Below, piece after piece: positions 1-64,000 of a stretch of 64,000 nucleotides of DNA. Numbering within the stretch: the first letter of the stretch is position 1; each line of letters begins with the position of its first letter. A model generated the notes under the pieces. The model did no database searches. It was not told the origin of the DNA and saw only the letters and a list, made by a program, of their open reading frames with translations. The DNA comes from Prolixibacteraceae bacterium. GTDB lineage: Bacteria > Bacteroidota > Bacteroidia > Bacteroidales > Prolixibacteraceae. The position numbers were made by a program, and so were the translations under genes. The stretch spans positions 1-64,000 of the forward strand of contig JAIBEY010000060.1 of NCBI GenBank assembly GCA_019459525.1, in the 5' to 3' direction.

Positions 1-590
1 GCATTTGGGAATATACCAATATATTATTTCTACTATTTGGAATGCCCTTTTTGTTTCTCCAGTCAAAAGCAAAACTCCCCAATTTCTGGCAAGAAAATAT
101 TTCAAATAAGAATAGATTTTTTTTACCAATAGCTATAGGATTACTTTTTGGGATACTGGATGTATTGGTATTCAAAGTTCTTTTGCATCCTGAACCTTTT
201 CAAGAACTACCTCCTTATACTCAACCTTTTCCTTATTCTCTTTTTTTATATTTTTCAGGTGCATTTGAAGTGGAAGTATTTTATCGACTTATACCGTTGA
301 CCATTATTCTATGGTTTGGTAATTGGTTTCGGAAAGGAAAATATTATTTGACATTTTTCTGGATTGGGGTTGTGTTAACATCAATCAGAGAACCATTAGA
401 ACAAATTCCACAAGGAAGTATTTTACTTATTGGTTATGCGCTTTTAACAGGTTTGCTTATGAATTTTTTGCAGGCATTATGGTATAGAAAGGCCGGATTT
501 TTAGCATCATTATCAATACGTATAGGTCATTATTTAATCTGGCATATTTTACTTGGAATTTATATCGAATTTTGGGAATTACTTAAATGA
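1..590 (+). CDS. membrane protein, 5'-truncated by window; degenerate CPBP-like
   Basis: The first ATG is at 42, but the reading frame is open and hydrophobic from position 3 up to it, so the real start almost certainly lies upstream of the window. What remains is about 195 residues with roughly five membrane segments. A segment reading FEVEVFYRL, followed near the end by RIGHYLIWH, is laid out like the EExxxR and C-terminal His motifs of CPBP (Abi) intramembrane metalloproteases, but the first Glu of the EE pair is Val, so catalytic activity is doubtful. The gene is followed after 66 bases by an AAA+ ATPase on the same strand. The family assignment is weak; 'multi-pass membrane protein' is the safe call. 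Confidence 0.55.
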   Translation, partial: IWEYTNILFLLFGMPFLFLQSKAKLPNFWQENISNKNRFFLPIAIGLLFGILDVLVFKVLLHPEPFQELPPYTQPFPYSLFLYFSGAFEVEVFYRLIPLTIILWFGNWFRKGKYYLTFFWIGVVLTSIREPLEQIPQGSILLIGYALLTGLLMNFLQALWYRKAGFLASLSIRIGHYLIWHILLGIYIEFWELLK

Positions 591-656
591 AATTCAAGCA
601 GTCTCTCTGAATAAAAATCATCAGGCCGCAACGGCATAATTTTCATTTTTTTGAAC

Positions 657-1994
657 ATGGAAACAAGCACCTCCATCGGCACACATCTGGATTACTTGAG
701 ACAGGTCATACAAGGACGTTTAACCCAACATTTCACACCGGGAACAAACTTCAGCGTTGATTCCATCCAATTACCGGCTAATGGTTCAGACCAAACGCCT
801 TTGCCAACTTTCATCAGAAATAACAATCTGACTTACAGCGAAATAATCATGCTTTTGGTGGCCTTTGCACCTCATGTCGATCCGGTATTTTTCGATGAAT
901 TAATTCAAACTCATTTGCCCGCACAGGGCGATTTTCCGCAATTTGGTGGCGTTCGCGGAAGAAATCATCGTGGATTTTTACCAACTGCCGAAACGGTTTT
1001 GTTTATTCTGGCTGGCGATGATCTTGAAAAAAGGTTTGAATACCTCGATTTATTCGAGAAAGATCATAAACTTGCAAGGCTTACCGTTCTTTCTATTGAA
1101 GATGCTTTATCAGGTGAGCCGCAATTCAGCGGCCGACTGATTATGGCACCCGAATACATCGAGTTGTTTATATCCGGAAGAATATCGCACCCCAAGTTTA
1201 GCATGGATTTTCCGGCCGAATACATCACCACCGAACTGACCAGTGACGATCTGGTGCTGCCTCAGGCCACCAACCAGCAAATTGCCGAATTGGAGAATTG
1301 GGTCAAACACCAGGATACCATTATGAACAAATGGAACATGAAACGGTGGGTAAAACCCGGCTACCGGGCCTTGTTTCATGGACCTCCAGGAACTGGCAAA
1401 ACCCTTACTGCATTGATCGTAGGTAAAAAAACAAATCGTGATGTCTTCCGGATTGACCTTTCGATGGTGGTGTCGAAATTTATTGGCGAAACAGAAAAAA
1501 ACCTCTCGCAGCTTTTTGACCGTGCCAAAAATAAAGACTGGATTCTATTCTTCGACGAGGCCGACGCGCTGTTCGGAAAACGAACCAATGTACGTGATGC
1601 GCACGACAAATATGCCAACCAGGAAGTAGCTTATTTGCTCCAGCGTATTGAAAATCACAATGGGCTGATCATTCTGGCATCCAACTTTAAGATAAATATC
1701 GACGAAGCTTTTATTCGCCGGTTCCAATCGGTCATTTATTTTCCGTTACCCTCTGCCGCAGAGCGACTTTTGCTTTGGAAAAAAACGTTGCCCTCTACAG
1801 CCGATCAAAAACGCCCTTCGGAAGCCGACTTATCTGCCATTGCCAAAAAATATGAAATAACCGGTGCCGGAATTGTCAATGTGGTACAATATTGTTGTCT
1901 GGAATCGCTGGCCAGCAACTCAAAAGAAATCACGGTTGAACAGATCAAAACAGGGATTGAGCGGGAGTATCAGAAAGAAGGCAAGGTATTTTAA
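657..1994 (+). CDS. AAA+ ATPase
   Basis: Cytosolic AAA+ ATPase of about 445 residues. Counted from the TTG at 651, Walker A (GPPGTGKT) is at residues 244-251 and Walker B (ILFFDEAD) at 298-305, followed by a sensor/Arg-finger segment (EAFIRRF). The N-terminal 220 residues carry no motif I recognise and probably form an adaptor or winged-helix domain. The frame can start at TTG 651, but ATG 657 two codons later is the more likely start. AAA+ proteins of this general build accompany contractile injection systems (Pvc15/Afp15 type), but no sheath, tube or baseplate gene is in the window, so that role is only a possibility. The next gene, an ECF sigma factor, begins 77 bases downstream and belongs to another unit. 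Confidence 0.8.
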   Translation: METSTSIGTHLDYLRQVIQGRLTQHFTPGTNFSVDSIQLPANGSDQTPLPTFIRNNNLTYSEIIMLLVAFAPHVDPVFFDELIQTHLPAQGDFPQFGGVRGRNHRGFLPTAETVLFILAGDDLEKRFEYLDLFEKDHKLARLTVLSIEDALSGEPQFSGRLIMAPEYIELFISGRISHPKFSMDFPAEYITTELTSDDLVLPQATNQQIAELENWVKHQDTIMNKWNMKRWVKPGYRALFHGPPGTGKTLTALIVGKKTNRDVFRIDLSMVVSKFIGETEKNLSQLFDRAKNKDWILFFDEADALFGKRTNVRDAHDKYANQEVAYLLQRIENHNGLIILASNFKINIDEAFIRRFQSVIYFPLPSAAERLLLWKKTLPSTADQKRPSEADLSAIAKKYEITGAGIVNVVQYCCLESLASNSKEITVEQIKTGIEREYQKEGKVF

Positions 1995-2071
1995 AATCAG
2001 GATTAGAGGAACTTGCATATCATCTTTTGTTTTGATAAAATTGTCATGCCTTAAGAAACCTGACCTGCTGA

Positions 2072-2629
2072 ATGAAGAAAGCTACTGAATTACCGTTCTA
2101 CCTGAGCTCTGAAGAGCAATTCGGTGATTTTTTCAAAAAGAATTACCATACAGCCTGCCTGGTTGCACTGAAGTATGTGAAAGATAGCAGCATTGCCGAA
2201 GACTTGGTTCAGGATGTTTTCGTAGCTTTTTGGGAGAAAAAAGAAACCGCCAATGTTCATTCCAACCTCCGCAATTATTTGCTAACAGCGGTTAAAAATC
2301 ATGCCATCAACCTGATTCAACGCAACAAAAGCATCACCACTTCCCTTTCCGAACTATTTATCGACCTTCCGGAAGAAGAGACTTCAAATTCTTTCAGTCA
2401 GGAAGAATTGGCCGTTAAGGTTTACAAGGCCATTCAGGAATTACCGCAAGCCTGTCAGGCTGTTTTCAGGTTGGCATACGAGCAAAACTACACGTATCAG
2501 CAAATTGCTGATACCCTCCAGATTTCAAAAAATACGGTCAAAACTCAAATGGGCATTGCCTACAAACAACTGCGCCAGAAACTTAACACACTGGTTATTA
2601 CGCTCCTGAACATTCTACTAAAAAAATAA
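2072..2629 (+). CDS. ECF RNA polymerase sigma factor (FecI-like), PUL 1
   Basis: Sigma-70 family ECF factor of 185 residues, of the type expanded in Bacteroidota. Region 2 lies at residues 20-90 (AEDLVQDVFVAFWE, then RNYLLTAVKNHAINL) and region 4 at about 125-175, with the helix-turn-helix YTYQQIADTLQISKNTVKTQ. It is followed after 59 bases by a FecR anti-sigma gene and then an STN-type SusC, the usual order for trans-envelope regulation: substrate uptake by SusC signals through FecR and releases this factor to transcribe the locus. The hydrophobic C-terminal tail after region 4 is common in this subgroup. Confidence 0.93.
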   Translation: MKKATELPFYLSSEEQFGDFFKKNYHTACLVALKYVKDSSIAEDLVQDVFVAFWEKKETANVHSNLRNYLLTAVKNHAINLIQRNKSITTSLSELFIDLPEEETSNSFSQEELAVKVYKAIQELPQACQAVFRLAYEQNYTYQQIADTLQISKNTVKTQMGIAYKQLRQKLNTLVITLLNILLKK

Positions 2630-2688
2630 CTACAAATTTTTACCTTTCGTTTCACCCTTTTCAAAAAAACGGTGTCATACTTTTATCA

Positions 2689-3657
2689 ATGAAAAACAAC
2701 GACCAACATAAATTTGAGCTGATTGCCTCCATCCTTCACAACGAAGAAATTGATTCAGAGCAGGAAACACCTGAAATTACAGATGAGGATCAGGATTTTT
2801 CGGAAGCAGGAAAAGTTTATTCAGTAAAAGATCAGGTTGCCCAATTGGGAAAATTAAGATCGGAAGAAGAGGCTTGGAAACAATTGCGGCCAAAAATTGT
2901 GACAAAACGTGCAATCGATTGGCAAAAATGGATGAACTACGCAGCCGTTTTTATTGGGGCTGTTATTTTAAGTACTGCTTTCCACTATTTCTATTTAGCC
3001 GATAAATTTTCTTCCGGATCGGAAGTTTTTGCTTCAGTCAGTTCACCTCGTGGACAAATTACCAGTTTGACTCTATTTGATGGAACTACCGTTTGGCTCA
3101 ATTCCGGTTCAACCTTAAAATATTCCAATCAGTTCGGGAAAGGTAAACGGGAAGTTAGCCTGGAAGGTGAAGCGCTGTTTGAAGTGCAGAAAGATTTAGG
3201 GCATTCATTTATTGTGAACATGGATGGCTCAAAGATTAAAGTTCACGGAACAATCTTTAACGCCAAAAATTATCACACCGAAAAGGAAGTGGTTTTACTC
3301 GAAGGGAAAATTGAATATGCCAATCAGGGGAAAAATGTTTTCCTGAAACCGAACGAACGCATTACCGAAGATAAAAATACGGGAGCAACCACCATCGACC
3401 AGGTTGATGCCTCTATTTATTCATCGTGGATTGGCGGGAAAATTTATTTCGACAACGAATCGCTCGAAGATTTGTCGCTGAGGCTGGAACGTTGGTACGA
3501 CATGGAATTTGTATTCGAAAAGGAGAATATCAAATCATACAAGTTTACAGGAGTTATCAATAAAGATAAATCGCTCGACTATGCACTAAGAATCATTCAG
3601 TTAACAAACAAAGTTAAATTCAGAAAAGAAAGAGATAAAATAATTATAACAGAATAA
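2689..3657 (+). CDS. FecR-type anti-sigma factor, PUL 1
   Basis: Inner-membrane anti-sigma factor of 322 residues that would bind the sigma factor encoded just upstream and sense SusC in the periplasm. A cytoplasmic N-terminal part (about 1-80) is followed by one membrane segment near residues 83-103, a FecR domain (about 115-210, with LFDGTTVWLNSGSTLKY) and a C-terminal DUF4974-type domain (about 253-320) that resembles the STN fold of its partner. The acidic N-terminal stretch rich in Glu and Asp (residues 19-40) is longer than in the second FecR of this window. A hairpin follows the stop codon before susC. Confidence 0.93.
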   Translation: MKNNDQHKFELIASILHNEEIDSEQETPEITDEDQDFSEAGKVYSVKDQVAQLGKLRSEEEAWKQLRPKIVTKRAIDWQKWMNYAAVFIGAVILSTAFHYFYLADKFSSGSEVFASVSSPRGQITSLTLFDGTTVWLNSGSTLKYSNQFGKGKREVSLEGEALFEVQKDLGHSFIVNMDGSKIKVHGTIFNAKNYHTEKEVVLLEGKIEYANQGKNVFLKPNERITEDKNTGATTIDQVDASIYSSWIGGKIYFDNESLEDLSLRLERWYDMEFVFEKENIKSYKFTGVINKDKSLDYALRIIQLTNKVKFRKERDKIIITE

Positions 3658-3665
3658 AACAAAAA

Positions 3666-3692
3666 CCGGGATTTGCTGGACACAAACCCCGG
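3666..3692 (+). terminator. hairpin after fecR (PUL 1)
   Basis: Imperfect inverted repeat CCGGGATTTG / CAAACCCCGG with one mismatch and a 7-base loop, 8 bases after the fecR stop. There is no long T run, so it is either a weak terminator or an RNA-processing and stability structure that separates regulator from transporter transcription. Confidence 0.5.
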
Positions 3693-3709
3693 AATTGTTA
3701 GTTAATAAA

Positions 3710-3741
3710 AGTGCTTCAGTCTTACCAGGATATAAAGCACT
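3710..3741 (+). promoter_or_regulatory. inverted repeat in susC leader (PUL 1)
   Basis: Perfect 7-base arms AGTGCTT and AAGCACT, 18 bases apart, end 27 bases before the susC ATG. This could be a leader hairpin or a protein-binding site. It is the second structure in the fecR-susC gap. Confidence 0.35.
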
Positions 3742-3768
3742 CAGTGTTTAACCCACTAATGCAAATTT

Positions 3769-6700
3769 ATGAAAAAAATGGTTCATCCGCCGGTTCGGAA
3801 AAAAACCGGTGTGTCTAAATTTCTATTTTTTATGCGATTAACTCTATTTTGTTTTTTGCTGGCGGTGTTTGGAGTTCAGGCCAGTTCGTATTCGCAAAAC
3901 ACCCGTTTTAATTTTAAGTACAAAAACACTTCAATCAAGCAGATTCTTGACGACATCAAGAGTCAGAGCGATTTTGAGTTTTTTTACAGCAACGATGATT
4001 TTGATACCAGTACCAAAGTTGACTTAAAAATCAGCAACGCTACAGTTGAAGAAGTACTGCAAAAAATCGTCGACCCCAATTCTCTGAAGTACAGTGTCAT
4101 CGACAAAACTGTTGTCATCTCTAATGTAAAAACGAAGGAGATGAGTGGCAGTCAGCAGGAAAAAACTGTAAAAGGAACGATTAAAGATTCCGGTGGAATA
4201 CCCATTCCGGGAGTTTCGGTTGTTGTAAAAGGAACCACACAGGGTTCTCTTTCTGACCAGGATGGTAACTACACCATAACCGGAATTACAAACGGCACAG
4301 TACTACAGTTCTCATTTGTTGGTATGAATACCAAAGATGTTCCTGTTGGTAATCAGTCGGTCATCAACGTCACACTGGAAGAAAACACCATTGGTATTGA
4401 AGAAGTTGTGGCAATCGGTTACGGTGCACAGAAGAAAAGAGACATCTCAACTGCTATTTCTTCTGTTTCTTCTGACGACCTGAAAGATAAACCCGTTTCG
4501 AACTTTGCTCAGGCCATCTCCGGAAAAATGGCTGGTGTTCGTATCTCAAACACGAATGCAGCTCCGGGCGGTGGTACTAACATTGTGATCCGTGGGGTAA
4601 GTTCTATCAACGCCAGCAATAGTCCGCTTGTTGTTATTGATGGATTCCCGATGAAAGATGGGTTCAATAAAAATGAAAATCCGCTTAACTCCATCAATCC
4701 TGCCGATATCGAGTCGATTGAAGTACTGAAAGACGCTTCGTCGAGCGCTATTTACGGAACACAGGCAGCCAATGGGGTAATTCTCATCACCACCAAAAAA
4801 GGAAAAACAGGAAAGCCAAGTATCAATGTCAATGTAAGTACCGGTTATCAGCAAATGATTAATAAAATTGAAGTGCTGAACCGCGAAGATTTTTTGAAAT
4901 ACATGGACGACGCCCGCGCCAATGCCTACATCATAGAAGATCCTAATTTTGGAACAAACAACACCAACCTTCCTTTATGGCAGTGGACCGACTCGGATGC
5001 GACCCGAATTTCCAACTGGGCCAAGTATTCGCAACATGCTTCAGCCATGGCGCAGCCTGGGGCAAAACATGCCCGTTGGATCACTGTTTCTGACGCAACC
5101 AAGGCAATGCCTTATGATACGGATTGGCAGGATGCTATTACCCAGATCGGAAAAATTAGTGACATTCAGATTTCAGCTTCAGGTGGAACGGACAATGTTT
5201 CGTACATGATTTCTGGCGGATATTTTGATCAGGAAGGAATTATACCAACTTCTGGTTATGACCGTTTCTCATTCCGTGCCAATGTTGATCTAAAGATCAA
5301 TGATCATGTTAAGTTTGGACTTTTGCTTGCACCATCTATCGAGAATATGAGCATTTTATCGAACACTGAAGGTGGCGCCGGCAACAATCCATTTTATAAT
5401 GCCATTGCCGCACCACCAATTTTAAATGCTGTTGACGACAAAGGAGTTCCCGTTTACTGGGGAACCGTTCTGGATGGCCCATGGGACTGGAACCTTAACT
5501 CCTTTGTTAACCCGCTCCATCAGTACATGAAACAAGATGACAGGAGAACTGCCAAAAACCTTTCAACCCTTTACGGCGAAATCAGTATTTTGAAAGACTT
5601 TAAATTCAGGTCTGAATTTCATACCGAATTCAGATATTGGGAACAAAATTTCTTTCTTCCTAATGCGGTACCAACAGGAGGTCAAACATTCTCACGGTCT
5701 CAGGGAACAAACCAAACCAGCACCCGATTATACTGGAATTCGCAGAACTTCCTGACTTACCAGAAAAATTTTGGAAAACATGCTGTTACTGCAATGGCAG
5801 GCTATTCGGTCGAAGAATCAAATTACCGAAGCAACTACATCAACAAATACGATTATCCAACCGATCTGATTACTACTTTAAATCAGGCAACAACCGTATT
5901 AAATGCCCAAAACGATGCCCGGACCAACAGTTCTGGTGAAACCATGATCGGAAGTTTCGGACGTGCAATGTACAACTATGCAGGCAAGTACTATTTTACT
6001 GGTAGTGTTCGCCGCGATGGCTCTTCCCGCTTTGGGCAAGATAACAAATGGGGTATTTTCCCTTCCATGTCGGTGGCATGGCGTGCTTCTGACGAATCAT
6101 TTTTCGAACCATTGAAAAAATACATCAACGACCTAAAAATCCGCGGAGGCTGGGGTGTTATTGGAAATGCCGGAATTGCCAATTACCTGGCTTTAAGTAC
6201 ACTGAATTCAACTTCGTATGTACTCGGACAAGGTTCTACTGTAGCTGCAGCATATGTTGACGGAAAAGTTGCCAACTCAAAACTCGGATGGGAAACCACA
6301 ACCGACTATAGTGCAGGGGCTGATATGCAATTGCTGAACAACAGAGTAACCTTTAGCATTGATTATTTCTATCGGAAAACTACGGATATGCTGTTCAATA
6401 TGCCATTGCCAACCATTACCGGATTCAATTCCTATATGGCAAACATTGGAGCCATGCGCAACCGCGGATTCGAGTATTCCATCAATTCACGGAACCTGAC
6501 TGGCACGTTGAAATGGACTACCGATTTTAACCTATCATATTACCGCAATCGCGTGTTGGATATTGGGAAAGACAAACGTCCGCTGATTATTGACAACTGT
6601 TATACAACCGAAGGCAAACCACTGGCCAACTTATATGGGATGGTAAATTTAGGCGCTTACAATGACTGGGAAGATGTTAAAACATCACCGATTTTCAATG

Positions 6701-7317
6701 CCAACAACCCGCTTTGGAGAAACCGATCGATTCCAGGAACCCCGAAAGTTGCCGATGTAAATGGTGACGGCATTCTGGATGCCAGCGATAATACGGTAAT
6801 TGGTTCATCCATCCCCGATTTTGTTTGGGGGATGACCAATTCATTCGAATACAAAGGGTTCGATTTGTCAGTCCAGATAAACGGAGTACAAGGTGGTGAC
6901 ATTAATATGCTTGAATACACCGGGATTTTCGGACGCGGACAGGGAACAATGAATACAACTGCCGAATATTACAACAATTACTGGACCCCAACACGCACCG
7001 ATGCCAAATATCCGGCACCATCGAGAAAAAGCTATGATGGGACTGATCTCTCCGGAACGCTTATTTACAAAGGGACTTACATCAATATCCAAAATATATC
7101 ATTTGGCTATAAATTGCCAAATTTATTAGTTAAGCGGGCTGGATTTAACAACATCAGAATCTTTTCAACAATTCAAAATGCCTTGTTTATCACTAAATTT
7201 CCGGGCTATAACCCTGAGACGAACTTCAAAGGCGACCAAACTACCTCACAAGGTATTGACCGTGGTGCATACCCATTGGCGCGCACAGTTTCTTTTGGCT
7301 TAAATATTTCACTGTAA
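3769..7317 (+). CDS. SusC-family TonB-dependent transporter with STN domain, PUL 1
   Basis: Outer-membrane transporter of 1182 residues that imports oligosaccharides released at the cell surface, powered by TonB. Order of parts: signal anchor and peptide (1-43), STN signalling domain (about 48-120), carboxypeptidase-D regulatory-like domain (about 133-205), EEVVAIGYG motif (211-219), plug (about 225-345), then a beta-barrel to the C-terminus. A C-terminal DVNGDGILDASDN stretch is the calcium-binding-like loop common in SusC. The STN domain matches the FecI/FecR pair upstream and marks this as the sensing transporter of the locus. susD begins 10 bases after the stop. Confidence 0.96.
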   Translation: MKKMVHPPVRKKTGVSKFLFFMRLTLFCFLLAVFGVQASSYSQNTRFNFKYKNTSIKQILDDIKSQSDFEFFYSNDDFDTSTKVDLKISNATVEEVLQKIVDPNSLKYSVIDKTVVISNVKTKEMSGSQQEKTVKGTIKDSGGIPIPGVSVVVKGTTQGSLSDQDGNYTITGITNGTVLQFSFVGMNTKDVPVGNQSVINVTLEENTIGIEEVVAIGYGAQKKRDISTAISSVSSDDLKDKPVSNFAQAISGKMAGVRISNTNAAPGGGTNIVIRGVSSINASNSPLVVIDGFPMKDGFNKNENPLNSINPADIESIEVLKDASSSAIYGTQAANGVILITTKKGKTGKPSINVNVSTGYQQMINKIEVLNREDFLKYMDDARANAYIIEDPNFGTNNTNLPLWQWTDSDATRISNWAKYSQHASAMAQPGAKHARWITVSDATKAMPYDTDWQDAITQIGKISDIQISASGGTDNVSYMISGGYFDQEGIIPTSGYDRFSFRANVDLKINDHVKFGLLLAPSIENMSILSNTEGGAGNNPFYNAIAAPPILNAVDDKGVPVYWGTVLDGPWDWNLNSFVNPLHQYMKQDDRRTAKNLSTLYGEISILKDFKFRSEFHTEFRYWEQNFFLPNAVPTGGQTFSRSQGTNQTSTRLYWNSQNFLTYQKNFGKHAVTAMAGYSVEESNYRSNYINKYDYPTDLITTLNQATTVLNAQNDARTNSSGETMIGSFGRAMYNYAGKYYFTGSVRRDGSSRFGQDNKWGIFPSMSVAWRASDESFFEPLKKYINDLKIRGGWGVIGNAGIANYLALSTLNSTSYVLGQGSTVAAAYVDGKVANSKLGWETTTDYSAGADMQLLNNRVTFSIDYFYRKTTDMLFNMPLPTITGFNSYMANIGAMRNRGFEYSINSRNLTGTLKWTTDFNLSYYRNRVLDIGKDKRPLIIDNCYTTEGKPLANLYGMVNLGAYNDWEDVKTSPIFNANNPLWRNRSIPGTPKVADVNGDGILDASDNTVIGSSIPDFVWGMTNSFEYKGFDLSVQINGVQGGDINMLEYTGIFGRGQGTMNTTAEYYNNYWTPTRTDAKYPAPSRKSYDGTDLSGTLIYKGTYINIQNISFGYKLPNLLVKRAGFNNIRIFSTIQNALFITKFPGYNPETNFKGDQTTSQGIDRGAYPLARTVSFGLNISL

Positions 7318-7327
7318 CCTGAAAAAG

Positions 7328-8806
7328 ATGAAACACATGAAAAAAATATTTTCACTGATTATACTGACAATGCTTGCCTTTGCCTGTTCCGAGGATTTCC
7401 TGAATAAACAACCGGAAGATGCATTGTCAACAGGATCGTATTATAACAATCCTACAGAAATCAAAACCGGGCTTGTGGCCTGTTATAAGAACTTGCAGAA
7501 TATATACAACCAAGGCGACTTACCTTTGATCCTCGAATTAATGTCGGATGATGGTAAAGATTTTGGATGGAGTAGCGTATGGCATGTTTTTACAAAAACA
7601 AACAGCAACTCACAATCCGGAATTTGGAACAACTGCTATAAAATGATTGTGACCTGCAACAACATGATAGCAATCATTGATAATTACGAACCTAAAGATG
7701 CCACGGAAGAGGCACTGGTAAAAGTTTACCGTGGTGAAGCTACATTCCTGAGGGCGCTGGGTTATTTCAACCTGGTTCGTATTTATGGCGATGTGCCTAA
7801 AGTTGTTGACCCTTTTTCTGACCCCAATGCAGCATTTGGCATTGGACGTACATCTGTTGCTGATATTTATAATTCGGTAATTATTCCTGACCTCGAATTT
7901 GCATTTGCCAATTGCTACAAGAAAGGCGATACAGCCCTGAAAAACGAAGAAGCCCGCGCCACAAAAGGTGCTGCCTTAACCATTCTGGGTAAAGTGTATC
8001 TGACCATGAACAACCCGGCGAAAGCTGCAGAAACATTAAAAAAACTGGTTGTTGACAAGGCCGCTGGAACTTATTCGCTACTTCCTGACTACAAGAGTAT
8101 TTTCCAGCCTAACAACAAGTTTAGCTCTGAATCAATATTCGAGGTGAACTTCAATGTTGCTGCCGGACAACCAAGTTACTGGTACCGGTGGATGGGTGTA
8201 GATATCGGTAAACGTCTGGCAACCGTATATAGCAACCAATTATTGGTAGAACACAACCTGATGCGCGATTTTGTAAACAGCAACGAATTAACCCGCTATG
8301 TTGCAAGCATCGATTCAGGAAAATGTCCGGGAGATACACCTCCTATTCAGGCCTGGGCTTCGAAATTAGCTCCTACCGCCGCAACCGTAAAAAACTATGG
8401 TAACACCGGGACTGATTATAACTACATGGTAACCCGCTATGCCGATGCACTTCTGATGTATGCTGAGGCGTTAATGTTGCAGGGACAAAAAACAGAAGCT
8501 TTGACTTATTTTAATCAGGTTCGCGCCCGTGTAAAACCCAATGCGTTAATTACTGAAGCGGAGTTAAACATTGACCAGATTTTGCACGAACGCCGTATGG
8601 AACTGGCTTTTGAAGGCCACCGTTATTTCGACCTGGTAAGAACCGGAAAAGCTGTTTCGGTTTTAACCAAATCGTTAATGACCAAAGTGGATTATGATGA
8701 TAAAATATACATTACCGGACCAATTGCCGAGTATCAGTTGATTCTGCCAATTCCGGTTGGCGAAATTGAAAAAGACCCGACATTAACTCAAAACAGCGGA
8801 TACTAA
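7328..8806 (+). CDS. SusD/RagB-family glycan-binding lipoprotein, PUL 1
   Basis: Surface lipoprotein of 492 residues that closes over the SusC barrel and binds the glycan. A lipobox (LAFAC) follows the signal peptide and precedes the typical SusD opening SEDFLNKQPEDALS. The C-terminal half contains the family hallmarks YADALLMYAEAL, ILHERRMELAFEGHRYFDLVRTG and the closing LTQNSGY. The start at 7328 gives a normal signal peptide; ATG 7337 is an alternative. Confidence 0.96.
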   Translation: MKHMKKIFSLIILTMLAFACSEDFLNKQPEDALSTGSYYNNPTEIKTGLVACYKNLQNIYNQGDLPLILELMSDDGKDFGWSSVWHVFTKTNSNSQSGIWNNCYKMIVTCNNMIAIIDNYEPKDATEEALVKVYRGEATFLRALGYFNLVRIYGDVPKVVDPFSDPNAAFGIGRTSVADIYNSVIIPDLEFAFANCYKKGDTALKNEEARATKGAALTILGKVYLTMNNPAKAAETLKKLVVDKAAGTYSLLPDYKSIFQPNNKFSSESIFEVNFNVAAGQPSYWYRWMGVDIGKRLATVYSNQLLVEHNLMRDFVNSNELTRYVASIDSGKCPGDTPPIQAWASKLAPTAATVKNYGNTGTDYNYMVTRYADALLMYAEALMLQGQKTEALTYFNQVRARVKPNALITEAELNIDQILHERRMELAFEGHRYFDLVRTGKAVSVLTKSLMTKVDYDDKIYITGPIAEYQLILPIPVGEIEKDPTLTQNSGY

Positions 8807-8825
8807 TCCAGTAAAAAAAGAAAAC

Positions 8826-9341
8826 ATGAAGAAGATAATATATTTCATTACGCTGGGAATGTTCGTTTCCCTCTCATTGGTTTCCTGCCTGAAAGAAGAC
8901 AATATTTCGGCGCCAACAGTAAGCGAAGTTCAGATGTATATGTCTGGCAAAGACGGCAAAGATTCACTGATTACCCAGCCTACCAAGGGGAAGGCTTTTA
9001 AATTTGTGGTGATCACCAAAGCCGATATTTGTTCGGTTTGGCCAGGAGGTAACCGCGAAATTCTCAAAAAGAAGAAAAGTCTGGATGGCGGGGTCACCTA
9101 TCCCGATTCCATTGATGCGTTTAACCACCCTGTCCTTAAAGTAAGCGATAACTACATGGATTATGGCCTGGTTGGTGCCAAAGGGCTGAAAACCTCGCAG
9201 ACGGCTGGCGGCTGGTATTGTACCTATACCTACAAAACCGCAGGCACTTTTGATCTGTCGATTGTAGTAACCAACCACGGATACAATGGCCCGGAATACC
9301 AACAGGTAGTGGTTGATGGAGGAAAAATTACTATAAAATAA
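8826..9341 (+). CDS. small surface lipoprotein of PUL 1
   Basis: Lipoprotein of 171 residues with a clear lipobox (LVSC, Cys21) and no recognised catalytic motif. The C-terminal half (GTFDLSIVVTNHG onwards) has the strand pattern of an immunoglobulin or PKD-like domain. It lies 19 bases after susD and just before a strong hairpin, in the position where SusE/SusF-type surface glycan-binding proteins are found, so an accessory binding role is likely. It is short for that role, since SusE-like proteins usually exceed 300 residues. Confidence 0.7.
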   Translation: MKKIIYFITLGMFVSLSLVSCLKEDNISAPTVSEVQMYMSGKDGKDSLITQPTKGKAFKFVVITKADICSVWPGGNREILKKKKSLDGGVTYPDSIDAFNHPVLKVSDNYMDYGLVGAKGLKTSQTAGGWYCTYTYKTAGTFDLSIVVTNHGYNGPEYQQVVVDGGKITIK

Positions 9342-9368
9342 ATACCCAAACCACTTAGATTTTCACAG

Positions 9369-9394
9369 GAAAGGAAGACCAATGTCTTCCTTTC
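9369..9394 (+). terminator. hairpin between binding-protein block and enzyme block (PUL 1)
   Basis: Perfect 11-base stem GAAAGGAAGAC / GTCTTCCTTTC with a 4-base loop, followed by TGATTTACTTTT. It is a likely attenuator that lets only part of the SusCD transcript run into the GH105 gene. Confidence 0.7.
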
Positions 9395-9429
9395 TGATTT
9401 ACTTTTAACACTAACCAAGACCAAATTCA

Positions 9430-10641
9430 ATGAAGAAACAAATCATTTTAACATTAGCCGTTTTAATGTGCGCAGTATCGGTTCAGTCACAAAACCAGGC
9501 AGCCGATATAGTCAGAACCGTTGCTGATAATGTACTGAAAAATACATCATTCAAATTCATCAACAAACAAACCGGCGAAACTTACGAAACAACTAAAGGT
9601 TTACCTTATTCCACTTCAGTAAAAACAGAAAGCCCTTACAACAGCTGGGAATACTGGAACGGCGTTTTATCAATCGGAATGATTCAATTGGGACAGGTAA
9701 TGAACGAGCCCAAATACATCGAATACGCCAAACACAACTACGACTTTATTTTCAGCAACCTCGGGTACTTTAAAAAACAATACGACGAAAAAGTGAAAGG
9801 TGCATCGTTCGAACAGTTTTTCAGGCTTGGAAAACTTGACGATTGTGGCGCAATGGCTGCCGGTTTAGCCGATGTGTATTTGCTGGAAAACAAGAAAGAA
9901 TACCGGGATTACCTCGATAAAGTTGGAACCTACATATTGACCCAGCAAGAGCAACTGGCCGATCAAACCCTTTGCAGGCCCGACCCGCATAAATTTACCA
10001 TCTGGGCAGACGATTTGTACATGAGTATCCCATTTCTTGCGCGTCAGGGGAAAATTACCGGTGACCCCAAGTATTACGACTTCGCCATCAAACAAGTGGA
10101 AAATTTTGCCAAATACCTGTACAACCCTTCCAACGGATTGTATTCTCATTGTTATTACAGCGACATCAATATGAACGGTGTTGCCCACTGGGGGCGCTGT
10201 AACGGCTGGGTGATGATGGCAACAACCGAATTGTTAACTATTCTTCCTGAAAATCACCCCAAACGTGCAGAAGTAATCCAGCTGCTTTTGCGCCAGATTG
10301 TAGGAGTTTCGCGCTATCAGGATATTTCAGGGCTATGGCACCAGTTGCTCGATAAACCCGATTCGTACCTCGAATCGTCGTGTACAGCCATGTTTGTGTA
10401 TTCAATTGCGAAAGCCGTAAACAAAGGCTGGATCGATCAACGCTATCTGTCTATCGCTAAAAATGGATGGCAGGGATTGTTGACAAAAATCCAGCCTGAC
10501 GGACAGGTTCAGGACATTTGTGTAGGCACCGGAATTAACGAAGACATCAAATTTTATTACACTCGTCCGGCAAAACTCAACGACATTCATGGACTGGGAG
10601 CCGTGCTTCTGGCAGGGCTCGAAATCATCAAAGCCAAATAA
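9430..10641 (+). CDS. unsaturated uronyl hydrolase, GH105 (GH88/GH105 clan)
   Basis: Secreted enzyme of 403 residues with signal peptide (cleavage after VQSQ). It has the alpha/alpha-barrel motifs of GH105/GH88: LDDCGAM (D137, D138), WADDLYM (D194, D195) and HWGRCNGW (from H253). The family removes the 4,5-unsaturated uronic acid that polysaccharide lyases leave at the non-reducing end of their products (unsaturated rhamnogalacturonyl or glucuronyl residues). It therefore implies a lyase acting first, yet no recognised lyase is in this locus. The next gene starts 15 bases after the stop and is probably co-transcribed. Confidence 0.92.
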   Translation: MKKQIILTLAVLMCAVSVQSQNQAADIVRTVADNVLKNTSFKFINKQTGETYETTKGLPYSTSVKTESPYNSWEYWNGVLSIGMIQLGQVMNEPKYIEYAKHNYDFIFSNLGYFKKQYDEKVKGASFEQFFRLGKLDDCGAMAAGLADVYLLENKKEYRDYLDKVGTYILTQQEQLADQTLCRPDPHKFTIWADDLYMSIPFLARQGKITGDPKYYDFAIKQVENFAKYLYNPSNGLYSHCYYSDINMNGVAHWGRCNGWVMMATTELLTILPENHPKRAEVIQLLLRQIVGVSRYQDISGLWHQLLDKPDSYLESSCTAMFVYSIAKAVNKGWIDQRYLSIAKNGWQGLLTKIQPDGQVQDICVGTGINEDIKFYYTRPAKLNDIHGLGAVLLAGLEIIKAK

Positions 10642-10656
10642 CCAAACCCAACAAAT

Positions 10657-12429
10657 ATGAAACACAAATTCTGTACAATTTCAATTTTATTGATGGCCTT
10701 ATCGATATGTGCCACTGGGCAGCCGAGAAACTACTGGAACACAAACATTCCGCTCAACTCGTACCGTTTGCCCATGGGACCCGCCGGAACGCCCATTAAA
10801 TTTATCGACCTCGATAAAGATGGCGACCCCGATTTGCTTGAAACGCTGACCATTAACAACACACCCGTGCGTTGGATTGACGACGATGACGACATGAAAT
10901 CCACTGATATAGAAGGCGATACCGACAGCGATTGCCTGATGATTGACCGCGACAAAAACGGCAAATATGGCAGTTACAACGATTTGGTGATCGACTGGAA
11001 CGACACCGATGACAACCATAAAGCCGATATGCAGGTGGTGGTTGATTATGTAGCGATGGACAAAGGTGCCTGGGGCCCCGGCCATTACATGTGGGTACTC
11101 GATACCGAACTGGATAACATTTTCAATTACATCGACTGGGATACGTTCGAATTGCGTTGCTGGATACACAACGGGATGTCGGATTTCTTCGAAGATTACC
11201 ACGGTAAAAGCCTGTTCCTGAAAATGCACACCACTACCGAAAAAATGAACGATGTGCGCCTGAACTGGGAAAATCCGTTCCTGTTTTACGATACCGATAA
11301 CGACGGACTCACAGAAATGGCTATCCGCCTGTGCGATTCGCCCCCGATTGTGAACGACCGAACCCTCGCCAATACTCCCGAAAATAGTACACTTACGGGT
11401 AAAATCGACTGGGCTTCCATGTCGTTTGATTTGGATAACGACAATGCGCCGCAAAACGAATTTGATCTCGACATGACCATACATTTTCGTGGCGGAGGTT
11501 TCGATTACATGGACCAAAAACACCAGTTTAAAAATATGCGCGGCTTGCAAGCTACCGATACCATGTTTATGGATCCACGCTGGCGACAAATTTCGGAGCT
11601 CATTTATCCCGATCACGAATCGGCATGGAACCTGATCCATAACCGTGGCCAATGGAAATCAACTTATTTTACCTTCGACGAAGACGATGATTGCGCACGC
11701 TGGGAACGCGTTGAATTGTACGAGCCACGCAACATGTTTAAGATTGGCGCACGCAAAAACGGAATTGACAACAATCCACAGGCCGATGCTGCCGGCGACC
11801 GTGGCGAATGGGATATGGACAACTCCGGAAAGGGGAACATTTATGTGGGTAAATTCGATGGACGAATCCACCTCTACGGAGCCGAATGGGGCGCATGGCG
11901 GGTCGATCAGAATGCCTTTTCGTACCAGGCTATCGGCGGAATTTACGATGGTTACGGACCGGGCCGCACACAGGTTGAGCCCAAAGTTTTCTCAACAGTA
12001 AAATACACCGACACCAACAAAAACGGGTTCATCGACGAGCTGGCTTTCGATCTGGATGGCGACACCTTGTTTGAACACAGCGTTTCGCTCCTGAAACTGG
12101 GCATTGACGATCAGGCTGAAGTCATCAAAACCGAAGGATTGGCCTATAAAGATCTGGTTACACTGAATACAACCGTTTCAGAAAAAATGTGGAAAACCGC
12201 GCTGGAAGCATGTGCTGTAGCTGAGAAATCCGGAATTAACCTAAGCTGGTACAGCCTGTTGCGCAGCCCGAAAAGCCTTCAGCAAAAATACAGTAACGGC
12301 TACTGGCTGCAATTCTACATCTACCGCGACCTGATGGAGCTCGGTGTCCGTAAACAAAATAAGGAATTCCTTAACAGTTTGGATAAAGCTTATTTCTCCG
12401 GAAACTGGAAGCAGGTTGGTAAACTATAA
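10657..12429 (+). CDS. secreted acidic protein of unknown family with Ca-loop repeats
   Basis: 590 residues after a signal peptide ending CATGQ. I do not recognise the family. It is strikingly rich in Asp-rich loops of the dockerin/thrombospondin-3 type: DLDKDGDPDLLE, DRDKNGKYGSYND, DWNDTDDNHKAD, YDTDNDGLTEMA, DLDNDNAPQNEFD, DMDNSGKGN and DTNKNGFIDELAFDLDGD, spread along residues 49-470. This suggests calcium-stabilised repeats. Between them are Trp- and His-rich stretches such as GAWGPGHYMWVLDTE that could form an active site. It is immediately downstream of GH105 and upstream of a terminator, hence in the same operon. A role as the lyase or an endo-acting enzyme that feeds GH105 is a hypothesis only. 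Confidence 0.75.
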   Translation: MKHKFCTISILLMALSICATGQPRNYWNTNIPLNSYRLPMGPAGTPIKFIDLDKDGDPDLLETLTINNTPVRWIDDDDDMKSTDIEGDTDSDCLMIDRDKNGKYGSYNDLVIDWNDTDDNHKADMQVVVDYVAMDKGAWGPGHYMWVLDTELDNIFNYIDWDTFELRCWIHNGMSDFFEDYHGKSLFLKMHTTTEKMNDVRLNWENPFLFYDTDNDGLTEMAIRLCDSPPIVNDRTLANTPENSTLTGKIDWASMSFDLDNDNAPQNEFDLDMTIHFRGGGFDYMDQKHQFKNMRGLQATDTMFMDPRWRQISELIYPDHESAWNLIHNRGQWKSTYFTFDEDDDCARWERVELYEPRNMFKIGARKNGIDNNPQADAAGDRGEWDMDNSGKGNIYVGKFDGRIHLYGAEWGAWRVDQNAFSYQAIGGIYDGYGPGRTQVEPKVFSTVKYTDTNKNGFIDELAFDLDGDTLFEHSVSLLKLGIDDQAEVIKTEGLAYKDLVTLNTTVSEKMWKTALEACAVAEKSGINLSWYSLLRSPKSLQQKYSNGYWLQFYIYRDLMELGVRKQNKEFLNSLDKAYFSGNWKQVGKL

Positions 12430-12456
12430 AAGTTTCTTTTCAAAATTAAAATATCG

Positions 12457-12494
12457 AAGGGTGAATCGGCTGATTGGTCGATTCACCCTTTTAT
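12457..12494 (+). terminator. strong terminator ending the first PUL 1 operon
   Basis: Perfect 12-base stem AAGGGTGAATCG / CGATTCACCCTT with a 10-base loop, followed by TTATA. It separates the sigma-to-590-residue-protein block from the acyltransferase. Confidence 0.8.
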
Positions 12495-12550
12495 ACAAAA
12501 TAAAATGTAAAATAGACACTTTAAAATGAGCAGGATATTTCCCAATCGGT

Positions 12551-12558
12551 TATATTTG
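12551..12558 (+). promoter_or_regulatory. Bacteroidota -7 box (TATATTTG) for acyltransferase
   Basis: Exact match to the TAnnTTTG consensus, 31 bases before the ATG at 12590 and just after a terminator. No convincing -33 TTTG was seen. Confidence 0.5.
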
Positions 12559-12589
12559 AGCCACTAACAAACGACTTAAATACCAACTT

Positions 12590-13675
12590 ATGGAAACTGT
12601 GCTCTCCAGGCCTTCGGTCAGAAATACCGGACTTGATATTTTACGCGTTTTGGCCTGTTATATGGTTGTTCAGATTCACACCGGTGAGTTCTTTTATATT
12701 TCTCCCACAGGCGGCGTTCTTAACGGTCCCGGCGCCTTTTGGGTGTCAATCTACAATTCACTGTTCAGATGCTGTGTTCCTTTGTTTGTACTTATTTCAG
12801 GTTATTTTCTGTTTCCGGTTAAGGACGAAATTCAAACCTTCTTCAGAAAAAAGACCACCCGGGTGCTGTTCCCATTTCTGATTTGGTGCGTCATCTACGC
12901 CATTTATCAATTTTTGATGGGGAAAGCTGACCTGACAGCGACCGTGACTAACATACTTCACATCCCGGTAAATTACGGAACACAGATCGGGCACCTGTGG
13001 TATGTTTATATGCTACTGGGCATCTACTTATTTGCTCCTATCCTTTCGCCCTGGCTTCAAACAGCATCGGGAAGAAACATCCGGTTTTATCTGGTCCTTT
13101 GGGTCGTGGCATTGTCAATACCATACATTCATCTTATTTTTCCTGAAATTTGGGGCGAATGTGCCTGGAACAATACTCCAATGCTTTATTATTTCTCCGG
13201 CTTCATGGGATATGCTGTTTTAGGATTTTATATGAAGCGGTTTTATGCACAAAAAGGCAAATGGGACTTTGCGCTTGGGTTCATACTTATTCTGGTTGGT
13301 TACCTGATTACCGTTTATGGATTTTCAACCCGGTTAGATACCGCCAAAACAATTAAGGAACTGGAACTGACCTGGGCATTTGAATCCATCAATGTGGCCA
13401 TGATGACCCTTGGTTTTTTTCTGATAATTAAAAACCTGACTTTCCGAAAGCACGACTCTTGGTTTGCCCGCCTTACCGAAGATATTTCGCTTAAAAGCTA
13501 TGGCATTTACCTGATTCATATCATTATCCTAAATACCACATACAGTTTGACGATCTCGTGGATAACCGGTCAGGAATACCTGTTTCCGGTAATAAGTGCG
13601 GTTACATTTATTGCCTCATACCTGGTAATTAAACTGCTCTCGTATTTGCCCGGAAGCAAATATATTACGGGCTAA
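12590..13675 (+). CDS. membrane acyltransferase, acyltransferase-3 (OafA/WecH-like) family
   Basis: Inner-membrane protein of 361 residues with about ten membrane segments. The N-terminus has the family signature: a first helix LDILRVLACYMVVQIHTGEF with the conserved His at residue 30. The family moves acetyl or other acyl groups from the cytoplasm onto surface sugars. It has its own promoter box and lies in a run of genes that otherwise remove acetyl groups (two esterases within 5 kb). That is curious, since its substrate is more likely the cell's own surface polysaccharide than the dietary glycan. Membership of the PUL is uncertain. Confidence 0.88.
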   Translation: METVLSRPSVRNTGLDILRVLACYMVVQIHTGEFFYISPTGGVLNGPGAFWVSIYNSLFRCCVPLFVLISGYFLFPVKDEIQTFFRKKTTRVLFPFLIWCVIYAIYQFLMGKADLTATVTNILHIPVNYGTQIGHLWYVYMLLGIYLFAPILSPWLQTASGRNIRFYLVLWVVALSIPYIHLIFPEIWGECAWNNTPMLYYFSGFMGYAVLGFYMKRFYAQKGKWDFALGFILILVGYLITVYGFSTRLDTAKTIKELELTWAFESINVAMMTLGFFLIIKNLTFRKHDSWFARLTEDISLKSYGIYLIHIIILNTTYSLTISWITGQEYLFPVISAVTFIASYLVIKLLSYLPGSKYITG

Positions 13676-13732
13676 GCGATTAGGAAGTCCATCTTTTCCG
13701 CAATAAAATCAGGTTCTTACTGCTGTGCTAAT

Positions 13733-13740
13733 TATATTTG
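13733..13740 (+). promoter_or_regulatory. Bacteroidota -7 box (TATATTTG) for esterase
   Basis: Exact TAnnTTTG match 28 bases before the ATG at 13769, with an intergenic gap of 93 bases. It supports a separate transcript for the esterase. Confidence 0.5.
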
Positions 13741-13768
13741 GTGTCAGAAAATCCAATCTAAATCAAAA

Positions 13769-14584
13769 ATGAAACGTATTCTTTCTTTTCTATTTTTAAT
13801 CTGGGCATTTGCATCAGCTCAGGCTGCGGTAGTCGATACCATTCAGGTTTACAGTGCGTCGATGCAGAAAAACATTAAAGCGGTAGTTGTTATTCCCGAC
13901 AATTATGCTTCGGCACAGAAATTACCGGTAGTGTATTTGCTGCACGGGTACAGTGGAAACCATCTCGACTGGATTAACAAAGCCAAAGGTTTTGAAAAAG
14001 CTGCCGATTTACACAACCTGATTATTGTTTGCCCAGATGGTGGCTTCAGCAGCTGGTACTGGAATAGTCCGGTTGATCCGAAATCGCAGTATGAAACCTT
14101 TATTTCTTCGGAACTGGTAAAGGCAATCGATGGCAAATACAAAACCATTCAGGATCGTAAAGGGCGCGGAATAACCGGCCTCAGCATGGGCGGACACGGA
14201 GCCTTGTATTTAGGTATCAAACATCAGGATGTATTTGGTGCTGCCGGAAGTATGAGTGGTGGTGTTGACATTCGTCCGTTTCCAAATAACTGGGACATGG
14301 CTAAACGTCTCGGAACATACGCAGAGCAACCTGAACGCTGGGAAAAGAATACGGTGATCAACATGCTGCACTTGCTGACACCCAATTCGCTGGCTCTGAT
14401 CATCGATTGCGGAACCGACGATTTCTTTTTCAAGGTAAATGAGAACCTGCACCAACAGTTGTTGTACCGCAACATTCCGCACGATTACTATACCCGACCC
14501 GGCGGGCATAGCTGGTCGTACTGGACCAACTCGGTGAAGTTTCAAATACTGTTTATGAGCAACTATTTCAACGGCACCAAGTAA
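13769..14584 (+). CDS. secreted esterase, CE1-like (esterase D fold)
   Basis: Alpha/beta-hydrolase of 271 residues with a signal peptide (cleavage near AQAA). The catalytic triad is visible: nucleophile Ser139 in GLSMGGHGA, Asp217 in DCGTDDFFF and His247 in RPGGHSWSYW. The fold family includes acetyl-xylan and feruloyl esterases (CE1) and S-formylglutathione hydrolase. Export and the neighbouring glycosidases point to removal of acetyl or feruloyl groups from plant glycan fragments. The exact ester is not determinable. Confidence 0.88.
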   Translation: MKRILSFLFLIWAFASAQAAVVDTIQVYSASMQKNIKAVVVIPDNYASAQKLPVVYLLHGYSGNHLDWINKAKGFEKAADLHNLIIVCPDGGFSSWYWNSPVDPKSQYETFISSELVKAIDGKYKTIQDRKGRGITGLSMGGHGALYLGIKHQDVFGAAGSMSGGVDIRPFPNNWDMAKRLGTYAEQPERWEKNTVINMLHLLTPNSLALIIDCGTDDFFFKVNENLHQQLLYRNIPHDYYTRPGGHSWSYWTNSVKFQILFMSNYFNGTK

Positions 14585-14600
14585 TAGGACTGGTAACAAT

Positions 14601-14646
14601 TTAAGGTTCCAAATTCCAAAGCGCAACTTGGGATTTGGAACTTTAA
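14601..14646 (+). terminator. long hairpin after esterase gene
   Basis: 19-base arms starting TTAAGGTTCCAAATTCC and ending GGATTTGGAACTTTAA, with two mispairs and an 8-base loop, 17 bases after the esterase stop. There is no T run. Probably a transcript-end or stability hairpin. Confidence 0.55.
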
Positions 14647-14680
14647 ACCTGAAACTATTTTAAGTGACATTCAGACACTT

Positions 14681-14688
14681 TAAGTTTG
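14681..14688 (+). promoter_or_regulatory. Bacteroidota -7 box (TAAGTTTG) for GH43
   Basis: Exact TAnnTTTG match 60 bases before ATG 14748. If used, transcription starts downstream of the alternative GTG at 14664, which supports the ATG as the true start. Confidence 0.45.
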
Positions 14689-14747
14689 TCTTTTGTTCCG
14701 AAGCGTTTAACTTTACCCTTCCGTTTAAAAACCTAAACCAACCTACA

Positions 14748-15911
14748 ATGATTCGAAGAACCTCCTTGCTTTTATTTGCCCTGCTCAGCATTTTAAACCT
14801 GAACGCACAAAAAGCCAAACAATTTACTCCCGGCGAAATCTGGAACGACAACAACGGGAAACACATCAATGCCCACGGTGGCGGAATCCTTTACCACAAA
14901 GGTGTTTATTACTGGTATGGCGAACACAAAATAGCCGGAAAGATTGGTAACACAGCACAGGTAGGTGTTAGCTGTTATTCGTCGAAAGATTTGTACAACT
15001 GGAAAAACGAAAGTATTGCCTTGAAGGTAAACGAAACCAATTCGACCAGCGACATTGCAAAAGGTTGTGTACTCGAACGCCCTAAAGTAATTTACAACGC
15101 CAAAACCGGAAAATTCGTGATGTGGTTTCACCTCGAACTGAAAGGGAAAGGCTATTATGCTGCACGCAGCGGAGTGGCTGTGAGCGACAAACCCCAAGGT
15201 CCGTTCACTTTCCTGAAAAGTTTTCGCCCCAATGCCGGTTACTGGCCGGTGAATGTTCAGCCGTGTCACAAAAAACCGGTTTCGCCAGATGTAAAAGATT
15301 CGTATTGCGGCGGAAAAGGCTGCCTCCCTGCGCCGGTTGATTCGGTTAACCTGCTGGGTCGCGATTTTAAAGGCGGACAAATGGCCCGCGACATGAATCT
15401 GTTTGTTGACGATGATGGCACCGCTTATCACATTTATTCTTCCGAAGAAAACAGTACCCTGCATATTTCGAAACTATCCGACGATTACCTGAGTTGCTCC
15501 GGACAATATTTCCGCGTGTTTGCCGGTAGGTATATGGAAGGCGCTACCCTGTTTAAACGCGCCGGAAAATATTACATCATTGCGTCTGACTGTACCGGAT
15601 GGGCGCCCAACGCAGCCCGGTCAGCCGTAGCTGATGAGATTTTTGGCACATGGACCGAACTCGGGAATCCGGCAGTTGGCAAAGATTCGGAACTGACTTT
15701 CCGCTCGCAAAGCACCTTTATTCTGAAAGTGGAAGGTAAAAAAGACAGCTACATTTATATGGGCGACCGCTGGACTCCGGATAACCCGATTGATGGCCGC
15801 CACATCTGGCTACCCATTACATTTGAAAACGATGCGCCAAAGTTGTATTGGCAGGATAAGTGGTCCTTCGACAAGCTCAGGAACCGGGACAACAAAACTG
15901 AAACCCTATAA
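14748..15911 (+). CDS. glycoside hydrolase family 43 (subfamily 24/34-like)
   Basis: Secreted five-bladed beta-propeller enzyme of 387 residues from ATG 14748, which gives a proper signal peptide ending LNAQ; an upstream in-frame GTG at 14664 does not. It opens with HINAHGGGILYHKGVYYWYGEHK-type sequence, as in the exo-beta-1,3-galactanases and related GH43 subfamilies, where the usual N-terminal catalytic Asp is missing. Asp215 (ARDMNLFVDDDG) and Glu264 (YMEGATLFKRAGKYY) fit the pKa modulator and general acid. An exo-acting galactosidase or arabinofuranosidase on arabinogalactan side chains is likely. The neighbouring GH2 and esterases fit this. Confidence 0.88.
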   Translation: MIRRTSLLLFALLSILNLNAQKAKQFTPGEIWNDNNGKHINAHGGGILYHKGVYYWYGEHKIAGKIGNTAQVGVSCYSSKDLYNWKNESIALKVNETNSTSDIAKGCVLERPKVIYNAKTGKFVMWFHLELKGKGYYAARSGVAVSDKPQGPFTFLKSFRPNAGYWPVNVQPCHKKPVSPDVKDSYCGGKGCLPAPVDSVNLLGRDFKGGQMARDMNLFVDDDGTAYHIYSSEENSTLHISKLSDDYLSCSGQYFRVFAGRYMEGATLFKRAGKYYIIASDCTGWAPNAARSAVADEIFGTWTELGNPAVGKDSELTFRSQSTFILKVEGKKDSYIYMGDRWTPDNPIDGRHIWLPITFENDAPKLYWQDKWSFDKLRNRDNKTETL

Positions 15912-15921
15912 TAATGAGAAA

Positions 15922-15965
15922 GCCCTGTAAGGGCGCCATATATCAGCACAGGGCATCGCCCTGTG
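15922..15965. repeat. REP-like double palindrome
   Basis: Two adjacent small palindromes, GCCCTGTAAGGGC (15922-15934) and CACAGGGCATCGCCCTGTG (15947-15965), in the gap before the sialate-O-acetylesterase gene. The wording 'agccctg(a/t)aagggc...cacagggcatcgccctgtg' is one I recognise as an interspersed repeat common in Bacteroidota genomes. It could also act as a terminator for GH43. Confidence 0.6.
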
Positions 15966-16081
15966 TCAAATGAAGAACCACCATTTTTCGTCCGCGAAGG
16001 TATGATGAACAAAGCACAAATCAGATTTCGGACGTAATGGATTTAAATATTGAAAAAACATTCAGAAAAATAACGCAAACA

Positions 16082-17470
16082 ATGAAAAAAGTCTTTTTTA
16101 CACTTCTGATTCTTTTTGCCTTCAGTGCCAACTTGTTTGCCAAAATCATCCTGCCGTCGGTATTTGCCGACAACATGGTACTTCAGCAAAACTCCGAGGT
16201 TGCTGTCTGGGGCTGGTCCGACCCTGCCGAAACCGTTAAAATTGTTGCAGGCTGGAACGAAAAAGACACCATCAAAGTGAAAGCAGACAATACTTCGGCA
16301 TGGAAAACCACCATCAAAACCATCGGAGCTGGCGGTCCTTACTCCATCCAGATTCTTGGAAGCAGTAAAGTTCAGCTAAATAATGTCATGCTGGGCGAAG
16401 TGTGGATTTGCAGTGGCCAGTCGAACATGGAAATGAGCGTTAACTGGAATCTTATTAATGGAGAAGAAGATGCTGCCAAAGCTACACATCCAAACATCCG
16501 GATTTTCCATGTTCAGAAAATCGGGGCCGAATACCCCCAACAGAATTGCAACGCCACCTGGACTACCTGTACTCCTGAAACCATGCGGGCCACCAGTGCT
16601 GTGGGATATTTCTTTGCGCGCGAGTTGCAGCAAAAACTGAATGTCCCCGTCGGAATCATCGTTTCGGCATGGGGCGGAACGCCTGCCGAAGTCTGGATCG
16701 AGAAAAGCCGAATCGAGAATAATCCGGAACTGAACAAGGCCAGGTATAACGAAAAATACGAATGGTGGCCCGGAGAACCCGGAACATTGTACAATTCGAT
16801 GATTGCCCCTTTTGTTCCATACGGAATTGCGGGAGCCATCTGGTACCAGGGTGAATCGAACCGAGGAAACCATCAGGTATATGCCCAGTTGATGAAAACG
16901 CTGATCGAAAACTGGCGCAGCGACTTCAAAAAAGACTTTCCTTTCTACCTGGTGCAAATCGCACCTTTTGAATACGGCGCAAACGGAAAATCGGAACGCA
17001 TCCGCGAACAACAGCAGTTGGTTACCCAAATGGTACCGAATACAGGAATGGTAGTTATCTCTGATTTGGTTGACAACATCAAGGATATTCATCCGAAAAA
17101 CAAACTGGATGTGGGTAAACGCCTGGCTGGTTTTGCACTTACCGAAACTTATCATCAAAATATAGGCGCTTATAAAAGTCCTGCCTATCAATCGATGCTG
17201 ATCGAAAAGGGCAAACTGCGCCTGTCTTTCAACCACGTACCAACCGGCTTAAAATCGACTGGGAAAACCCCATTGCAATTCATGATTGCCGGTGACGACC
17301 AAAAATTTGTGCCTGCCACAGCAAAAATCGAAGGAAACACAGTCATTCTTTCCTCTAAACTGGTAAAAGCTCCGGTTGCTGCCCGCTTTTGTTTCGACGA
17401 CACTTCAATGCCCGACGTGTTCAGCAACGAAGGTTTGCCACTGGCTCCTTTTAGAACTGATATCTGGTAA
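16082..17470 (+). CDS. sialate O-acetylesterase-type carbohydrate esterase (SASA domain)
   Basis: Secreted SGNH/GDSL-like esterase of 462 residues. ATG 16082 is preferred over 16037 because it begins the signal peptide (MKKVFFTLLILFAFSANLFA) directly. The catalytic Ser114 lies in CSGQSNMEM, and Asp335 and His337 in KDIHPKNK supply the rest of the triad. WYQGESN is the other family hallmark. Such enzymes remove acetyl groups from sialic acid and also from hemicellulose or pectin sugars. In this context a plant-glycan acetyl esterase is more likely than one for sialic acid. The GH2 gene follows after 27 bases. Confidence 0.92.
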   Translation: MKKVFFTLLILFAFSANLFAKIILPSVFADNMVLQQNSEVAVWGWSDPAETVKIVAGWNEKDTIKVKADNTSAWKTTIKTIGAGGPYSIQILGSSKVQLNNVMLGEVWICSGQSNMEMSVNWNLINGEEDAAKATHPNIRIFHVQKIGAEYPQQNCNATWTTCTPETMRATSAVGYFFARELQQKLNVPVGIIVSAWGGTPAEVWIEKSRIENNPELNKARYNEKYEWWPGEPGTLYNSMIAPFVPYGIAGAIWYQGESNRGNHQVYAQLMKTLIENWRSDFKKDFPFYLVQIAPFEYGANGKSERIREQQQLVTQMVPNTGMVVISDLVDNIKDIHPKNKLDVGKRLAGFALTETYHQNIGAYKSPAYQSMLIEKGKLRLSFNHVPTGLKSTGKTPLQFMIAGDDQKFVPATAKIEGNTVILSSKLVKAPVAARFCFDDTSMPDVFSNEGLPLAPFRTDIW

Positions 17471-17497
17471 AAACTGCCTAAAAAATAAACCTAACCT

Positions 17498-19963
17498 ATG
17501 AAAAACATGTCATTTACCAATCGACTCCAATTGCAGCAAATCCTGCCTTTACTGGTTCTCTTTGTCCTTGTCTCATGCCAGTCAAAACCCGATTTTACCG
17601 ATCGGGAACAGAACTTCGACTCCGGATGGAAATTCAAATTGGGCGATGCTTCGGGAGCTGAAACAGCAACTTTCGACGATTCGCAATGGCGGCAACTCGA
17701 CCTTCCGCACGACTGGAGCATCGAAGATTTGCCCACCGCAGAAGGTAAAAATAAAATCGGGCCATTTTCAGAAGATAGTGAAGGCAAAGGTGCAACCGGA
17801 AATGTAATGGGAGGAACAGGCTGGTACCGCAAAACATTCACGCTCGACAAATCTTCAGCGGGCAAAAAAGTGCAAATCCTGTTCGATGGGGTGTACATGA
17901 ATTCCGAAGTGTGGATCAACGGCCAATCGCTTGGTGTTCATCCCTATGGTTATACGCCTTTCTATTACGACCTTACTCCGTATTTAAATCCCTCAGGAGA
18001 AAAAAATACCCTGGCCGTGAAAGTGAATAACCACGGCAAAAACAGTCGCTGGTACAGCGGATCGGGCATTTACCGGCATGTTGATCTGATTGTCACCGAA
18101 AAAATACACCTGCCGGTTTGGGGTATTTTTGTAACTACTCCGGAAGTGAGTGCCGAAAAGGCTTTGGTTAAACTCAACATCAAAGTGATTAACGATACAA
18201 AAGCTAAAGGCAAATTAGAAATTACCACACATCTTATTTCTCCGAAAGGGCAATTAAAAACTGAAGCAAAAACAACCGTTCGACCTTTTGAAGATCAATC
18301 TTTAGACACAGAACAGATTTTTGAGCTGGTTAATCCGGAACTTTGGTCGATTGATTCGCCAACGCTTTACCAGGCAGTTACAGAAGTGAGTTTCGATGGC
18401 AAAGTGGTCGATCAGCAATCCACCACTTTCGGGATTCGTTCCATTGAGTTTAGCGCCGAAAAAGGCTTTTTGCTGAATGGCGAAAATGTATTGTTGAAAG
18501 GCGGCTGTTTGCACCACGACAATGGTCCGCTGGGTGCAGCAACCATCGACCGTGCCGAAGAACGCCGCGTGGAACTGATGAAAAAATTCGGGTTCAACGC
18601 CATTCGTACCAGCCACAACCCACCCTCGCGACAGTTTCTGGATGCCTGCGACCGACTGGGCGTTTTGGTTTTAGATGAATCGTTCGACCAATGGCAACGC
18701 CCGAAAAATCCGCAAGATTATAATCTTTATTTCGATGAATGGCATCAGCGCGACCTGGAAGCCATGGTCTTGCGCGACCGCAACCACCCGTCGGTCATTA
18801 TTTGGAGTATCGGCAACGAAATTAACGAGCGGGCAGATTCTTCCGGATTGGAAATCACAAAAAAATTAAGCACAATTATTAAAAATATAGATCATTCGCG
18901 CCCGGTAACTGCCGCGCTATGCGCATTCTGGGATCAGAAAGGGAAAACTTGGGAATACGCACAACCCGCGCTGGAATTACTCGATGTGGCCGGATATAAC
19001 TACCTATGGGGCGAATATGAAAACGATCATAAAATTGCTCCGGAACGAATGATGATCGGAACAGAATCGTTTCCGAAGGAAGCCTTTGAAAACTGGCAGA
19101 TCGTAGAAAAGCATCCGTTTGTGTTGGGTGATTTTGTGTGGACCAGTATGGATTACCTGGGTGAATCGGGAATTGGAAATGCTCTTCTGAATAAAGATAA
19201 AAAGGTAGTGTTTGCACCCGGATGGCCTTGGTACAATGCTTACTGCGGCGACATTGATATTTGCGGGTTCAAAAAACCACAATCGTATTATCGCGATGTA
19301 GTCTGGAAAATCAGCAATCTGGAAATGGCTGTTCATGCGCCTGTACCAGCTGGATTAATCGAAAATGTAAGTTTATGGGGATGGCCCGACGAGCAACAAA
19401 ACTGGAACTGGACCGGCAACGAAGGCCAAAAGCTTCAGGTTAATGTATATTCCAATTATACTGAAATCAGGCTGGAACTGAACGGAAAAGTAATCGGAAC
19501 CAAACCGGTTTCAGCAGAAACCAAACTGACTGCCACTTTTGAAGTTCCTTATGAAGCCGGTGAGCTAAAAGCTATTGCCCTGAAAGATGGGAAAGAGGTG
19601 GAAACCAAAATTCTGAAAACAACCGGCAAACCTGCAAAAATCAGGTTAACTGCCGACCGTTCAGAAATTAAAACTGACCGTAACGATTTGTCGTATGTAA
19701 CGGTTGAAATAACCGATGACACCGGAAATCTGGTTCCCGACGCCAATTTGCCTGTTCAGTTTACAGTTGAAGGTGCCGGAGAACTTGCCGCCGTTGAAAA
19801 CGGGAATCCGAAGGATATGAAAAGTTTCCGTCAACCGCTGGTCAACAGTTTTAAAGGGAAATGCCTGATTATTCTTCGCCCGACCGGAGTGTCAGGAGAA
19901 ATTAAACTGAAAGCCGAATCTGTGGGGTTTGGCGGAAGTGAACTGGTTGTGACCACCAAATAA
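17498..19963 (+). CDS. glycoside hydrolase family 2 lipoprotein (beta-galactosidase type)
   Basis: 821 residues, with a lipoprotein signal (LVSC) implying attachment to a membrane, probably facing the periplasm or the surface. Order: jelly-roll sugar-binding domain (about 40-210), Ig-like domain (about 215-320), TIM barrel (about 325-620) with acid/base Glu441 in WSIGNE and nucleophile Glu523 in IGTESFP, then a DUF4982-like Ig domain (about 630-720) and a C-terminal invasin-like Ig domain. The architecture is that of Bacteroidota beta-galactosidases. A beta-glucuronidase cannot be excluded. It is the last gene of PUL 1, followed by a terminator. Confidence 0.93.
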   Translation: MKNMSFTNRLQLQQILPLLVLFVLVSCQSKPDFTDREQNFDSGWKFKLGDASGAETATFDDSQWRQLDLPHDWSIEDLPTAEGKNKIGPFSEDSEGKGATGNVMGGTGWYRKTFTLDKSSAGKKVQILFDGVYMNSEVWINGQSLGVHPYGYTPFYYDLTPYLNPSGEKNTLAVKVNNHGKNSRWYSGSGIYRHVDLIVTEKIHLPVWGIFVTTPEVSAEKALVKLNIKVINDTKAKGKLEITTHLISPKGQLKTEAKTTVRPFEDQSLDTEQIFELVNPELWSIDSPTLYQAVTEVSFDGKVVDQQSTTFGIRSIEFSAEKGFLLNGENVLLKGGCLHHDNGPLGAATIDRAEERRVELMKKFGFNAIRTSHNPPSRQFLDACDRLGVLVLDESFDQWQRPKNPQDYNLYFDEWHQRDLEAMVLRDRNHPSVIIWSIGNEINERADSSGLEITKKLSTIIKNIDHSRPVTAALCAFWDQKGKTWEYAQPALELLDVAGYNYLWGEYENDHKIAPERMMIGTESFPKEAFENWQIVEKHPFVLGDFVWTSMDYLGESGIGNALLNKDKKVVFAPGWPWYNAYCGDIDICGFKKPQSYYRDVVWKISNLEMAVHAPVPAGLIENVSLWGWPDEQQNWNWTGNEGQKLQVNVYSNYTEIRLELNGKVIGTKPVSAETKLTATFEVPYEAGELKAIALKDGKEVETKILKTTGKPAKIRLTADRSEIKTDRNDLSYVTVEITDDTGNLVPDANLPVQFTVEGAGELAAVENGNPKDMKSFRQPLVNSFKGKCLIILRPTGVSGEIKLKAESVGFGGSELVVTTK

Positions 19964-19983
19964 AAAATGTGATAAACAAGCCT

Positions 19984-20020
19984 ACGCAGGTACTCTATAA
20001 TCGCTAGGGTACCTGCGTTT
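19984..20020 (+). terminator. terminator after GH2
   Basis: Perfect 10-base stem ACGCAGGTAC / GTACCTGCGT with a 15-base loop, followed by TTTTGC, 20 bases after the GH2 stop. Confidence 0.75.
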
Positions 20021-20060
20021 TGCTATCAGCTATTGCCCTCAAATACGATCATGCACATAA

Positions 20061-20085
20061 AAGAAAACCCCGGATTTCTCCGAGG
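20061..20085 (-). terminator. terminator of rubrerythrin gene
   Basis: On the minus strand, CCTCGGA / TCCGGGG (one mismatch, 4-base loop) is followed by TTTTCTT, 27 bases after the rubrerythrin stop. Confidence 0.7.
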
Positions 20086-20111
20086 CTTACCACCTAAAAA
20101 CTATAACACAC

Positions 20112-20804
20112 TTAACTATTCAGATTTGTAATCTTGATAAATTTTTCAGAACCAGTCATTGAAATTCCACAACGACCTGGTGCAGTTGTATCATAGGTAT
20201 TTCCACAGACAGGGCATACATAATAGACGGTTGGCAACGACTTCACAGTTTTGCCTTCCAAAGCGACTAACGCTTTTTCATAAAATACTTTGTGCTTTTG
20301 CTCAGTTTTATAGGCATAATTTAAACTTACCATAGCGAGTTGATTTCCTGCCGTGTTGGCATTGGTCAAAAATTCAGGGTACATGGTTTTAACTTCGTAA
20401 CCTTCGCCGGCAATGGCATCATTTAAATTTTCTTTGGTCGATTTTACAGTGAATTCAGGTTTAATTTCCGGAACCTTTTGACCCGATTCGCTTAGCACTG
20501 CTTTGTGATTGTTCGCATGAATTTTTTCGGATTTGGATGCTGCCGAAAATAACATAGCAATTTCGTGGTAGCCCTCCTCTTCAGCTTTTTTGCTGTATGC
20601 AGCATATTTGGCACTGGCAGTTGATTCACCTTTGAAGGCATCCTGCATATTCTGGAAATTAACTGTTTTTGCATCAGCCACAACTGATCGTGATACTGAA
20701 TTATTCTGCATTTTACTGTTTGAATTGGTATTGCTGGTGAATGACTGGAACACAACAACTGATGCAGTTGCTACGAAAACCATAACGATTGATGACTTTT
20801 TCAT
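20112..20804 (-). CDS. exported rubrerythrin-like diiron protein
   Basis: 230 residues. An N-terminal signal sequence (about 1-24) and a low-complexity Ser/Asn linker precede a ferritin-like four-helix bundle with diiron ligands (FKGESTAS...YAAYSKKAEEEGYHEIA; second half YEVKTMYPEF, KTEQKHKVFYEKAL). A C-terminal rubredoxin-like domain has the first Cys pair (CPVCGNTYD), but the second CxxC is reduced to a single Cys (RCGISMTG), so normal Fe(Cys)4 binding is unlikely. Rubrerythrins reduce hydrogen peroxide and are usually cytoplasmic, so export is unusual. It lies convergent to the GH2 gene and 88 bases downstream of the histidine kinase gene on the same strand. Confidence 0.88.
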   Translation of the reverse strand: MKKSSIVMVFVATASVVVFQSFTSNTNSNSKMQNNSVSRSVVADAKTVNFQNMQDAFKGESTASAKYAAYSKKAEEEGYHEIAMLFSAASKSEKIHANNHKAVLSESGQKVPEIKPEFTVKSTKENLNDAIAGEGYEVKTMYPEFLTNANTAGNQLAMVSLNYAYKTEQKHKVFYEKALVALEGKTVKSLPTVYYVCPVCGNTYDTTAPGRCGISMTGSEKFIKITNLNS

Positions 20805-20834
20805 TTTCTGTTTTTTTGAAGTTTATTAATGATA

Positions 20835-20842
20835 CAAATATG
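20835..20842 (-). promoter_or_regulatory. probable -7 box (CATATTTG) for rubrerythrin
   Basis: Seven of eight positions match TAnnTTTG, 31 bases before the start codon, suggesting rubrerythrin has its own transcript rather than relying on the two-component operon. Confidence 0.35.
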
Positions 20843-20892
20843 CACCCTTGCACATTTAAACTTCCTTCAGTCCTTCTTAAAATCAACTTAAT

Positions 20893-22260
20893 TCAGGAGG
20901 GAAATTGCAACATAAAAGTGGTGCCTTTACCGGGTTCACTCTCAACGTTCAAGACAATGTGTTGCAAGTCGGCCAGCTTTTTCACGATTGACAGACCGAG
21001 TCCATTACCTTTTACTGCTGAACTTCGCGATTCGTCAGCACGATAGAACCGGTTGAAAATATAGGGCAGATCTTTTTCAGGGATTCCAATTCCATCATCT
21101 TTAACAGAAAGAACTCTTGAGGTTTTATCCCAGTTCAAAAAAATATGGCCCTGAGGGTTACCATACTTAATCGCATTATTTAGCAAATTATCGAGTATCA
21201 ATTCAAGGTAAAGCCGGTCTCCCATTACTAGGACGTCTTCAGGAATGGTAATCTGCAAATTTATTCCCTTTTCTGCTGCCTGTCTTTCCCATTTTTCTCC
21301 TGAAAGTGAAACAAGCTCTGCCAGACAAATCGTCTCATTGCGGGCAGCAATACCTGCATCAATGCGGGCAAGTTGCAACAATTGATCCAGCAAGGCATCA
21401 AGGCGATCGACTTCTTTAATTGTTCCTGCAATTTTTTCTTCATAAACATGGGGTTCACGCTGTTTGCGGATCAAAACTTCCAAAGTTCCCCTGATGGCCG
21501 AAAGCGGTGTCCTTATTTCGTGTGAAGCATCGCTGGTAAATTGTTTTTGCTGAACCATACTGACTTCAATCCGAGATAACAATTCATTTATGGTCTGGGT
21601 TAGTTCAAATAATTCGTCACGGTGACTGGGAAGCTCTAATCGGGTACTGATGTTCGAATCGCCTATTCTTGATGCCGTTTGAATAAGCTGATGAACTGGT
21701 GCAATGGCTTTTGATGCTGCAATTGACGAAGCAAAAAACTGGACTAAAAGCACTAATGGAAACGAAATGAGCAAAACCCAAATTAGGTTATTGAGAATAT
21801 TGAATGATTCTTCCTGCGATACAGCAATCGTCAGTTTCCCAATATTTTCGCCATTGTTATTTATGATAGGAAACTGACCAAGCCTTATTTTTTGATTGTT
21901 AATTTTACCGTCGTAAAAGGGTTCTTGACTTTGGTTCGCAAGAACCTGTTCTTTCAGTAGATTCGAAGAACGAAAAATAACTTTCCCTTTGCTGTTGGTT
22001 ATTTGTAAAAAGGTTGGATTCACTTCCACCTGACTATGTTCTGCTTCATCCCATTCGGGCATTTTGTTAATAATAATCGAATCACGATGCCAGTCCAGAT
22101 TGCTGAGGACTTCTTCTTTTTCAACTGAAATATCATCGTCGAGATGGGCATAGGCAGTTTTATATACTACCATATAAATGGCAAGGAAAACAAACGCAGT
22201 TGTAAATGCAACAGCGAGAGTATTAAAAAGAGCAATCCGGTTTTTGAACTTTATGGCCAT
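20893..22260 (-). CDS. sensor histidine kinase
   Basis: Inner-membrane sensor kinase of 455 residues. Membrane segments at about 11-33 and 158-180 flank a periplasmic sensor domain of about 120 residues. They are followed by HAMP (about 182-232), HisKA with the phosphorylated His247 in SDASHEIRTPLSAIRG, and an HATPase domain with the N box (LDNLLNNAIKYG), DDGIGIPEKD and NGLGLSIVKKLA. The layout resembles CusS-type heavy-metal sensors. The start codon overlaps the stop of the response regulator by one base (TAATG), indicating translational coupling. Confidence 0.94.
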   Translation of the reverse strand: MAIKFKNRIALFNTLAVAFTTAFVFLAIYMVVYKTAYAHLDDDISVEKEEVLSNLDWHRDSIIINKMPEWDEAEHSQVEVNPTFLQITNSKGKVIFRSSNLLKEQVLANQSQEPFYDGKINNQKIRLGQFPIINNNGENIGKLTIAVSQEESFNILNNLIWVLLISFPLVLLVQFFASSIAASKAIAPVHQLIQTASRIGDSNISTRLELPSHRDELFELTQTINELLSRIEVSMVQQKQFTSDASHEIRTPLSAIRGTLEVLIRKQREPHVYEEKIAGTIKEVDRLDALLDQLLQLARIDAGIAARNETICLAELVSLSGEKWERQAAEKGINLQITIPEDVLVMGDRLYLELILDNLLNNAIKYGNPQGHIFLNWDKTSRVLSVKDDGIGIPEKDLPYIFNRFYRADESRSSAVKGNGLGLSIVKKLADLQHIVLNVESEPGKGTTFMLQFPS

Positions 22261-22934
22261 TAGTTATCTTCAATTTTATAACCCACCCCTCTTACTGTAG
22301 TGATGATGGACGGTTTCCCAGGTTCATCCAGCTTTTTTCGTAATGAATTGATGTACACATCAATCACCGAATTGTCGTAGTCAAAGTGAATATCCCAAAC
22401 CTTTTCGATAATGCGGGTACGTCTGCAAACCGTTCCCTTATTCCGGAGAAAATATTCAAACAGCGAAAATTCCTTGTGAGTTAGTTCAATCTGAATACCT
22501 TTTTTAGTCACTGTATGTTTTTCAATATTCATGACAATGTCCCCAGCGGAAAAAATGGTGGTCTGAACTTCATTTTTGCGCATCAGAACCCGAATGCGGG
22601 CAAGTAATTCTTCGAAAGAAAAAGGCTTGCGAATATAATCATTGGCGCCCGTTTCCAGTCCAAAAACCACATCATCAACAGTGTCTTTTGCTGTCAGGAA
22701 AATGATAGGGACTACCTTGTTTTCCAGTCGAATATGGCGACAAATTTCTATTCCGCTCATTCCAGGTAACATCCAATCGAGCAAAATCACATCATATTCT
22801 TCCAGATTATCAAAGGCGAGCTGCAACCCTTTTTTACCGTTATCGGCCACATCAACGGCAAAACCTTCTTCTTCCAATCCATCCCTGATGAAATTGGAGA
22901 TTGAAGGCTCGTCCTCTACAATTAATATCCGCAT
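22260..22934 (-). CDS. OmpR/PhoB-family response regulator
   Basis: 224 residues: receiver domain (1-118) with phosphoacceptor Asp53 (LLDWMLPG), Thr81 and Lys103, then a winged-helix DNA-binding domain (about 125-222, ending TTVRGVGYKIED). It resembles the CusR/CopR group, so a metal or oxidative signal is possible but not proven. It is the first gene of the operon with the kinase downstream. A perfect -7 box lies 27 bases upstream. Confidence 0.94.
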   Translation of the reverse strand: MRILIVEDEPSISNFIRDGLEEEGFAVDVADNGKKGLQLAFDNLEEYDVILLDWMLPGMSGIEICRHIRLENKVVPIIFLTAKDTVDDVVFGLETGANDYIRKPFSFEELLARIRVLMRKNEVQTTIFSAGDIVMNIEKHTVTKKGIQIELTHKEFSLFEYFLRNKGTVCRRTRIIEKVWDIHFDYDNSVIDVYINSLRKKLDEPGKPSIITTVRGVGYKIEDN

Positions 22935-22960
22935 TATAAAATTTCTTTTTGATACTGACT

Positions 22961-22968
22961 CAAAGATA
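22961..22968 (-). promoter_or_regulatory. Bacteroidota -7 box (TATCTTTG) for two-component operon
   Basis: Exact TAnnTTTG match on the minus strand in the 44-base gap between the DUF2231 gene and the response regulator, so the regulator operon has its own promoter. Confidence 0.5.
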
Positions 22969-22978
22969 CAGAAAGCGA

Positions 22979-23452
22979 TTAATCACCACCGTCGCCAGTT
23001 GTATTAAAATCGGGAAGTGCCATCTGAACCCCGGCTCCATGATTGTAAACCAACTGGCCTCCCAGATATCCGGTTATTGCCACAGAACCAACCAACGCGG
23101 CAAATAAAAGGATGCCGACCCATTTTACCCATGAACGATTGTACTTGAAATAAAAAATTACAGCCCGAAATAACGCAGTGAAAATGGCAAGCCAAAGCGT
23201 TACTGTTGCCGCCTGTTCGTGCAATTCCACAGGATTTTTCAGAGGCCCATCTTCAATACCTTCTCCGGCATAACTACCACTAACATAAGCCGCACTGGCA
23301 CCCAAAGCCCCAAGAAACAAAAGATAAAAAGCGACATTACTGAAAAACTCTTTTTTACTGAATAATGCGATTATTTCAGAGAGGAACCCAGCCATCAGGA
23401 GGGCAATAGGGAAATGAATAATCATCGCGTGAAAGTGTGTTGCTGAAATCAT
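22979..23452 (-). CDS. DUF2231-family membrane protein
   Basis: 157 residues with four membrane segments. The opening HFHAMIIHFPIALLMAGF, the later ELHEQAATVTLWLAIF and GYLGGQLVYNHG, with their conserved His residues, are the hallmarks of DUF2231, a family whose spaced histidines suggest heme or metal binding in redox-related contexts. The C-terminal tail is hydrophilic and ends TTGDGGD. Function is not established. It lies directly upstream of the two-component system on the same strand, with a separate promoter between. Confidence 0.85.
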   Translation of the reverse strand: MISATHFHAMIIHFPIALLMAGFLSEIIALFSKKEFFSNVAFYLLFLGALGASAAYVSGSYAGEGIEDGPLKNPVELHEQAATVTLWLAIFTALFRAVIFYFKYNRSWVKWVGILLFAALVGSVAITGYLGGQLVYNHGAGVQMALPDFNTTGDGGD

Positions 23453-23565
23453 AGTCGTAGATTTTATTTATTTGCAAAGATTATTCGAGCCGGATTCAGG
23501 AATGATTAGGCTATTCTTAAAATTGGCTTAAATCAATGATACATTGACTATGACGGTGATAAAAC

Positions 23566-23602
23566 AAACAGGACGAACCCATTCGATGAGTTCGTCCTGT
23601 TT
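23566..23602 (-). terminator. terminator of dodecin gene
   Basis: Perfect 13-base stem AAACAGGACGAAC / GTTCGTCCTGTTT with an 11-base loop. On the minus strand it is followed by GTTTTATC, 20 bases after the dodecin stop. Confidence 0.82.
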
Positions 23603-23622
23603 TAATCATTAAAAATTCGTTT

Positions 23623-23838
23623 TTAGTGATGACCTTCAAACTTAAACGACACTTTTAGTTTTGTTCGGTAACTTTCAATCTTGCCATCTTTAATGGTCAA
23701 GTCCATAGCACTTACTTCGGCAATACGCAGTTCGCGCAAAGTTTCGGAAGCTTTAGTAATGGCATTTGCAGCAGCTTTTTCCCACGATTCGCTGCTCGAA
23801 CCAACCAGTTCAATAATTTTATAAACGCTGTCGGGCAT
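23623..23838 (-). CDS. dodecin (flavin-storage protein)
   Basis: 71 residues, the normal dodecin length. It has the family pattern VYKIIELVGSSSESWEKAA with the flavin-stacking Trp at residue 19, followed by a helix (ANAITKASETLRELR) and two beta strands ending in SFKFEGHH. Dodecins form hollow dodecamers that bind riboflavin or FMN and buffer free flavin. It is a single-gene unit with its own terminator and an unusually clear Shine-Dalgarno sequence. Confidence 0.93.
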   Translation of the reverse strand: MPDSVYKIIELVGSSSESWEKAAANAITKASETLRELRIAEVSAMDLTIKDGKIESYRTKLKVSFKFEGHH

Positions 23839-23844
23839 AAGTAA

Positions 23845-23851
23845 CTCCTTT
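23845..23851 (-). promoter_or_regulatory. Shine-Dalgarno AAAGGAG of dodecin
   Basis: AAAGGAG is 6 bases before the ATG. Most genes in this window lack such a site, as is usual in Bacteroidota, so this one may mark strong translation of a small abundant protein. Confidence 0.55.
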
Positions 23852-23960
23852 CGTTAAAAGTTTTCAGCGTTTACCACAATACACGAAAAAGAGTTTCGTA
23901 AAACCTGCTGTTTGACAATAGGTTTCGATAAAGAAAAAAAAATCTTCGCTTCGATAAATT

Positions 23961-25151
23961 TTAAAACAACTCAATTGGGTTCATCTTAAGAAACTGAGAA
24001 ACAGGCAGGCCACTTGAACCAATCAGGTATGTTTTACATTGCGGGAATTTCCTCTTGTATGCTTCCATGCCTGAAGCACGAACTTTTGCGCCGCTTTTAA
24101 CTTCCAGCGCAACAACTTTTTCGCGGTATTTGAGAATAAAATCAACTTCATCATTCCGCTCACGCCAATAATGAACAGTAAAATTTCCATCGCGCGAACA
24201 GTTAATTAAATGAGCTCCAATGGCTGATTCGACCCATCGCCCCCATAAATCGGGTTTCATTTTTATTTCCTGAAAAGTTAAATCATTTTGAGCCGACATT
24301 AATGCTGTGTTGTAAACCTGGAATTTTGGGCTGGAAGAACGTTGGCGAATCAGATCAGAACTGTATTTTTCGATACCATTTAATAAGCCGGCCGTGTCGA
24401 GTAAGTTCAAATAATTCGATAAGGTTGTTGTATTTCCGGCATCCAGGAGCTGCCCCAAAATTTTATTAAAAGATAAAATTTGTCCTGAATAGTGACAGCC
24501 CAAAACAAAAAGTTGCCGCATCAAAGCAGGTTTGTCCACTCTTGTCAGCATTAAAATATCGCGCGAAATGCTCGCTTCAATCAACGAGTCCAACACGTAT
24601 TGCTTCCATCTTTTTTCGTCCTGGATCAGCGAAGAGGCTCCCGGATAACCTCCAAACCAAATAAATTGATCTTCGTCGTATCCAAATGCTTCCTGCATTT
24701 CGGAGTACGACCAATGCCCCATGTAAATCGTTTCGTAGCGGCCTGCAAGCGATTCGGTAAGCCCTCGCTGCAACAAGATACGCGATGAACCCAGCAGCAC
24801 AACCTTTAGCGCCAGTCCATTCATCGTATCCAGGTCCCACTCACGCTTAACCGCTTCGCTCCAATTTTCAAGTTTCTGGATTTCATCAAAAACAAGCAAT
24901 CCTTCATTTTTCCCGGATTGCTGAACAAGCAGACGTGCAATTTCCCACTGTTGGCTGATCCAAACTTGCTGTCCGGAAGATACTCCATCGGCTGATACAT
25001 AATGCGATGGGATAGCAAGTTCTTTCAGGATTTGTCCAATCATTGTTGTTTTCCCAACCTGACGAGGACCAAATACCACTTGAACAAACTGACGTTTTTC
25101 GAGCGATAACCTGCTAAATAAAAGCGACTTGTGGTGTCTTTCAAAATTCAT
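23961..25151 (-). CDS. AAA-like ATPase with DUF4143 domain
   Basis: 396 residues. The N-terminal P-loop ATPase has Walker A GPRQVGKTT (28-36) and Walker B LLVFDEIQ (85-92). The C-terminal DUF4143 domain (about 200-370) ends in a nuclease-like core: WRERNDEVDFILKYREKVVALEVKSG carries the D-ExK pattern of the restriction-endonuclease fold. The family is widespread and often mobile between genomes; its role is unknown, though defence and toxin-like functions have been suggested for relatives. The start ATG at 25151 lies 7 bases from a tandem palindromic operator. Confidence 0.88.
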   Translation of the reverse strand: MNFERHHKSLLFSRLSLEKRQFVQVVFGPRQVGKTTMIGQILKELAIPSHYVSADGVSSGQQVWISQQWEIARLLVQQSGKNEGLLVFDEIQKLENWSEAVKREWDLDTMNGLALKVVLLGSSRILLQRGLTESLAGRYETIYMGHWSYSEMQEAFGYDEDQFIWFGGYPGASSLIQDEKRWKQYVLDSLIEASISRDILMLTRVDKPALMRQLFVLGCHYSGQILSFNKILGQLLDAGNTTTLSNYLNLLDTAGLLNGIEKYSSDLIRQRSSSPKFQVYNTALMSAQNDLTFQEIKMKPDLWGRWVESAIGAHLINCSRDGNFTVHYWRERNDEVDFILKYREKVVALEVKSGAKVRASGMEAYKRKFPQCKTYLIGSSGLPVSQFLKMNPIELF

Positions 25152-25158
25152 ATTACAA

Positions 25159-25202
25159 TTTACTCAATAAGTTGAGTAAATTTACTCAATAAGTTGAGCA
25201 AA
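25159..25202 (-). promoter_or_regulatory. two abutting 22-bp palindromes upstream of DUF4143 ATPase
   Basis: Unit 1 (25159-25180) has perfect 9-base arms TTTACTCAA and TTGAGTAAA around TAAG. Unit 2 (25181-25202) is the same with one base changed in the second arm. The pair begins 7 bases before the ATG and has the form of a double operator for a dimeric regulator. Confidence 0.7.
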
Positions 25203-25320
25203 ACAAACCAAAACAATCTTTTACATCAACCAAACTTGGGCTAAGCGGGCAAACGGTTAAAATCAACAAAGAAACCGGCGAGTTGGTGATGAAATTTAAA
25301 CTTCAGGTGTAAAAAATATG

Positions 25321-25390
25321 CACCACAGATTACACTGATTTACACAGATATAGAAATAAAAAATCTGTGTAATTTGTGTAATCTGTGGTG
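25321..25390. repeat. long palindromic intergenic repeat
   Basis: Arms of 29 and 28 bases (25321-25349 and 25363-25390), beginning CACCACAGATTACAC and ending GTGTAATCTGTGGTG, around an A-rich loop. Each arm itself contains ACAGAT/TACAC sub-repeats. It ends 10 bases from the stop of the sugar dehydrogenase gene and could serve as its terminator. The wording is typical of dispersed Bacteroidota palindromes. Confidence 0.65.
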
Positions 25391-25400
25391 AAAATCCCAT

Positions 25401-26819
25401 CTATTTTACCGGCACCAGTTTGACAACAATGCCCGGACTTTCCGTAGCTACATAAATAAAACCGTCGGGACTGATGGTTACATGTCTCACCCGGCCAGCA
25501 CTTTCGAGTAATTTTTCCTGTTCGGTTACTTTCCCATTTTCCAGGTGAACGCGTTCGAGGTATTTAAAACTCAGTGAGCCGTTCAGAATATCGCCTTTCC
25601 AGCCCGGATACCGGTCGCCAACAACAAATTTCATGCTGCTTGGTCCAATAGAGGGAGTCCACTGAAATACCGGTTGCTCCATTCCTTCTTTGGCTTTAAA
25701 TTCGGATAGGATTGTTCCGTCGTAGTTAATTCCATAAGTGATAACCGGCCAGCCGTAATTGTTGGCTTTGCCTACCAGGTTAATTTCGTCGCCGCCACGC
25801 GGGCCATGTTCATTGTTGTAAATCCGGCGGCTTACCGGATGAATGTCAATTCCCTGCGGATTGCGGTGCCCGAATGAATAAATGGTTGGCATGGCACCTA
25901 CTGTTTTCACAAACGGATTATCGGGTGGAATGCGACCATCGTCGTAAATTCGATGGATTTTGCCACAATGATTAGTCAGCGTTTGGGCATTTTCTTTATT
26001 GCCGCGTTCGCCAACCGAAAAGAACAAATAGCCCTGATCGTCGAAAACCATGCGGCAACCAAAATGCACACCGCTGGTGGTATTGGGCATCGCTTTAAAC
26101 AATTCCTGATGCTCAACCAACTGGTTATCTTTTAATTTAGCCCTAAAAATAGCAGTATTCCCCCCCACTCCATCCGGAGCTTTTTGCGAATACGAAATGT
26201 AAATCCAGCCATTTTCCTTGTATTTCGGATGCAGAATAACATCCATCAATCCACCTTGCCCCTGTGCCATTACTTCAGGAACTCCACCAATGATTGCTTT
26301 TAGTTTGCCACCGCCGAATCGGAACAATTGTCCGCTGCGTTCGGTCACCAACATATCGCCATCAGGCAAAAAAGCAATACCCCACGGTACATCCAATCCT
26401 TTTGCAACGGTATCAATTTTAAATGCCTGATGTTTTGACCGGACTATTGCCGGAAATTTTGTCGCTACCGGAGTTGTCTTTTTGCCTTTCATGTCCAGGA
26501 TATAATCCGAAATAGCTTTCATTTCGGTCTGGGTGAACGCTTTTTCGAACGAAGGCATTCCCATGTCGGGCAAACCGCTACGCATGACACCGGTCAAATC
26601 GCCGCCAGCTTTAAAGGCTTCCCAGGTATTTCCGGCAAAACGTTCCATTTTCTGGCCATGACATCCGGCACAATATTTCAGGAAATTGTCTTTTGCCGAA
26701 GGTTGGGCGCTGTGGACTGTTGACTTCATTTCTACCCCTGAGGGTGAAATTTCAGGAGTAAGAAGAAAAAAGCTGCCCAAAATAAAAACTGAAAGGCTAA
26801 TACTAAAAATTGGTTTCAT
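25401..26819 (-). CDS. PQQ-type sugar dehydrogenase with N-terminal cytochrome c
   Basis: Exported oxidoreductase of 472 residues. Signal peptide, then a class I cytochrome c domain (about 40-115) with heme site CAGCH (Cys50, Cys53, His54) and a probable axial Met in GMPSFEKAF, then a six-bladed GSDH beta-propeller (about 130-472) opening GLDVPWGIAFLPDGDMLVTERSG. Soluble aldose dehydrogenases of this fold oxidise sugars with PQQ and need an electron acceptor; here the acceptor heme is fused on the same chain. Substrate and actual PQQ binding are inferred from the fold. Divergent from the PUL 2 sigma gene. Confidence 0.9.
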   Translation of the reverse strand: MKPIFSISLSVFILGSFFLLTPEISPSGVEMKSTVHSAQPSAKDNFLKYCAGCHGQKMERFAGNTWEAFKAGGDLTGVMRSGLPDMGMPSFEKAFTQTEMKAISDYILDMKGKKTTPVATKFPAIVRSKHQAFKIDTVAKGLDVPWGIAFLPDGDMLVTERSGQLFRFGGGKLKAIIGGVPEVMAQGQGGLMDVILHPKYKENGWIYISYSQKAPDGVGGNTAIFRAKLKDNQLVEHQELFKAMPNTTSGVHFGCRMVFDDQGYLFFSVGERGNKENAQTLTNHCGKIHRIYDDGRIPPDNPFVKTVGAMPTIYSFGHRNPQGIDIHPVSRRIYNNEHGPRGGDEINLVGKANNYGWPVITYGINYDGTILSEFKAKEGMEQPVFQWTPSIGPSSMKFVVGDRYPGWKGDILNGSLSFKYLERVHLENGKVTEQEKLLESAGRVRHVTISPDGFIYVATESPGIVVKLVPVK

Positions 26820-26972
26820 TGTTGGATAGGTTTTAATGTTGTTGCACTGAAACAGACAGATAGGGATAATTGTTGACTTTTTATTTGGTGACTTTTCCGC
26901 CGCCCGGTATTTTTAAAATTCGGCAGCATTTTAATGGTAATGTAATCGAATTTTCAATTTTCTTTGTACGCT

Positions 26973-27566
26973 GTGGGAAATACCGAATTCAATATCAGGC
27001 TGAAAGAAGGCAATTCGCTGGCGTACGAAGAATTGTTTAAACAAACCTATCCGCGATTACTCGGATATTGCAGCCTTTTTATCCACAACCAGGCGCAGGC
27101 CAACGATTTGGTTCAGGAATGTTTTGTTCGGCTTTGGGAAAAACGTTCGACAATTAGTGCATCCCAATCGGTTGAAAGCTTATTATTTGTGATGCTCCGT
27201 AACCGTTGCCTCAACTACCTCCGCGACCAAAAATTACACGTATCGGATAAAAGCATCAATTTAGTTGGCGAAAACGAGCTCCAACACCTTTACCAATTAG
27301 ATTTTGCCGGGAAAGAAGAGAAAACGCTGGAAGAAAAACTGATTGAAGCCATCCGCGAATCGGTTGAAAAACTTCCGGAGAAGCGCAAATTGGTATTTGT
27401 GAAAACCAAAATTGAAGGCAAAAAGAATAAAGAAGTAGCAGAAGAACTGAACATTTCGGTTAAAGCGGTAGAAAAACACCTGCACCAGGCCAAAGAACAA
27501 ATCCGCAAAGAAATGTTACTGAAATTCCCTTTGTTATCGGTTTTAGTTACCCTTCTCCTGAAATAA
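26973..27566 (+). CDS. ECF RNA polymerase sigma factor (FecI-like), PUL 2
   Basis: ECF sigma factor of about 197 residues, paralogous to the one at the head of PUL 1. Region 2 includes ANDLVQECFVRLWE and FVMLRNRCLNYLRDQK; region 4 includes KNKEVAEELNISVKAVEKHLHQAKEQI. No ATG is available near the N-terminus: the choices are GTG 26973 or TTG 26964, and GTG is preferred. It is followed by a FecR gene 157 bases downstream, a larger gap than in PUL 1 and one containing a hairpin. Confidence 0.9.
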   Translation: MGNTEFNIRLKEGNSLAYEELFKQTYPRLLGYCSLFIHNQAQANDLVQECFVRLWEKRSTISASQSVESLLFVMLRNRCLNYLRDQKLHVSDKSINLVGENELQHLYQLDFAGKEEKTLEEKLIEAIRESVEKLPEKRKLVFVKTKIEGKKNKEVAEELNISVKAVEKHLHQAKEQIRKEMLLKFPLLSVLVTLLLK

Positions 27567-27591
27567 AATCACCCAAAATTTCAACAATCAC

Positions 27592-27667
27592 AAAGTTGCC
27601 ACGTAAATACTTGGCCATGCAAAAAGGCCAAACATGAAAGTTGAAATCTGAAACATGCAACTTTTTT
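27592..27667 (+). terminator. nested hairpins between sigma and fecR (PUL 2)
   Basis: Outer perfect arms AAAGTTGC (27592-27599) and GCAACTTT (27657-27664), followed by TTTATT. An inner hairpin TTGGCC / GGCCAA lies at 27611-27631. It could uncouple sigma from anti-sigma expression. Confidence 0.45.
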
Positions 27668-27723
27668 ATTATTTGAGGTAGGGTTTTTCTGAAATCGGTG
27701 TACTCATCACGAAACTATATACA

Positions 27724-28716
27724 ATGAAATCAATCATCAAAAAATATCTGTCAGGGAAAAGCTCGGAAGAAGAGCAGAAAGACCTGCTGCAATGGATCAG
27801 GCGGGAAGAAAACCTGAATGAATTTCAACGCATTAAACAAGAATGGACCACTGAGGTAAGAAAAGAAACCATGCCTTCGGAATTTGCCCAGGATTGGAAA
27901 GCCATACAAGGAAAAATGATGGCGCAGTTGCAGCAGGAAGTTCAGCAGAAACAGCGTACCCTCAATTTCTTTAGGTATGCAGCCATTTTTATGGTGCTGA
28001 TAGCTGTTCCCGCCCTCCTTTACATCTTTTCGCAAAATCAGCCAGCGGCCCCACTTGTTTATACAACGGTTGCTGCCGATTACGGACAAATTTCAAAAGC
28101 AGTACTGCCCGACAGTTCGGTAGTCTGGGTCAATTCCGGCTCATCAATCAAATACAACAACCAGTTTTCGGCTTCGAACCGCAACATCGAACTCGAAGGG
28201 GAAGCTTTTTTCAAGGTTACCCGAAATGCCGATTTACCCCTGATCGTATCGAACTCAGACTTAAAAGTAAAAGTGCTGGGAACTGAATTCAGCGTTTCGG
28301 CTTATCCCGAAGAACCCAATATTCATGTCATACTCGAAAAAGGAAAAGTTGAACTGACGTCAGCATCCAATACCCGCTTCAGGCAGGAAATGAAACCCGG
28401 CGAAATGGCCACCTTCAGTAAAATAAAAAAAGAGCTGGCGCTTACCGCCGTAAACACCAGCTTATACACCTCGTGGAAAGACGGATTAATAAACATCTAC
28501 AACCTTCCGCTCAGCGAGCTGGTCATCAAGCTCGAAAAACGATTTAACCAGAAGTTTCTGGTTGACGAACAGATAAAAGATGTGCCTTACACCTTCACCA
28601 TTAAAAATGAGGATTTGAGCAGTGTGCTAAGCCTGATGGAGAAAATCACTCCGGTGGAGGCCATTCAGCGTGAGCATGTGATTGAATTGAAGCACAACAA
28701 AAACAAAAATAAATAA
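27724..28716 (+). CDS. FecR-type anti-sigma factor, PUL 2
   Basis: 330 residues. The cytoplasmic N-terminal part opens with IKKYLSGKSSEEEQKDLLQW, a common start in this family. One membrane segment lies at about 84-103, the FecR domain at about 115-220 (VLPDSSVVWVNSGSSIKY), and the DUF4974-type domain at about 255-325. It would hold the sigma factor inactive until the STN domain of the downstream SusC signals substrate uptake. Its C-terminus is Lys/Asn-rich. Two hairpins separate it from susC. Confidence 0.93.
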   Translation: MKSIIKKYLSGKSSEEEQKDLLQWIRREENLNEFQRIKQEWTTEVRKETMPSEFAQDWKAIQGKMMAQLQQEVQQKQRTLNFFRYAAIFMVLIAVPALLYIFSQNQPAAPLVYTTVAADYGQISKAVLPDSSVVWVNSGSSIKYNNQFSASNRNIELEGEAFFKVTRNADLPLIVSNSDLKVKVLGTEFSVSAYPEEPNIHVILEKGKVELTSASNTRFRQEMKPGEMATFSKIKKELALTAVNTSLYTSWKDGLINIYNLPLSELVIKLEKRFNQKFLVDEQIKDVPYTFTIKNEDLSSVLSLMEKITPVEAIQREHVIELKHNKNKNK

Positions 28717-28743
28717 GTACAAACCGGATATTGAAAACAAAAA

Positions 28744-28771
28744 ACCGGAAGGCGCGGCAACGCTTTCCGGT
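28744..28771 (+). terminator. hairpin after fecR (PUL 2)
   Basis: 11-base stem ACCGGAAGGCG / CGCTTTCCGGT with one G-U pair and a 6-base loop, 27 bases after the fecR stop. It corresponds in position to the hairpin at 3666 in PUL 1. Confidence 0.65.
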
Positions 28772-28781
28772 CGAAAATAAA

Positions 28782-28806
28782 CCATCCATAAATGATGGAA
28801 TTTTTT
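28782..28806 (+). terminator. second hairpin with T run before susC (PUL 2)
   Basis: CCATC / GATGG stem with a 7-base loop, followed by AATTTTTT. Only 22 bases separate it from the susC ATG, so it may act as an attenuator. Confidence 0.4.
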
Positions 28807-28828
28807 AATAACAAAATCATTCAAAACT

Positions 28829-31800
28829 ATGAAAAAAAAGTCAGGTATCAGAGGATCTATTCCTCCGATATGGAACAAAAAATGCTTTAAAATTATGCGA
28901 CTTACGTTCCTGTTTTTATTTGTAGGCCTGATGCAGGTTTCTGCCAGTCTTTACAGTCAGTCAACCAAACTAAATCTGGACTTCCGTAACACCAGGGTAT
29001 CCGACGTTTTGGAAGCTATTGAGAACCAAAGCGAGTTCCGGTTTGCTTACAGCGCCGAATATATTGACATGAACCGCAAGGTAAATGTTGATATCAAAGG
29101 CAAAAGCATTGAACAAACTCTTTCGGTCCTTTTTGAAGGAACCAGTGTGAAATATTCGGTAAACGACCGGCATATCCTCTTGTTTCTGGAAGGAACCCAG
29201 CCCCAGCCCATCCAACAGAATAAATCAGTTACCGGAAAAGTAACCGATTCGGCGGGACTCCCGTTGCCTGGTGTTTCGGTGGTAATAAAAGGTACAACCA
29301 ATGGTACCATTACCGATTTTAACGGAAACTACAGTTTTTCTAATGTTACTGAAAATACCACACTCTCGTTTTCGTTTGTTGGAATGAAATTGCAGGAAAA
29401 ACTGGTTGGCAACAAAACCCAGATCAATGTAACGCTGGAAGAAGAAACAATTGGTGTTGAAGAAGTGGTGGTGGTTGGTTACGGAACCCGTCAAAAGAAA
29501 AGTTTGATTGGCGCTGTTGACCAGGTTACTGCCAGCCTGATTGAAGACCGTCCGGTTGGGAATACCATGCAGGCGCTTCAGGGAGCTTCGGCCAACCTGA
29601 CTATTCAGCAAAAAAGCATGAACCCGAACGACAACAGCATGAACATCAACATTCGTGGGGTTAGTACCATGAATAATAACGATCCGCTTATTGTTATCGA
29701 TGGGATGATTACTGAAATGGAAAGCCTGAACAAGCTGAATCCTGCCGACATTGATAATGTATCGGTATTAAAAGATGCAGGTAGTGCAGCCATTTATGGT
29801 TCACGTTCGTCAAACGGGGTAATTTTGGTGACCACAAAAAAAGGAAAAAGCGGCAGCCCAACGGTCAGGTTCAATTCCATGGTCGGTTTACAGGACCCCG
29901 AAGTTCTTTACGAGCCGGTAAAAGGCTACGAAAATGCGCTCCTGAAAAATCAGGCGTTAATCAACGGCGGATCATCTCCGGTTTATTCTCCTGAACAAAT
30001 TCGTGATTTCCAGGCCAATGGCGAAGGCGAATGGTTCCTCAACGGCATCTTAAAAAATGCCCTTCAGCAAAACTACAATGCAAGCATTTCAGGGGGAAGC
30101 GAAACTTCAACCTACCTGATTTCGGCAGGATACTATGACCAGGGAAGTAACTTTGTAGGGAACTACGGCGTGAAACGTTATAACTTCAGAACCAACCTGG
30201 TAAACGAATACGGGAAACTGAAAATCAGCGCGCTGATGGCGTATAACCGCACCGTGCAGGACGCTCCGAATGCCAGTTCCGGAACGTTGATTGTAGATGG
30301 CGGACGTATTCCGAATTACTACAACTATAAAATGAAAGCCGAAAATGGCCATTACCTGATTAACGATGTGCTTTCGGAATTCAACCCGTTGGGACTTCTC
30401 GAAGCTGGTGGTTTCCAGAAAAAAGATGACGATAACTTTATCGGAAGCCTGAACGGTGAATTAAAACTAACCAAAGGACTTACTGCAAAAGGAGCTATCG
30501 GTCTTGACCTGAGTGCCAATCACCGCTTCATCCGCGGCCTCGAAGTTCCGTTTTATGCCAGCGAAACCGCTACAGTTCCGAACTCGTATGCCAACAGCAC
30601 AAGGAATACCGAAGACTACAACGAGAAAAAATATATCCTGAACACTCAGTTCCTGCTGGATTATAACCGCACGTTTAAAGAGGTACACCAGGTTAGTGGT
30701 TTGCTGGGCGTATCCAACGAATCGTACACCCGCCAGGCTAACGAAATCAAGAAAAAATATACCGACCGCGATTTGGGTCTTCCCGAATCGGCTACCGAAA
30801 TTGATCCGGGCAGCTACAATACACCGGCACAAACACAGGAACGGAGCATTTATTCGTTGTTCGGGCGTGCAGGATATTCTTACGCAAACAAATACTACGG
30901 GGAATTCAGTTTCCGGTACGACGGTTCATCTAAATTTGCCGAAGATTTTCGCTGGGGATTTTTCCCATCGTTATCAGCCGGATGGAGACTTTCGGAAGAA
31001 GGATTTATGGCTTCGTACAAACAAAACGTAGGAGACCTAAAAATCAGGGGATCATATGGAGTTTTGGGTAACCAGAATGTGGACGATTATTCGTATTTCA
31101 CCACCTACACCGTTTACACCAACTCTTACGGATTCAACAACAAAGCCGTTTCCGGAACCGGATTCAGCTTCGGGAACAAAGAATTGCAATGGGAACAATC
31201 GGCCAACTTTAACCTGGGAACCGATGCTTCGTTCTTCGATGGCAAATTCTATGTTTCAGTCGATTATTTCAATAAACTAACTTCAAATATCCTCTTAACA
31301 CCAGTTGTTCCAACCGTTTTTGGAGGTGCAGTGGCTAAAGAAAACGCAGGAGAAATGAAGAACCGCGGTTGGGAAGCCACCTTGGGATACCGGGCTAAAA
31401 CCGGAGATTTCAAACACAACGTGAATGTCAATATTGCCGATTCGAAAAACGAAGTTGTTGATTTCGGGAAAAACGAGCAAATAGACTCGAGCGACCAAAT
31501 GTTGAAAATTATTCGTGAAGGCGAAGCTTTAGGCTCTTATTTCGGATACAAAACCGACGGTTATTTTAAAAGCTACGAAGAGATTGCCAACAGCGCATTA
31601 CCTATCGGCGCAACTGTACAGCCGGGTGATGTTCGTTACAAAGACCTGAACAACGATGATGTGATTGACGAGAAGGACCGGACTGTTTTAGGAAATGCGT
31701 TCCCTCGTTACACCTTTGGGATCAATTACGAACTGAGCTGGAAAGGATTTGATTTCAGCATGATGATTCAGGGTGTTGGGAAACGTGACATGTTCCTTCG

Positions 31801-32230
31801 CGGCGAATTGGTCGAGCCTTTCCACTCCAATTATTCGTATGTGATGTACACCCATCAGTTGGATTACTGGACACCAACTAATCTGGATGCCCGCTGGCCA
31901 CGCCTCTCTTCTCCCGGATCAGCCTCGAATACCAACAACTACCAGAAAAGTTCTGACATCTATATTTTCAACGCGGCATACCTGCGCCTGAAAAACATTC
32001 AACTGGGTTACACCATTCCGAAAGAAATCAGTTCTAAGGTCGGAATTCAGAAATTCCGGATGAGCGTGAATGCACAAAACCTGTTCACCTTATCGAATGT
32101 ATCGTTCATCGATCCTGAATCGACTGAATTCGGAAGTAACATGGGAGGAACCGGTGGTTTGGGTGCAAACAGCGGACGTAACTATCCAACGTTGAAGTAC
32201 TATGGTTTTGGTTTAGACATTGAATTTTAA
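28829..32230 (+). CDS. SusC-family TonB-dependent transporter with STN domain, PUL 2
   Basis: Outer-membrane transporter of 1133 residues. Signal sequence (about 20-44), STN domain (about 48-118), carboxypeptidase-D regulatory-like domain (about 132-205, GKVTDSAGLPLPGVSVVIKG), EEVVVVGYG motif near 212, plug, then barrel ending LKYYGFGLDIEF. It is the sensing transporter for the sigma/FecR pair upstream. The downstream GH76 and GH92 indicate that it imports alpha-manno-oligosaccharides. susD starts 14 bases after the stop. Confidence 0.96.
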   Translation: MKKKSGIRGSIPPIWNKKCFKIMRLTFLFLFVGLMQVSASLYSQSTKLNLDFRNTRVSDVLEAIENQSEFRFAYSAEYIDMNRKVNVDIKGKSIEQTLSVLFEGTSVKYSVNDRHILLFLEGTQPQPIQQNKSVTGKVTDSAGLPLPGVSVVIKGTTNGTITDFNGNYSFSNVTENTTLSFSFVGMKLQEKLVGNKTQINVTLEEETIGVEEVVVVGYGTRQKKSLIGAVDQVTASLIEDRPVGNTMQALQGASANLTIQQKSMNPNDNSMNINIRGVSTMNNNDPLIVIDGMITEMESLNKLNPADIDNVSVLKDAGSAAIYGSRSSNGVILVTTKKGKSGSPTVRFNSMVGLQDPEVLYEPVKGYENALLKNQALINGGSSPVYSPEQIRDFQANGEGEWFLNGILKNALQQNYNASISGGSETSTYLISAGYYDQGSNFVGNYGVKRYNFRTNLVNEYGKLKISALMAYNRTVQDAPNASSGTLIVDGGRIPNYYNYKMKAENGHYLINDVLSEFNPLGLLEAGGFQKKDDDNFIGSLNGELKLTKGLTAKGAIGLDLSANHRFIRGLEVPFYASETATVPNSYANSTRNTEDYNEKKYILNTQFLLDYNRTFKEVHQVSGLLGVSNESYTRQANEIKKKYTDRDLGLPESATEIDPGSYNTPAQTQERSIYSLFGRAGYSYANKYYGEFSFRYDGSSKFAEDFRWGFFPSLSAGWRLSEEGFMASYKQNVGDLKIRGSYGVLGNQNVDDYSYFTTYTVYTNSYGFNNKAVSGTGFSFGNKELQWEQSANFNLGTDASFFDGKFYVSVDYFNKLTSNILLTPVVPTVFGGAVAKENAGEMKNRGWEATLGYRAKTGDFKHNVNVNIADSKNEVVDFGKNEQIDSSDQMLKIIREGEALGSYFGYKTDGYFKSYEEIANSALPIGATVQPGDVRYKDLNNDDVIDEKDRTVLGNAFPRYTFGINYELSWKGFDFSMMIQGVGKRDMFLRGELVEPFHSNYSYVMYTHQLDYWTPTNLDARWPRLSSPGSASNTNNYQKSSDIYIFNAAYLRLKNIQLGYTIPKEISSKVGIQKFRMSVNAQNLFTLSNVSFIDPESTEFGSNMGGTGGLGANSGRNYPTLKYYGFGLDIEF

Positions 32231-32244
32231 AAGAGAGAATCACC

Positions 32245-33882
32245 ATGAAAAAGAAATTTTTAAAATATAGTGCAATTGCAGCAGGTGCAGCTCTTTTAAT
32301 GCTCGCCTCGTGCAACGAATTGGATCTTACGCCAACCAATAAATTCACCGAAGACAACTACTGGACTTCGCCTGAAAAAGCCAATATGGTTTTGAACATG
32401 GCCTACAGCCAGATGACCAATAACGATTACATTTTCAAAACAGAAGCGTTATCAGACAATTTGTACGAAGGACGCGGCTCTTCGAGCGAAAAAGCCATTT
32501 CTTCCGGACAGGCAGATGCATCCAACGGTCGTTTTTCCGGAGAATGGAAAGATTGTTACGCCGGAATTAAAACCTGTCATACTTTCCTCGAAAATGTGGA
32601 CCGTGTGGCTGATATGGACGAAACATTAAAAACCCGGATGAAAGCAGAAGCCCGCTTTATCAGGGCCTACCTGTACTTCCGCTTAACCACCTGGTACGGC
32701 GATGTTCCTTTGTTCCAGAAAGATTTAACCTTATCCGAATCAAAATCAATTGCCCGCACGCCACAGGCAGAAGTTCTTGCATTTGTCCGCAGCGAGCTGG
32801 ATGCGGTTGCAGAAATCCTTCCGGCAAAAGAAGCATATGCTGCTGACGATAAAGGACGCATCACATCGGGAGCAGCAGTTGCACTGAAAGCCCGTACCTA
32901 CCTGTACAGCAACGATTGGGCTAACGTGGTTACCACCTGCGAAAAGCTGATAAACACCGAAACATACGGTAAATATTCGTTATTCTCTTCCTACGAAGGT
33001 TTATTCCTGCCAGCTAACGAATACAACAGCGAAGTTATTCTGGACTTAAACTATGTACCTTCGTTACGCACCTGGGGAAATTACTACGACCTTGCACCAC
33101 TATCGGTTGGCGCCCGTGTAAATGCGATGGCTCCAACTCAGGAACTGGTTAACGACTACCTGATGCTGAATGGAAAAGACATCAACGATTCGGGTTCGGA
33201 TTACAGCGAAACTTCGCCATATAAAAACCGTGATCCAAGATTAACTGCCACGGTTGTTTACCACGAGTTTCCGTGGAAAAAACCTGATGGTACAACTCAA
33301 ACCATTTACATCAAACCAGGGACTGCACCAAACCAGAGCGCTGCTGTTGACGAATACAAAGGACAAGGAACCAACTCTACAGCAACCGGGTATTACATGC
33401 GTAAATACTACGACCCAACTTCGCTGGCCAGTTTTACTTCGGGCTTAAACCTGATTTTAATTCGCTATGCCGATGTTTTACTGATGTATGCCGAAGCCAA
33501 AAACGAACTGGGCCAGATGAATGAAACGATCTGGAATTCGACTATAAAAGCGCTGCGCACCCGTGCCGGATTTACCGATCCGGGAGCTTTGGTGTTTGAT
33601 GCCACTGCGACAAAAGCTTCACTTCAAAACACAATCCGCCGCGAACGTCGCGTTGAATTAGCTTTGGAAGGCCTGCGCATTTATGATCTTCGTCGCTGGA
33701 AAACTGCCGAAACCGCACTTAACGGTTATCCTCACGGAGCAAAATACGGGGACACCAGTGTTGACAACGGTTACATCCGTTTGGACAAACGTACATTCAA
33801 CAAAGACCGTGATTACCTGTGGGCTGTTCCTCAGTCTGAAAAAGATTTGAATCCGGCTTTAAGTCAAAACACCGGTTACTAA
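32245..33882 (+). CDS. SusD/RagB-family glycan-binding lipoprotein, PUL 2
   Basis: 545 residues with lipobox LASC after the signal peptide. Family features: ARFIRAYLYFRLTTWYGDVPLF, YADVLLMYAEAKNELGQ, IRRERRVELALEGLRIYDLRRW and the closing LNPALSQNTGY. It caps the SusC barrel at the cell surface and is presumed to bind mannan oligosaccharides, judged from the linked enzymes. Confidence 0.96.
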   Translation: MKKKFLKYSAIAAGAALLMLASCNELDLTPTNKFTEDNYWTSPEKANMVLNMAYSQMTNNDYIFKTEALSDNLYEGRGSSSEKAISSGQADASNGRFSGEWKDCYAGIKTCHTFLENVDRVADMDETLKTRMKAEARFIRAYLYFRLTTWYGDVPLFQKDLTLSESKSIARTPQAEVLAFVRSELDAVAEILPAKEAYAADDKGRITSGAAVALKARTYLYSNDWANVVTTCEKLINTETYGKYSLFSSYEGLFLPANEYNSEVILDLNYVPSLRTWGNYYDLAPLSVGARVNAMAPTQELVNDYLMLNGKDINDSGSDYSETSPYKNRDPRLTATVVYHEFPWKKPDGTTQTIYIKPGTAPNQSAAVDEYKGQGTNSTATGYYMRKYYDPTSLASFTSGLNLILIRYADVLLMYAEAKNELGQMNETIWNSTIKALRTRAGFTDPGALVFDATATKASLQNTIRRERRVELALEGLRIYDLRRWKTAETALNGYPHGAKYGDTSVDNGYIRLDKRTFNKDRDYLWAVPQSEKDLNPALSQNTGY

Positions 33883-33935
33883 ACCGGATATAGCGTGTAA
33901 CAATGAGAATTAAAAAATACAAACATATATTGATT

Positions 33936-35078
33936 ATGAAAACCTTATTAATAAAACTGACGATAATCGTTTCCTTATTTTTTGCATTCACCGGATGTGA
34001 AGACGACGAATTAAAAGACACCAAAGTAACTGCGGTAAAAAGCCTTTACGAACCTACCAACGGAAAATCAGTAGTACTGCAAAGTTCGGCTTCAGCCTCG
34101 CTTTATTTCGAATGGGAACCAGCCAAAGCTGAAGACAGCGGCATGGTGCTTTACGAAATTGCTTTTGATAAAGAAGGTGGCGATTTCACTGCCCCCATTT
34201 ACCGGATGGCCTCTGATAACAATGGTGGCTACAACCACGCTACCCTTTCGCACAAACAGTTGAATAAAATTGCTGCAATGGCCGGAATTCAGTCGGCAGC
34301 AACCGGCAAACTGATCTGGACTGTATTCTCTTCCAAAGGGATCAACGACATCAAAGCTGATGAATCGCGCACCATTGAACTTACCCGTTTGGCTGGTTTT
34401 GCTGAAGTTCCGGTTGATGTATTTGTTACCGGCGAAGCTTCTGAAGGAGGAAATGATCTGTCGAAAGCCAGCATCATGAAATCGACTGCCAATGGCGAAT
34501 TTGAAGTTTATACCAAACTCACTGCCGGAAAAGCTTACTACTTTACAGATGCCAAAGTGGGTACACCACGTAAATTTTACACCGAAAATGGTTTGGTTAA
34601 AGAAGGAACTACAACCAGCACAGTTGCCAAAACAGGTGTTTATCGCATAAAACTTGACTTTAACGTAGGATCAACCATTTATACCGAAGTTACAGATATG
34701 CAACTGTTCTTCTGCCCAACCAATACCTTCCTGTTCTCTTTGGATTATCAGGCAAAAGGTGCATGGAAAGCTTCAAGCAAACCAATCACTTTCAAGCAAG
34801 AAGGATGGGGACGCGACGAACGGTACAAATTTAAAATGACCACTGTAAACAGCGCTGGCGAAACCGTTGAAGAATGGTGGGGAACACCAAATACCGACAG
34901 CCGCCCAACCGCTTCAAGCCCGGCATCATACTACTACCTCTATCCGGTTGACAACAGCCAGTGGAATGGTAAATTCAAATTTGCCGGTGAAATTGATAAT
35001 TCGTTGGCTGATGTATCAGTATTATTACAAGCCGATGCTCCTTACACGCACGAAATTAAAAAAGTAGGAAATCAATAA
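33936..35078 (+). CDS. SusE-like surface glycan-binding lipoprotein, PUL 2
   Basis: 380 residues from ATG 33936, which gives a compact lipoprotein signal ending FTGC; ATG 33903 adds 11 polar residues and is less likely. It has an N-terminal SusE-type Ig-like domain (about 25-145, TAVKSLYEPTNGKSVVL and LYFEWEPAKAEDSGMVLYEI) followed by two beta-rich domains rich in Trp and Tyr, including EGWGRDERYKFKM and EEWWGTPNTDSRP, plausible sugar-binding surfaces. It follows susD directly and is followed by a terminator. Confidence 0.85.
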   Translation: MKTLLIKLTIIVSLFFAFTGCEDDELKDTKVTAVKSLYEPTNGKSVVLQSSASASLYFEWEPAKAEDSGMVLYEIAFDKEGGDFTAPIYRMASDNNGGYNHATLSHKQLNKIAAMAGIQSAATGKLIWTVFSSKGINDIKADESRTIELTRLAGFAEVPVDVFVTGEASEGGNDLSKASIMKSTANGEFEVYTKLTAGKAYYFTDAKVGTPRKFYTENGLVKEGTTTSTVAKTGVYRIKLDFNVGSTIYTEVTDMQLFFCPTNTFLFSLDYQAKGAWKASSKPITFKQEGWGRDERYKFKMTTVNSAGETVEEWWGTPNTDSRPTASSPASYYYLYPVDNSQWNGKFKFAGEIDNSLADVSVLLQADAPYTHEIKKVGNQ

Positions 35079-35094
35079 AGTTATTTGTTTTCTT

Positions 35095-35126
35095 CAAGGG
35101 CAGGCGCAATGTCTGCCCTTGTTTTT
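35095..35126 (+). terminator. terminator between SusE-like gene and GH76
   Basis: Perfect 9-base stem CAAGGGCAG / CTGCCCTTG, 9-base loop, then TTTTT: a textbook intrinsic terminator in the middle of PUL 2, 16 bases after the SusE-like stop. Confidence 0.85.
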
Positions 35127-35151
35127 AAAATTAAAACCTGAAAATAAAGCC

Positions 35152-36294
35152 ATGAACAAGTGTTATTATTTTTTGCTGTTGTCAGTCATTCTCCTAACGC
35201 AGGCTTGCAGTAAAGACAATGATCCGGTAAATACCGGCGACGAAGAATATACGATTAACTGGACAGCAGCAGCCGACAGTACCAGCAACGCATTTGTAAT
35301 GTTGTACTGGAACGGTGCCGACAATTATTTCAATTACAACAACAGTGGGTTGAAAGATTTTCATTACTGGCCACAGGCGCATGCACTGGATGTGGTCATT
35401 GATGCGTACAACCGTACCAACGATAATTTTTATAAAACAACCATCAATTCATGGTACGATGGAGTAAAAAAGAAAAACGGCAACACTTTCCTGAATGAAT
35501 ATTACGACGATATGGAATGGAATGCGCTGGCTATGCTCCGCGCGTACAATGCCACTCAGGATGTAAAATTTAAAACCAGCGCTATCGATGTTTGGAAAGA
35601 CATTCAAATCGGATGGAACAGCAATGCAGGCGGTGGCATCTCCTGGAAAAAAGACCAGCTTTACAGCAAAAACGCCTGTTCAAACGGGCCTGCCTGTATT
35701 CTGGCAGCTCGTTTGTTTCAACAGTTTGGCGATGCTTCCGATAAAGAATGGGCGCTAAAAATTTACGGGTGGGAAAAAGAATATTTATTCAATCCGGCCA
35801 ATGGTTCGGTTTACGACAACATCGACAGCCGCACCGGCGAAATACAAAAATCGTGGATTTTTACCTACAATCAGGGAACCTTCCTTGGGTCGGCCCTCGA
35901 ACTGTATAAAATAACCGGGGAAAAAGGTTATTTGAACGATGCCATTAAAGCTGCCGATTATACCTTAAACAACCTGGTTGACAGCAACGACCGTTTGCTG
36001 AAAAGTGAGGGAAACGGCGATGGCGGATTATTTAAAGGCATTTTCATTCGCTACTTTGCCCAACTTATTCTGCATCCCGACCTCGATGCAGCAACACAAA
36101 AGAGATACATCACCTTTTTTAAACACAACGCCGAAACACTTTGGAGAACCGGAACCAACAAACAGTTGATTTTATTCAGCAACTACTGGAAAACCAAACC
36201 CGGCAGTACAACCGATTTAACCACCCAAACCAGCGGAGCCATGCTGATTGAAGCCGCTGCACTGCTGGATAAACAAAAATTATTTACGAATTGA
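35152..36294 (+). CDS. endo-alpha-1,6-mannanase-type glycoside hydrolase family 76 lipoprotein
   Basis: 380 residues from ATG 35152; an in-frame TTG at 35119 lies inside the terminator and is rejected. The lipobox Cys is residue 19 (TQAC). The catalytic pair of GH76 is visible as Asp119-Asp120 in YYDDMEWNALAML, and the (alpha/alpha)6 toroid repeats follow (FTYNQGTFLGSALELYKITG). GH76 enzymes cut the alpha-1,6-mannan backbone of yeast-type mannan; a surface lipoprotein form would generate oligosaccharides for the SusCD pair upstream. Confidence 0.93.
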   Translation: MNKCYYFLLLSVILLTQACSKDNDPVNTGDEEYTINWTAAADSTSNAFVMLYWNGADNYFNYNNSGLKDFHYWPQAHALDVVIDAYNRTNDNFYKTTINSWYDGVKKKNGNTFLNEYYDDMEWNALAMLRAYNATQDVKFKTSAIDVWKDIQIGWNSNAGGGISWKKDQLYSKNACSNGPACILAARLFQQFGDASDKEWALKIYGWEKEYLFNPANGSVYDNIDSRTGEIQKSWIFTYNQGTFLGSALELYKITGEKGYLNDAIKAADYTLNNLVDSNDRLLKSEGNGDGGLFKGIFIRYFAQLILHPDLDAATQKRYITFFKHNAETLWRTGTNKQLILFSNYWKTKPGSTTDLTTQTSGAMLIEAAALLDKQKLFTN

Positions 36295-36354
36295 CCATCC
36301 TGCAAATGAGTGGAAACACTTGCCATATGGTATAATCAATAAATGTTCCTGAAA

Positions 36355-36377
36355 AGGGAAAATTCTCCGGATTTTCC
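36355..36377 (+). terminator. hairpin between GH76 and GH92
   Basis: Stem GGGAAAAT / ATTTTCCC with a 7-base loop, followed by a G-poor A/C-rich leader (36383-36408) containing three AACC repeats before the GH92 start. Confidence 0.4.
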
Positions 36378-36418
36378 CCGGGAAACCAAACAACCAACCA
36401 ACCAAAACCTCAATAATC

Positions 36419-38548
36419 ATGGATCGAAAGATTATTCTTGTTATTTTTTTCTGGGCTACCGCAATTTCTTTATACGCCCAAAAACCACTGACCCAATACG
36501 TCAACCCATTTTTGGGAACCGCTACGTTGTGGGACAGCATCGATATCGGGTACAAACCCACCCACCGCACCTGGGGCGCCGAGGTTTTCCCCGGATCGTC
36601 ACTGCCCAATGCCATGGTGCAACTCACACCGTTAACTCAATGGCGAAGTGGTTCGGGTTATCAGTACGAAGACACCGTTATTTACGCTTTTATTCATACC
36701 AGCAAAGGCCACTGGAATTTAGGACACATTCCGCTGATGCCCGCTACCGGAAAATTCACCACCGACGACTATTGCTCGCCGTACAGCCACCAAAACGAAT
36801 CGGCACAACCGGGTTACTACCAGGTTTACCTGGAGCGCTACGGCGTTAATGCCGAACTGACTTCTACCCTGCGTTGCGGCTTTCACAAATACACCTTCAC
36901 AAATAATCAGGGTAAAAAACTGATTGCCGATTTGTCGCGCTCGAACGAACGGGTTCGCGGCTGGGAAATCAATCAGGAAGGCGAAAATGTATTCAAAGGA
37001 TTCCAGCAGGCCGGCGAAAAAATGTATTTCTACGCCGTGGCAAACCATACGATCAAAAACATCGAATCGCAGAAAAGCGAAAAGAACGAAATCTCGGTTG
37101 TCAACTTTGCCGATTCGAACCAACCGCTTGAATTGCGGATTGGATTTTCGTTTGTAAGCATTGCCAACGCCAAAGAAAACCTTGAAAAGGAAATACAGGG
37201 CAAAAGTTTCCGGCAAGTTCGCGACCAAGCCACCCGAACATGGGAAACCCTGCTGTCGAAAATCACCGTTTCCGGAGGTACCGAAAGGCAAAAAGGCCTG
37301 TTCTACTCTACCCTCTACCGCTCATTCCTATGGCCAGCTCTGCGCAGCGACTTCAATGGCGATTTCACCGACCAGAAAGGAAATGTCGTAAATAAAGGCT
37401 TCGACTATTACACCGAACCATCATTGTGGGACGATTACCGCAACAAACTGGTTTTGCTGGGCATGTTGTCGCCTAAAGTTACTGAAGATGTGATTAAATC
37501 GCTGATTGACAAAGGCGAAAAATCAGGCGGTTTTATGCCGACGTTTTTCCACGTCGACCACGCTGCCCAATTCTTTTCAGCAACTTACCTCCGGGGAATC
37601 AACGTATTTGATGTGAAAAGTGCTTATAACCAACTTCTCCGGAACGCCACCATGGAAAACAAAAGCCGTCCGCGCGGAATGGAATACATTGAAAAAGGAT
37701 ACATCGCGGAACCAGATCTGGCCGATCCGAAACTCGAAACCGTTGCGGCTGCCGGAGTTACCAAAACACTCGAATATGCCTACGACGATTATGCTGTAGC
37801 TTTGTTGGCTAAAGCCCTGGGCGACACCGAAAATTACAATATGCTGATGAAACGCACCGGAAATTACAAAAATATGTTCGACCCATCCACCGGGCTGATG
37901 CGCGGCAAACTGGCCAACGGCGAATGGATCAAGAACTTTGATCCGGAGTTTATTTACTACGAATACATGTACCGCGAAGCCAATGCCTGGCAATCTTCAT
38001 TTTTCGCACCACACGATGTAAACGGATTAATAGGACTTTACAAGAGCACTGCCGATTTTGAGAAAAAACTGGATGACCTGTTTACCATTCCGTACAAAGG
38101 TGCCGAAGCTTATAATATTTCAGGATTTATCGGACAATACTGTCATGGAAACCAGCCCGACCACAGCTTTCCGTGGTTGTACTATTTTGTAGGCAAACAG
38201 GAAAAATCGCAGGCCAGACTCGACCAGATTATGGACCGTTTTTACGACATGGGCAAGGATAAACTGGCTTACTCCGGAATGGACGATGCCGGTGAAAACT
38301 CAGCCTGGTATGTGTTAACGTCCATCGGCTTGTACACCTTCTCGCCTGCCGATCCCGAATACATTGTTTCGGTGCCTTTGTTCGACAAAGTGGATTTCGA
38401 TCTTGGTGAAAAGAAATTTTCCATCATCAAAAAGAATTCAGGAAAAAAAATCGAAAGCATTACATACGACAATAAAAAACTCGACGGCTATTTCATTCCG
38501 CATTCCGAACTGCTGAAAGGAAAGAAATTGGTCATCACAACCAAATAA
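36419..38548 (+). CDS. glycoside hydrolase family 92 (exo-alpha-mannosidase type), PUL 2
   Basis: Secreted enzyme of 709 residues with signal peptide ending LYAQ. The N-terminal beta-sandwich contains VNPFLGTATLWDS and GHWNLGHIPLMP; the C-terminal (alpha/alpha)6 domain contains CHGNQPDHSFPWLY and GMDDAGENSAWYVLTSIGLY. At the position where the second GH92 of this window has the general-acid Glu (GDEDNGQTSAWYV), this one has Asp622, and Glu626 replaces the Gln four residues later. Family members remove alpha-1,2/1,3/1,4-mannose or mannose-phosphate in a calcium-dependent way; the altered motif may mean a different linkage. It completes PUL 2 after GH76. Confidence 0.92.
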   Translation: MDRKIILVIFFWATAISLYAQKPLTQYVNPFLGTATLWDSIDIGYKPTHRTWGAEVFPGSSLPNAMVQLTPLTQWRSGSGYQYEDTVIYAFIHTSKGHWNLGHIPLMPATGKFTTDDYCSPYSHQNESAQPGYYQVYLERYGVNAELTSTLRCGFHKYTFTNNQGKKLIADLSRSNERVRGWEINQEGENVFKGFQQAGEKMYFYAVANHTIKNIESQKSEKNEISVVNFADSNQPLELRIGFSFVSIANAKENLEKEIQGKSFRQVRDQATRTWETLLSKITVSGGTERQKGLFYSTLYRSFLWPALRSDFNGDFTDQKGNVVNKGFDYYTEPSLWDDYRNKLVLLGMLSPKVTEDVIKSLIDKGEKSGGFMPTFFHVDHAAQFFSATYLRGINVFDVKSAYNQLLRNATMENKSRPRGMEYIEKGYIAEPDLADPKLETVAAAGVTKTLEYAYDDYAVALLAKALGDTENYNMLMKRTGNYKNMFDPSTGLMRGKLANGEWIKNFDPEFIYYEYMYREANAWQSSFFAPHDVNGLIGLYKSTADFEKKLDDLFTIPYKGAEAYNISGFIGQYCHGNQPDHSFPWLYYFVGKQEKSQARLDQIMDRFYDMGKDKLAYSGMDDAGENSAWYVLTSIGLYTFSPADPEYIVSVPLFDKVDFDLGEKKFSIIKKNSGKKIESITYDNKKLDGYFIPHSELLKGKKLVITTK

Positions 38549-38655
38549 AATTCAAGCACAATACGGCATACATCACTCGTTCTTACCCTGGAGGATTACC
38601 TGGATTAACAACGAAGGATAAACCTGATTCCGGGGATTTTCTTAACCAATTCTAC

Positions 38656-38711
38656 GAAAGACCATAAGAGCGGCTGAACTTAAACGAGTTTAGCAGCACT
38701 TATGGTCTTTC
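38656..38711. terminator. large hairpin downstream of PUL 2
   Basis: Outer perfect 13-base stem GAAAGACCATAAG / CTTATGGTCTTTC enclosing a second stem GCTGAACT / AGTTTAGC. There is no T run, and it lies 108 bases after GH92. It could be a terminator or the body of a small RNA. Confidence 0.6.
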
Positions 38712-38785
38712 TGCATGAGTTGGCTCGCTGCTTAAACTTCACCGGTGATTTTTATTATTTTACTCTTCCAACCATGACACTAATG

Positions 38786-38828
38786 TCAAAATATCATTTT
38801 AATATTATTTAATCTATCAAAATATCAT
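38786..38828 (+). promoter_or_regulatory. 12-base direct repeats upstream of PUL 3 susC
   Basis: TCAAAATATCAT occurs at 38786-38797 and 38817-38828, 31 bases apart (about three helical turns), 92 bases before the susC ATG. It is a candidate binding site for a dimeric activator such as a hybrid two-component or AraC-type regulator encoded elsewhere. Confidence 0.45.
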
Positions 38829-38919
38829 CAAATAAATACAATAAATAGCAAAATGGATTATATTCGAATTATATTTAATTTTCTTCGAAAAGAATATTAT
38901 TTACTAAATCCTATTTTAT

Positions 38920-41900
38920 ATGATGAAACCTATCCTGATTGTTTTAATGCTATTACTTGTTAATGTTAGTATAGCACAAGTCAGGGTTACCGGAAAGGTA
39001 ACCTCTTCTGATGATGGTTCTCCTATACCTGGTGTAGCTATCCAGATCAAAGGAGCTGGAGGACACGGTGCCAGTACCGATGCAAAGGGTGAATATGCCC
39101 TTGCAAATGTCCCTGCGGACGCGGTTCTCTCTTTTAGCTTTATCGGCTTTAAGAAGCAGGAAATTCCCGTTGATGGCAAAACGGTTATTAATGTGAATTT
39201 AGTTACCGAAGAACTTGGCATTGATGAAGTGATCGTAATTGCCTACGGCAAAACAACGAAAGGCACCAATACCGGAGCTGTAAGCGTTATCAAAAATGAT
39301 GCGTTGAAAAATGAGCCCAACATTTCGTTTGAAAATGCTATGAGCGGTAAAGTTGCCGGATTGCAAATAACAACACTTTCCGGACAGGCCGGGTCAACTT
39401 CCTCTATTCGGTTACGTGGTATCGGGTCAATGAATGCCTCTAATGAACCGCTTTATGTGATCGACGGTGTTCCGGTTATCTCAGGTAATGTTTCCCAACT
39501 GGGGATCAACACCTCAAACAATGTGATGAGCACCATTAATCCAAATGACATCGAATCAATATCCGTACTGAAAGACGCCGCAGCTTCTTCGTTATACGGT
39601 TCGAGGGCTGCGAACGGAGTTATTCTGATCACCACAAAAAAGGGCAAGCAGGGTGCTCCGGTGGTTAGCTTTAAATCGTCGGTTAGTATGACCCCAACAT
39701 TTGCTACCGATAATTATGAAGTAGCCAGTACCGAAGACCAGGTTAAAATGTACTACGAAAACTTTTGGAATGCAACAGTCTATTCCGGAGGAACCAGCGC
39801 CAGCGCCAGTACCAGCGCCCTCGCACAGCTCAACAAGAGGTTCAATAAACACGGCTACACCTTTACGGCGCCCGACAATACAGTTAATTCGCTTACCATT
39901 GGTGGCGATAGGGCCGGAACTTATTATGACTGGGAAAAAGTATTGTTTCGCACAGCGGTTAACCAAACCTATGATTTTTCGGTAAGCGGGGCTACAGATA
40001 AATCGAGTTACTATACGTCATTATCATACACCGACGAAAAAGGGCGAAGTGTAATCAACGACTTCAAACGTATAACAGGCAGGATAAATTTTGCACAAAA
40101 AGTAAGCGATTATGTCGATTTTGAAACGAACATCAACATCACCAATAGCGAAAAAGCAGGATTCAACGATAGCCGATCAACCGGGAACAACTATTTTTTA
40201 CAACAACGAAACCTGTTGTGGGGGCTTTACTGGCCAACCGATTACAAAACAGGCGAGCCCTGGACTGCCAGATATGGCAGCTATGCCTACAATCCGCTTT
40301 ACTACGACAAAGAATGGGAAAACAGCTCGAAAACATTACGGTTATCGGCCAGCGAAACGGTTGCCGTAAAGATTTTGCCTGAACTGAATCTGAGATCAAT
40401 TTTCTCTTATGACAAGAGCCAGATACAAGATCACCTTTATTACAGCCCAGCTCACTTTCAGGGATCGAGTGTAAATGGTTCGGTTACCGAATCGGGTACC
40501 AGCATCTCCAAACTGGTATCATCAACAACCATGAACTACAACAAGGAGTTTGCCGGCAAGCATAATGTTGGAGCCTTAGTTGGATGGGAAGTGGAAGAAA
40601 ACAAATCTGAGTACCAACGCTCATCAGGGACAAACTTACCAACCAGCACCCTGCATACTGTTTCAACCGCGGGTAAGCTCGATGCAAGCGCCTACTATTG
40701 GGGCAATACAATGGTTTCGATGCTTTCACGTGCTGAATACAACTACAACAACACCTACTACATTTCAGGTTCGTTCCGTCGTGACGGGGCTTCTAAATTA
40801 GGCCCAAAATCGCGCTGGGGCAATTTCTGGTCGGTTGCCGGATCATGGAGGATTGATAAAGAGAAATTCATGAAGGAACTGGAGATCATAAGCAGCCTCA
40901 AATTACGGGCATCTTATGGTGTTAACGGAACCCTTCCTTCCAATAACTACGGATGGCGCTCACTTACTAGCTATTCCAATAAATATATGGAACTGCCTGG
41001 TGGTGGTGTAAGCACCATTGCCGACGAAAATCTCTCATGGGAAACCAGCTATACCTCGAATATTGCACTGGAATTCGGGTTGCTGAAACAGCGGATTACC
41101 GGTTCTGTTGAAGTTTTCGACAGAAAATCAAAAGATCTGCTGCAAGATGTCCCCATTTCACTCGTTACCGGTTTCGGTTCTACCTTAAAAAATGTTGGCG
41201 AAATAAATAACCGCGGGATTGAGCTCGAATTGTATGGCGACATCCTGAAAAAGAAAGACTTTGTATGGAGCGCCGGAATCACGGCATCGCACATTAAATC
41301 AACAGTTTCGGAGTTGTACGGCGGAAAAAATATCATTTGGTATGATCCTACCGGTGGCGACAGCAGGGCCAAATTCATTTATACCGAAGGAGAATCAACC
41401 CTGGCTTTATACGGATTGGAGTGGGCCGGAGTAGATAACGAAACCGGTAAAAATATCTGGTACCTGAATAACGACAAAACTCCGGATTTGACTGTGAACG
41501 GACGGCCTGCCACATTTAAATATTCGTCGGCCAGCGAAGTCATTCTCGGAGATATTCACCCTAAACTTTTTGGAGGTTTAAATACCGATTTTAGCTGGAA
41601 GGGATTATCGCTGTCGTTAAATTTCACCTATAAAATTGGTGGATACACCTACGATGCAGCCGGGAAAGACGTAAATGATGATGGTTATTACTGGGAACGA
41701 ATAATATCGCAGGATGCTTACGATAACCGTTGGACCCCGGAAAATAAAGATGCTTTGTACCCTATGCGTATTGCCCTTGATTATGAAGACGTAAACCAAA
41801 AAAGTAGCCGCCACATGCATAAAGCCGACTATTTAAGGCTGAAAAGTACCACATTGGGCTATAATCTTCCGGAATATTTAGTTAACAAAATTGGTCTGGA

Positions 41901-42048
41901 TAAAGCAAGGGTTTACTTTAACGGGGCAAACCTGTTCACCAAAGCCGCTTACACAGTTTACGATCCGGAGGTTAACGAATATGGCACAAGAGGATGGGAA
42001 TTACCTCTTGGAAAGACCTATACCTTTGGTATTGAAGTTAATTTATAA
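38920..42048 (+). CDS. SusC-family TonB-dependent transporter without STN domain, PUL 3
   Basis: 1042 residues. The signal peptide ends at residue 20 (SIAQ) and the carboxypeptidase-D regulatory-like domain follows at once (about 22-100, GKVTSSDDGSPIPGVAIQIKG). Then come the DEVIVIAYG motif (about 105-113), the plug and a beta-barrel ending GKTYTFGIEVNL. It lacks the STN domain seen in PULs 1 and 2, which agrees with the absence of sigma/FecR genes here; regulation must be of another kind. A Ser/Ala/Thr-rich low-complexity loop (SGGTSASASTSALAQ) near residue 290 is probably a surface loop. susD follows after 18 bases. Confidence 0.96.
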   Translation: MMKPILIVLMLLLVNVSIAQVRVTGKVTSSDDGSPIPGVAIQIKGAGGHGASTDAKGEYALANVPADAVLSFSFIGFKKQEIPVDGKTVINVNLVTEELGIDEVIVIAYGKTTKGTNTGAVSVIKNDALKNEPNISFENAMSGKVAGLQITTLSGQAGSTSSIRLRGIGSMNASNEPLYVIDGVPVISGNVSQLGINTSNNVMSTINPNDIESISVLKDAAASSLYGSRAANGVILITTKKGKQGAPVVSFKSSVSMTPTFATDNYEVASTEDQVKMYYENFWNATVYSGGTSASASTSALAQLNKRFNKHGYTFTAPDNTVNSLTIGGDRAGTYYDWEKVLFRTAVNQTYDFSVSGATDKSSYYTSLSYTDEKGRSVINDFKRITGRINFAQKVSDYVDFETNINITNSEKAGFNDSRSTGNNYFLQQRNLLWGLYWPTDYKTGEPWTARYGSYAYNPLYYDKEWENSSKTLRLSASETVAVKILPELNLRSIFSYDKSQIQDHLYYSPAHFQGSSVNGSVTESGTSISKLVSSTTMNYNKEFAGKHNVGALVGWEVEENKSEYQRSSGTNLPTSTLHTVSTAGKLDASAYYWGNTMVSMLSRAEYNYNNTYYISGSFRRDGASKLGPKSRWGNFWSVAGSWRIDKEKFMKELEIISSLKLRASYGVNGTLPSNNYGWRSLTSYSNKYMELPGGGVSTIADENLSWETSYTSNIALEFGLLKQRITGSVEVFDRKSKDLLQDVPISLVTGFGSTLKNVGEINNRGIELELYGDILKKKDFVWSAGITASHIKSTVSELYGGKNIIWYDPTGGDSRAKFIYTEGESTLALYGLEWAGVDNETGKNIWYLNNDKTPDLTVNGRPATFKYSSASEVILGDIHPKLFGGLNTDFSWKGLSLSLNFTYKIGGYTYDAAGKDVNDDGYYWERIISQDAYDNRWTPENKDALYPMRIALDYEDVNQKSSRHMHKADYLRLKSTTLGYNLPEYLVNKIGLDKARVYFNGANLFTKAAYTVYDPEVNEYGTRGWELPLGKTYTFGIEVNL

Positions 42049-42066
42049 TCTTAATTAAGTGCTACC

Positions 42067-43530
42067 ATGAGAAAAATAAAAATATTAACTGCACTGCTTA
42101 GTGTTATACTGCTTGCATCTTGCGACGATTTCCTCGATGTTAAACCTAGCGATTCTTCGGCAGCCGAATCATCGATTACAAATGCTGCCGATGCCAAAGT
42201 GGCAATTAATGGTCTGATGAGAAAAATGACCTCATCGGATTATTATGGCCGGAATTTCATGTTATATGCCGATGCCAAAGGCGGCGATTTTGCAATCCGG
42301 TCGCAGGGAAGAGGCCTTGATGCCCTTTACACCTTTAACCATTCGGCCTCGTCCAACTCGTATTCAGGATTTTGGTCTCAAATTTACAACTGCATCCTTC
42401 AGTCTAACAATTTGCTCCTGAACATTGAGAAAATTGAAGCGGATGGAAAAGGATCGGCAGCACTAAGCGATTACAAAGGCCAGGCTTTAACAGCCAGGGC
42501 TTTGATGTACTTTGACTTGGTCCGCCTGTATGGAAAACCATACAATATGGATAAAGAGTCTTTCGGCGTTCCGCTGATTTTAGAACCACTTGATGCTTCG
42601 GCCCAACCAACAAGGTCTTCGGTTAAAGAGGTTTATGCCCAAATAATGAAAGACCTTACCGATGCTGAACCCCTGCTTTCAAAAACTATCGTGAACGGCT
42701 ACCTGAATTATTACTCCAACACGGCCCTTCAGGCAAAAGTAAACCTGTATATGGAAAATTATACTGAAGCTCTTGCAGCCGCTGAAGACGTGATAAGCAG
42801 TAACAAATATGTTCTTTATTCAAACACCGATTGGGTAAAATCATGGTCAACGCAATTTGGTAAAGAGTCGATTATCGAGTTGGCCATTTACCCGAGTGAA
42901 GCAGACCTTTTAACAGCATCCCTGGGCTACTATCTTTTACGCCAGGGTAAGAAAACCGGCGCAATGGGATGGTTCATGGCCAGCGACTACTACATGGCCC
43001 GGCTTGGCGAAGATGCCAATGATGTGCGTTGGGGAATTATGGATTACGACGAATCATCGACAACCCGGTTTGGCTCTTGCCTGAAATATTGCGGCGTTGA
43101 CTTGTTGGGTGATAAAAGTTCGCCATCGGCGGTTAATATCAAGGTACTTCGTCTTTCCGAAATTTATCTGATTGCTGCCGAAGCCGCATTAAAATTAACG
43201 ACTCCCGATAAAGCCAAAGCGATTTTATACCTGAACAGTATTCGAAAAAGATCGCCCAACCTGGCTCCCGCAACCGAAGGAACAATAACGCTGGATATGG
43301 TTACAGATGAAAGGAGTAAAGAACTATACGCCGAAGGACAACGGTTCTTTGATATGATGCGCCTGAACAAAACTATAACCTTTAACGATGAGTTTATCAG
43401 CCCTGCGGTAACTATTGCCCATCGCCAGAAAACCATCGACCGGACTTTCTACAAAACTAGACTTCCGATTGCAACAGCCGAAATTGATGCCAATCCTGCT
43501 ATTGCCACGCAACAAAACCCGGAATATTAA
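42067..43530 (+). CDS. SusD/RagB-family glycan-binding lipoprotein, PUL 3
   Basis: 487 residues with lipobox LASC and the opening DDFLDVKPSDSSAAESS. Internal features GQALTARALMYFDLVRLYGKPYN, LRLSEIYLIAAEAALKL and ERSKELYAEGQRFFDMMRLNKT are those of the family. It pairs with the SusC just upstream; the linked GH92 points to an alpha-mannoside substrate. An intrinsic terminator follows. Confidence 0.95.
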   Translation: MRKIKILTALLSVILLASCDDFLDVKPSDSSAAESSITNAADAKVAINGLMRKMTSSDYYGRNFMLYADAKGGDFAIRSQGRGLDALYTFNHSASSNSYSGFWSQIYNCILQSNNLLLNIEKIEADGKGSAALSDYKGQALTARALMYFDLVRLYGKPYNMDKESFGVPLILEPLDASAQPTRSSVKEVYAQIMKDLTDAEPLLSKTIVNGYLNYYSNTALQAKVNLYMENYTEALAAAEDVISSNKYVLYSNTDWVKSWSTQFGKESIIELAIYPSEADLLTASLGYYLLRQGKKTGAMGWFMASDYYMARLGEDANDVRWGIMDYDESSTTRFGSCLKYCGVDLLGDKSSPSAVNIKVLRLSEIYLIAAEAALKLTTPDKAKAILYLNSIRKRSPNLAPATEGTITLDMVTDERSKELYAEGQRFFDMMRLNKTITFNDEFISPAVTIAHRQKTIDRTFYKTRLPIATAEIDANPAIATQQNPEY

Positions 43531-43568
43531 AACATCTGCATCTAAACTTGTCAGGTTTATTTTCAGGA

Positions 43569-43603
43569 AAGAGGTTGGATCGAAAGGTTCAACCTCTTTT
43601 TTG
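43569..43603 (+). terminator. terminator between susD and GH92 (PUL 3)
   Basis: Stem AAAGAGGTTG / CAACCTCTTT with a 12-base loop running into TTT, 38 bases after the susD stop. Confidence 0.8.
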
Positions 43604-43998
43604 TTGCAACAAGTTACCCGAAAACGACACTTTACAGTTCTGCGCCTCAAAAAAAACTATATTTTTAACCTGTAAAGCATTCGACCAAACCAACTAAAAA
43701 ATTAGAGCCATGAAATTCCCATTTTGTGAGTGTTTCACCTCACTGTTCCCGATCTGTTTTTTGCCTGTTCAGGCTCCAAAACCCTTTAGATTGACAGCCA
43801 ACTGAGACGAGTACAATTTTGTACTACCCTAAAATCTCTTGGTTATAGCACTAGTCCTGATCACTTGAATACACATCAGCACTGAGTAAACTATCGGAGA
43901 AAGGTGTAGTAAAACAAAAGCCCGGATATACTTTTAATGCTATTTTTGAACTGAAAATAAAACACACAATCCATACACAATTAATAAAACCAGAATTA
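43604..43998 (+). other. intergenic region before PUL 3 GH92, with possible gene remnants
   Basis: 395 bases without an intact gene. A short frame at 43710-43805 starts like a secreted protein (MKFPFCECFTSLFPICFLPV) and stops after 31 codons. A second open stretch at 43861-43968, in frame with GH92, reads like the recognition part of a winged-helix protein (ALSKLSEKGVVKQKPGY). They may be the ends of a decayed gene, or chance. A perfect palindrome lies at 43810-43825. Confidence 0.35.
43810..43825. promoter_or_regulatory. palindrome AGTACAA-TT-TTGTACT
   Basis: Perfect 7-base arms with a 2-base spacer, 174 bases before the GH92 start. It is a candidate operator for a dimeric repressor. Confidence 0.35.
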
Positions 43999-46284
43999 AT
44001 GAAACAAATTATCATTTCTTTTTCGCTGCTATTAACGATTTGCCTGACACTAAACCTTCAGGCACAAAACCTTACACCGGTCGATCAGGTTAATACCCTT
44101 ATAGGATCTGACTCGGAGTTTAAACTTTCGAACGGGAACACTTACCCCGCCATTGCACTGCCCTGGGGTATGAATTTCTGGACACCGCAAACCGCCAAAA
44201 TGGGCGATGGCTGGGTATATGCTTACGATGCCTATAAAATTCAAGGCTTCAAACAAACCCACCAACCTAGTCCTTGGATTAACGATTACGGCCAGTTTTC
44301 GCTATTCCCGATGACCGGAGAACTGAAAATTGCAGGAGAAGAGCGTGCTAGCTGGTTCTCGCACAAGGCAGAAATTGCCCGGCCACATTATTACAGCGTC
44401 TATTTGGCCGATTACGATGTGACCACTGAAATCACCCCAACCGAGCGGGCTGCAATGTTCCGTTTTACTTTTCCGAAGAACGAAAAGTCGTGGGTAGTTA
44501 TCGACGCTTTTGATAAAGGATCGTACATTAAAATGATCCCTTCGGAGAATAAAATAATTGGTTATACAACCCGCAACAGTGGCGGCGTTCCAAAGAACTT
44601 CAAAAACTATTTTGTGGTGGTTTTCGATAAACCATTTGCTGAAAGTCAGGTATGGAGCGGTAAGGAAATTGTCACCGGAAAGACTGAATTGCAAGATAAC
44701 CACGTGGGTGCAGCCATTCGCTTTGTCACAGGCAAAGGAGAGCAGGTTCATGCACGGATAGCCTCTTCGTTTATCAGTTTCGAACAGGCCGATTTGAACC
44801 TGAAAGAATTGGGTAAAGACAATTTTGACCAGGTTTGCCAAAAAGGAAAAGATAGCTGGAACAAAGAACTTTCGCGCCTCAAGGTGGAAGGTGGAACCAC
44901 CGACCAAATCCGTACTTTTTATTCGAGTTTGTACCGCACCATGTTATTTCCACGCAAATTTTTCGAATTTGACAAAGATGGTAAAATGGTTCACTACAGC
45001 CCATACAACGGAGAGGTTTTGCCTGGCGCCATGTTTACCGACAACGGTTTCTGGGACACGTTCCGCGCTGTTTTCCCTTTCTTCAACCTGATGTACCCAA
45101 GCCTGAATGCGCAGATTCAGGAAGGTTTAGTGAATACTTACAAAGAAAGTGGATTCCTCCCGGAGTGGGCCAGCCCCGGGCACCGCGATTGTATGATCGG
45201 GTCGAACTCCGCAACGCTGATTGCTGATGCCTACCTGAAAGGCGCCCGTGGATACGACATCAACACCCTTTACGAAGCTGTTATCAAAAATTCGAAAACC
45301 GAAGGTCCAATGTCGTCGGTTGGCCGGAAGGGAGTTGACTACTACAACAAACTGGGATACGTTCCGTACGATGTGAAAATTAACGAAAACACTGCCCGTA
45401 CACTCGAATATGCTTTTGCCGACTGGACCATCTACAAGTTGGCGAAAGAACTGAAACGCCCTCAGGAAGAAATCGATTTATTTGCCAAACGCAGCCAGAA
45501 TTACCGCAATGTTTTTGACGCAGAAACCAAGCTGATGCGCGGAAAAAACGAAGACGGAACATTCCAGAAACCTTTCAATCCGTTTAAATGGGGCGATGCC
45601 TTTACCGAAGGAAACAGTTGGCATTACACCTGGTCGGTTTTCCATGATGTACAGGGATTGATTGACCTGATGGGTGGCAAAAAAGAATTTGTGGGTATGC
45701 TCGATTCTGTTTTTGTAGTTCCACCTATTTTCGACGATTCATACTACGGACAGGTCATTCACGAAATACGTGAAATGCAGATCATGAACATGGGCAACTA
45801 TGCACATGGCAATCAGCCTATTCAGCACATGATTTACCTGTACAATTATGCCGGGCAACCCTGGAAAACGCAGAAATGGGTGCGCGAGGTGATGAACCGC
45901 ATGTACGCCCCTACTCCTGACGGTTATTGCGGCGACGAAGACAACGGACAAACATCGGCCTGGTATGTTTTCTCAGCCATGGGTTTCTACCCGGTGACTC
46001 CCGGAAGCGACCAGTATGTGATAGGTGCGCCACTGTTCAACAAAATAACCATGACACTCGAAAACGGTAAGGAAGTGGTAATTTCTGCCCCTGAAAACAG
46101 CGCCGAAAATAAATACATTCAAAGTGCTAAGTTCAACGGCAAAGACTACGCTAAAAACTGGCTGAGCCATACCGAGCTGATGAAAGGCGCTAAAATTGAT
46201 TTTAAAATGGGCGCTACTCCAAACAAACAAAGGGGTATAAACGAAGCAGATTTCCCGTATTCGTTCACCAACGAAAAGAAATAG
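43999..46284 (+). CDS. glycoside hydrolase family 92 exo-alpha-mannosidase, PUL 3
   Basis: Secreted enzyme of 761 residues with signal peptide ending LQAQ. Canonical GH92 features: VNTLIGSDSEFKLSNGNTYPAIALPWGMN at the start of the beta-sandwich, SPGHRDCMIGSNSATLIADAY, YAHGNQPIQHMIYLYNYAG, and CGDEDNGQTSAWYVFSAMGFYPV with general acid Glu647. It would release terminal mannose from alpha-mannosides such as N-glycans or mannan side chains, with calcium at the active site. It is separated from susCD by a terminator and about 400 bases, so it may have its own promoter. Confidence 0.95.
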   Translation: MKQIIISFSLLLTICLTLNLQAQNLTPVDQVNTLIGSDSEFKLSNGNTYPAIALPWGMNFWTPQTAKMGDGWVYAYDAYKIQGFKQTHQPSPWINDYGQFSLFPMTGELKIAGEERASWFSHKAEIARPHYYSVYLADYDVTTEITPTERAAMFRFTFPKNEKSWVVIDAFDKGSYIKMIPSENKIIGYTTRNSGGVPKNFKNYFVVVFDKPFAESQVWSGKEIVTGKTELQDNHVGAAIRFVTGKGEQVHARIASSFISFEQADLNLKELGKDNFDQVCQKGKDSWNKELSRLKVEGGTTDQIRTFYSSLYRTMLFPRKFFEFDKDGKMVHYSPYNGEVLPGAMFTDNGFWDTFRAVFPFFNLMYPSLNAQIQEGLVNTYKESGFLPEWASPGHRDCMIGSNSATLIADAYLKGARGYDINTLYEAVIKNSKTEGPMSSVGRKGVDYYNKLGYVPYDVKINENTARTLEYAFADWTIYKLAKELKRPQEEIDLFAKRSQNYRNVFDAETKLMRGKNEDGTFQKPFNPFKWGDAFTEGNSWHYTWSVFHDVQGLIDLMGGKKEFVGMLDSVFVVPPIFDDSYYGQVIHEIREMQIMNMGNYAHGNQPIQHMIYLYNYAGQPWKTQKWVREVMNRMYAPTPDGYCGDEDNGQTSAWYVFSAMGFYPVTPGSDQYVIGAPLFNKITMTLENGKEVVISAPENSAENKYIQSAKFNGKDYAKNWLSHTELMKGAKIDFKMGATPNKQRGINEADFPYSFTNEKK

Positions 46285-46311
46285 GCTAAATCATTCGTTA
46301 TCCATCAAATA

Positions 46312-46360
46312 AAAATCAGGTAAAGCGAGATCCGAAGATCAAACTTTACCTGATTTTTTT
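46312..46360. terminator. bidirectional terminator between GH92 and permease
   Basis: Perfect 14-base stem AAAATCAGGTAAAG / CTTTACCTGATTTT with an 18-base loop and a T run on the plus strand. A-rich flanks make it effective in both directions for these convergent genes. Confidence 0.88.
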
Positions 46361-46366
46361 ATTTTT

Positions 46367-47776
46367 TTATTCTGACTGATCATCCTTTGTTGGATATTTT
46401 CGTTGCAGCCAAAGATAAACCGGTATCCCCGATAGAATCAGAATCAGGCCGATAATTGCCTCGCGGGGGCGGGCAACAATGGTATTCACAAACAAACCAA
46501 TACAAAAGAGGATAAAAATGGCGGGTACTACTGGGTATCCCCACACTTTGTATGGACGGTGGGCATCGGGCATCTTGCGGCGCAGAATAAATACGCCCAG
46601 CGTTGTAGCCCCGTAAAAAATGAATACCGCAAAAATAACCATGTCGGTTAACTGATCGAAAGTGCCCGACAAAACCAGCACCGAAGCCCAAATTCCCTGC
46701 CACAAAAGCGAGTTGGAGGGCACATTAAATTTGTTCAGCTTTTTGATACCCGAAAAGAAAAGCCCGTTACGGGCCATCGCATAATAAGGCCGCGAACCCG
46801 TAAGAATACTGGCATTGGTACATCCCAGTGTGGTCAGGAGTATCAGTAGCGAAATAAACATCACCCCTCCGGTTCCCCAAAAACTACGGACAGCCTCAAC
46901 CGCTGCAATCTGGTTACCCGCTTCATGAACCTGTACCAGTTGAGGAATAGACAGGAGCGAAAGATAGGTTACATTAACCAGCAGATAAATGAAAATAACT
47001 GCAAAAACACCCATCACAATTCCTTTCGGGATATTGCGGGTAGCATCTTTAACCTCACCCCCGATAAACCCAACCGAAACCCAACCCTGATAGGCCCAAA
47101 AAGCAGCCAGCATAGCCGTAAAAAAGGAAGAGAAGGTAACGGTTCCACTAATGAGATCTTTACTATCCATAAAATTGGCAGGTTTGGCCACCGAGCTGCT
47201 CAGGCCAAATACAATAATCAAAAGAAGGCCAGCGCAAACCAGCAACAAAATAGCTTTGCTTACCCCTGCCCCGCTTTTTAAACCTAAAATATTGAGTCCG
47301 GTTAATAGTAATATCAGTAGAATGGCAACGAGTTTTACCCCAAAATCCTGAAAGGGAAAGAACACCCCTCCTATCGAAAAATGTTGCAGCGAAGTAAGAA
47401 CTTCAGGAAGGGGTAGAATGCTATTCAGCGATTGGGCAAAAACATAAGCCAGTGAAGAAATGGTTGCCGTTTGAATGATGGTAAACAGCGACCAACCGTA
47501 TAAAAAAGCAAAAAAGCGGTTGTAAATTTTTTTCAGATATACAAATTCGCCACCGGTATCGGCCAGTAATCCGGCAACTTCGGCATTACTCAACGCACCA
47601 AAGAGGGTAATTATTCCCCCGACAATCCACGCCAGCAGTATCCAGGAGGACGACTGAAGTTCTACGGCCATCGGAGCTATTTTTTTATAGACTCCAGATC
47701 CAATGATATTTGCAACCACAAAAATAATAACATATCCCAAACCGAGCGTCTTGACCAAATTCCGTTGAGTACCCAT
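46367..47776 (-). CDS. amino acid permease (APC superfamily)
   Basis: Inner-membrane transporter of 469 residues with twelve predicted membrane helices. The first helix holds the unwound substrate-binding motif of the superfamily (FVVANIIGSGVYKK), and the second begins ALSNAEVAGLLADTGGEFVYLKK. It is closest in character to the LAT/basic amino acid-polyamine subgroup. Substrate is not determinable. It stands alone on the minus strand between PUL 3 and a T9SS cargo gene, and could take up amino acids released by the PUL 4 peptidases, but nothing links them directly. Confidence 0.92.
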   Translation of the reverse strand: MGTQRNLVKTLGLGYVIIFVVANIIGSGVYKKIAPMAVELQSSSWILLAWIVGGIITLFGALSNAEVAGLLADTGGEFVYLKKIYNRFFAFLYGWSLFTIIQTATISSLAYVFAQSLNSILPLPEVLTSLQHFSIGGVFFPFQDFGVKLVAILLILLLTGLNILGLKSGAGVSKAILLLVCAGLLLIIVFGLSSSVAKPANFMDSKDLISGTVTFSSFFTAMLAAFWAYQGWVSVGFIGGEVKDATRNIPKGIVMGVFAVIFIYLLVNVTYLSLLSIPQLVQVHEAGNQIAAVEAVRSFWGTGGVMFISLLILLTTLGCTNASILTGSRPYYAMARNGLFFSGIKKLNKFNVPSNSLLWQGIWASVLVLSGTFDQLTDMVIFAVFIFYGATTLGVFILRRKMPDAHRPYKVWGYPVVPAIFILFCIGLFVNTIVARPREAIIGLILILSGIPVYLWLQRKYPTKDDQSE

Positions 47777-48032
47777 ACAAAAAGCGTTAGAAAGTAAATA
47801 TGGCTCCTAAATTAAGAAATAAGTTAAGTATTAATTAAGCTGTATGGTATCTTTTACCTCATCTTAAAAATCGTGTTAATTGTGATCCTACAGGGATTCC
47901 GGATGGTAAAACAACAGGAATACTGAGAATAGATGTAAGATCAATTAAATCAGTTTTATCGGTATCTGGAAATGACAAAAAAAAGCGTATTTTCATTCAC
48001 TAATTAATTACTACTTACCTGGCTGTTTTATT

Positions 48033-50201
48033 ATGAAGATAAATAACGCTGTTGGAAGTTTCAGGAAGAATAAGCAAAGTATTGATTTTAAGCAATACAG
48101 ATTATCGGGAACACTTGATTTCAGCAAAATACTGATTAGCATTATTCTGATATTGAGTGGTTTTTCCATTCAGGCCCAATGCAAGTTTAAACCAATAGGA
48201 CATCGGGGTGGCTCGTCTTACAATTATCCTGAAAATACCCTGATTTCTCTTGAGCAGGGTTTTATTGAAGATATTTTTGCTGCTGAGGTTGATGTTCGTT
48301 TTACAGCAGACAGCGCCCTCGTTTTAATGCATGATTCATACATTGACCGAACAACCAATGGAATCGGGGACGTAAAAAATCTGACTTTAGATTACCTTAA
48401 AACACTTGATGCAGGAAGTTGGAAGGATTCCAGATATGCCGGTACGCCGGTTCCTACCCTGAAAGAGGCGTTATTGCTGGCTAACAAATATCAGAAGAAG
48501 CTTTATTTAAACATGAAGGTATTTGCACCAAAACTAATAGCCAGCACTTTAAAAGAAGCCGGGGTTGCTGATGATATTGTTTTGCTCGACCCCGATGATT
48601 TGGAAAAAGTAGAAATATATCATAAAATTCTACCCAACACTCCGCTGGTCTATTTTGGGGAACTTCCTGAAGCTATTGACGATCCGGTTTTTTATAAATT
48701 CCTGAAAGATAACGGAGTAATCGCCATTGAGATTCCAGCTGATTATGTTTACAACTCAAACGATGACCGATTTGATAAACTGAGAGATATCGCTCATTCC
48801 TATCAGCTTGAATTATGGGCCTACACCGTAAATGATCCGGCCTATTTTAAGTTCTTAAAAGAGTTTGGAATTGATGCACTGGAAACCGACCGACCTTCGG
48901 AGGCATATCAGTTTTTTTGCAACAATTCGTCCGGGGGATATTTTCCAGAAAAGCGGGTAACTGCTCAATGGGATTTTAAGCAAAACTTATTTGGAACCAT
49001 TGGTTCTAAATTGGTACTGATGGGAGATACCAGTATTGCTAATCAAAAAATTGAATTTGGCACAACAGAATCTTTTAATTTAAGTCCGATTGAAAACAGT
49101 TCGGTAGGTATTGCCCGCATCCCTGCTTTCGATTCAGAACATGCATTACGTTTTTTTTCGAACATTGCTCCTGAAGGGATTCCCGGAGGACTCGATTGCG
49201 ACAATACCTATTCGTTGATTTTCGACATCTTAAAACCAGCAGGAAAAAACCAATACACTGCAATACTTCAAACCAGTAATAATAATAGCGATGACGCCGA
49301 CTTTTTTCTTTTAGGAGAGGATAACGGGTTGGGGATTCTGGAGCAGTACAATGGCGGTTTTGCCGACAGTACCTGGGTTCGGCTGGCACTTGTTTTTGAT
49401 TTATACAAAGAAAAACTGGACGAGTACCTGAATGGTAAATATGTTGGAACAGTTGTGTTGGAAGACAGCAAAAATGGCCGCTTCTGTTTAAATAATAACT
49501 GGGGCGTGCAATCATCAAATCTTTTCTCCGACAACGATGGTGAAACAAATCCCATTTTTGTGAGTAGCATCCAGATCAGAAATTATGCAATGAGTCCGGA
49601 CGAAATTGAATGGCTGGGAAAACCAACAGCAACTAAAATCGATCAATCAATTTTAAATGGATCAACTTTACTTTGTCCTGAATTTGAGAGTGATATAACG
49701 GCGTCTCACGATGAAAATACATATAGCCTTCATGTTTCGGCGGGCGATAGTGTAAATTATAAATGGGAAATGAATGCAGGAAACGGATGGGAACGCATTA
49801 CAGGGAATGCCTTTCGAAATAGTGCATCACCGACACTCAAAATATTAAATACCAGCGATCTGTCATCTGATCTGAAATTCAGATGCATTGCATATAACGA
49901 TTGCCAGACAATCTCTAATGAGTTTCTTTTTGAAGATTTGCATACTGGATTAAAAATTCCTGTTTGGGACCAGAATATTTTCAGGATTTACCCCAATCCT
50001 TCAAGTGGGCTTGTTACCATCGATTTAACTGAAACGTCTGAACCTGTAGAGGTCAAAGTATATACAGTTCAGGGAATTCAAGTATTTCAGAAATCATCTT
50101 TAAGCGGAAAGATACAATTGAAACTGAATCAGGGTACCTATTTTATTCAGGTTCTAAATCAGTCTAAAAAGGAAGTCAAAAAGCTGCTGGTTATTGATTG
50201 A
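48033..50201 (+). CDS. T9SS-exported glycerophosphodiester phosphodiesterase with LamG domain
   Basis: 722 residues. A long n-region precedes a signal peptide ending near residue 49 (IQAQ). GDPD catalytic domain at about 52-295: GHRGGSSYNYPENT (His57, Arg58, Glu67), EVDVRF (Glu85, Asp87) and His100. Then a LamG/concanavalin-like domain (about 305-545), an Ig-like domain (about 555-640) and a C-terminal T9SS type A sorting domain (about 650-722, IYPNPSSGLVTIDL and KKLLVID). It should be secreted or anchored at the surface by type IX secretion and hydrolyse glycerophosphodiesters, possibly from phospholipid head groups or teichoic-acid-like polymers. Confidence 0.92.
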   Translation: MKINNAVGSFRKNKQSIDFKQYRLSGTLDFSKILISIILILSGFSIQAQCKFKPIGHRGGSSYNYPENTLISLEQGFIEDIFAAEVDVRFTADSALVLMHDSYIDRTTNGIGDVKNLTLDYLKTLDAGSWKDSRYAGTPVPTLKEALLLANKYQKKLYLNMKVFAPKLIASTLKEAGVADDIVLLDPDDLEKVEIYHKILPNTPLVYFGELPEAIDDPVFYKFLKDNGVIAIEIPADYVYNSNDDRFDKLRDIAHSYQLELWAYTVNDPAYFKFLKEFGIDALETDRPSEAYQFFCNNSSGGYFPEKRVTAQWDFKQNLFGTIGSKLVLMGDTSIANQKIEFGTTESFNLSPIENSSVGIARIPAFDSEHALRFFSNIAPEGIPGGLDCDNTYSLIFDILKPAGKNQYTAILQTSNNNSDDADFFLLGEDNGLGILEQYNGGFADSTWVRLALVFDLYKEKLDEYLNGKYVGTVVLEDSKNGRFCLNNNWGVQSSNLFSDNDGETNPIFVSSIQIRNYAMSPDEIEWLGKPTATKIDQSILNGSTLLCPEFESDITASHDENTYSLHVSAGDSVNYKWEMNAGNGWERITGNAFRNSASPTLKILNTSDLSSDLKFRCIAYNDCQTISNEFLFEDLHTGLKIPVWDQNIFRIYPNPSSGLVTIDLTETSEPVEVKVYTVQGIQVFQKSSLSGKIQLKLNQGTYFIQVLNQSKKEVKKLLVID

Positions 50202-50337
50202 GAAGCCAAGGCTGACGGTTAATTTCAGGTTCATGATCTTTGATTCTGGTTTGTTCTCATTGTGCTGCTTTAAATAGAATCAGAAATCTATTCATTCATT
50301 TTTGTACTTTTATGCTGAAAAATTAAAACCATACACC

Positions 50338-50910
50338 ATGCTGAAAGAACTTATCCTGAAAAACCGCAGCTATCGTCGTTTTTACCAATCCGAACGTATT
50401 TCGGCAACCCAGCTTCGTGAGTGGGTTGACCTTGCCCGAAACTCAGCCTCGGCACGGAATGCCCAGCCATTGAAATACATACTGAGTACCGACGAAACGT
50501 TCAATGCCCGGATATTTGAGCATCTGGCATGGGCTGGTTATCTTTCGTACTGGGCTGGTCCCGAAGAAGGTGAGCGCCCATCGGCTTACATTATCATGCT
50601 GCACGATACGCTGATAGCAGGAAATTACTTGTGCGATGACGGCATTGCAGCTCAAAGTATGCTGCTCGGTGCTACCGAGGCCGGATTTGGTGGTTGCATC
50701 ATTCATTCGGTCAACCGCGATAAGCTTGGCGAACTGCTGAATCTGTCCGATCAGTATAAAATCATCCAGGTTTTAGCTCTTGGGAAACCAAAAGAAACGG
50801 TTGTTTTAGAAGATATGAAAGGTGGTGATGTGAAATACTGGCGTGACGAAAACCATGTTCATCACGTTCCGAAACGAGCTCTGGATGAGATCATTCTGGA
50901 AATAAAATAA
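50338..50910 (+). CDS. nitroreductase-family flavoprotein
   Basis: 190 residues from ATG 50338; the frame opens at TTG 50302, but that lies in a probable -7 box (CATTTTTG, 50297-50304). Family features: NRSYRRFYQSERIS near the N-terminus, ARNSASARNAQPLKYI (FMN phosphate and ring contacts), DDGIAAQSMLLGATEAGFGGCII and LALGKPKET. Such proteins are FMN-dependent NAD(P)H oxidoreductases, dimeric in the cytoplasm. The substrate is unknown. Convergent with the metallopeptidase gene, with a shared terminator between. Confidence 0.92.
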   Translation: MLKELILKNRSYRRFYQSERISATQLREWVDLARNSASARNAQPLKYILSTDETFNARIFEHLAWAGYLSYWAGPEEGERPSAYIIMLHDTLIAGNYLCDDGIAAQSMLLGATEAGFGGCIIHSVNRDKLGELLNLSDQYKIIQVLALGKPKETVVLEDMKGGDVKYWRDENHVHHVPKRALDEIILEIK

Positions 50911-50933
50911 AAACAGGACTATCAGAAGATAAA

Positions 50934-50960
50934 AAATCCCCGGCTTCACGCCAGGGATTT
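50934..50960. terminator. bidirectional terminator
   Basis: AAATCCCCGGC / GCCAGGGATTT stem (10 pairs, one mismatch) with a 5-base loop between the convergent nitroreductase and metallopeptidase genes, 23 bases after the nitroreductase stop. Confidence 0.75.
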
Positions 50961-51034
50961 CGATTCGTTACTTGCTCGTTAAAAGTGTCAGTAGTGCGAA
51001 TTCGTTTAAAACTTATCCGTACGAGATAAAAATC

Positions 51035-51841
51035 TTAAATCTTATAGCGATTCACTTTCAGATGTTTGGAAGGACTTACTTTGAATTCGGAAAAATACTG
51101 GTTTAACAGTTGATATAAATCCGGATCGTACTTTTTCAATTCTTCCCGTGTGTTTAGGGCATTGTGTTTCCCGTCGGGTTTGGCAACCTCGGCATTTACA
51201 TTAAACCAGTTCTGAACACCTTCAGCCCAATATTCGGCAATGTCGGTTTTCGCATAAGTATTGGCATATTTCCCTTTTGCCACAGCCTGATTCAGCAATT
51301 TCTCCAGTTTTTGGTTGAAAGTAGTGTCAACCTGAACAATCCCGATCAGGTGAATGGAATGCGCAAACTCGTGAATCAGAATATCTTCGGCATGGTATTT
51401 ATCGATCTGGTAAGCCAACAGGTTTTCTTCGGCACACGATGTTAACGGAAATTCCAGATCACCACCCAGCCCGCGGGCACGTAAATCCCAGTTCAGGGTG
51501 GTATCGGCAGCCAAATGGGCATGTTCAGGAATATCCGTAGTCCCTTCGTAGCGGGCCATAACCGAAACGCGGGTTTTTACTTTGACCATCGCGTCAAGTA
51601 CCGGTTTGGGTAAATCGCGGGTCATAAAATCGAGGATTCGCCATGCCTGAACCATAGCGGTATCAGGGACACGCCACGAAGCAGCAATTGCAATTCCATT
51701 GGCATCCATATACTTTTTGTAGAATTTATCCAGTTTCAGCGAATCTGGAACGCGGGTAACTGGCGGCACAAGTTTGGTGTTTTGCGCCTGAATGACAAAA
51801 GCTGCCAAAACGAAGACCAATAAAGCGAGTATCTTTCTCAT
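51035..51841 (-). CDS. secreted zinc metallopeptidase (HExxH), end of PUL 4 block
   Basis: 268 residues from the ATG at 51841, which starts the signal peptide (MRKILALLVFVLAAFVIQAQ); the in-frame ATG at 51871 lies inside a palindromic repeat. Zinc site HEFAH at 157-161 within DILIHEFAHSIH; Glu203 or Glu207 in EYWAEGVQNWF is the likely third ligand, a gluzincin-like layout resembling anthrax-lethal-factor-type domains. The substrate is unknown. It lies 82 bases after the dipeptidyl peptidase gene on the same strand, with a palindrome between. An exported peptidase beside an exopeptidase suggests joint protein digestion. Confidence 0.78.
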   Translation of the reverse strand: MRKILALLVFVLAAFVIQAQNTKLVPPVTRVPDSLKLDKFYKKYMDANGIAIAASWRVPDTAMVQAWRILDFMTRDLPKPVLDAMVKVKTRVSVMARYEGTTDIPEHAHLAADTTLNWDLRARGLGGDLEFPLTSCAEENLLAYQIDKYHAEDILIHEFAHSIHLIGIVQVDTTFNQKLEKLLNQAVAKGKYANTYAKTDIAEYWAEGVQNWFNVNAEVAKPDGKHNALNTREELKKYDPDLYQLLNQYFSEFKVSPSKHLKVNRYKI

Positions 51842-51856
51842 TTTTTCTATTTTTTC

Positions 51857-51915
51857 ACCACATAGACACATAGTTCACATAGATTTTTCTATTGTGTTCT
51901 ATGTGCCTATGTGGT
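51857..51915. repeat. palindromic intergenic repeat
   Basis: Arms of about 26 bases, starting ACCACATAGACACATAG and ending CTATGTGCCTATGTGGT, around a T-rich loop. Each arm contains CACATAG sub-repeats. It fills the gap between the peptidase genes and may terminate the upstream one. Confidence 0.65.
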
Positions 51916-51923
51916 TCTTTTTG

Positions 51924-54176
51924 TTATTTCACTGTTTTGTTCCAATCGGGTGTAGCCTGATTATAAAAGGTTTTCACGAAGAAGTCGCGGCGCTTCTGTT
52001 CCCCGTAATCGCCACCCAAGGTGTGATTTACTCCCGGAAGTACTACCAGTTCAAAATCTTTTTTGGCCGCAATCAGCGCATTCACCACTTGCATGGTCGA
52101 AGCCGGGTCAACATTATCGTCCACTTCGCCAACGATGAGTAACAGTTTCCCTTTGAGTTTTGAAGCATTCACCACATTCGAGCATTCAGCATATTCAGGC
52201 CCGATAGGGAACCCCATCCATTGTTCGTTCCACCAAATTTTATCCATGCGGTTGTCGTGACATCCGCAGGAGGATGAACCTGCTTTGTAAAATTCAGGAT
52301 GAAACAACAAGCCCGAAAGCGTATTTTGACCTCCGGCTGATCCCCCAAACAGTCCAACACGGGTAGTATCCATGTAGCTGTATTTTTCGGCTGCTGCCTT
52401 CATCCAACGAATACGATCGGGGAAACCTGCATCTTTCAGGTTTTTAAAACACACATCATGGAAGGCTTTTCCACGGTTCGAGGTTCCCATTCCATCCATC
52501 TGAACGATAATGAACCCAAGTTCAGCCAATCCAGAGAATGGGGAACTGGTTGGTCTGAAACTCTTTTGTGCAAACGAACTGTGTGGCCCGGCATAAATGT
52601 ATTCGACAATGGGGTATTTTTTCTTCGGATCGAAATTCGTTGGGCGGTAAATGTTGCCCCAAATGTCGGTTTTACCGTCGCGTGCTTTGGCCACGAAAGG
52701 CTCGGGAGCCATCCAACCCTTCGCTAGAAGATCAGTTATATCAGTTTTTTCGAGCTGCATTACTACCGAACCATCCGATGTGCGGCGCAAAACAGTTACC
52801 GGAGCCGCTTGCACCGTTGAGTAGGTATCGGTAAAATACTTGAAATCGGCAGAAAAAGTCGCCTGGTGGTCCATCTTTTCAGGAGTAAGATCGACCAAAC
52901 CGCTGCCATCGAAATTGATTTTGCAATAATGAATGTAATATGGATCTTCGTCGGCATTCCTTCCGGAAGCTTTGAAAATAATGGTATTCGATTTTTCATC
53001 AACCTTCACCACTTCGCGAACCACCCAGTTTCCGGAGGTAATTTGTTTTTTTACTTTCGATGATTTCGCATCGTACAGGTACAGGTGGTTCCAGCCGTCG
53101 CGTTCCGAAGCCCAGATGATTTCGCCTCGTTTATCCATGTCATACCTGAAAGTTTTGCCACTGTAATCGATAAACGTGTTGCTGCGTTCGTCGATGATTA
53201 CCCGCACTGTTCCTGATGTCCCGTCAACCTCAACCACCTGAAAAACCTGGTGGCCGCGCTGATTAAAATCGAACGTAAAAGCAGAGCTGCTTTCGTTCCA
53301 TTTTGGGTTCGAAAGATCGTACTGATTTTCAAAAGCTTTTGAATCAACCGGAATTTGCTTCAGGGTTTGAATATCAAAAAGCGAAGGATGTTTAATCGGT
53401 AGCGCATCGCCGGGTTTCAGGTAGTTCCGCTTTTGCAGGATGGGCTGCAACTGTGTTTTGGGCGACGATTCAACAAAATAGATAAAGTGATCTTCGTTTT
53501 TACGCACCTTGTTACAAGCCAGCTTTTTTGAATCGGGAGACCAACTGAAATACGACGAATAATAATCGCCCGCCGAACCATCGAAGCTCAACTGAACTTC
53601 TTTCTTGTCTTTTTCGTTCCGGATAAAAACATTGTAATTTTTGATAAACGCCACCCAAATACTATCGGGCGAAGTAACCGGCTTGTTGCCCAACTCGTCA
53701 AAACCGTCATTCCAGTAGGGGCGAGGCCCTTCGGGCTTGGCAACCGAATCTTTAGTCAGGGTATAATTTTTCAGGTGGCAGGTCCAGTAAGCATTCTCAA
53801 AAAGGAACTGAAACTTGTTTGCTTTCAGATCGAACTTCAGTTTTTGAAGCTGAACCGATTTGGGCGTTGTTTTCACTCCCGGTTGCTTATTCAACTGTTC
53901 AACCAGTTTGGCCACATCGAAGGCCGGTTTTCGGGTCAGTTTGGCAGCATCAATCAGTATAAAAGCCGCGCCTTCGCGGGTTTTCACCTGATACCAAAAT
54001 GTGGAGGTCGAATCGATCCAATTGACCGTATTGATTTGATTATAGACCAGATCATTCAGCTTCATAATCGAATCGGCTCGTTGATAATCGGCCGGGGTAA
54101 CCTGGGAAAAGACACTGAAAGAAGCACCGGATAGGATAAAAATGACTATCAGGCTTAATGAAATTTGTTTTAACAT
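51924..54176 (-). CDS. dipeptidyl peptidase IV-type S9 prolyl peptidase
   Basis: 750 residues with signal peptide ending SVFSQ. N-terminal eight-bladed beta-propeller (about 100-480, including SWSPDSKKLACNK and WASERDGWNHLYLYD) and C-terminal alpha/beta-hydrolase (about 500-750) with Ser613 in GLFGGSAGGQ, the Asp pair of VGEVDDNVDP and the His of LPGVNHTLGG. S9B enzymes cut X-Pro and X-Ala dipeptides from peptide N-termini, normally in the periplasm. It lies downstream of the GH127 gene on the same strand, separated by 187 bases containing a large palindrome, so co-transcription is uncertain. The pairing with an arabinofuranosidase is notable. Confidence 0.94.
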   Translation of the reverse strand: MLKQISLSLIVIFILSGASFSVFSQVTPADYQRADSIMKLNDLVYNQINTVNWIDSTSTFWYQVKTREGAAFILIDAAKLTRKPAFDVAKLVEQLNKQPGVKTTPKSVQLQKLKFDLKANKFQFLFENAYWTCHLKNYTLTKDSVAKPEGPRPYWNDGFDELGNKPVTSPDSIWVAFIKNYNVFIRNEKDKKEVQLSFDGSAGDYYSSYFSWSPDSKKLACNKVRKNEDHFIYFVESSPKTQLQPILQKRNYLKPGDALPIKHPSLFDIQTLKQIPVDSKAFENQYDLSNPKWNESSSAFTFDFNQRGHQVFQVVEVDGTSGTVRVIIDERSNTFIDYSGKTFRYDMDKRGEIIWASERDGWNHLYLYDAKSSKVKKQITSGNWVVREVVKVDEKSNTIIFKASGRNADEDPYYIHYCKINFDGSGLVDLTPEKMDHQATFSADFKYFTDTYSTVQAAPVTVLRRTSDGSVVMQLEKTDITDLLAKGWMAPEPFVAKARDGKTDIWGNIYRPTNFDPKKKYPIVEYIYAGPHSSFAQKSFRPTSSPFSGLAELGFIIVQMDGMGTSNRGKAFHDVCFKNLKDAGFPDRIRWMKAAAEKYSYMDTTRVGLFGGSAGGQNTLSGLLFHPEFYKAGSSSCGCHDNRMDKIWWNEQWMGFPIGPEYAECSNVVNASKLKGKLLLIVGEVDDNVDPASTMQVVNALIAAKKDFELVVLPGVNHTLGGDYGEQKRRDFFVKTFYNQATPDWNKTVK

Positions 54177-54222
54177 GGTTTATTATTTGGTTTTCGTTTC
54201 TAAGTTCTGTAAAATGTTTATT

Positions 54223-54339
54223 GTCGTATTTTTTCACCCCAAACCCCTGAAGGGGCTTAGGCTGTGAGCATCGCAACCCATTATCAATGTGTCAAGTCCC
54301 CTTTAGGGGATTTAGGGGTTAACGAAAGGGGAATACGAC
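54223..54339. repeat. MITE-like palindromic element with GTCGTATT ends
   Basis: A 117-base imperfect palindrome bounded by perfect 8-base inverted ends GTCGTATT (54223-54230) and AATACGAC (54332-54339). Inside, each half contains a smaller CCCCTNAAGGGG-like palindrome (CCCCTGAAGGGG; CCCCTTTAGGGG). Such 'cccctaaatcccc' modules are dispersed in Bacteroidota genomes. No coding capacity. Confidence 0.6.
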
Positions 54340-54363
54340 ATTATTTTATTCTCATTACTTAAC

Positions 54364-57300
54364 TTATTCTTTCAAAGTAACATCCAGATAAACAGAATGA
54401 CGCCCGTATGATTCATAAAAAGGCTTAAAAACAACACCGTCAATATTAAACTGCAACTGCCCGGCATCTCCTGTTATCGATTTACTGATGTCTTTTACAT
54501 TTAAGGTTACCTTACGCCATTCTTTTAGTGGCGCTGACTCCTGAGCTGCCAACAAAACGGGTCCGTAAAACAAACTGGCAATGTTTTGCTGATCCATGAC
54601 CGGCTCCAAATAAAAATGAAACGGCATACGCAACTCAACCTGATCACCGTCTTTCCATTTACGGCTTATCGTAAGATAGCTTCCCGGCATAGCCTTAACT
54701 TCTTCATTCTTACCATTTATCTTCACAAAAAAACCTTTAGTTGCCCAATGAGGCACACGTACATTGAGGTCAAACTTACCATTTCCTTTAATGGTTAACA
54801 GCGTATGGTCTTCTTTTGGGAAAGCTGTTGTTTGCGTTACAGTTACATTCTTTTCTGTCCATTTTAATGTTGAAGGCACGAACAAATTCACATACAAAGC
54901 TTTATTGTCGGCACTTTTAAAATAAATCGAGTTCTGAAGTTTTGTGCTACTCTCAAGCGCCGTACCGTTACAGCAGGTAAAACCGCTCATATCATCGTTA
55001 CTAAACTGTTTTACCGAACCGGCATTCAGTGGCACGTGGTAAGTATTTGCAGGACTGTCTTCGGCAACAGATGCCAGAATGTGATTGTAGAGCCCACGCT
55101 CGTAATAATCCATTAGCTCGCCACGCTGTTCAAAAAGGAAAAGGTTTCCGGTTAACTTGAGCATATTATAGGTAGCACAGGTTTCATTCTGGCCATCAGC
55201 CGAAAAACCGTTCTCGTAAATTGTTGCCGGTTGGGCGATGAAACACTCCGCGTTATTCGGGTTTCGCGCTCCTGCAACACCACCTATACTGTACATATAG
55301 TCGTTAGTTGTTATATTCCAGAAATTATCAGCGATATGATAATATTCAGGTGCATCCAGGTCGCGATAAATTTCGAGTGCCCCCACAATCTGAGGAATGT
55401 GCTGGTTGGCATGTAACCCGCGGAAAAGATCTACATTTTTTGCCAGTCCGTGAGCATGTTCAGCATCGCCATAAAATACTTTAATGTTATCAAATAAACG
55501 TGCAACTTCCATGTAACGCGGCTCATTCGTTAAACGCGACAACCTTGCCATTGCTTCGTTCATCCCACCAAACTCCCCGGCGATGTACTTGTTCCACATG
55601 CTGATAAGTGTTGGGGTTGGCACCTTACTCAACCTGGCATACACCCAGTCGCCCATGCCTTTTACTGTTTCCAAAGCCTTTTCATTTCCACTGACTTCAT
55701 AAATATCCATCAACCCGGCAAGGATTTTATGCAAGGTATAGTAGGGTGCCCAAATTTTGGTTTTATCGCCTCCGTAGCTTGCCCCTTTTTCCAACATGAT
55801 AAACTGGTCGGGCGGATAGGCGCTAATAAACCCTTTGCCCCAGTTCCAGTAATCGGTACGAATGCCGCCTTCACTCAAATCTGAATCATAGTTTGATTTA
55901 CCTGAACCGGTCGGCACAGCAGTTGGATCTGAAACAGATTCTCCCCCTGCGATCTTTGGTTGTCCCGACATTTGTGCCAGTTGATACAATGTATTCACCA
56001 TATAATCCATCTTATCAGCAAACTTAGCCTGAAGTGAGACATCATAACCGGTACTCGCATATGCCTGGGCAATGGCGCTTAGGTAATGACCTGTGGCATG
56101 TCCACGCAATTTAGTTTCCTGACTATCCCACACCCCTAGTGGTTTGGTTCCCTTGGGTTGTTCCTGCCCAAAGGCATTACGAAACATATACAAAAAATCG
56201 TCAGGATTTGTTTTGGCTAAACCAGTAATAAATTTATCGCGGTTTTCGATGAATTTCGTGTTATGGTTGTGATTGTCAACATCTAATGTAACCTGATCAA
56301 GTTTAAAAAATTCGAGGGTGCGATTGGGCGTAGCTGTCGCTTTCGTTTCTTGAACAACGACAATGGCTTTGGGTTGCAGGTTTGTTCCGGCAACCTTTCC
56401 GGTAACCGCATAAGTGCCAGCGGTAAGTACCTGGCCATTATCCTTAGGGGCCGGCCAAATTACCCTCACTTCCGGCCCTTCAATATCATTGCTGTAAATA
56501 CCCTTTACAAAACGTGGTAATCTCGGAAGGTTCCCGACCACGGTTTCTACCTGAATATCCGGTACACTTTTTAAATAGGCATTGTACAACTGAGGGGTTG
56601 TTGCCGGAAACTTTTGAAGCCCTCTTTCCGATTCTTCGTTGGTTCTGACTACCGATTCGCCCTCGCTTAAAGCATTGCGATGGATCCGTGCAATTTGTTT
56701 ATCATTCAATGCAATCCTGTAGATACGGAAATCATGTAATTTGGCATTTAAACCAGCTTCATCCGAGTTCAGTGATTTTCCGATATAGAGTTTATTCGTT
56801 TCTCCTGAATTACTTTTGAAGAGCTGACTTAGCACCACATCAATATTCTTTGTTTCATTGACAAGCGCCCCATTAATATAAGTACTCAACGTTTTGAACG
56901 GAACATTAATCACCACAGCTAAATGAATCCATTTATTAACTGCAACTGCCGGTGAGTTTGAAAAATAGCTATTCAGTTCAGTTTGTATCTGAGCCTGAAA
57001 TCCTTCCTTGTCTTTAATCCCAACCGGAGCGGCAAAGAAATGCGATTTCCCGTCTTTCCCAAAATCGAAAAACAACTGCCCGCTGTTGGCAGACCGCAGG
57101 TAAATCCATCCGGCAATACTAAGTGTTTCCTCACCTGTCACCGATTTAGCCGGAAGCGATATAAACGTCTCACTATTACCGCTTAAAGAAAGTACGTTTC
57201 CAAACAGTTCGTCTTTTACAAACCTGAAGTCAGTTCCATGAATGGTGCCATGCAAATTATTACGCGACCAATCTTTTGCATCCCCGTTAAATGTATAGCG

Positions 57301-57423
57301 GGAAATTAGTCCCGTTTCCCCTATACCGTCCAATATCTGATCACCGTTTTGTGCTACTACCGAGGTCGCACCCGAAACATAAAAACATAGTAAAAGTCCA
57401 ATGATTAATTTATGTAATTTCAT
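54364..57423 (-). CDS. LamG-fused beta-L-arabinofuranosidase, GH127/GH146 type
   Basis: 1019 residues from ATG 57423, where the signal peptide starts (MKLHKLIIGLLLCFYVSGAT); an in-frame ATG at 57528, directly after the stop of the preceding gene, would add 35 residues. LamG/concanavalin-like domain (about 25-245), an Ig-like linker (about 290-370) and the (alpha/alpha)6 catalytic domain (about 375-1019, ex-DUF1680). All four zinc ligands of the GH127 site are visible: Glu747 and Cys749 in NETCATYNM, Cys817 and Cys818 in TCCNGTALESS, one of the latter being the nucleophile. Family members release L-arabinofuranose from beta-linked chains such as those on hydroxyproline of extensins. Confidence 0.93.
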   Translation of the reverse strand: MKLHKLIIGLLLCFYVSGATSVVAQNGDQILDGIGETGLISRYTFNGDAKDWSRNNLHGTIHGTDFRFVKDELFGNVLSLSGNSETFISLPAKSVTGEETLSIAGWIYLRSANSGQLFFDFGKDGKSHFFAAPVGIKDKEGFQAQIQTELNSYFSNSPAVAVNKWIHLAVVINVPFKTLSTYINGALVNETKNIDVVLSQLFKSNSGETNKLYIGKSLNSDEAGLNAKLHDFRIYRIALNDKQIARIHRNALSEGESVVRTNEESERGLQKFPATTPQLYNAYLKSVPDIQVETVVGNLPRLPRFVKGIYSNDIEGPEVRVIWPAPKDNGQVLTAGTYAVTGKVAGTNLQPKAIVVVQETKATATPNRTLEFFKLDQVTLDVDNHNHNTKFIENRDKFITGLAKTNPDDFLYMFRNAFGQEQPKGTKPLGVWDSQETKLRGHATGHYLSAIAQAYASTGYDVSLQAKFADKMDYMVNTLYQLAQMSGQPKIAGGESVSDPTAVPTGSGKSNYDSDLSEGGIRTDYWNWGKGFISAYPPDQFIMLEKGASYGGDKTKIWAPYYTLHKILAGLMDIYEVSGNEKALETVKGMGDWVYARLSKVPTPTLISMWNKYIAGEFGGMNEAMARLSRLTNEPRYMEVARLFDNIKVFYGDAEHAHGLAKNVDLFRGLHANQHIPQIVGALEIYRDLDAPEYYHIADNFWNITTNDYMYSIGGVAGARNPNNAECFIAQPATIYENGFSADGQNETCATYNMLKLTGNLFLFEQRGELMDYYERGLYNHILASVAEDSPANTYHVPLNAGSVKQFSNDDMSGFTCCNGTALESSTKLQNSIYFKSADNKALYVNLFVPSTLKWTEKNVTVTQTTAFPKEDHTLLTIKGNGKFDLNVRVPHWATKGFFVKINGKNEEVKAMPGSYLTISRKWKDGDQVELRMPFHFYLEPVMDQQNIASLFYGPVLLAAQESAPLKEWRKVTLNVKDISKSITGDAGQLQFNIDGVVFKPFYESYGRHSVYLDVTLKE

Positions 57424-57528
57424 AGTATATCTATTATTTTTCCAATAGTATGATTTATAGCTCCATTTACTTAGCCTCAAACAAACGCTTAGTGAATTTT
57501 CAACGAGCTGTTTGATTTTTTTATGCAT

Positions 57529-58095
57529 TTAATTCAGAGCAATTTCATATTTACACCTTTCGTTTCCGCGATGAATCGACGAAATTACCCTTGCAGTTAC
57601 CGAATGCCCGGCAACTGTCGAGAACATTTTTTCAGCAAAACCTTCGGAACAATAGCACAGAATAGACGATCGAACGCCCTTTTCTTTATTGACCATCGGA
57701 CAAACACACTGAGACTTATTCTCATCAGCAATTATTACTCCTGATTCCTGATTGTAATCGATCTTCCAATCCCATTTTTCAGAAATAAATCGGGTAAACT
57801 TTTCGATGTCACCAACATATGGGGCAAGTACTTTATCCATTTCCAGATAATTGTAGTGTGCCATCGCACAGGGTTTCATGATCTTTCGGCACTCTTCATC
57901 ACTGGCATTTTCATCAATATTCAGGAGCAAAGTTAATATCCAATCCTGCATAAACTTATGGTTTTTGTCATCTGGTTCTGCGGCATTTGTACTTTCTGAA
58001 GGATTAGACGCATGAACGGCAAGCGAAGTAAATCCGCAAAAACAAGCGCCGGACAGACAGGCTTTCTTGAAAAAATCTTTACGGGTAAGTGTCAT
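57529..58095 (-). CDS. Cys-rich exported protein with Tat-like signal, function unknown
   Basis: 188 residues. The N-terminus TRKDFFKKACLSGACFCGF resembles a twin-arginine signal with Arg-Lys in place of Arg-Arg, suggesting export after folding or cofactor loading. The mature part has seven Cys (69, 76, 130, 132, 147, 149, 181), including CVCPM and CYCSEGFAEKMF, with a C-terminal strand pattern ending HRGNERCKYEIAL that recalls V4R-like hydrocarbon or metal-binding domains; this likeness is weak. It lies inside PUL 4 between the DUF5695-like protein and GH127, and its stop directly abuts an in-frame ATG of the GH127 frame. Confidence 0.7.
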   Translation of the reverse strand: MTLTRKDFFKKACLSGACFCGFTSLAVHASNPSESTNAAEPDDKNHKFMQDWILTLLLNIDENASDEECRKIMKPCAMAHYNYLEMDKVLAPYVGDIEKFTRFISEKWDWKIDYNQESGVIIADENKSQCVCPMVNKEKGVRSSILCYCSEGFAEKMFSTVAGHSVTARVISSIHRGNERCKYEIALN

Positions 58096-58200
58096 ATTAT
58101 TTACGATTAAATGATTTACAATTTACAACCCTCTTTTTAACTGAGTTCTCGCTTTACCTCTTATAGTCTGTTTGCTTTATTTATTTATCCAATATTCGGT

Positions 58201-60957
58201 CTATTGTCGAAGTTTAACCAACACCGGTTCTTTTGCCAGCTGAACCTCAAAAGTTCCCCTTTCGTTTTGGTTTAAACCTTTGGTTGTGTATTTGTTCCCG
58301 GCAAAAGATTCGATCCGGAGATAGGCGTTGGGCGCAAATTCATTCGATTTATCCAGTTCAACACGAACTTCTTTCGATTTTGTGTCGAACGAAATTGATT
58401 TGAACTTTCCGGCATCCAGCGTGAGCCACAATCCAGCAGGGGCAAGGTAAATACGCGATTTGGCCGCTGTCGTCAAGTCAACTTTTACCAAATTACCCTT
58501 GAGTGTTAGGTTTCCACCAAAAGCCAGCCAGCCAAATTCATTATCATGAACGATATAAGTTGCTGTATTTATGGCATATCCGAAATATCCACAACCATAA
58601 TCGCCCGAAATACCATCGTTTTTCAGTTCGGTTGGGAACGAATGGAAAGCGCATGGGGCAAAACCTTCTTCGGTAATGTTAGAGAGCGTTCCAAGCAAAC
58701 CGCCATAGCCAACGCGAAGCAAATACAAATCGTCAGGAGTTTGCCTGTACTGGCTTAACACAGGAATCGCATTCAACCCGGAGCCATAATGGTGAATCAT
58801 CCGTTCGATGCGCGATAATTTCCCGCCATACAGGAAATCCCAGTAACGACGGGCATTTCCGTTGTATGCCCAATGCGGAACGGTTGGCATATAGGCCAGG
58901 ATAGCTTTTAAAGTGACCATTGCTTTTTCGTCGAACCCGAAATATTTCGACCACATGTAAACCTCTTCCTGTCCGGTTGAATCCCACGACATTTCGCTGC
59001 CAAACGGATAACTGAGCGTTGCCCAGTGCCCGGCGCGGCCTTTCATCGTTTTTTCCAGGTCTGCAGCCAAATCGGTGTATCCTTCCCGTTTCAGGTCTTC
59101 CAGAATCAGCAGAAAAACTGTTCCTTCCATTTGCCCGAACTGAGCATAATACGGAGCCTGCTCCATCATGGCCACTGCCGTATGATAAGCATTTTCGAGG
59201 TACCATTGCCAAGGTTGTTTGCTAACTAAACCGTTGTAATTCCGGGCAAGGCGGTACATCACCCAATGGGCGGCAGCCACGTGTGGATAATTGTATGAGC
59301 GATCGGTAATTTCGGCGCCCTTGCGATTCCATGCCGACCAAACTTTGAAATTAATGTCTTTGCTGTACGTTCCGGCAGGCATACTGTCGGGCTCATAAAA
59401 GAACATACTTTTGCGCACGCCGTATTTCAGTTTTCCGTCGCTATATTGAATACCACCCCAAATGGTCTGATTGACAAATGTTTCGAGTTTTTGAATTTCT
59501 TCTTTATCGGGCTGAACCAATTGTTTCATGATGGCATTCAGCCAGCTACCTGCCCCACCCTCGTCGCTCAATCCACAAATCCATGCACGGCGATCTTGCA
59601 TTACCTGTTGTTTTTTCTCGTCATCGTAGGTAATTACCGAAGGACTTCGGTGAAACAAATCGTTTGGGTTTTCATACCACTGATTGGTGGTCAAAAATTT
59701 ACCGTTATCAGCCACAACCTGCGACTCAGGCTTTATGATTTTATAATTGATTGTTTGCTGAAGACTGTCAGCATAAGTAATTGTTAATCGGGCACGGCCC
59801 CATGTTTTTCCTTTCACGGCGTATTCCATCCAGCCGTTTTTGGTTTTTCCCGCTTCTGCAAGTTCCAAAGCGCCCAGCGGTTCCACCTTGACGGAACTGA
59901 TTTTTTGATTGTATTTCAGGAACAATTTGGCATCAACATCCTGAGGAACAACATATCCGGGAATACCTACTGTTGCAGGGCGATTGTTTTCAATTAATGT
60001 TTTTTCGATGTGTTCGACTTTGTCAGTCAGTATAAATTTTATACCAACGTGGTGTATTTTGCCTGGTTGGAGGGTTACCGAGGTTGGCGAATTCCATTGT
60101 TCCACATTTTTCCATTCGTTTTCTGCAAAGGCTTTGCTGTTGACCATCCATTCGTGGAAACCCTCGAAAGTAGTTCCTTGCGGAGTTGGGTCATCTGTTA
60201 GTGGACGATAAGCTTCGAAGGGCGTTTTTCCGTAAGGAACAACCAGCATAACAGGTGCATGACCGTTCAGGCGAACAACCTGTAAATAACCGGCATCCCT
60301 GCCGATGTAAGGATCGAAAAATACAGTCTCTTCGTGAGCCTGATCAAGTTCTTTGCCATCGAGATTGTTGTTGAATATCATTGGAATCCCCAATGCTCCA
60401 ATTTCAACCGGGTTACCGGATATATTTTTCAGTTCGAACCGCAAAACAAGGCTATTCCCTTCTTTTTCCCAGTAGCGGATTACCTGCAAAGGCAGTGTTT
60501 CGGGCAGTGAATTGGCCAAATCGGCTGCTGCCAAAACCGTTGCATTTTCAGGAGTAAGCGATTTTACCGAAGCCCGTTTGGTTGCGGTTGAGAACGATTC
60601 CCATTGCCCATCTGTTCCGGTTCTTAACCTGAAGTTTAAATCGCCCAAATGGTAGTAGCCGTCTTTATCGCGTTTGTTCAACCGGTCATGTGGCGTGAAA
60701 TCAAACTTTTCAGTGTCTGTGGTGCGCAATGAGGAAACTGTCTGCGATGATTTTAACAGTTCGAGATCAAAACTGCCTGTATGAAATGAAACAACACCTT
60801 GTTCAATTCCCAATGTTGATGGGCTATTACTTGCTGGTTGCTTCTGCGAAAAGGCATAACCGGTAAAAAAAACAAATAGAGTAACGAAAACAATGAATCT
60901 TCTACCGATTTGAAAAACTTCGTGCTGGGGTCCGATGGCTGATGACGATTTTCGCAT
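58201..60957 (-). CDS. DUF5695-like secreted protein, probable glycosidase
   Basis: About 918 residues from ATG 60957, chosen because it places the signal segment RRFIVFVTLFVFFTGYAFSQ near the N-terminus; the frame also opens at 61086, giving 961 residues. Beta-sandwich domains to about residue 440, then an (alpha/alpha)-helical barrel-like region with many Trp and His (HVAAAHWVMYRLARNYNG, PYYAQFGQMEGTVFLLILEDL, YPFGSEMSWDSTGQEEVYMWSKYFGF, YNGNARRYWDFLYGG). The layout is that of DUF5695 proteins, found in many Bacteroidota PULs and possibly related to a recently defined exo-glucuronidase-type family; I cannot confirm the family number. It follows susD. Confidence 0.75.
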   Translation of the reverse strand: MRKSSSAIGPQHEVFQIGRRFIVFVTLFVFFTGYAFSQKQPASNSPSTLGIEQGVVSFHTGSFDLELLKSSQTVSSLRTTDTEKFDFTPHDRLNKRDKDGYYHLGDLNFRLRTGTDGQWESFSTATKRASVKSLTPENATVLAAADLANSLPETLPLQVIRYWEKEGNSLVLRFELKNISGNPVEIGALGIPMIFNNNLDGKELDQAHEETVFFDPYIGRDAGYLQVVRLNGHAPVMLVVPYGKTPFEAYRPLTDDPTPQGTTFEGFHEWMVNSKAFAENEWKNVEQWNSPTSVTLQPGKIHHVGIKFILTDKVEHIEKTLIENNRPATVGIPGYVVPQDVDAKLFLKYNQKISSVKVEPLGALELAEAGKTKNGWMEYAVKGKTWGRARLTITYADSLQQTINYKIIKPESQVVADNGKFLTTNQWYENPNDLFHRSPSVITYDDEKKQQVMQDRRAWICGLSDEGGAGSWLNAIMKQLVQPDKEEIQKLETFVNQTIWGGIQYSDGKLKYGVRKSMFFYEPDSMPAGTYSKDINFKVWSAWNRKGAEITDRSYNYPHVAAAHWVMYRLARNYNGLVSKQPWQWYLENAYHTAVAMMEQAPYYAQFGQMEGTVFLLILEDLKREGYTDLAADLEKTMKGRAGHWATLSYPFGSEMSWDSTGQEEVYMWSKYFGFDEKAMVTLKAILAYMPTVPHWAYNGNARRYWDFLYGGKLSRIERMIHHYGSGLNAIPVLSQYRQTPDDLYLLRVGYGGLLGTLSNITEEGFAPCAFHSFPTELKNDGISGDYGCGYFGYAINTATYIVHDNEFGWLAFGGNLTLKGNLVKVDLTTAAKSRIYLAPAGLWLTLDAGKFKSISFDTKSKEVRVELDKSNEFAPNAYLRIESFAGNKYTTKGLNQNERGTFEVQLAKEPVLVKLRQ

Positions 60958-61101
60958 TAAGCCGATACCTTGATTTTGTTTATAACTGGATAACGCTAAT
61001 TGAGTTTGGTTCATATCCTGTTTTATGGTCGAATACGTTGACATTTGATTTTCAGCAATATACATAATTTTCCTGAATCGCGCCAATAGTCAGGAGAAAT
61101 G

Positions 61102-61121
61102 CCCCCGGAAAATTCCGGGGG
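61102..61121 (-). terminator. GC-rich hairpin between susD and the first enzyme gene (PUL 4)
   Basis: Perfect 9-base stem CCCCCGGAA / TTCCGGGGG with a 2-base spacer, 65 bases after the susD stop. There is no long T run. It fits an attenuator or a 3' stability hairpin for the susCD message. Confidence 0.6.
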
Positions 61122-61185
61122 AACATTTGACACTGTTTAATATGAATGATGTCAGAGCTCTGTACATGTCCAGAGCAGGGGGAAT

Positions 61186-62790
61186 TTAATTGTAACCCGG
61201 ATTTTGTTTCAGGTTCGGATTGGTATTTAATTCTTCTTCGCCAATTGGGAAAAGAATTGTATGGTTACCCTGAGGTGTATGGTTGTACCAACTCTTTTTC
61301 TGATAAGCTCCAAAACGAATCATATCGGTACGACGACGGAACTCGGCAGCAAACTCCCAGCCCAGTTCATCAAGGAAACGACCATACTGAATTGGTGTTT
61401 GATCGCCCGCATTAGCAATATTCCCATTTTCATCCAAGGTTCCATATTTGATCGTGGAGTTTCCTTCCAGTTCGGCACCGGTAACTTTGGCTTTATTAGC
61501 GTCTTCGAAGGCGCGGGCACGAACCTGAGAGACGATTTGTGCGGCCTCATCACTTTTTCCTGTCCGGAGTAAACATTCAGCCTTCATCATCAGCACATCG
61601 GTATAACGAAAATAGGGCAAATCGTTACTCATACTACCCTTGCAACCAATGGCTATTTCGTATTTGCAAACACGATAACCTTCTTCAAACTCGCAGAAGT
61701 AAATACTTGGCATTTTGTTTACCAAGGTCATTACAACACTTCCGTTTGTGGCATTAATCTGGTCGCCATGCAGCCAGGTTGCATCAAAACGTTTGTCGCC
61801 CGGATCGTAGCTATTGATGAATTGCGGATTGGCACTTGAACCACCCCAGGGTTGCGAGGTCATGTTAAATACATAACGATGCTGAGGCAAAAGCTGTTTC
61901 ATGTGTGCGTTCCAGCCTTGCCCATAGATATTGTCGTAGGGAACTGCAAACACAATTTCTTTTGAGCTTTCGTTATTTACTTTAAAAGGATTGCGGTAAT
62001 CAGCCTCCAAAATAAAATTTCCACTGGCGATGATTTTGTCGCAAGCTTCGATACATTTCGCCCATTCGGCCGACCCTTTATACACTTCAGCATTCAAATA
62101 CATACGGGCAAGCAACTGCCATGCCACCCACTGCGTCATACGTCCATAAGTGCTCTTATCAACATTCGCAGGTAAATTAGGCATAACATCGGTCAACTCG
62201 GCTATAATAAAATTATAAACTTCAACCCGTGTCTTTTGAGTTGGAATCTCATCGCTATAGGTAATTACCAATGGAATATTTCCGTGCGTATCACAAAGGA
62301 TGGAATACCACAAAGCACGCAAGGCCCGCAATTCTGATTTGATGACCACGCCTTGTTCTTCGGTTACCGGAAGAGAACCTGCATCAACCTGCATCATAAC
62401 CCGGTTGATATTGTTTATGGCCTCATAAGCAGTTATCCAGGTATTTCGGGGCTGCCATTGCTGGCTGTTCCAGGTGTGAAAATGCATTTGTTTGTAAGTA
62501 CCGCCATCATCCCAACCATTGGGGCGCGTTGGAGTAATAATAATATCACCAGGTTCTTCCTGAACATCAAACAAACCCTGCCAGCCCATAATATAGCGGA
62601 GAGGAGTATATCCGGACGCCATCAGGGCAACAATATCATCATCAGCCGGAATAAAAGATTCTTGCGTGACTTCAGAAAACACCTTTTCATTCAGATCAGT
62701 ACACGCGCCTGATATTAAAACCAAACCTAAACTCAGTAAAGCGATACCTGACCTTATAATTGCTTTTGTTTTGATATATCTTCTTTTCAT
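61186..62790 (-). CDS. SusD/RagB-family glycan-binding lipoprotein, PUL 4
   Basis: 534 residues with lipobox SGAC after the signal peptide and the opening TDLNEKVFSEVTQESF. Family features: KSELRALRALWYSILCDTHGNIPLV, FRYTDVLMMKAECLLRTGKSDEA, WEFAAEFRRRTDMIRFGAY and the closing LKQNPGYN. It starts 10 bases after the SusC stop and forms the surface lid of that transporter. The substrate, inferred from linked enzymes, is an L-arabinofuranose-bearing glycan or glycopeptide. Confidence 0.95.
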   Translation of the reverse strand: MKRRYIKTKAIIRSGIALLSLGLVLISGACTDLNEKVFSEVTQESFIPADDDIVALMASGYTPLRYIMGWQGLFDVQEEPGDIIITPTRPNGWDDGGTYKQMHFHTWNSQQWQPRNTWITAYEAINNINRVMMQVDAGSLPVTEEQGVVIKSELRALRALWYSILCDTHGNIPLVITYSDEIPTQKTRVEVYNFIIAELTDVMPNLPANVDKSTYGRMTQWVAWQLLARMYLNAEVYKGSAEWAKCIEACDKIIASGNFILEADYRNPFKVNNESSKEIVFAVPYDNIYGQGWNAHMKQLLPQHRYVFNMTSQPWGGSSANPQFINSYDPGDKRFDATWLHGDQINATNGSVVMTLVNKMPSIYFCEFEEGYRVCKYEIAIGCKGSMSNDLPYFRYTDVLMMKAECLLRTGKSDEAAQIVSQVRARAFEDANKAKVTGAELEGNSTIKYGTLDENGNIANAGDQTPIQYGRFLDELGWEFAAEFRRRTDMIRFGAYQKKSWYNHTPQGNHTILFPIGEEELNTNPNLKQNPGYN

Positions 62791-62800
62791 AATTGTTTCA

Positions 62801-64000
62801 TTAGAAAGTTACGTTAACACCAAATGTAAATGTCCTGGTTGTCGGATATTTATCGCGTTCATCGTTACCCGGATCAAGACCCGTTTGTCTGACTTCAGGA
62901 TCGATACCTTTATAACCGGTAAGTGTAACCAGATTCATGCCTGAAGCATAAATACGCAGGTTCTTGAAGGTATTCTTGTTGTTTAACTTCACGGTGTAAC
63001 CCAAGGTCGCATTATCGATTTTCCAGTAGTCACCATCTTCAACATAATAGCTTACAAATCGCTGAACATCTGTCAGAACGGCCTTCCCATAAACCTTGTC
63101 GTAGGCAGAATTTAAAGTATTGTAACCTATCGTTGGATTCTCGTAGAACATCCGGGAGAAATTCAGAATCTGGTATCCGAAAGCGCCACGCATGTTGATG
63201 CTGAGATCGAAGTTTTTATATTTAAAATTATTATTCCAACTGGCGTAATATTTAGGGATACCATTACCCAGAACCTGACGATCGTCGGTTGATGATTCAG
63301 TTGCAGGAATGCGGGTTCCATCGGGTTTTTCAATAATCCAGATACCATCATCGGTAATATCAACACTTCTCAATCCATAAAAATCGCCAATCGGACCACC
63401 AATTTTTATGCGGTGTGTCTCAATCTGAATGGGCTCGCCGGTATAACCCGCATAAAAGAAATCACTGGTTGTCTGGAATTTTTCGTTCGACAATGACACC
63501 AATTCGTTTTTATTGGTTGAAAACGTAAATCCGGCATTCCAGGTGAAATCGTTGGTTCTAACCGGAATTACATTAATCAAAGCTTCGAATCCCTGGTTTT
63601 TAATCTCGCCTACGTTTGCCATGATGGTACCATACAAATACGGAGGTGTTGGGACGCTGTAATTCCATAAAGCATCTTTAGTCAGACGGTTATAAAAATC
63701 GAGCGCACCACTTAACCGACCACCAAACAAATCAAAATCGAGCCCCAGGTTTATTTCTTCTTTTTTCTCCCATCTCAGTTCCGGGTTGTCGTTTCTTACC
63801 GGAACTAATTTGCGGACCCATTGTCCGTCGTAGAAAAAATAATCACTATAATCGAGACTACTCAATGAATTGTATGAGTTTGCCACATTAATTCCGGTGA
63901 TACCAAACCCTGCCCTTAGTTTCAGATTATCAATCCATGTGGCACTTTTCATGAATGGTTCTTCTGTAATACGCCATCCGGCAGAAACTCCAGGGAAATT
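62801..64000 (-). CDS. SusC-family TonB-dependent transporter, C-terminal 400 residues (cut by window end), PUL 4
   Basis: The frame is open through the window edge: codons before the Met at 63952 read [15 protein letters not shown], which is ordinary SusC barrel sequence, so that Met is not a start and the gene continues beyond 64000. The visible part is the C-terminal half of the beta-barrel, including [45 protein letters not shown] and the C-terminal strand [12 protein letters not shown]. Whether it has an STN domain, and how PUL 4 is regulated, cannot be seen. Confidence 0.95.

What the first reader, a model, noticed from the sequence alone, without database searches (positions are those of the whole stretch)
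51035..64000. PUL 4 combines a beta-L-arabinofuranosidase with a prolyl dipeptidase and a metallopeptidase: possible hydroxyproline-rich glycoprotein utilisation system
The sequence shows SusC-SusD-DUF5695-Cys-rich protein-GH127-DPP IV-zinc peptidase all on one strand. GH127 enzymes act on beta-L-arabinofuranosides such as Hyp-linked arabinans of plant extensins, and DPP IV removes X-Pro dipeptides. Together they suggest that one locus strips the sugar and then digests the proline-rich protein. Peptidases are uncommon as fixed PUL members. The 187-base gap with a palindrome before DPP IV leaves room for the peptidases being independent.
Basis: partly seen in the sequence, partly recalled or inferred. 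Interest (0 to 1): 0.72.

Follow-up and report, generated by a model that had tools for sequence, protein, structure and literature searches.

The report
Bacterial locus eating hydroxyproline-rich glycoproteins
This stretch of a Bacteroidota genome looks like a kit for eating the arabinose-coated, hydroxyproline-rich proteins of plant or algal cell walls, stripping the sugars and then cutting the proline-rich chain; related genomes place genes for burning hydroxyproline beside the same enzymes, but nothing has been tested at the bench.

Summary
The gene row is real: SusC-SusD-DUF5695-Cys-rich protein-beta-arabinofuranosidase-S9 peptidase-metallopeptidase, all minus strand, SusC running on to contig base 66088. 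The glycosidase is GH146-like rather than GH127. The 'DPP IV' lacks the Glu-Glu loop of true DPP IV. The metallopeptidase is distantly M34-like; its low-confidence model matches Pro-Pro endopeptidases best. In 395 phylum genomes, 16 carry this S9 subfamily; 11 of those have a 4-hydroxyproline epimerase, 7 of 11 within 20 kb (0.09 expected). The epimerase lies within 20 kb of a GH127/GH146 gene in 11 of 77 genomes (0.9 expected), of a GH2 control in 1 (1.6 expected; list incomplete). The window's own genome holds the hydroxyproline operon, on another contig. The stated refutation is half met: GH146 and the S9 gene are linked in 6 of 24 close relatives, but the two peptidases stay together in 26 of 31 genomes and near glycan genes of the set in 27 of 31. 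Most likely an extensin-type glycoprotein locus. Enzyme specificities are inferred.

The parts
62801..64000 (-). SusC-like TonB-dependent transporter, C-terminal part (whole gene C51:62801-66088; FecR-like anti-sigma C51:66246-67259 and ECF sigma C51:67373-67996 lie upstream)
   Evidence: TIGR04056 and PF00593; continuation read in L009; FecR and ECF labels from reading the sequences, not from a profile search
61186..62790 (-). SusD-like lipoprotein
   Evidence: PF07980, PF14322
58201..61086 (-). DUF5695 protein, predicted beta-rich N-terminal part plus helical part, PL27-like fold; the only copy found in the genome; start codon uncertain
   Evidence: PF18951; model pLDDT 83.9, pTM 0.88; best Foldseek match BACCELL_00875 5nok/5no8, E 6.5e-28, TM 0.78 on the target, 15% identity; single match in the genome
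57529..58095 (-). small Cys-rich protein with signal-like N-terminus, weak DUF6144/V4R resemblance, function unknown; found in 3 of 80 named loci
   Evidence: PF19641 E 1.8e-4, below its cut-off; loci L030, L031, L034
54364..57528 (-). LamG-Big_4-GH146-type beta-L-arabinofuranosidase with intact zinc/catalytic Glu-x-Cys (782-784) and Cys-Cys (852-853) motifs
51924..54176 (-). S9 serine peptidase of a DPP IV-like subfamily without the Glu-Glu N-terminus-binding loop; GGSAGGQ active-site motif
   Evidence: PF00930, PF00326; alignments
51035..51871 (-). gluzincin-type zinc peptidase with signal-like N-terminus, distant M34 relative, candidate Pro-Pro endopeptidase
   Evidence: HEFAH motif with His145, Glu146, His149, and Tyr184, Glu191, Trp106 (numbering of window:51035-51805): these residues invariant in 20 of 20 aligned sequences; Foldseek best PPEP-1 E 1.8e-3 (no match at E<=0.001) on a model of pLDDT 64.8
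54177..54363 (-). 187-base gap with inverted repeat, no terminator-like hit
50933..50961 (-). terminator-like stem-loop after the last gene

Best explanation
A polysaccharide-utilisation-type locus for arabinosylated hydroxyproline-rich glycoprotein, most likely extensin-like plant or green-algal wall protein. SusC/SusD capture and import glycopeptides. The GH146 enzyme removes beta-L-arabinofuranose from hydroxyproline; DUF5695 removes or opens another part of the glycan. The M34-like peptidase cuts inside Pro/Hyp runs and the S9 peptidase trims prolyl peptides. Freed hydroxyproline is burned by the cell's epimerase - D-amino-acid oxidoreductase - DHDPS-type deaminase - aldehyde dehydrogenase operon, encoded elsewhere in this genome (contig 69), and arabinose by the usual isomerase route. 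Shown: gene order, families, conserved catalytic motifs, linkage across genomes, presence of the candidate hydroxyproline operon. Inferred: every substrate and every step of the order.
For: The fullest form of the cluster, in Flavobacterium and Muricauda/Flagellimonas loci, reads AraC - DHDPS - ALDH - 4-Hyp epimerase - DAO - (amino acid permease in some) - S9 - GH146 - (DUF885) - DUF5695 - GH43; Confluentibacter, Salegentibacter and Pustulibacterium have parts of it. 16 of 80 loci hold at least two of the four Hyp genes, 13 of these 16 also hold the S9 gene. The epimerase of L062 passes the NCBIfam equivalog cut-off (531.9 against 376), and all 16 epimerases have Cys in both motifs. In family genomes G105 and G113 the Hyp genes, an aminopeptidase P-type M24, both peptidases, GH127/GH146 and, in G113, GH27 and GH43 lie in one region. 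Phylum sample, 395 genomes with the window's own: S9 subfamily in 16, epimerase in 77, both in 11, Fisher p 1.6e-5 (5.5e-5 without the own genome); 7 of 11 within 20 kb, 0.09 expected. Epimerase to GH127/146 within 20 kb: 11 of 77 genomes, 0.9 expected; GH2 control 1, 1.6 expected. Family: 17 of 31 S9 genomes have a proline-racemase-family gene against 11 of 109 others, p 5e-7. GH27 alpha-galactosidases lie beside the S9 gene or the GH146 next to it in G001, G032, G091, G092 and G113, which fits the Ser-O-galactose of extensin. GH146 enzymes XeHypBA1 and Bll4HypBA1 act on Araf-beta1-Hyp (PMC10850190, passages).
Against: In this genome the Hyp operon is on another contig, not beside the locus. 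GH146 and the S9 gene are linked in 6 of 24 close relatives only; in genus g5 they are mostly over 90 kb apart or on other contigs. Three of 80 loci (L065, L066, L088) have Hyp genes beside GH146 without the S9 gene. Of the 16 phylum genomes with the S9 subfamily, 5 have no epimerase, and in 4 more it is 75 kb away or on another contig; around the S9 gene of G486, G490 and G533 no gene of the set was labelled except a 26% GH51-type match in G533. In family genomes G056, G093 and G015 no glycan gene of the set lies near it. 34 of 77 epimerase genomes have no GH127/146 at E<=1e-20. DUF5695's best fold match is a lyase acting on gum arabic (an arabinogalactan-protein), not extensin. The DHDPS, ALDH and DAO members fall below NCBIfam equivalog cut-offs, so their roles rest on context. 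Relatedness among genomes is not corrected for in the p-values.
Confidence: 0.66

Rival explanations
1. An arabinogalactan-protein or pectic-arabinan locus in which GH146 trims terminal beta-Araf and the peptidases clear protein in general.
For: BT0349, the nearest solved relative, sits in an RG-I locus (PMC10850190 passage); DUF5695's model resembles PL27, whose members release Rha from gum arabic; window Trp593 aligns with a Trp of the BT0349 chain that may be its pocket residue Trp162 (offset not verified).
Against: No galactanase, rhamnosidase or pectin lyase is among the seven genes. The linkage of S9 and of GH127/146 genes to a 4-hydroxyproline epimerase is far above chance and not seen for the GH2 control.
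Confidence: 0.21
2. The peptidase pair is a separate hydroxyproline-peptide module (for instance for collagen-like or algal peptides) that is shuffled into glycan loci by chance or by shared induction.
For: In G361 and G482 the S9 gene sits with the Hyp genes, M61, DUF885, an M1-like and M24 genes and no glycosidase was labelled in the 20 kb read; the pair is often far from GH146.
Against: In both G361 and G482 a GH146-size gene lies 21 kb from the epimerase. In 27 of 31 family genomes at least one of GH146/127, DUF5695, GH43, GH27 or GH51 lies in the stretch read around the S9 gene; of the other four, one (G102) is on a 3.3 kb contig. Some loci add AraR, arabinose isomerase, a symporter and an aldolase-II gene.
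Confidence: 0.1

Closest known systems
Bifidobacterium longum HypBA1/HypBA2/HypAA cluster with ABC transporter
   Same: Beta-L-arabinofuranosidase chemistry on Hyp-linked arabinosides of plant hydroxyproline-rich glycoproteins (PMC7263609 start of abstract in the listing, PMC10850190 passages)
   Different: [quoted passage not shown] Here a SusCD transporter, two peptidases and, in relatives, Hyp catabolism genes
Xanthomonas euvesicatoria XCV2724/2728/2729
   Same: XCV2724 is a GH146 member active on Araf-beta1-Hyp (PMC10850190 passages; start of PMC6085000's abstract in the listing)
   Different: Only the abstract start was seen, so transporter and gene neighbours were not checked
Bacteroides thetaiotaomicron BT0349 (GH146) in an RG-I locus
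   Same: Closest solved structure for the catalytic domain, same zinc-cysteine motifs
   Different: Pectic context (PMC10850190 passage); [quoted passage not shown] no peptidase mentioned in the passages seen
Bll3HypBA1 (GH146, B. longum)
   Same: Also has LamG and Ig-like domains (PMC10850190 passage)
   Different: Beta1,3-specific, acts on rice AGP; lacks the Trp aligned between BT0349 and the window enzyme
Pro-Pro endopeptidases PPEP-1/-2/-3 (M34)
   Same: HEXXH, a Tyr-Glu pair seven residues apart, an upstream Trp at the spacing of PPEP-1 Trp103
   Different: No sequence-level match to a PPEP at E<=10; the only M34 sequence matches are weak, to lethal factor (E 0.021); low-confidence model
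PL27 L-rhamnose-alpha-1,4-D-glucuronate lyase BACCELL_00875
   Same: Fold of the DUF5695 model, TM 0.78 on the target
   Different: 15% identity; catalytic residues not compared
Latescibacteria in-silico HRGP degradation proposal (PMC4454575)
   Same: Earlier genome-based proposal that GH127, and AGP-active enzymes, serve HRGP use (abstract and passages)
   Different: No gene-cluster or hydroxyproline-catabolism linkage in the passages seen

Membership tests
Polysaccharide utilisation locus | Adjacent SusC and SusD homologues with glycan-active genes on one strand | tested here: met
GH146 beta-L-arabinofuranosidase | Closest characterised relatives are GH146, not GH127 | tested here: met
   5opj E 6.7e-66 and 8k7y 3.8e-41 before the GH127 enzyme 3wkw at 4.7e-7; family names from PMC10850190 and recall
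GH146 beta-L-arabinofuranosidase | Zinc ligands Glu-x-Cys and Cys-Cys | tested here: met
   ETC at 782, CC at 852; aligned with 5opj and 8k7x; motif pair in 78 of 81 sequences, the other three have CC but no ETC
GH146 beta-L-arabinofuranosidase | Activity on beta-Araf | not testable with these tools
   needs purified enzyme
DPP IV (S9B) | S9 propeller and hydrolase domains with GxSxGG serine motif | tested here: met
   PF00930, PF00326; GGSAGGQ
DPP IV (S9B) | Glu-Glu loop that binds the substrate N-terminus (role recalled; seen as DEEM in 5yp1 and 2ecf) | tested here: not met
   gap; 0 of 61 sequences have the motif in residues 101-320, one of the 61 (L102) being outside the subfamily; gap also
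M34 / Pro-Pro endopeptidase | HEXXH with Tyr and Glu (Y-x6-E) downstream | tested here: met
   invariant in 20 of 20; register agrees with the LF alignment
M34 / Pro-Pro endopeptidase | Significant sequence similarity to the family | tested here: not met
   ATLF E 0.008, 16.3 bits against a cut-off of 27.4, for the window protein; 4 of 20 relatives match ATLF at E<=1, best 2.6e-4, and 6 of 20 match M90, best 4e-4; profile search best LF E 0.021, no PPEP
M34 / Pro-Pro endopeptidase | Fold | tested here: inconclusive
   PPEP-1 best, E 1.8e-3, TM 0.63 on the target, no match at E<=0.001, model pLDDT 64.8
M34 / Pro-Pro endopeptidase | Cleavage between prolines | not testable with these tools
   needs peptide assay
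trans-4-hydroxyproline catabolism operon (own genome, C69) | 4-Hyp epimerase with DAO, DHDPS and ALDH genes together | tested here: met
   C69 operon with divergent AraC; epimerase NF010578 584 bits against cut-off 376; Cys90 and Cys253 motifs; the other three by BLAST to the flavobacterial members (43-65%)
PL27 | Sequence membership and catalytic residues | tested here: inconclusive
   fold match only, 15% identity

The most novel reading that the evidence does not exclude
A Bacteroidota system for complete use of hydroxyproline-rich glycoproteins: sugar, backbone and hydroxyproline. It would use a new DPP IV-like S9 subfamily without the N-terminus-binding loop together with a Bacteroidota relative of Pro-Pro endopeptidases that cuts (arabinosylated) Hyp-Hyp bonds, and DUF5695 would be a new PL27-like enzyme family acting on the same glycoproteins.
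Probability: 0.4. Interest if true: 0.8.

Novelty: new variant of a known kind. Interest (0 to 1): 0.66.

Why it matters
PULs are defined by sugar chemistry; a locus that also digests the protein and, in relatives, feeds the freed hydroxyproline into its own catabolic operon would extend the concept to whole glycoproteins. Extensins and related proteins are structural proteins of plant and green-algal walls, and which bacteria eat them, and how, is poorly known. The linkage gives an immediate, testable enzyme list, including two peptidase groups and one DUF without known substrate.

Tried and rejected
The reading 'canonical DPP IV' was rejected for lack of the Glu-Glu loop. 'Housekeeping peptidases that happen to lie here' was rejected: the S9 subfamily is in 31 of 140 family genomes (at 53% identity or more) and 16 of 395 phylum genomes (E<=1e-150), and stays beside the metallopeptidase in 26 of 31. 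'GH127' was replaced by GH146-like. The 187-base palindrome as a terminator: no terminator-like hit there; the repeat occurs once in the window. A search of the metallopeptidase sequence against solved structures gave nothing below E 0.6 and with a profile only weak lethal-factor matches among relevant proteins. A single-sequence search of DUF5695 against solved structures gave one match at E 0.35, an antibody. No description of this system was found (DUF5695); only the listings were seen except for the papers named in the report, and the library holds only open-licence papers, so absence there is weak. The eLife 2014 proline-racemase paper was opened only for one passage, which names peptidase families as neighbours in a Bacilli cluster; the words Bacteroidetes, extensin, Flavobacter and Pedobacter do not occur in its main text. 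Pairs within 20 kb in the GH127 and GH2 comparisons were picked by reading the lists; the GH127 distances were then computed. The GH2 list was cut by the tool at about E 1.6e-27, so its observed count (G400, 16 kb) is for listed matches only, while the expected value uses all 188 counted matches. L102's S9 protein was dropped from the subfamily counts (39% identity, other motif). Loci with short flanks were kept in the 80-locus counts; 68 of 80 are longer than 20 kb. Neighbourhoods were labelled by BLAST to my own clusters, so genes without a label are not annotated.
Full report
What is there. The transporter gene runs past the window to contig base 66088; upstream lie genes that read as a FecR-type anti-sigma factor and an ECF sigma factor, then a neighbouring system with a GH78-like protein (these upstream labels come from reading the sequences). 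The window lies on contig 51 (172 kb) of a 5.54 Mb, 116-contig genome. Its nearest named relatives by the GH146 gene are an unclassified Bacteroidetes assembly (L030, 86% identity) and a Prolixibacteraceae assembly (L031, 85%).

The proteins. The glycosidase has LamG and Big_4 domains before a GH127-type catalytic domain. Its best solved relatives are the GH146 enzymes BT0349 and Bll3HypBA1; GH127 enzymes come far behind. The zinc/catalytic motifs ETC (782) and CC (852) align with those enzymes. GH146 includes enzymes that act on Araf-beta1-Hyp (XeHypBA1, Bll4HypBA1; passages of PMC10850190), but also pectic and AGP enzymes, so family membership alone does not settle the substrate. The S9 peptidase has the right domains, but the segment that carries DEEM in bacterial DPP IV structures is missing, and 0 of 61 homologous sequences have such a motif (one of the 61, L102, lies outside the subfamily). 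In the alignment six other S9 paralogues of the family show no Glu-Glu in that segment either, so the exo- or endo-mode is open. The metallopeptidase has the two His and the Glu of HEXXH, and a Tyr and Glu seven apart, invariant in 20 of 20 sequences, and an invariant Trp, 39 residues before the first His in the window protein; PPEP-1 has Trp103, Glu143 and Tyr178 (titles; passages of PMC12828418), giving the same Trp-His spacing, and a glutamate tandem 184/185 that includes the zinc ligand. Its model is weak (pLDDT 64.8). The three best Foldseek matches are Pro-Pro endopeptidase PPEP-1 (best E 1.8e-3; none at E<=0.001), with lethal factor (rank 4) and PPEP-3 (rank 5) next. By sequence only weak lethal-factor matches appear. 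DUF5695 folds (pLDDT 83.9) like PL27 BACCELL_00875 (E 6.5e-28), which releases Rha from gum arabic by a lyase reaction (passages of PMC8377490).

Linkage, named loci. The best 80 of 150 GH146 relatives in one-genome-per-species contigs were read with up to 10 kb flanks and their genes clustered. DUF5695 is in 37 of 80, the S9 subfamily in 27 of 80, two or more hydroxyproline genes in 16 of 80, both of the last two in 13 (Fisher p 1.8e-5 with no correction for relatedness, and 11 of the 16 are Muricauda-group loci). The fullest order, in Flavobacterium and Muricauda-group loci, is AraC, DHDPS, ALDH, 4-Hyp epimerase, DAO, S9, GH146, DUF885, DUF5695, GH43. An amino acid permease is in L041, L047, L095 and L098, the last two without Hyp genes in the stretch read. 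A NrtR/AraR-type Nudix regulator is in 12 of 80 and an ArfA-like (GH51-type, below the ArfA cut-off) gene of one cluster in 8 of 80. Epimerase, D-amino-acid oxidoreductase, DHDPS-family deaminase and aldehyde dehydrogenase are, from established knowledge of the pathway (recalled), the four steps from trans-4-hydroxy-L-proline to alpha-ketoglutarate. Only the epimerase is named by a curated equivalog above its cut-off.

Linkage, family. Of 140 family genomes, 31 have the S9 subfamily at 53% identity or more. The metallopeptidase lies within 1.5 kb in 26 of 31, 9 kb away in one (G130), and was not found in four (G042, G091, G093, G102), of which G091's S9 gene ends its contig and G102's contig is 3.3 kb. 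Four genomes have a metallopeptidase without the S9 gene; in three of these four it lies beside a GH146-type gene (G063, G104, G106). In 27 of 31 at least one of GH146/127, DUF5695, GH43, GH27 or GH51 was found in the stretch read around the S9 gene; not in G056, G093 and G015, nor on the 3.3 kb contig of G102. A proline-racemase-family gene is in 17 of the 31 and in 11 of the other 109; this family model also takes in relatives of the epimerase. GH146 orthologues and the S9 gene are linked in 6 of 24, so the particular combination in the window is one of several. In G105 and G113 the hydroxyproline genes are in the same region as the peptidases and arabinosidases, with an M24 aminopeptidase P-type gene.

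Linkage, phylum. In a sample of 395 genomes (the window's own among them), 77 have the 4-Hyp epimerase and 16 the S9 subfamily at E<=1e-150; 11 have both (Fisher p 1.6e-5; 5.5e-5 without the own genome), and in 7 of 11 they lie 0.3 to 12.6 kb apart, where 0.09 would be expected under random placement. In the other four they are 75 kb apart (G400) or on different contigs (G000, G329, G502). Among the 77, 43 have a GH127/146 gene, and in 11 it lies within 20 kb of the epimerase, against 0.9 expected; three more lie at 20.9 to 23.3 kb and one at 28 kb. For GH2, with more genes (188), 1 is found among the listed matches and 1.6 expected. Reading eight of these loci shows Hyp genes beside GH127/146, in two with GH27, in two with DUF885, in one with M24.

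The window's own genome has the four hydroxyproline genes with a divergent AraC regulator on contig 69, beside a GH92 and a SusC-type gene, one arabinose isomerase match, one DUF5695 match and one S9 gene of this subfamily. So the pathway end is present, but not linked here.

How it most likely works. Glycopeptides are bound and imported by SusCD, beta-arabinose is stripped by GH146, DUF5695 treats another glycan part, the M34-like peptidase and the S9 peptidase cut the Pro/Hyp-rich chain, and hydroxyproline and arabinose are catabolised. GH27 alpha-galactosidases beside the S9 gene, or beside the GH146 next to it, in G001, G032, G091, G092 and G113 fit the galactose on extensin serine (PMC13164431 passages, speak of O-galactosylated serine and alpha-Gal-Ser). 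Extensin is preferred over AGP because no galactanase is among the genes identified; many neighbouring genes have no label, so this is weak. Green-algal wall glycoproteins are equally possible. All activities are inferred.

Novelty. GH146 on Hyp-arabinosides is known, and an HRGP diet was proposed for Latescibacteria from gene lists (PMC4454575, abstract and passages). I found no report of a Bacteroidota locus that joins these sugar enzymes to prolyl peptidases and hydroxyproline catabolism (open-licence library only). It is a new variant of a PUL, with candidate new enzyme functions inside it.

Noticed in passing
window 58201-61086: DUF5695 is predicted to share the PL27 lyase fold; it recurs in 37 of 80 GH146 loci and may be an uncharacterised carbohydrate-active family.
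   Followed up: partly
window 57529-58095: Small Cys-rich protein abutting the GH146 gene with 0 bases between; found in 3 of 80 loci (L030, L031, L034) and in G001 (L124). Function unknown.
   Followed up: no
window 46367-47776: A permease gene whose protein is 31-34% identical to the amino acid permease found in four GH146 loci (L041, L047, L095, L098); on the same strand as the locus but separated from it by two plus-strand genes.
   Followed up: partly
L114 4858-7980 (contig 69): A GH92 gene with a PL4-type CBM-like domain lies right after the hydroxyproline genes and next to a SusC-type gene in the window's genome; another GH92 is in the window at 43999-46284.
   Followed up: no
L133 8863-13580 and L179 7372-11930: Two tandem copies of the S9 peptidase in two relatives; in one copy (L133 8863) the serine motif reads GRSAGGQ instead of GGSAGGQ.
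   Followed up: no
window 61102-61121: 8-pair, GC-rich stem-loop (CCCCCGGAATTTTCCGGGGG) between SusD and DUF5695, perhaps a processing or attenuation element.
   Followed up: no
L139 and L140: Loci of G361 and G482 with the S9 peptidase among the hydroxyproline genes and M61, DUF885, M1-like and M24 peptidase genes but no glycosidase labelled in 20 kb; GH146-size genes lie 21 kb from the epimerase. Perhaps a peptide-centred version of the system.
   Followed up: no
L035, L040, L043: Three GH146 relatives keep the Cys-Cys pair but lack the Glu-x-Cys (ETC) half of the zinc site, so they may be inactive or changed enzymes.
   Followed up: no
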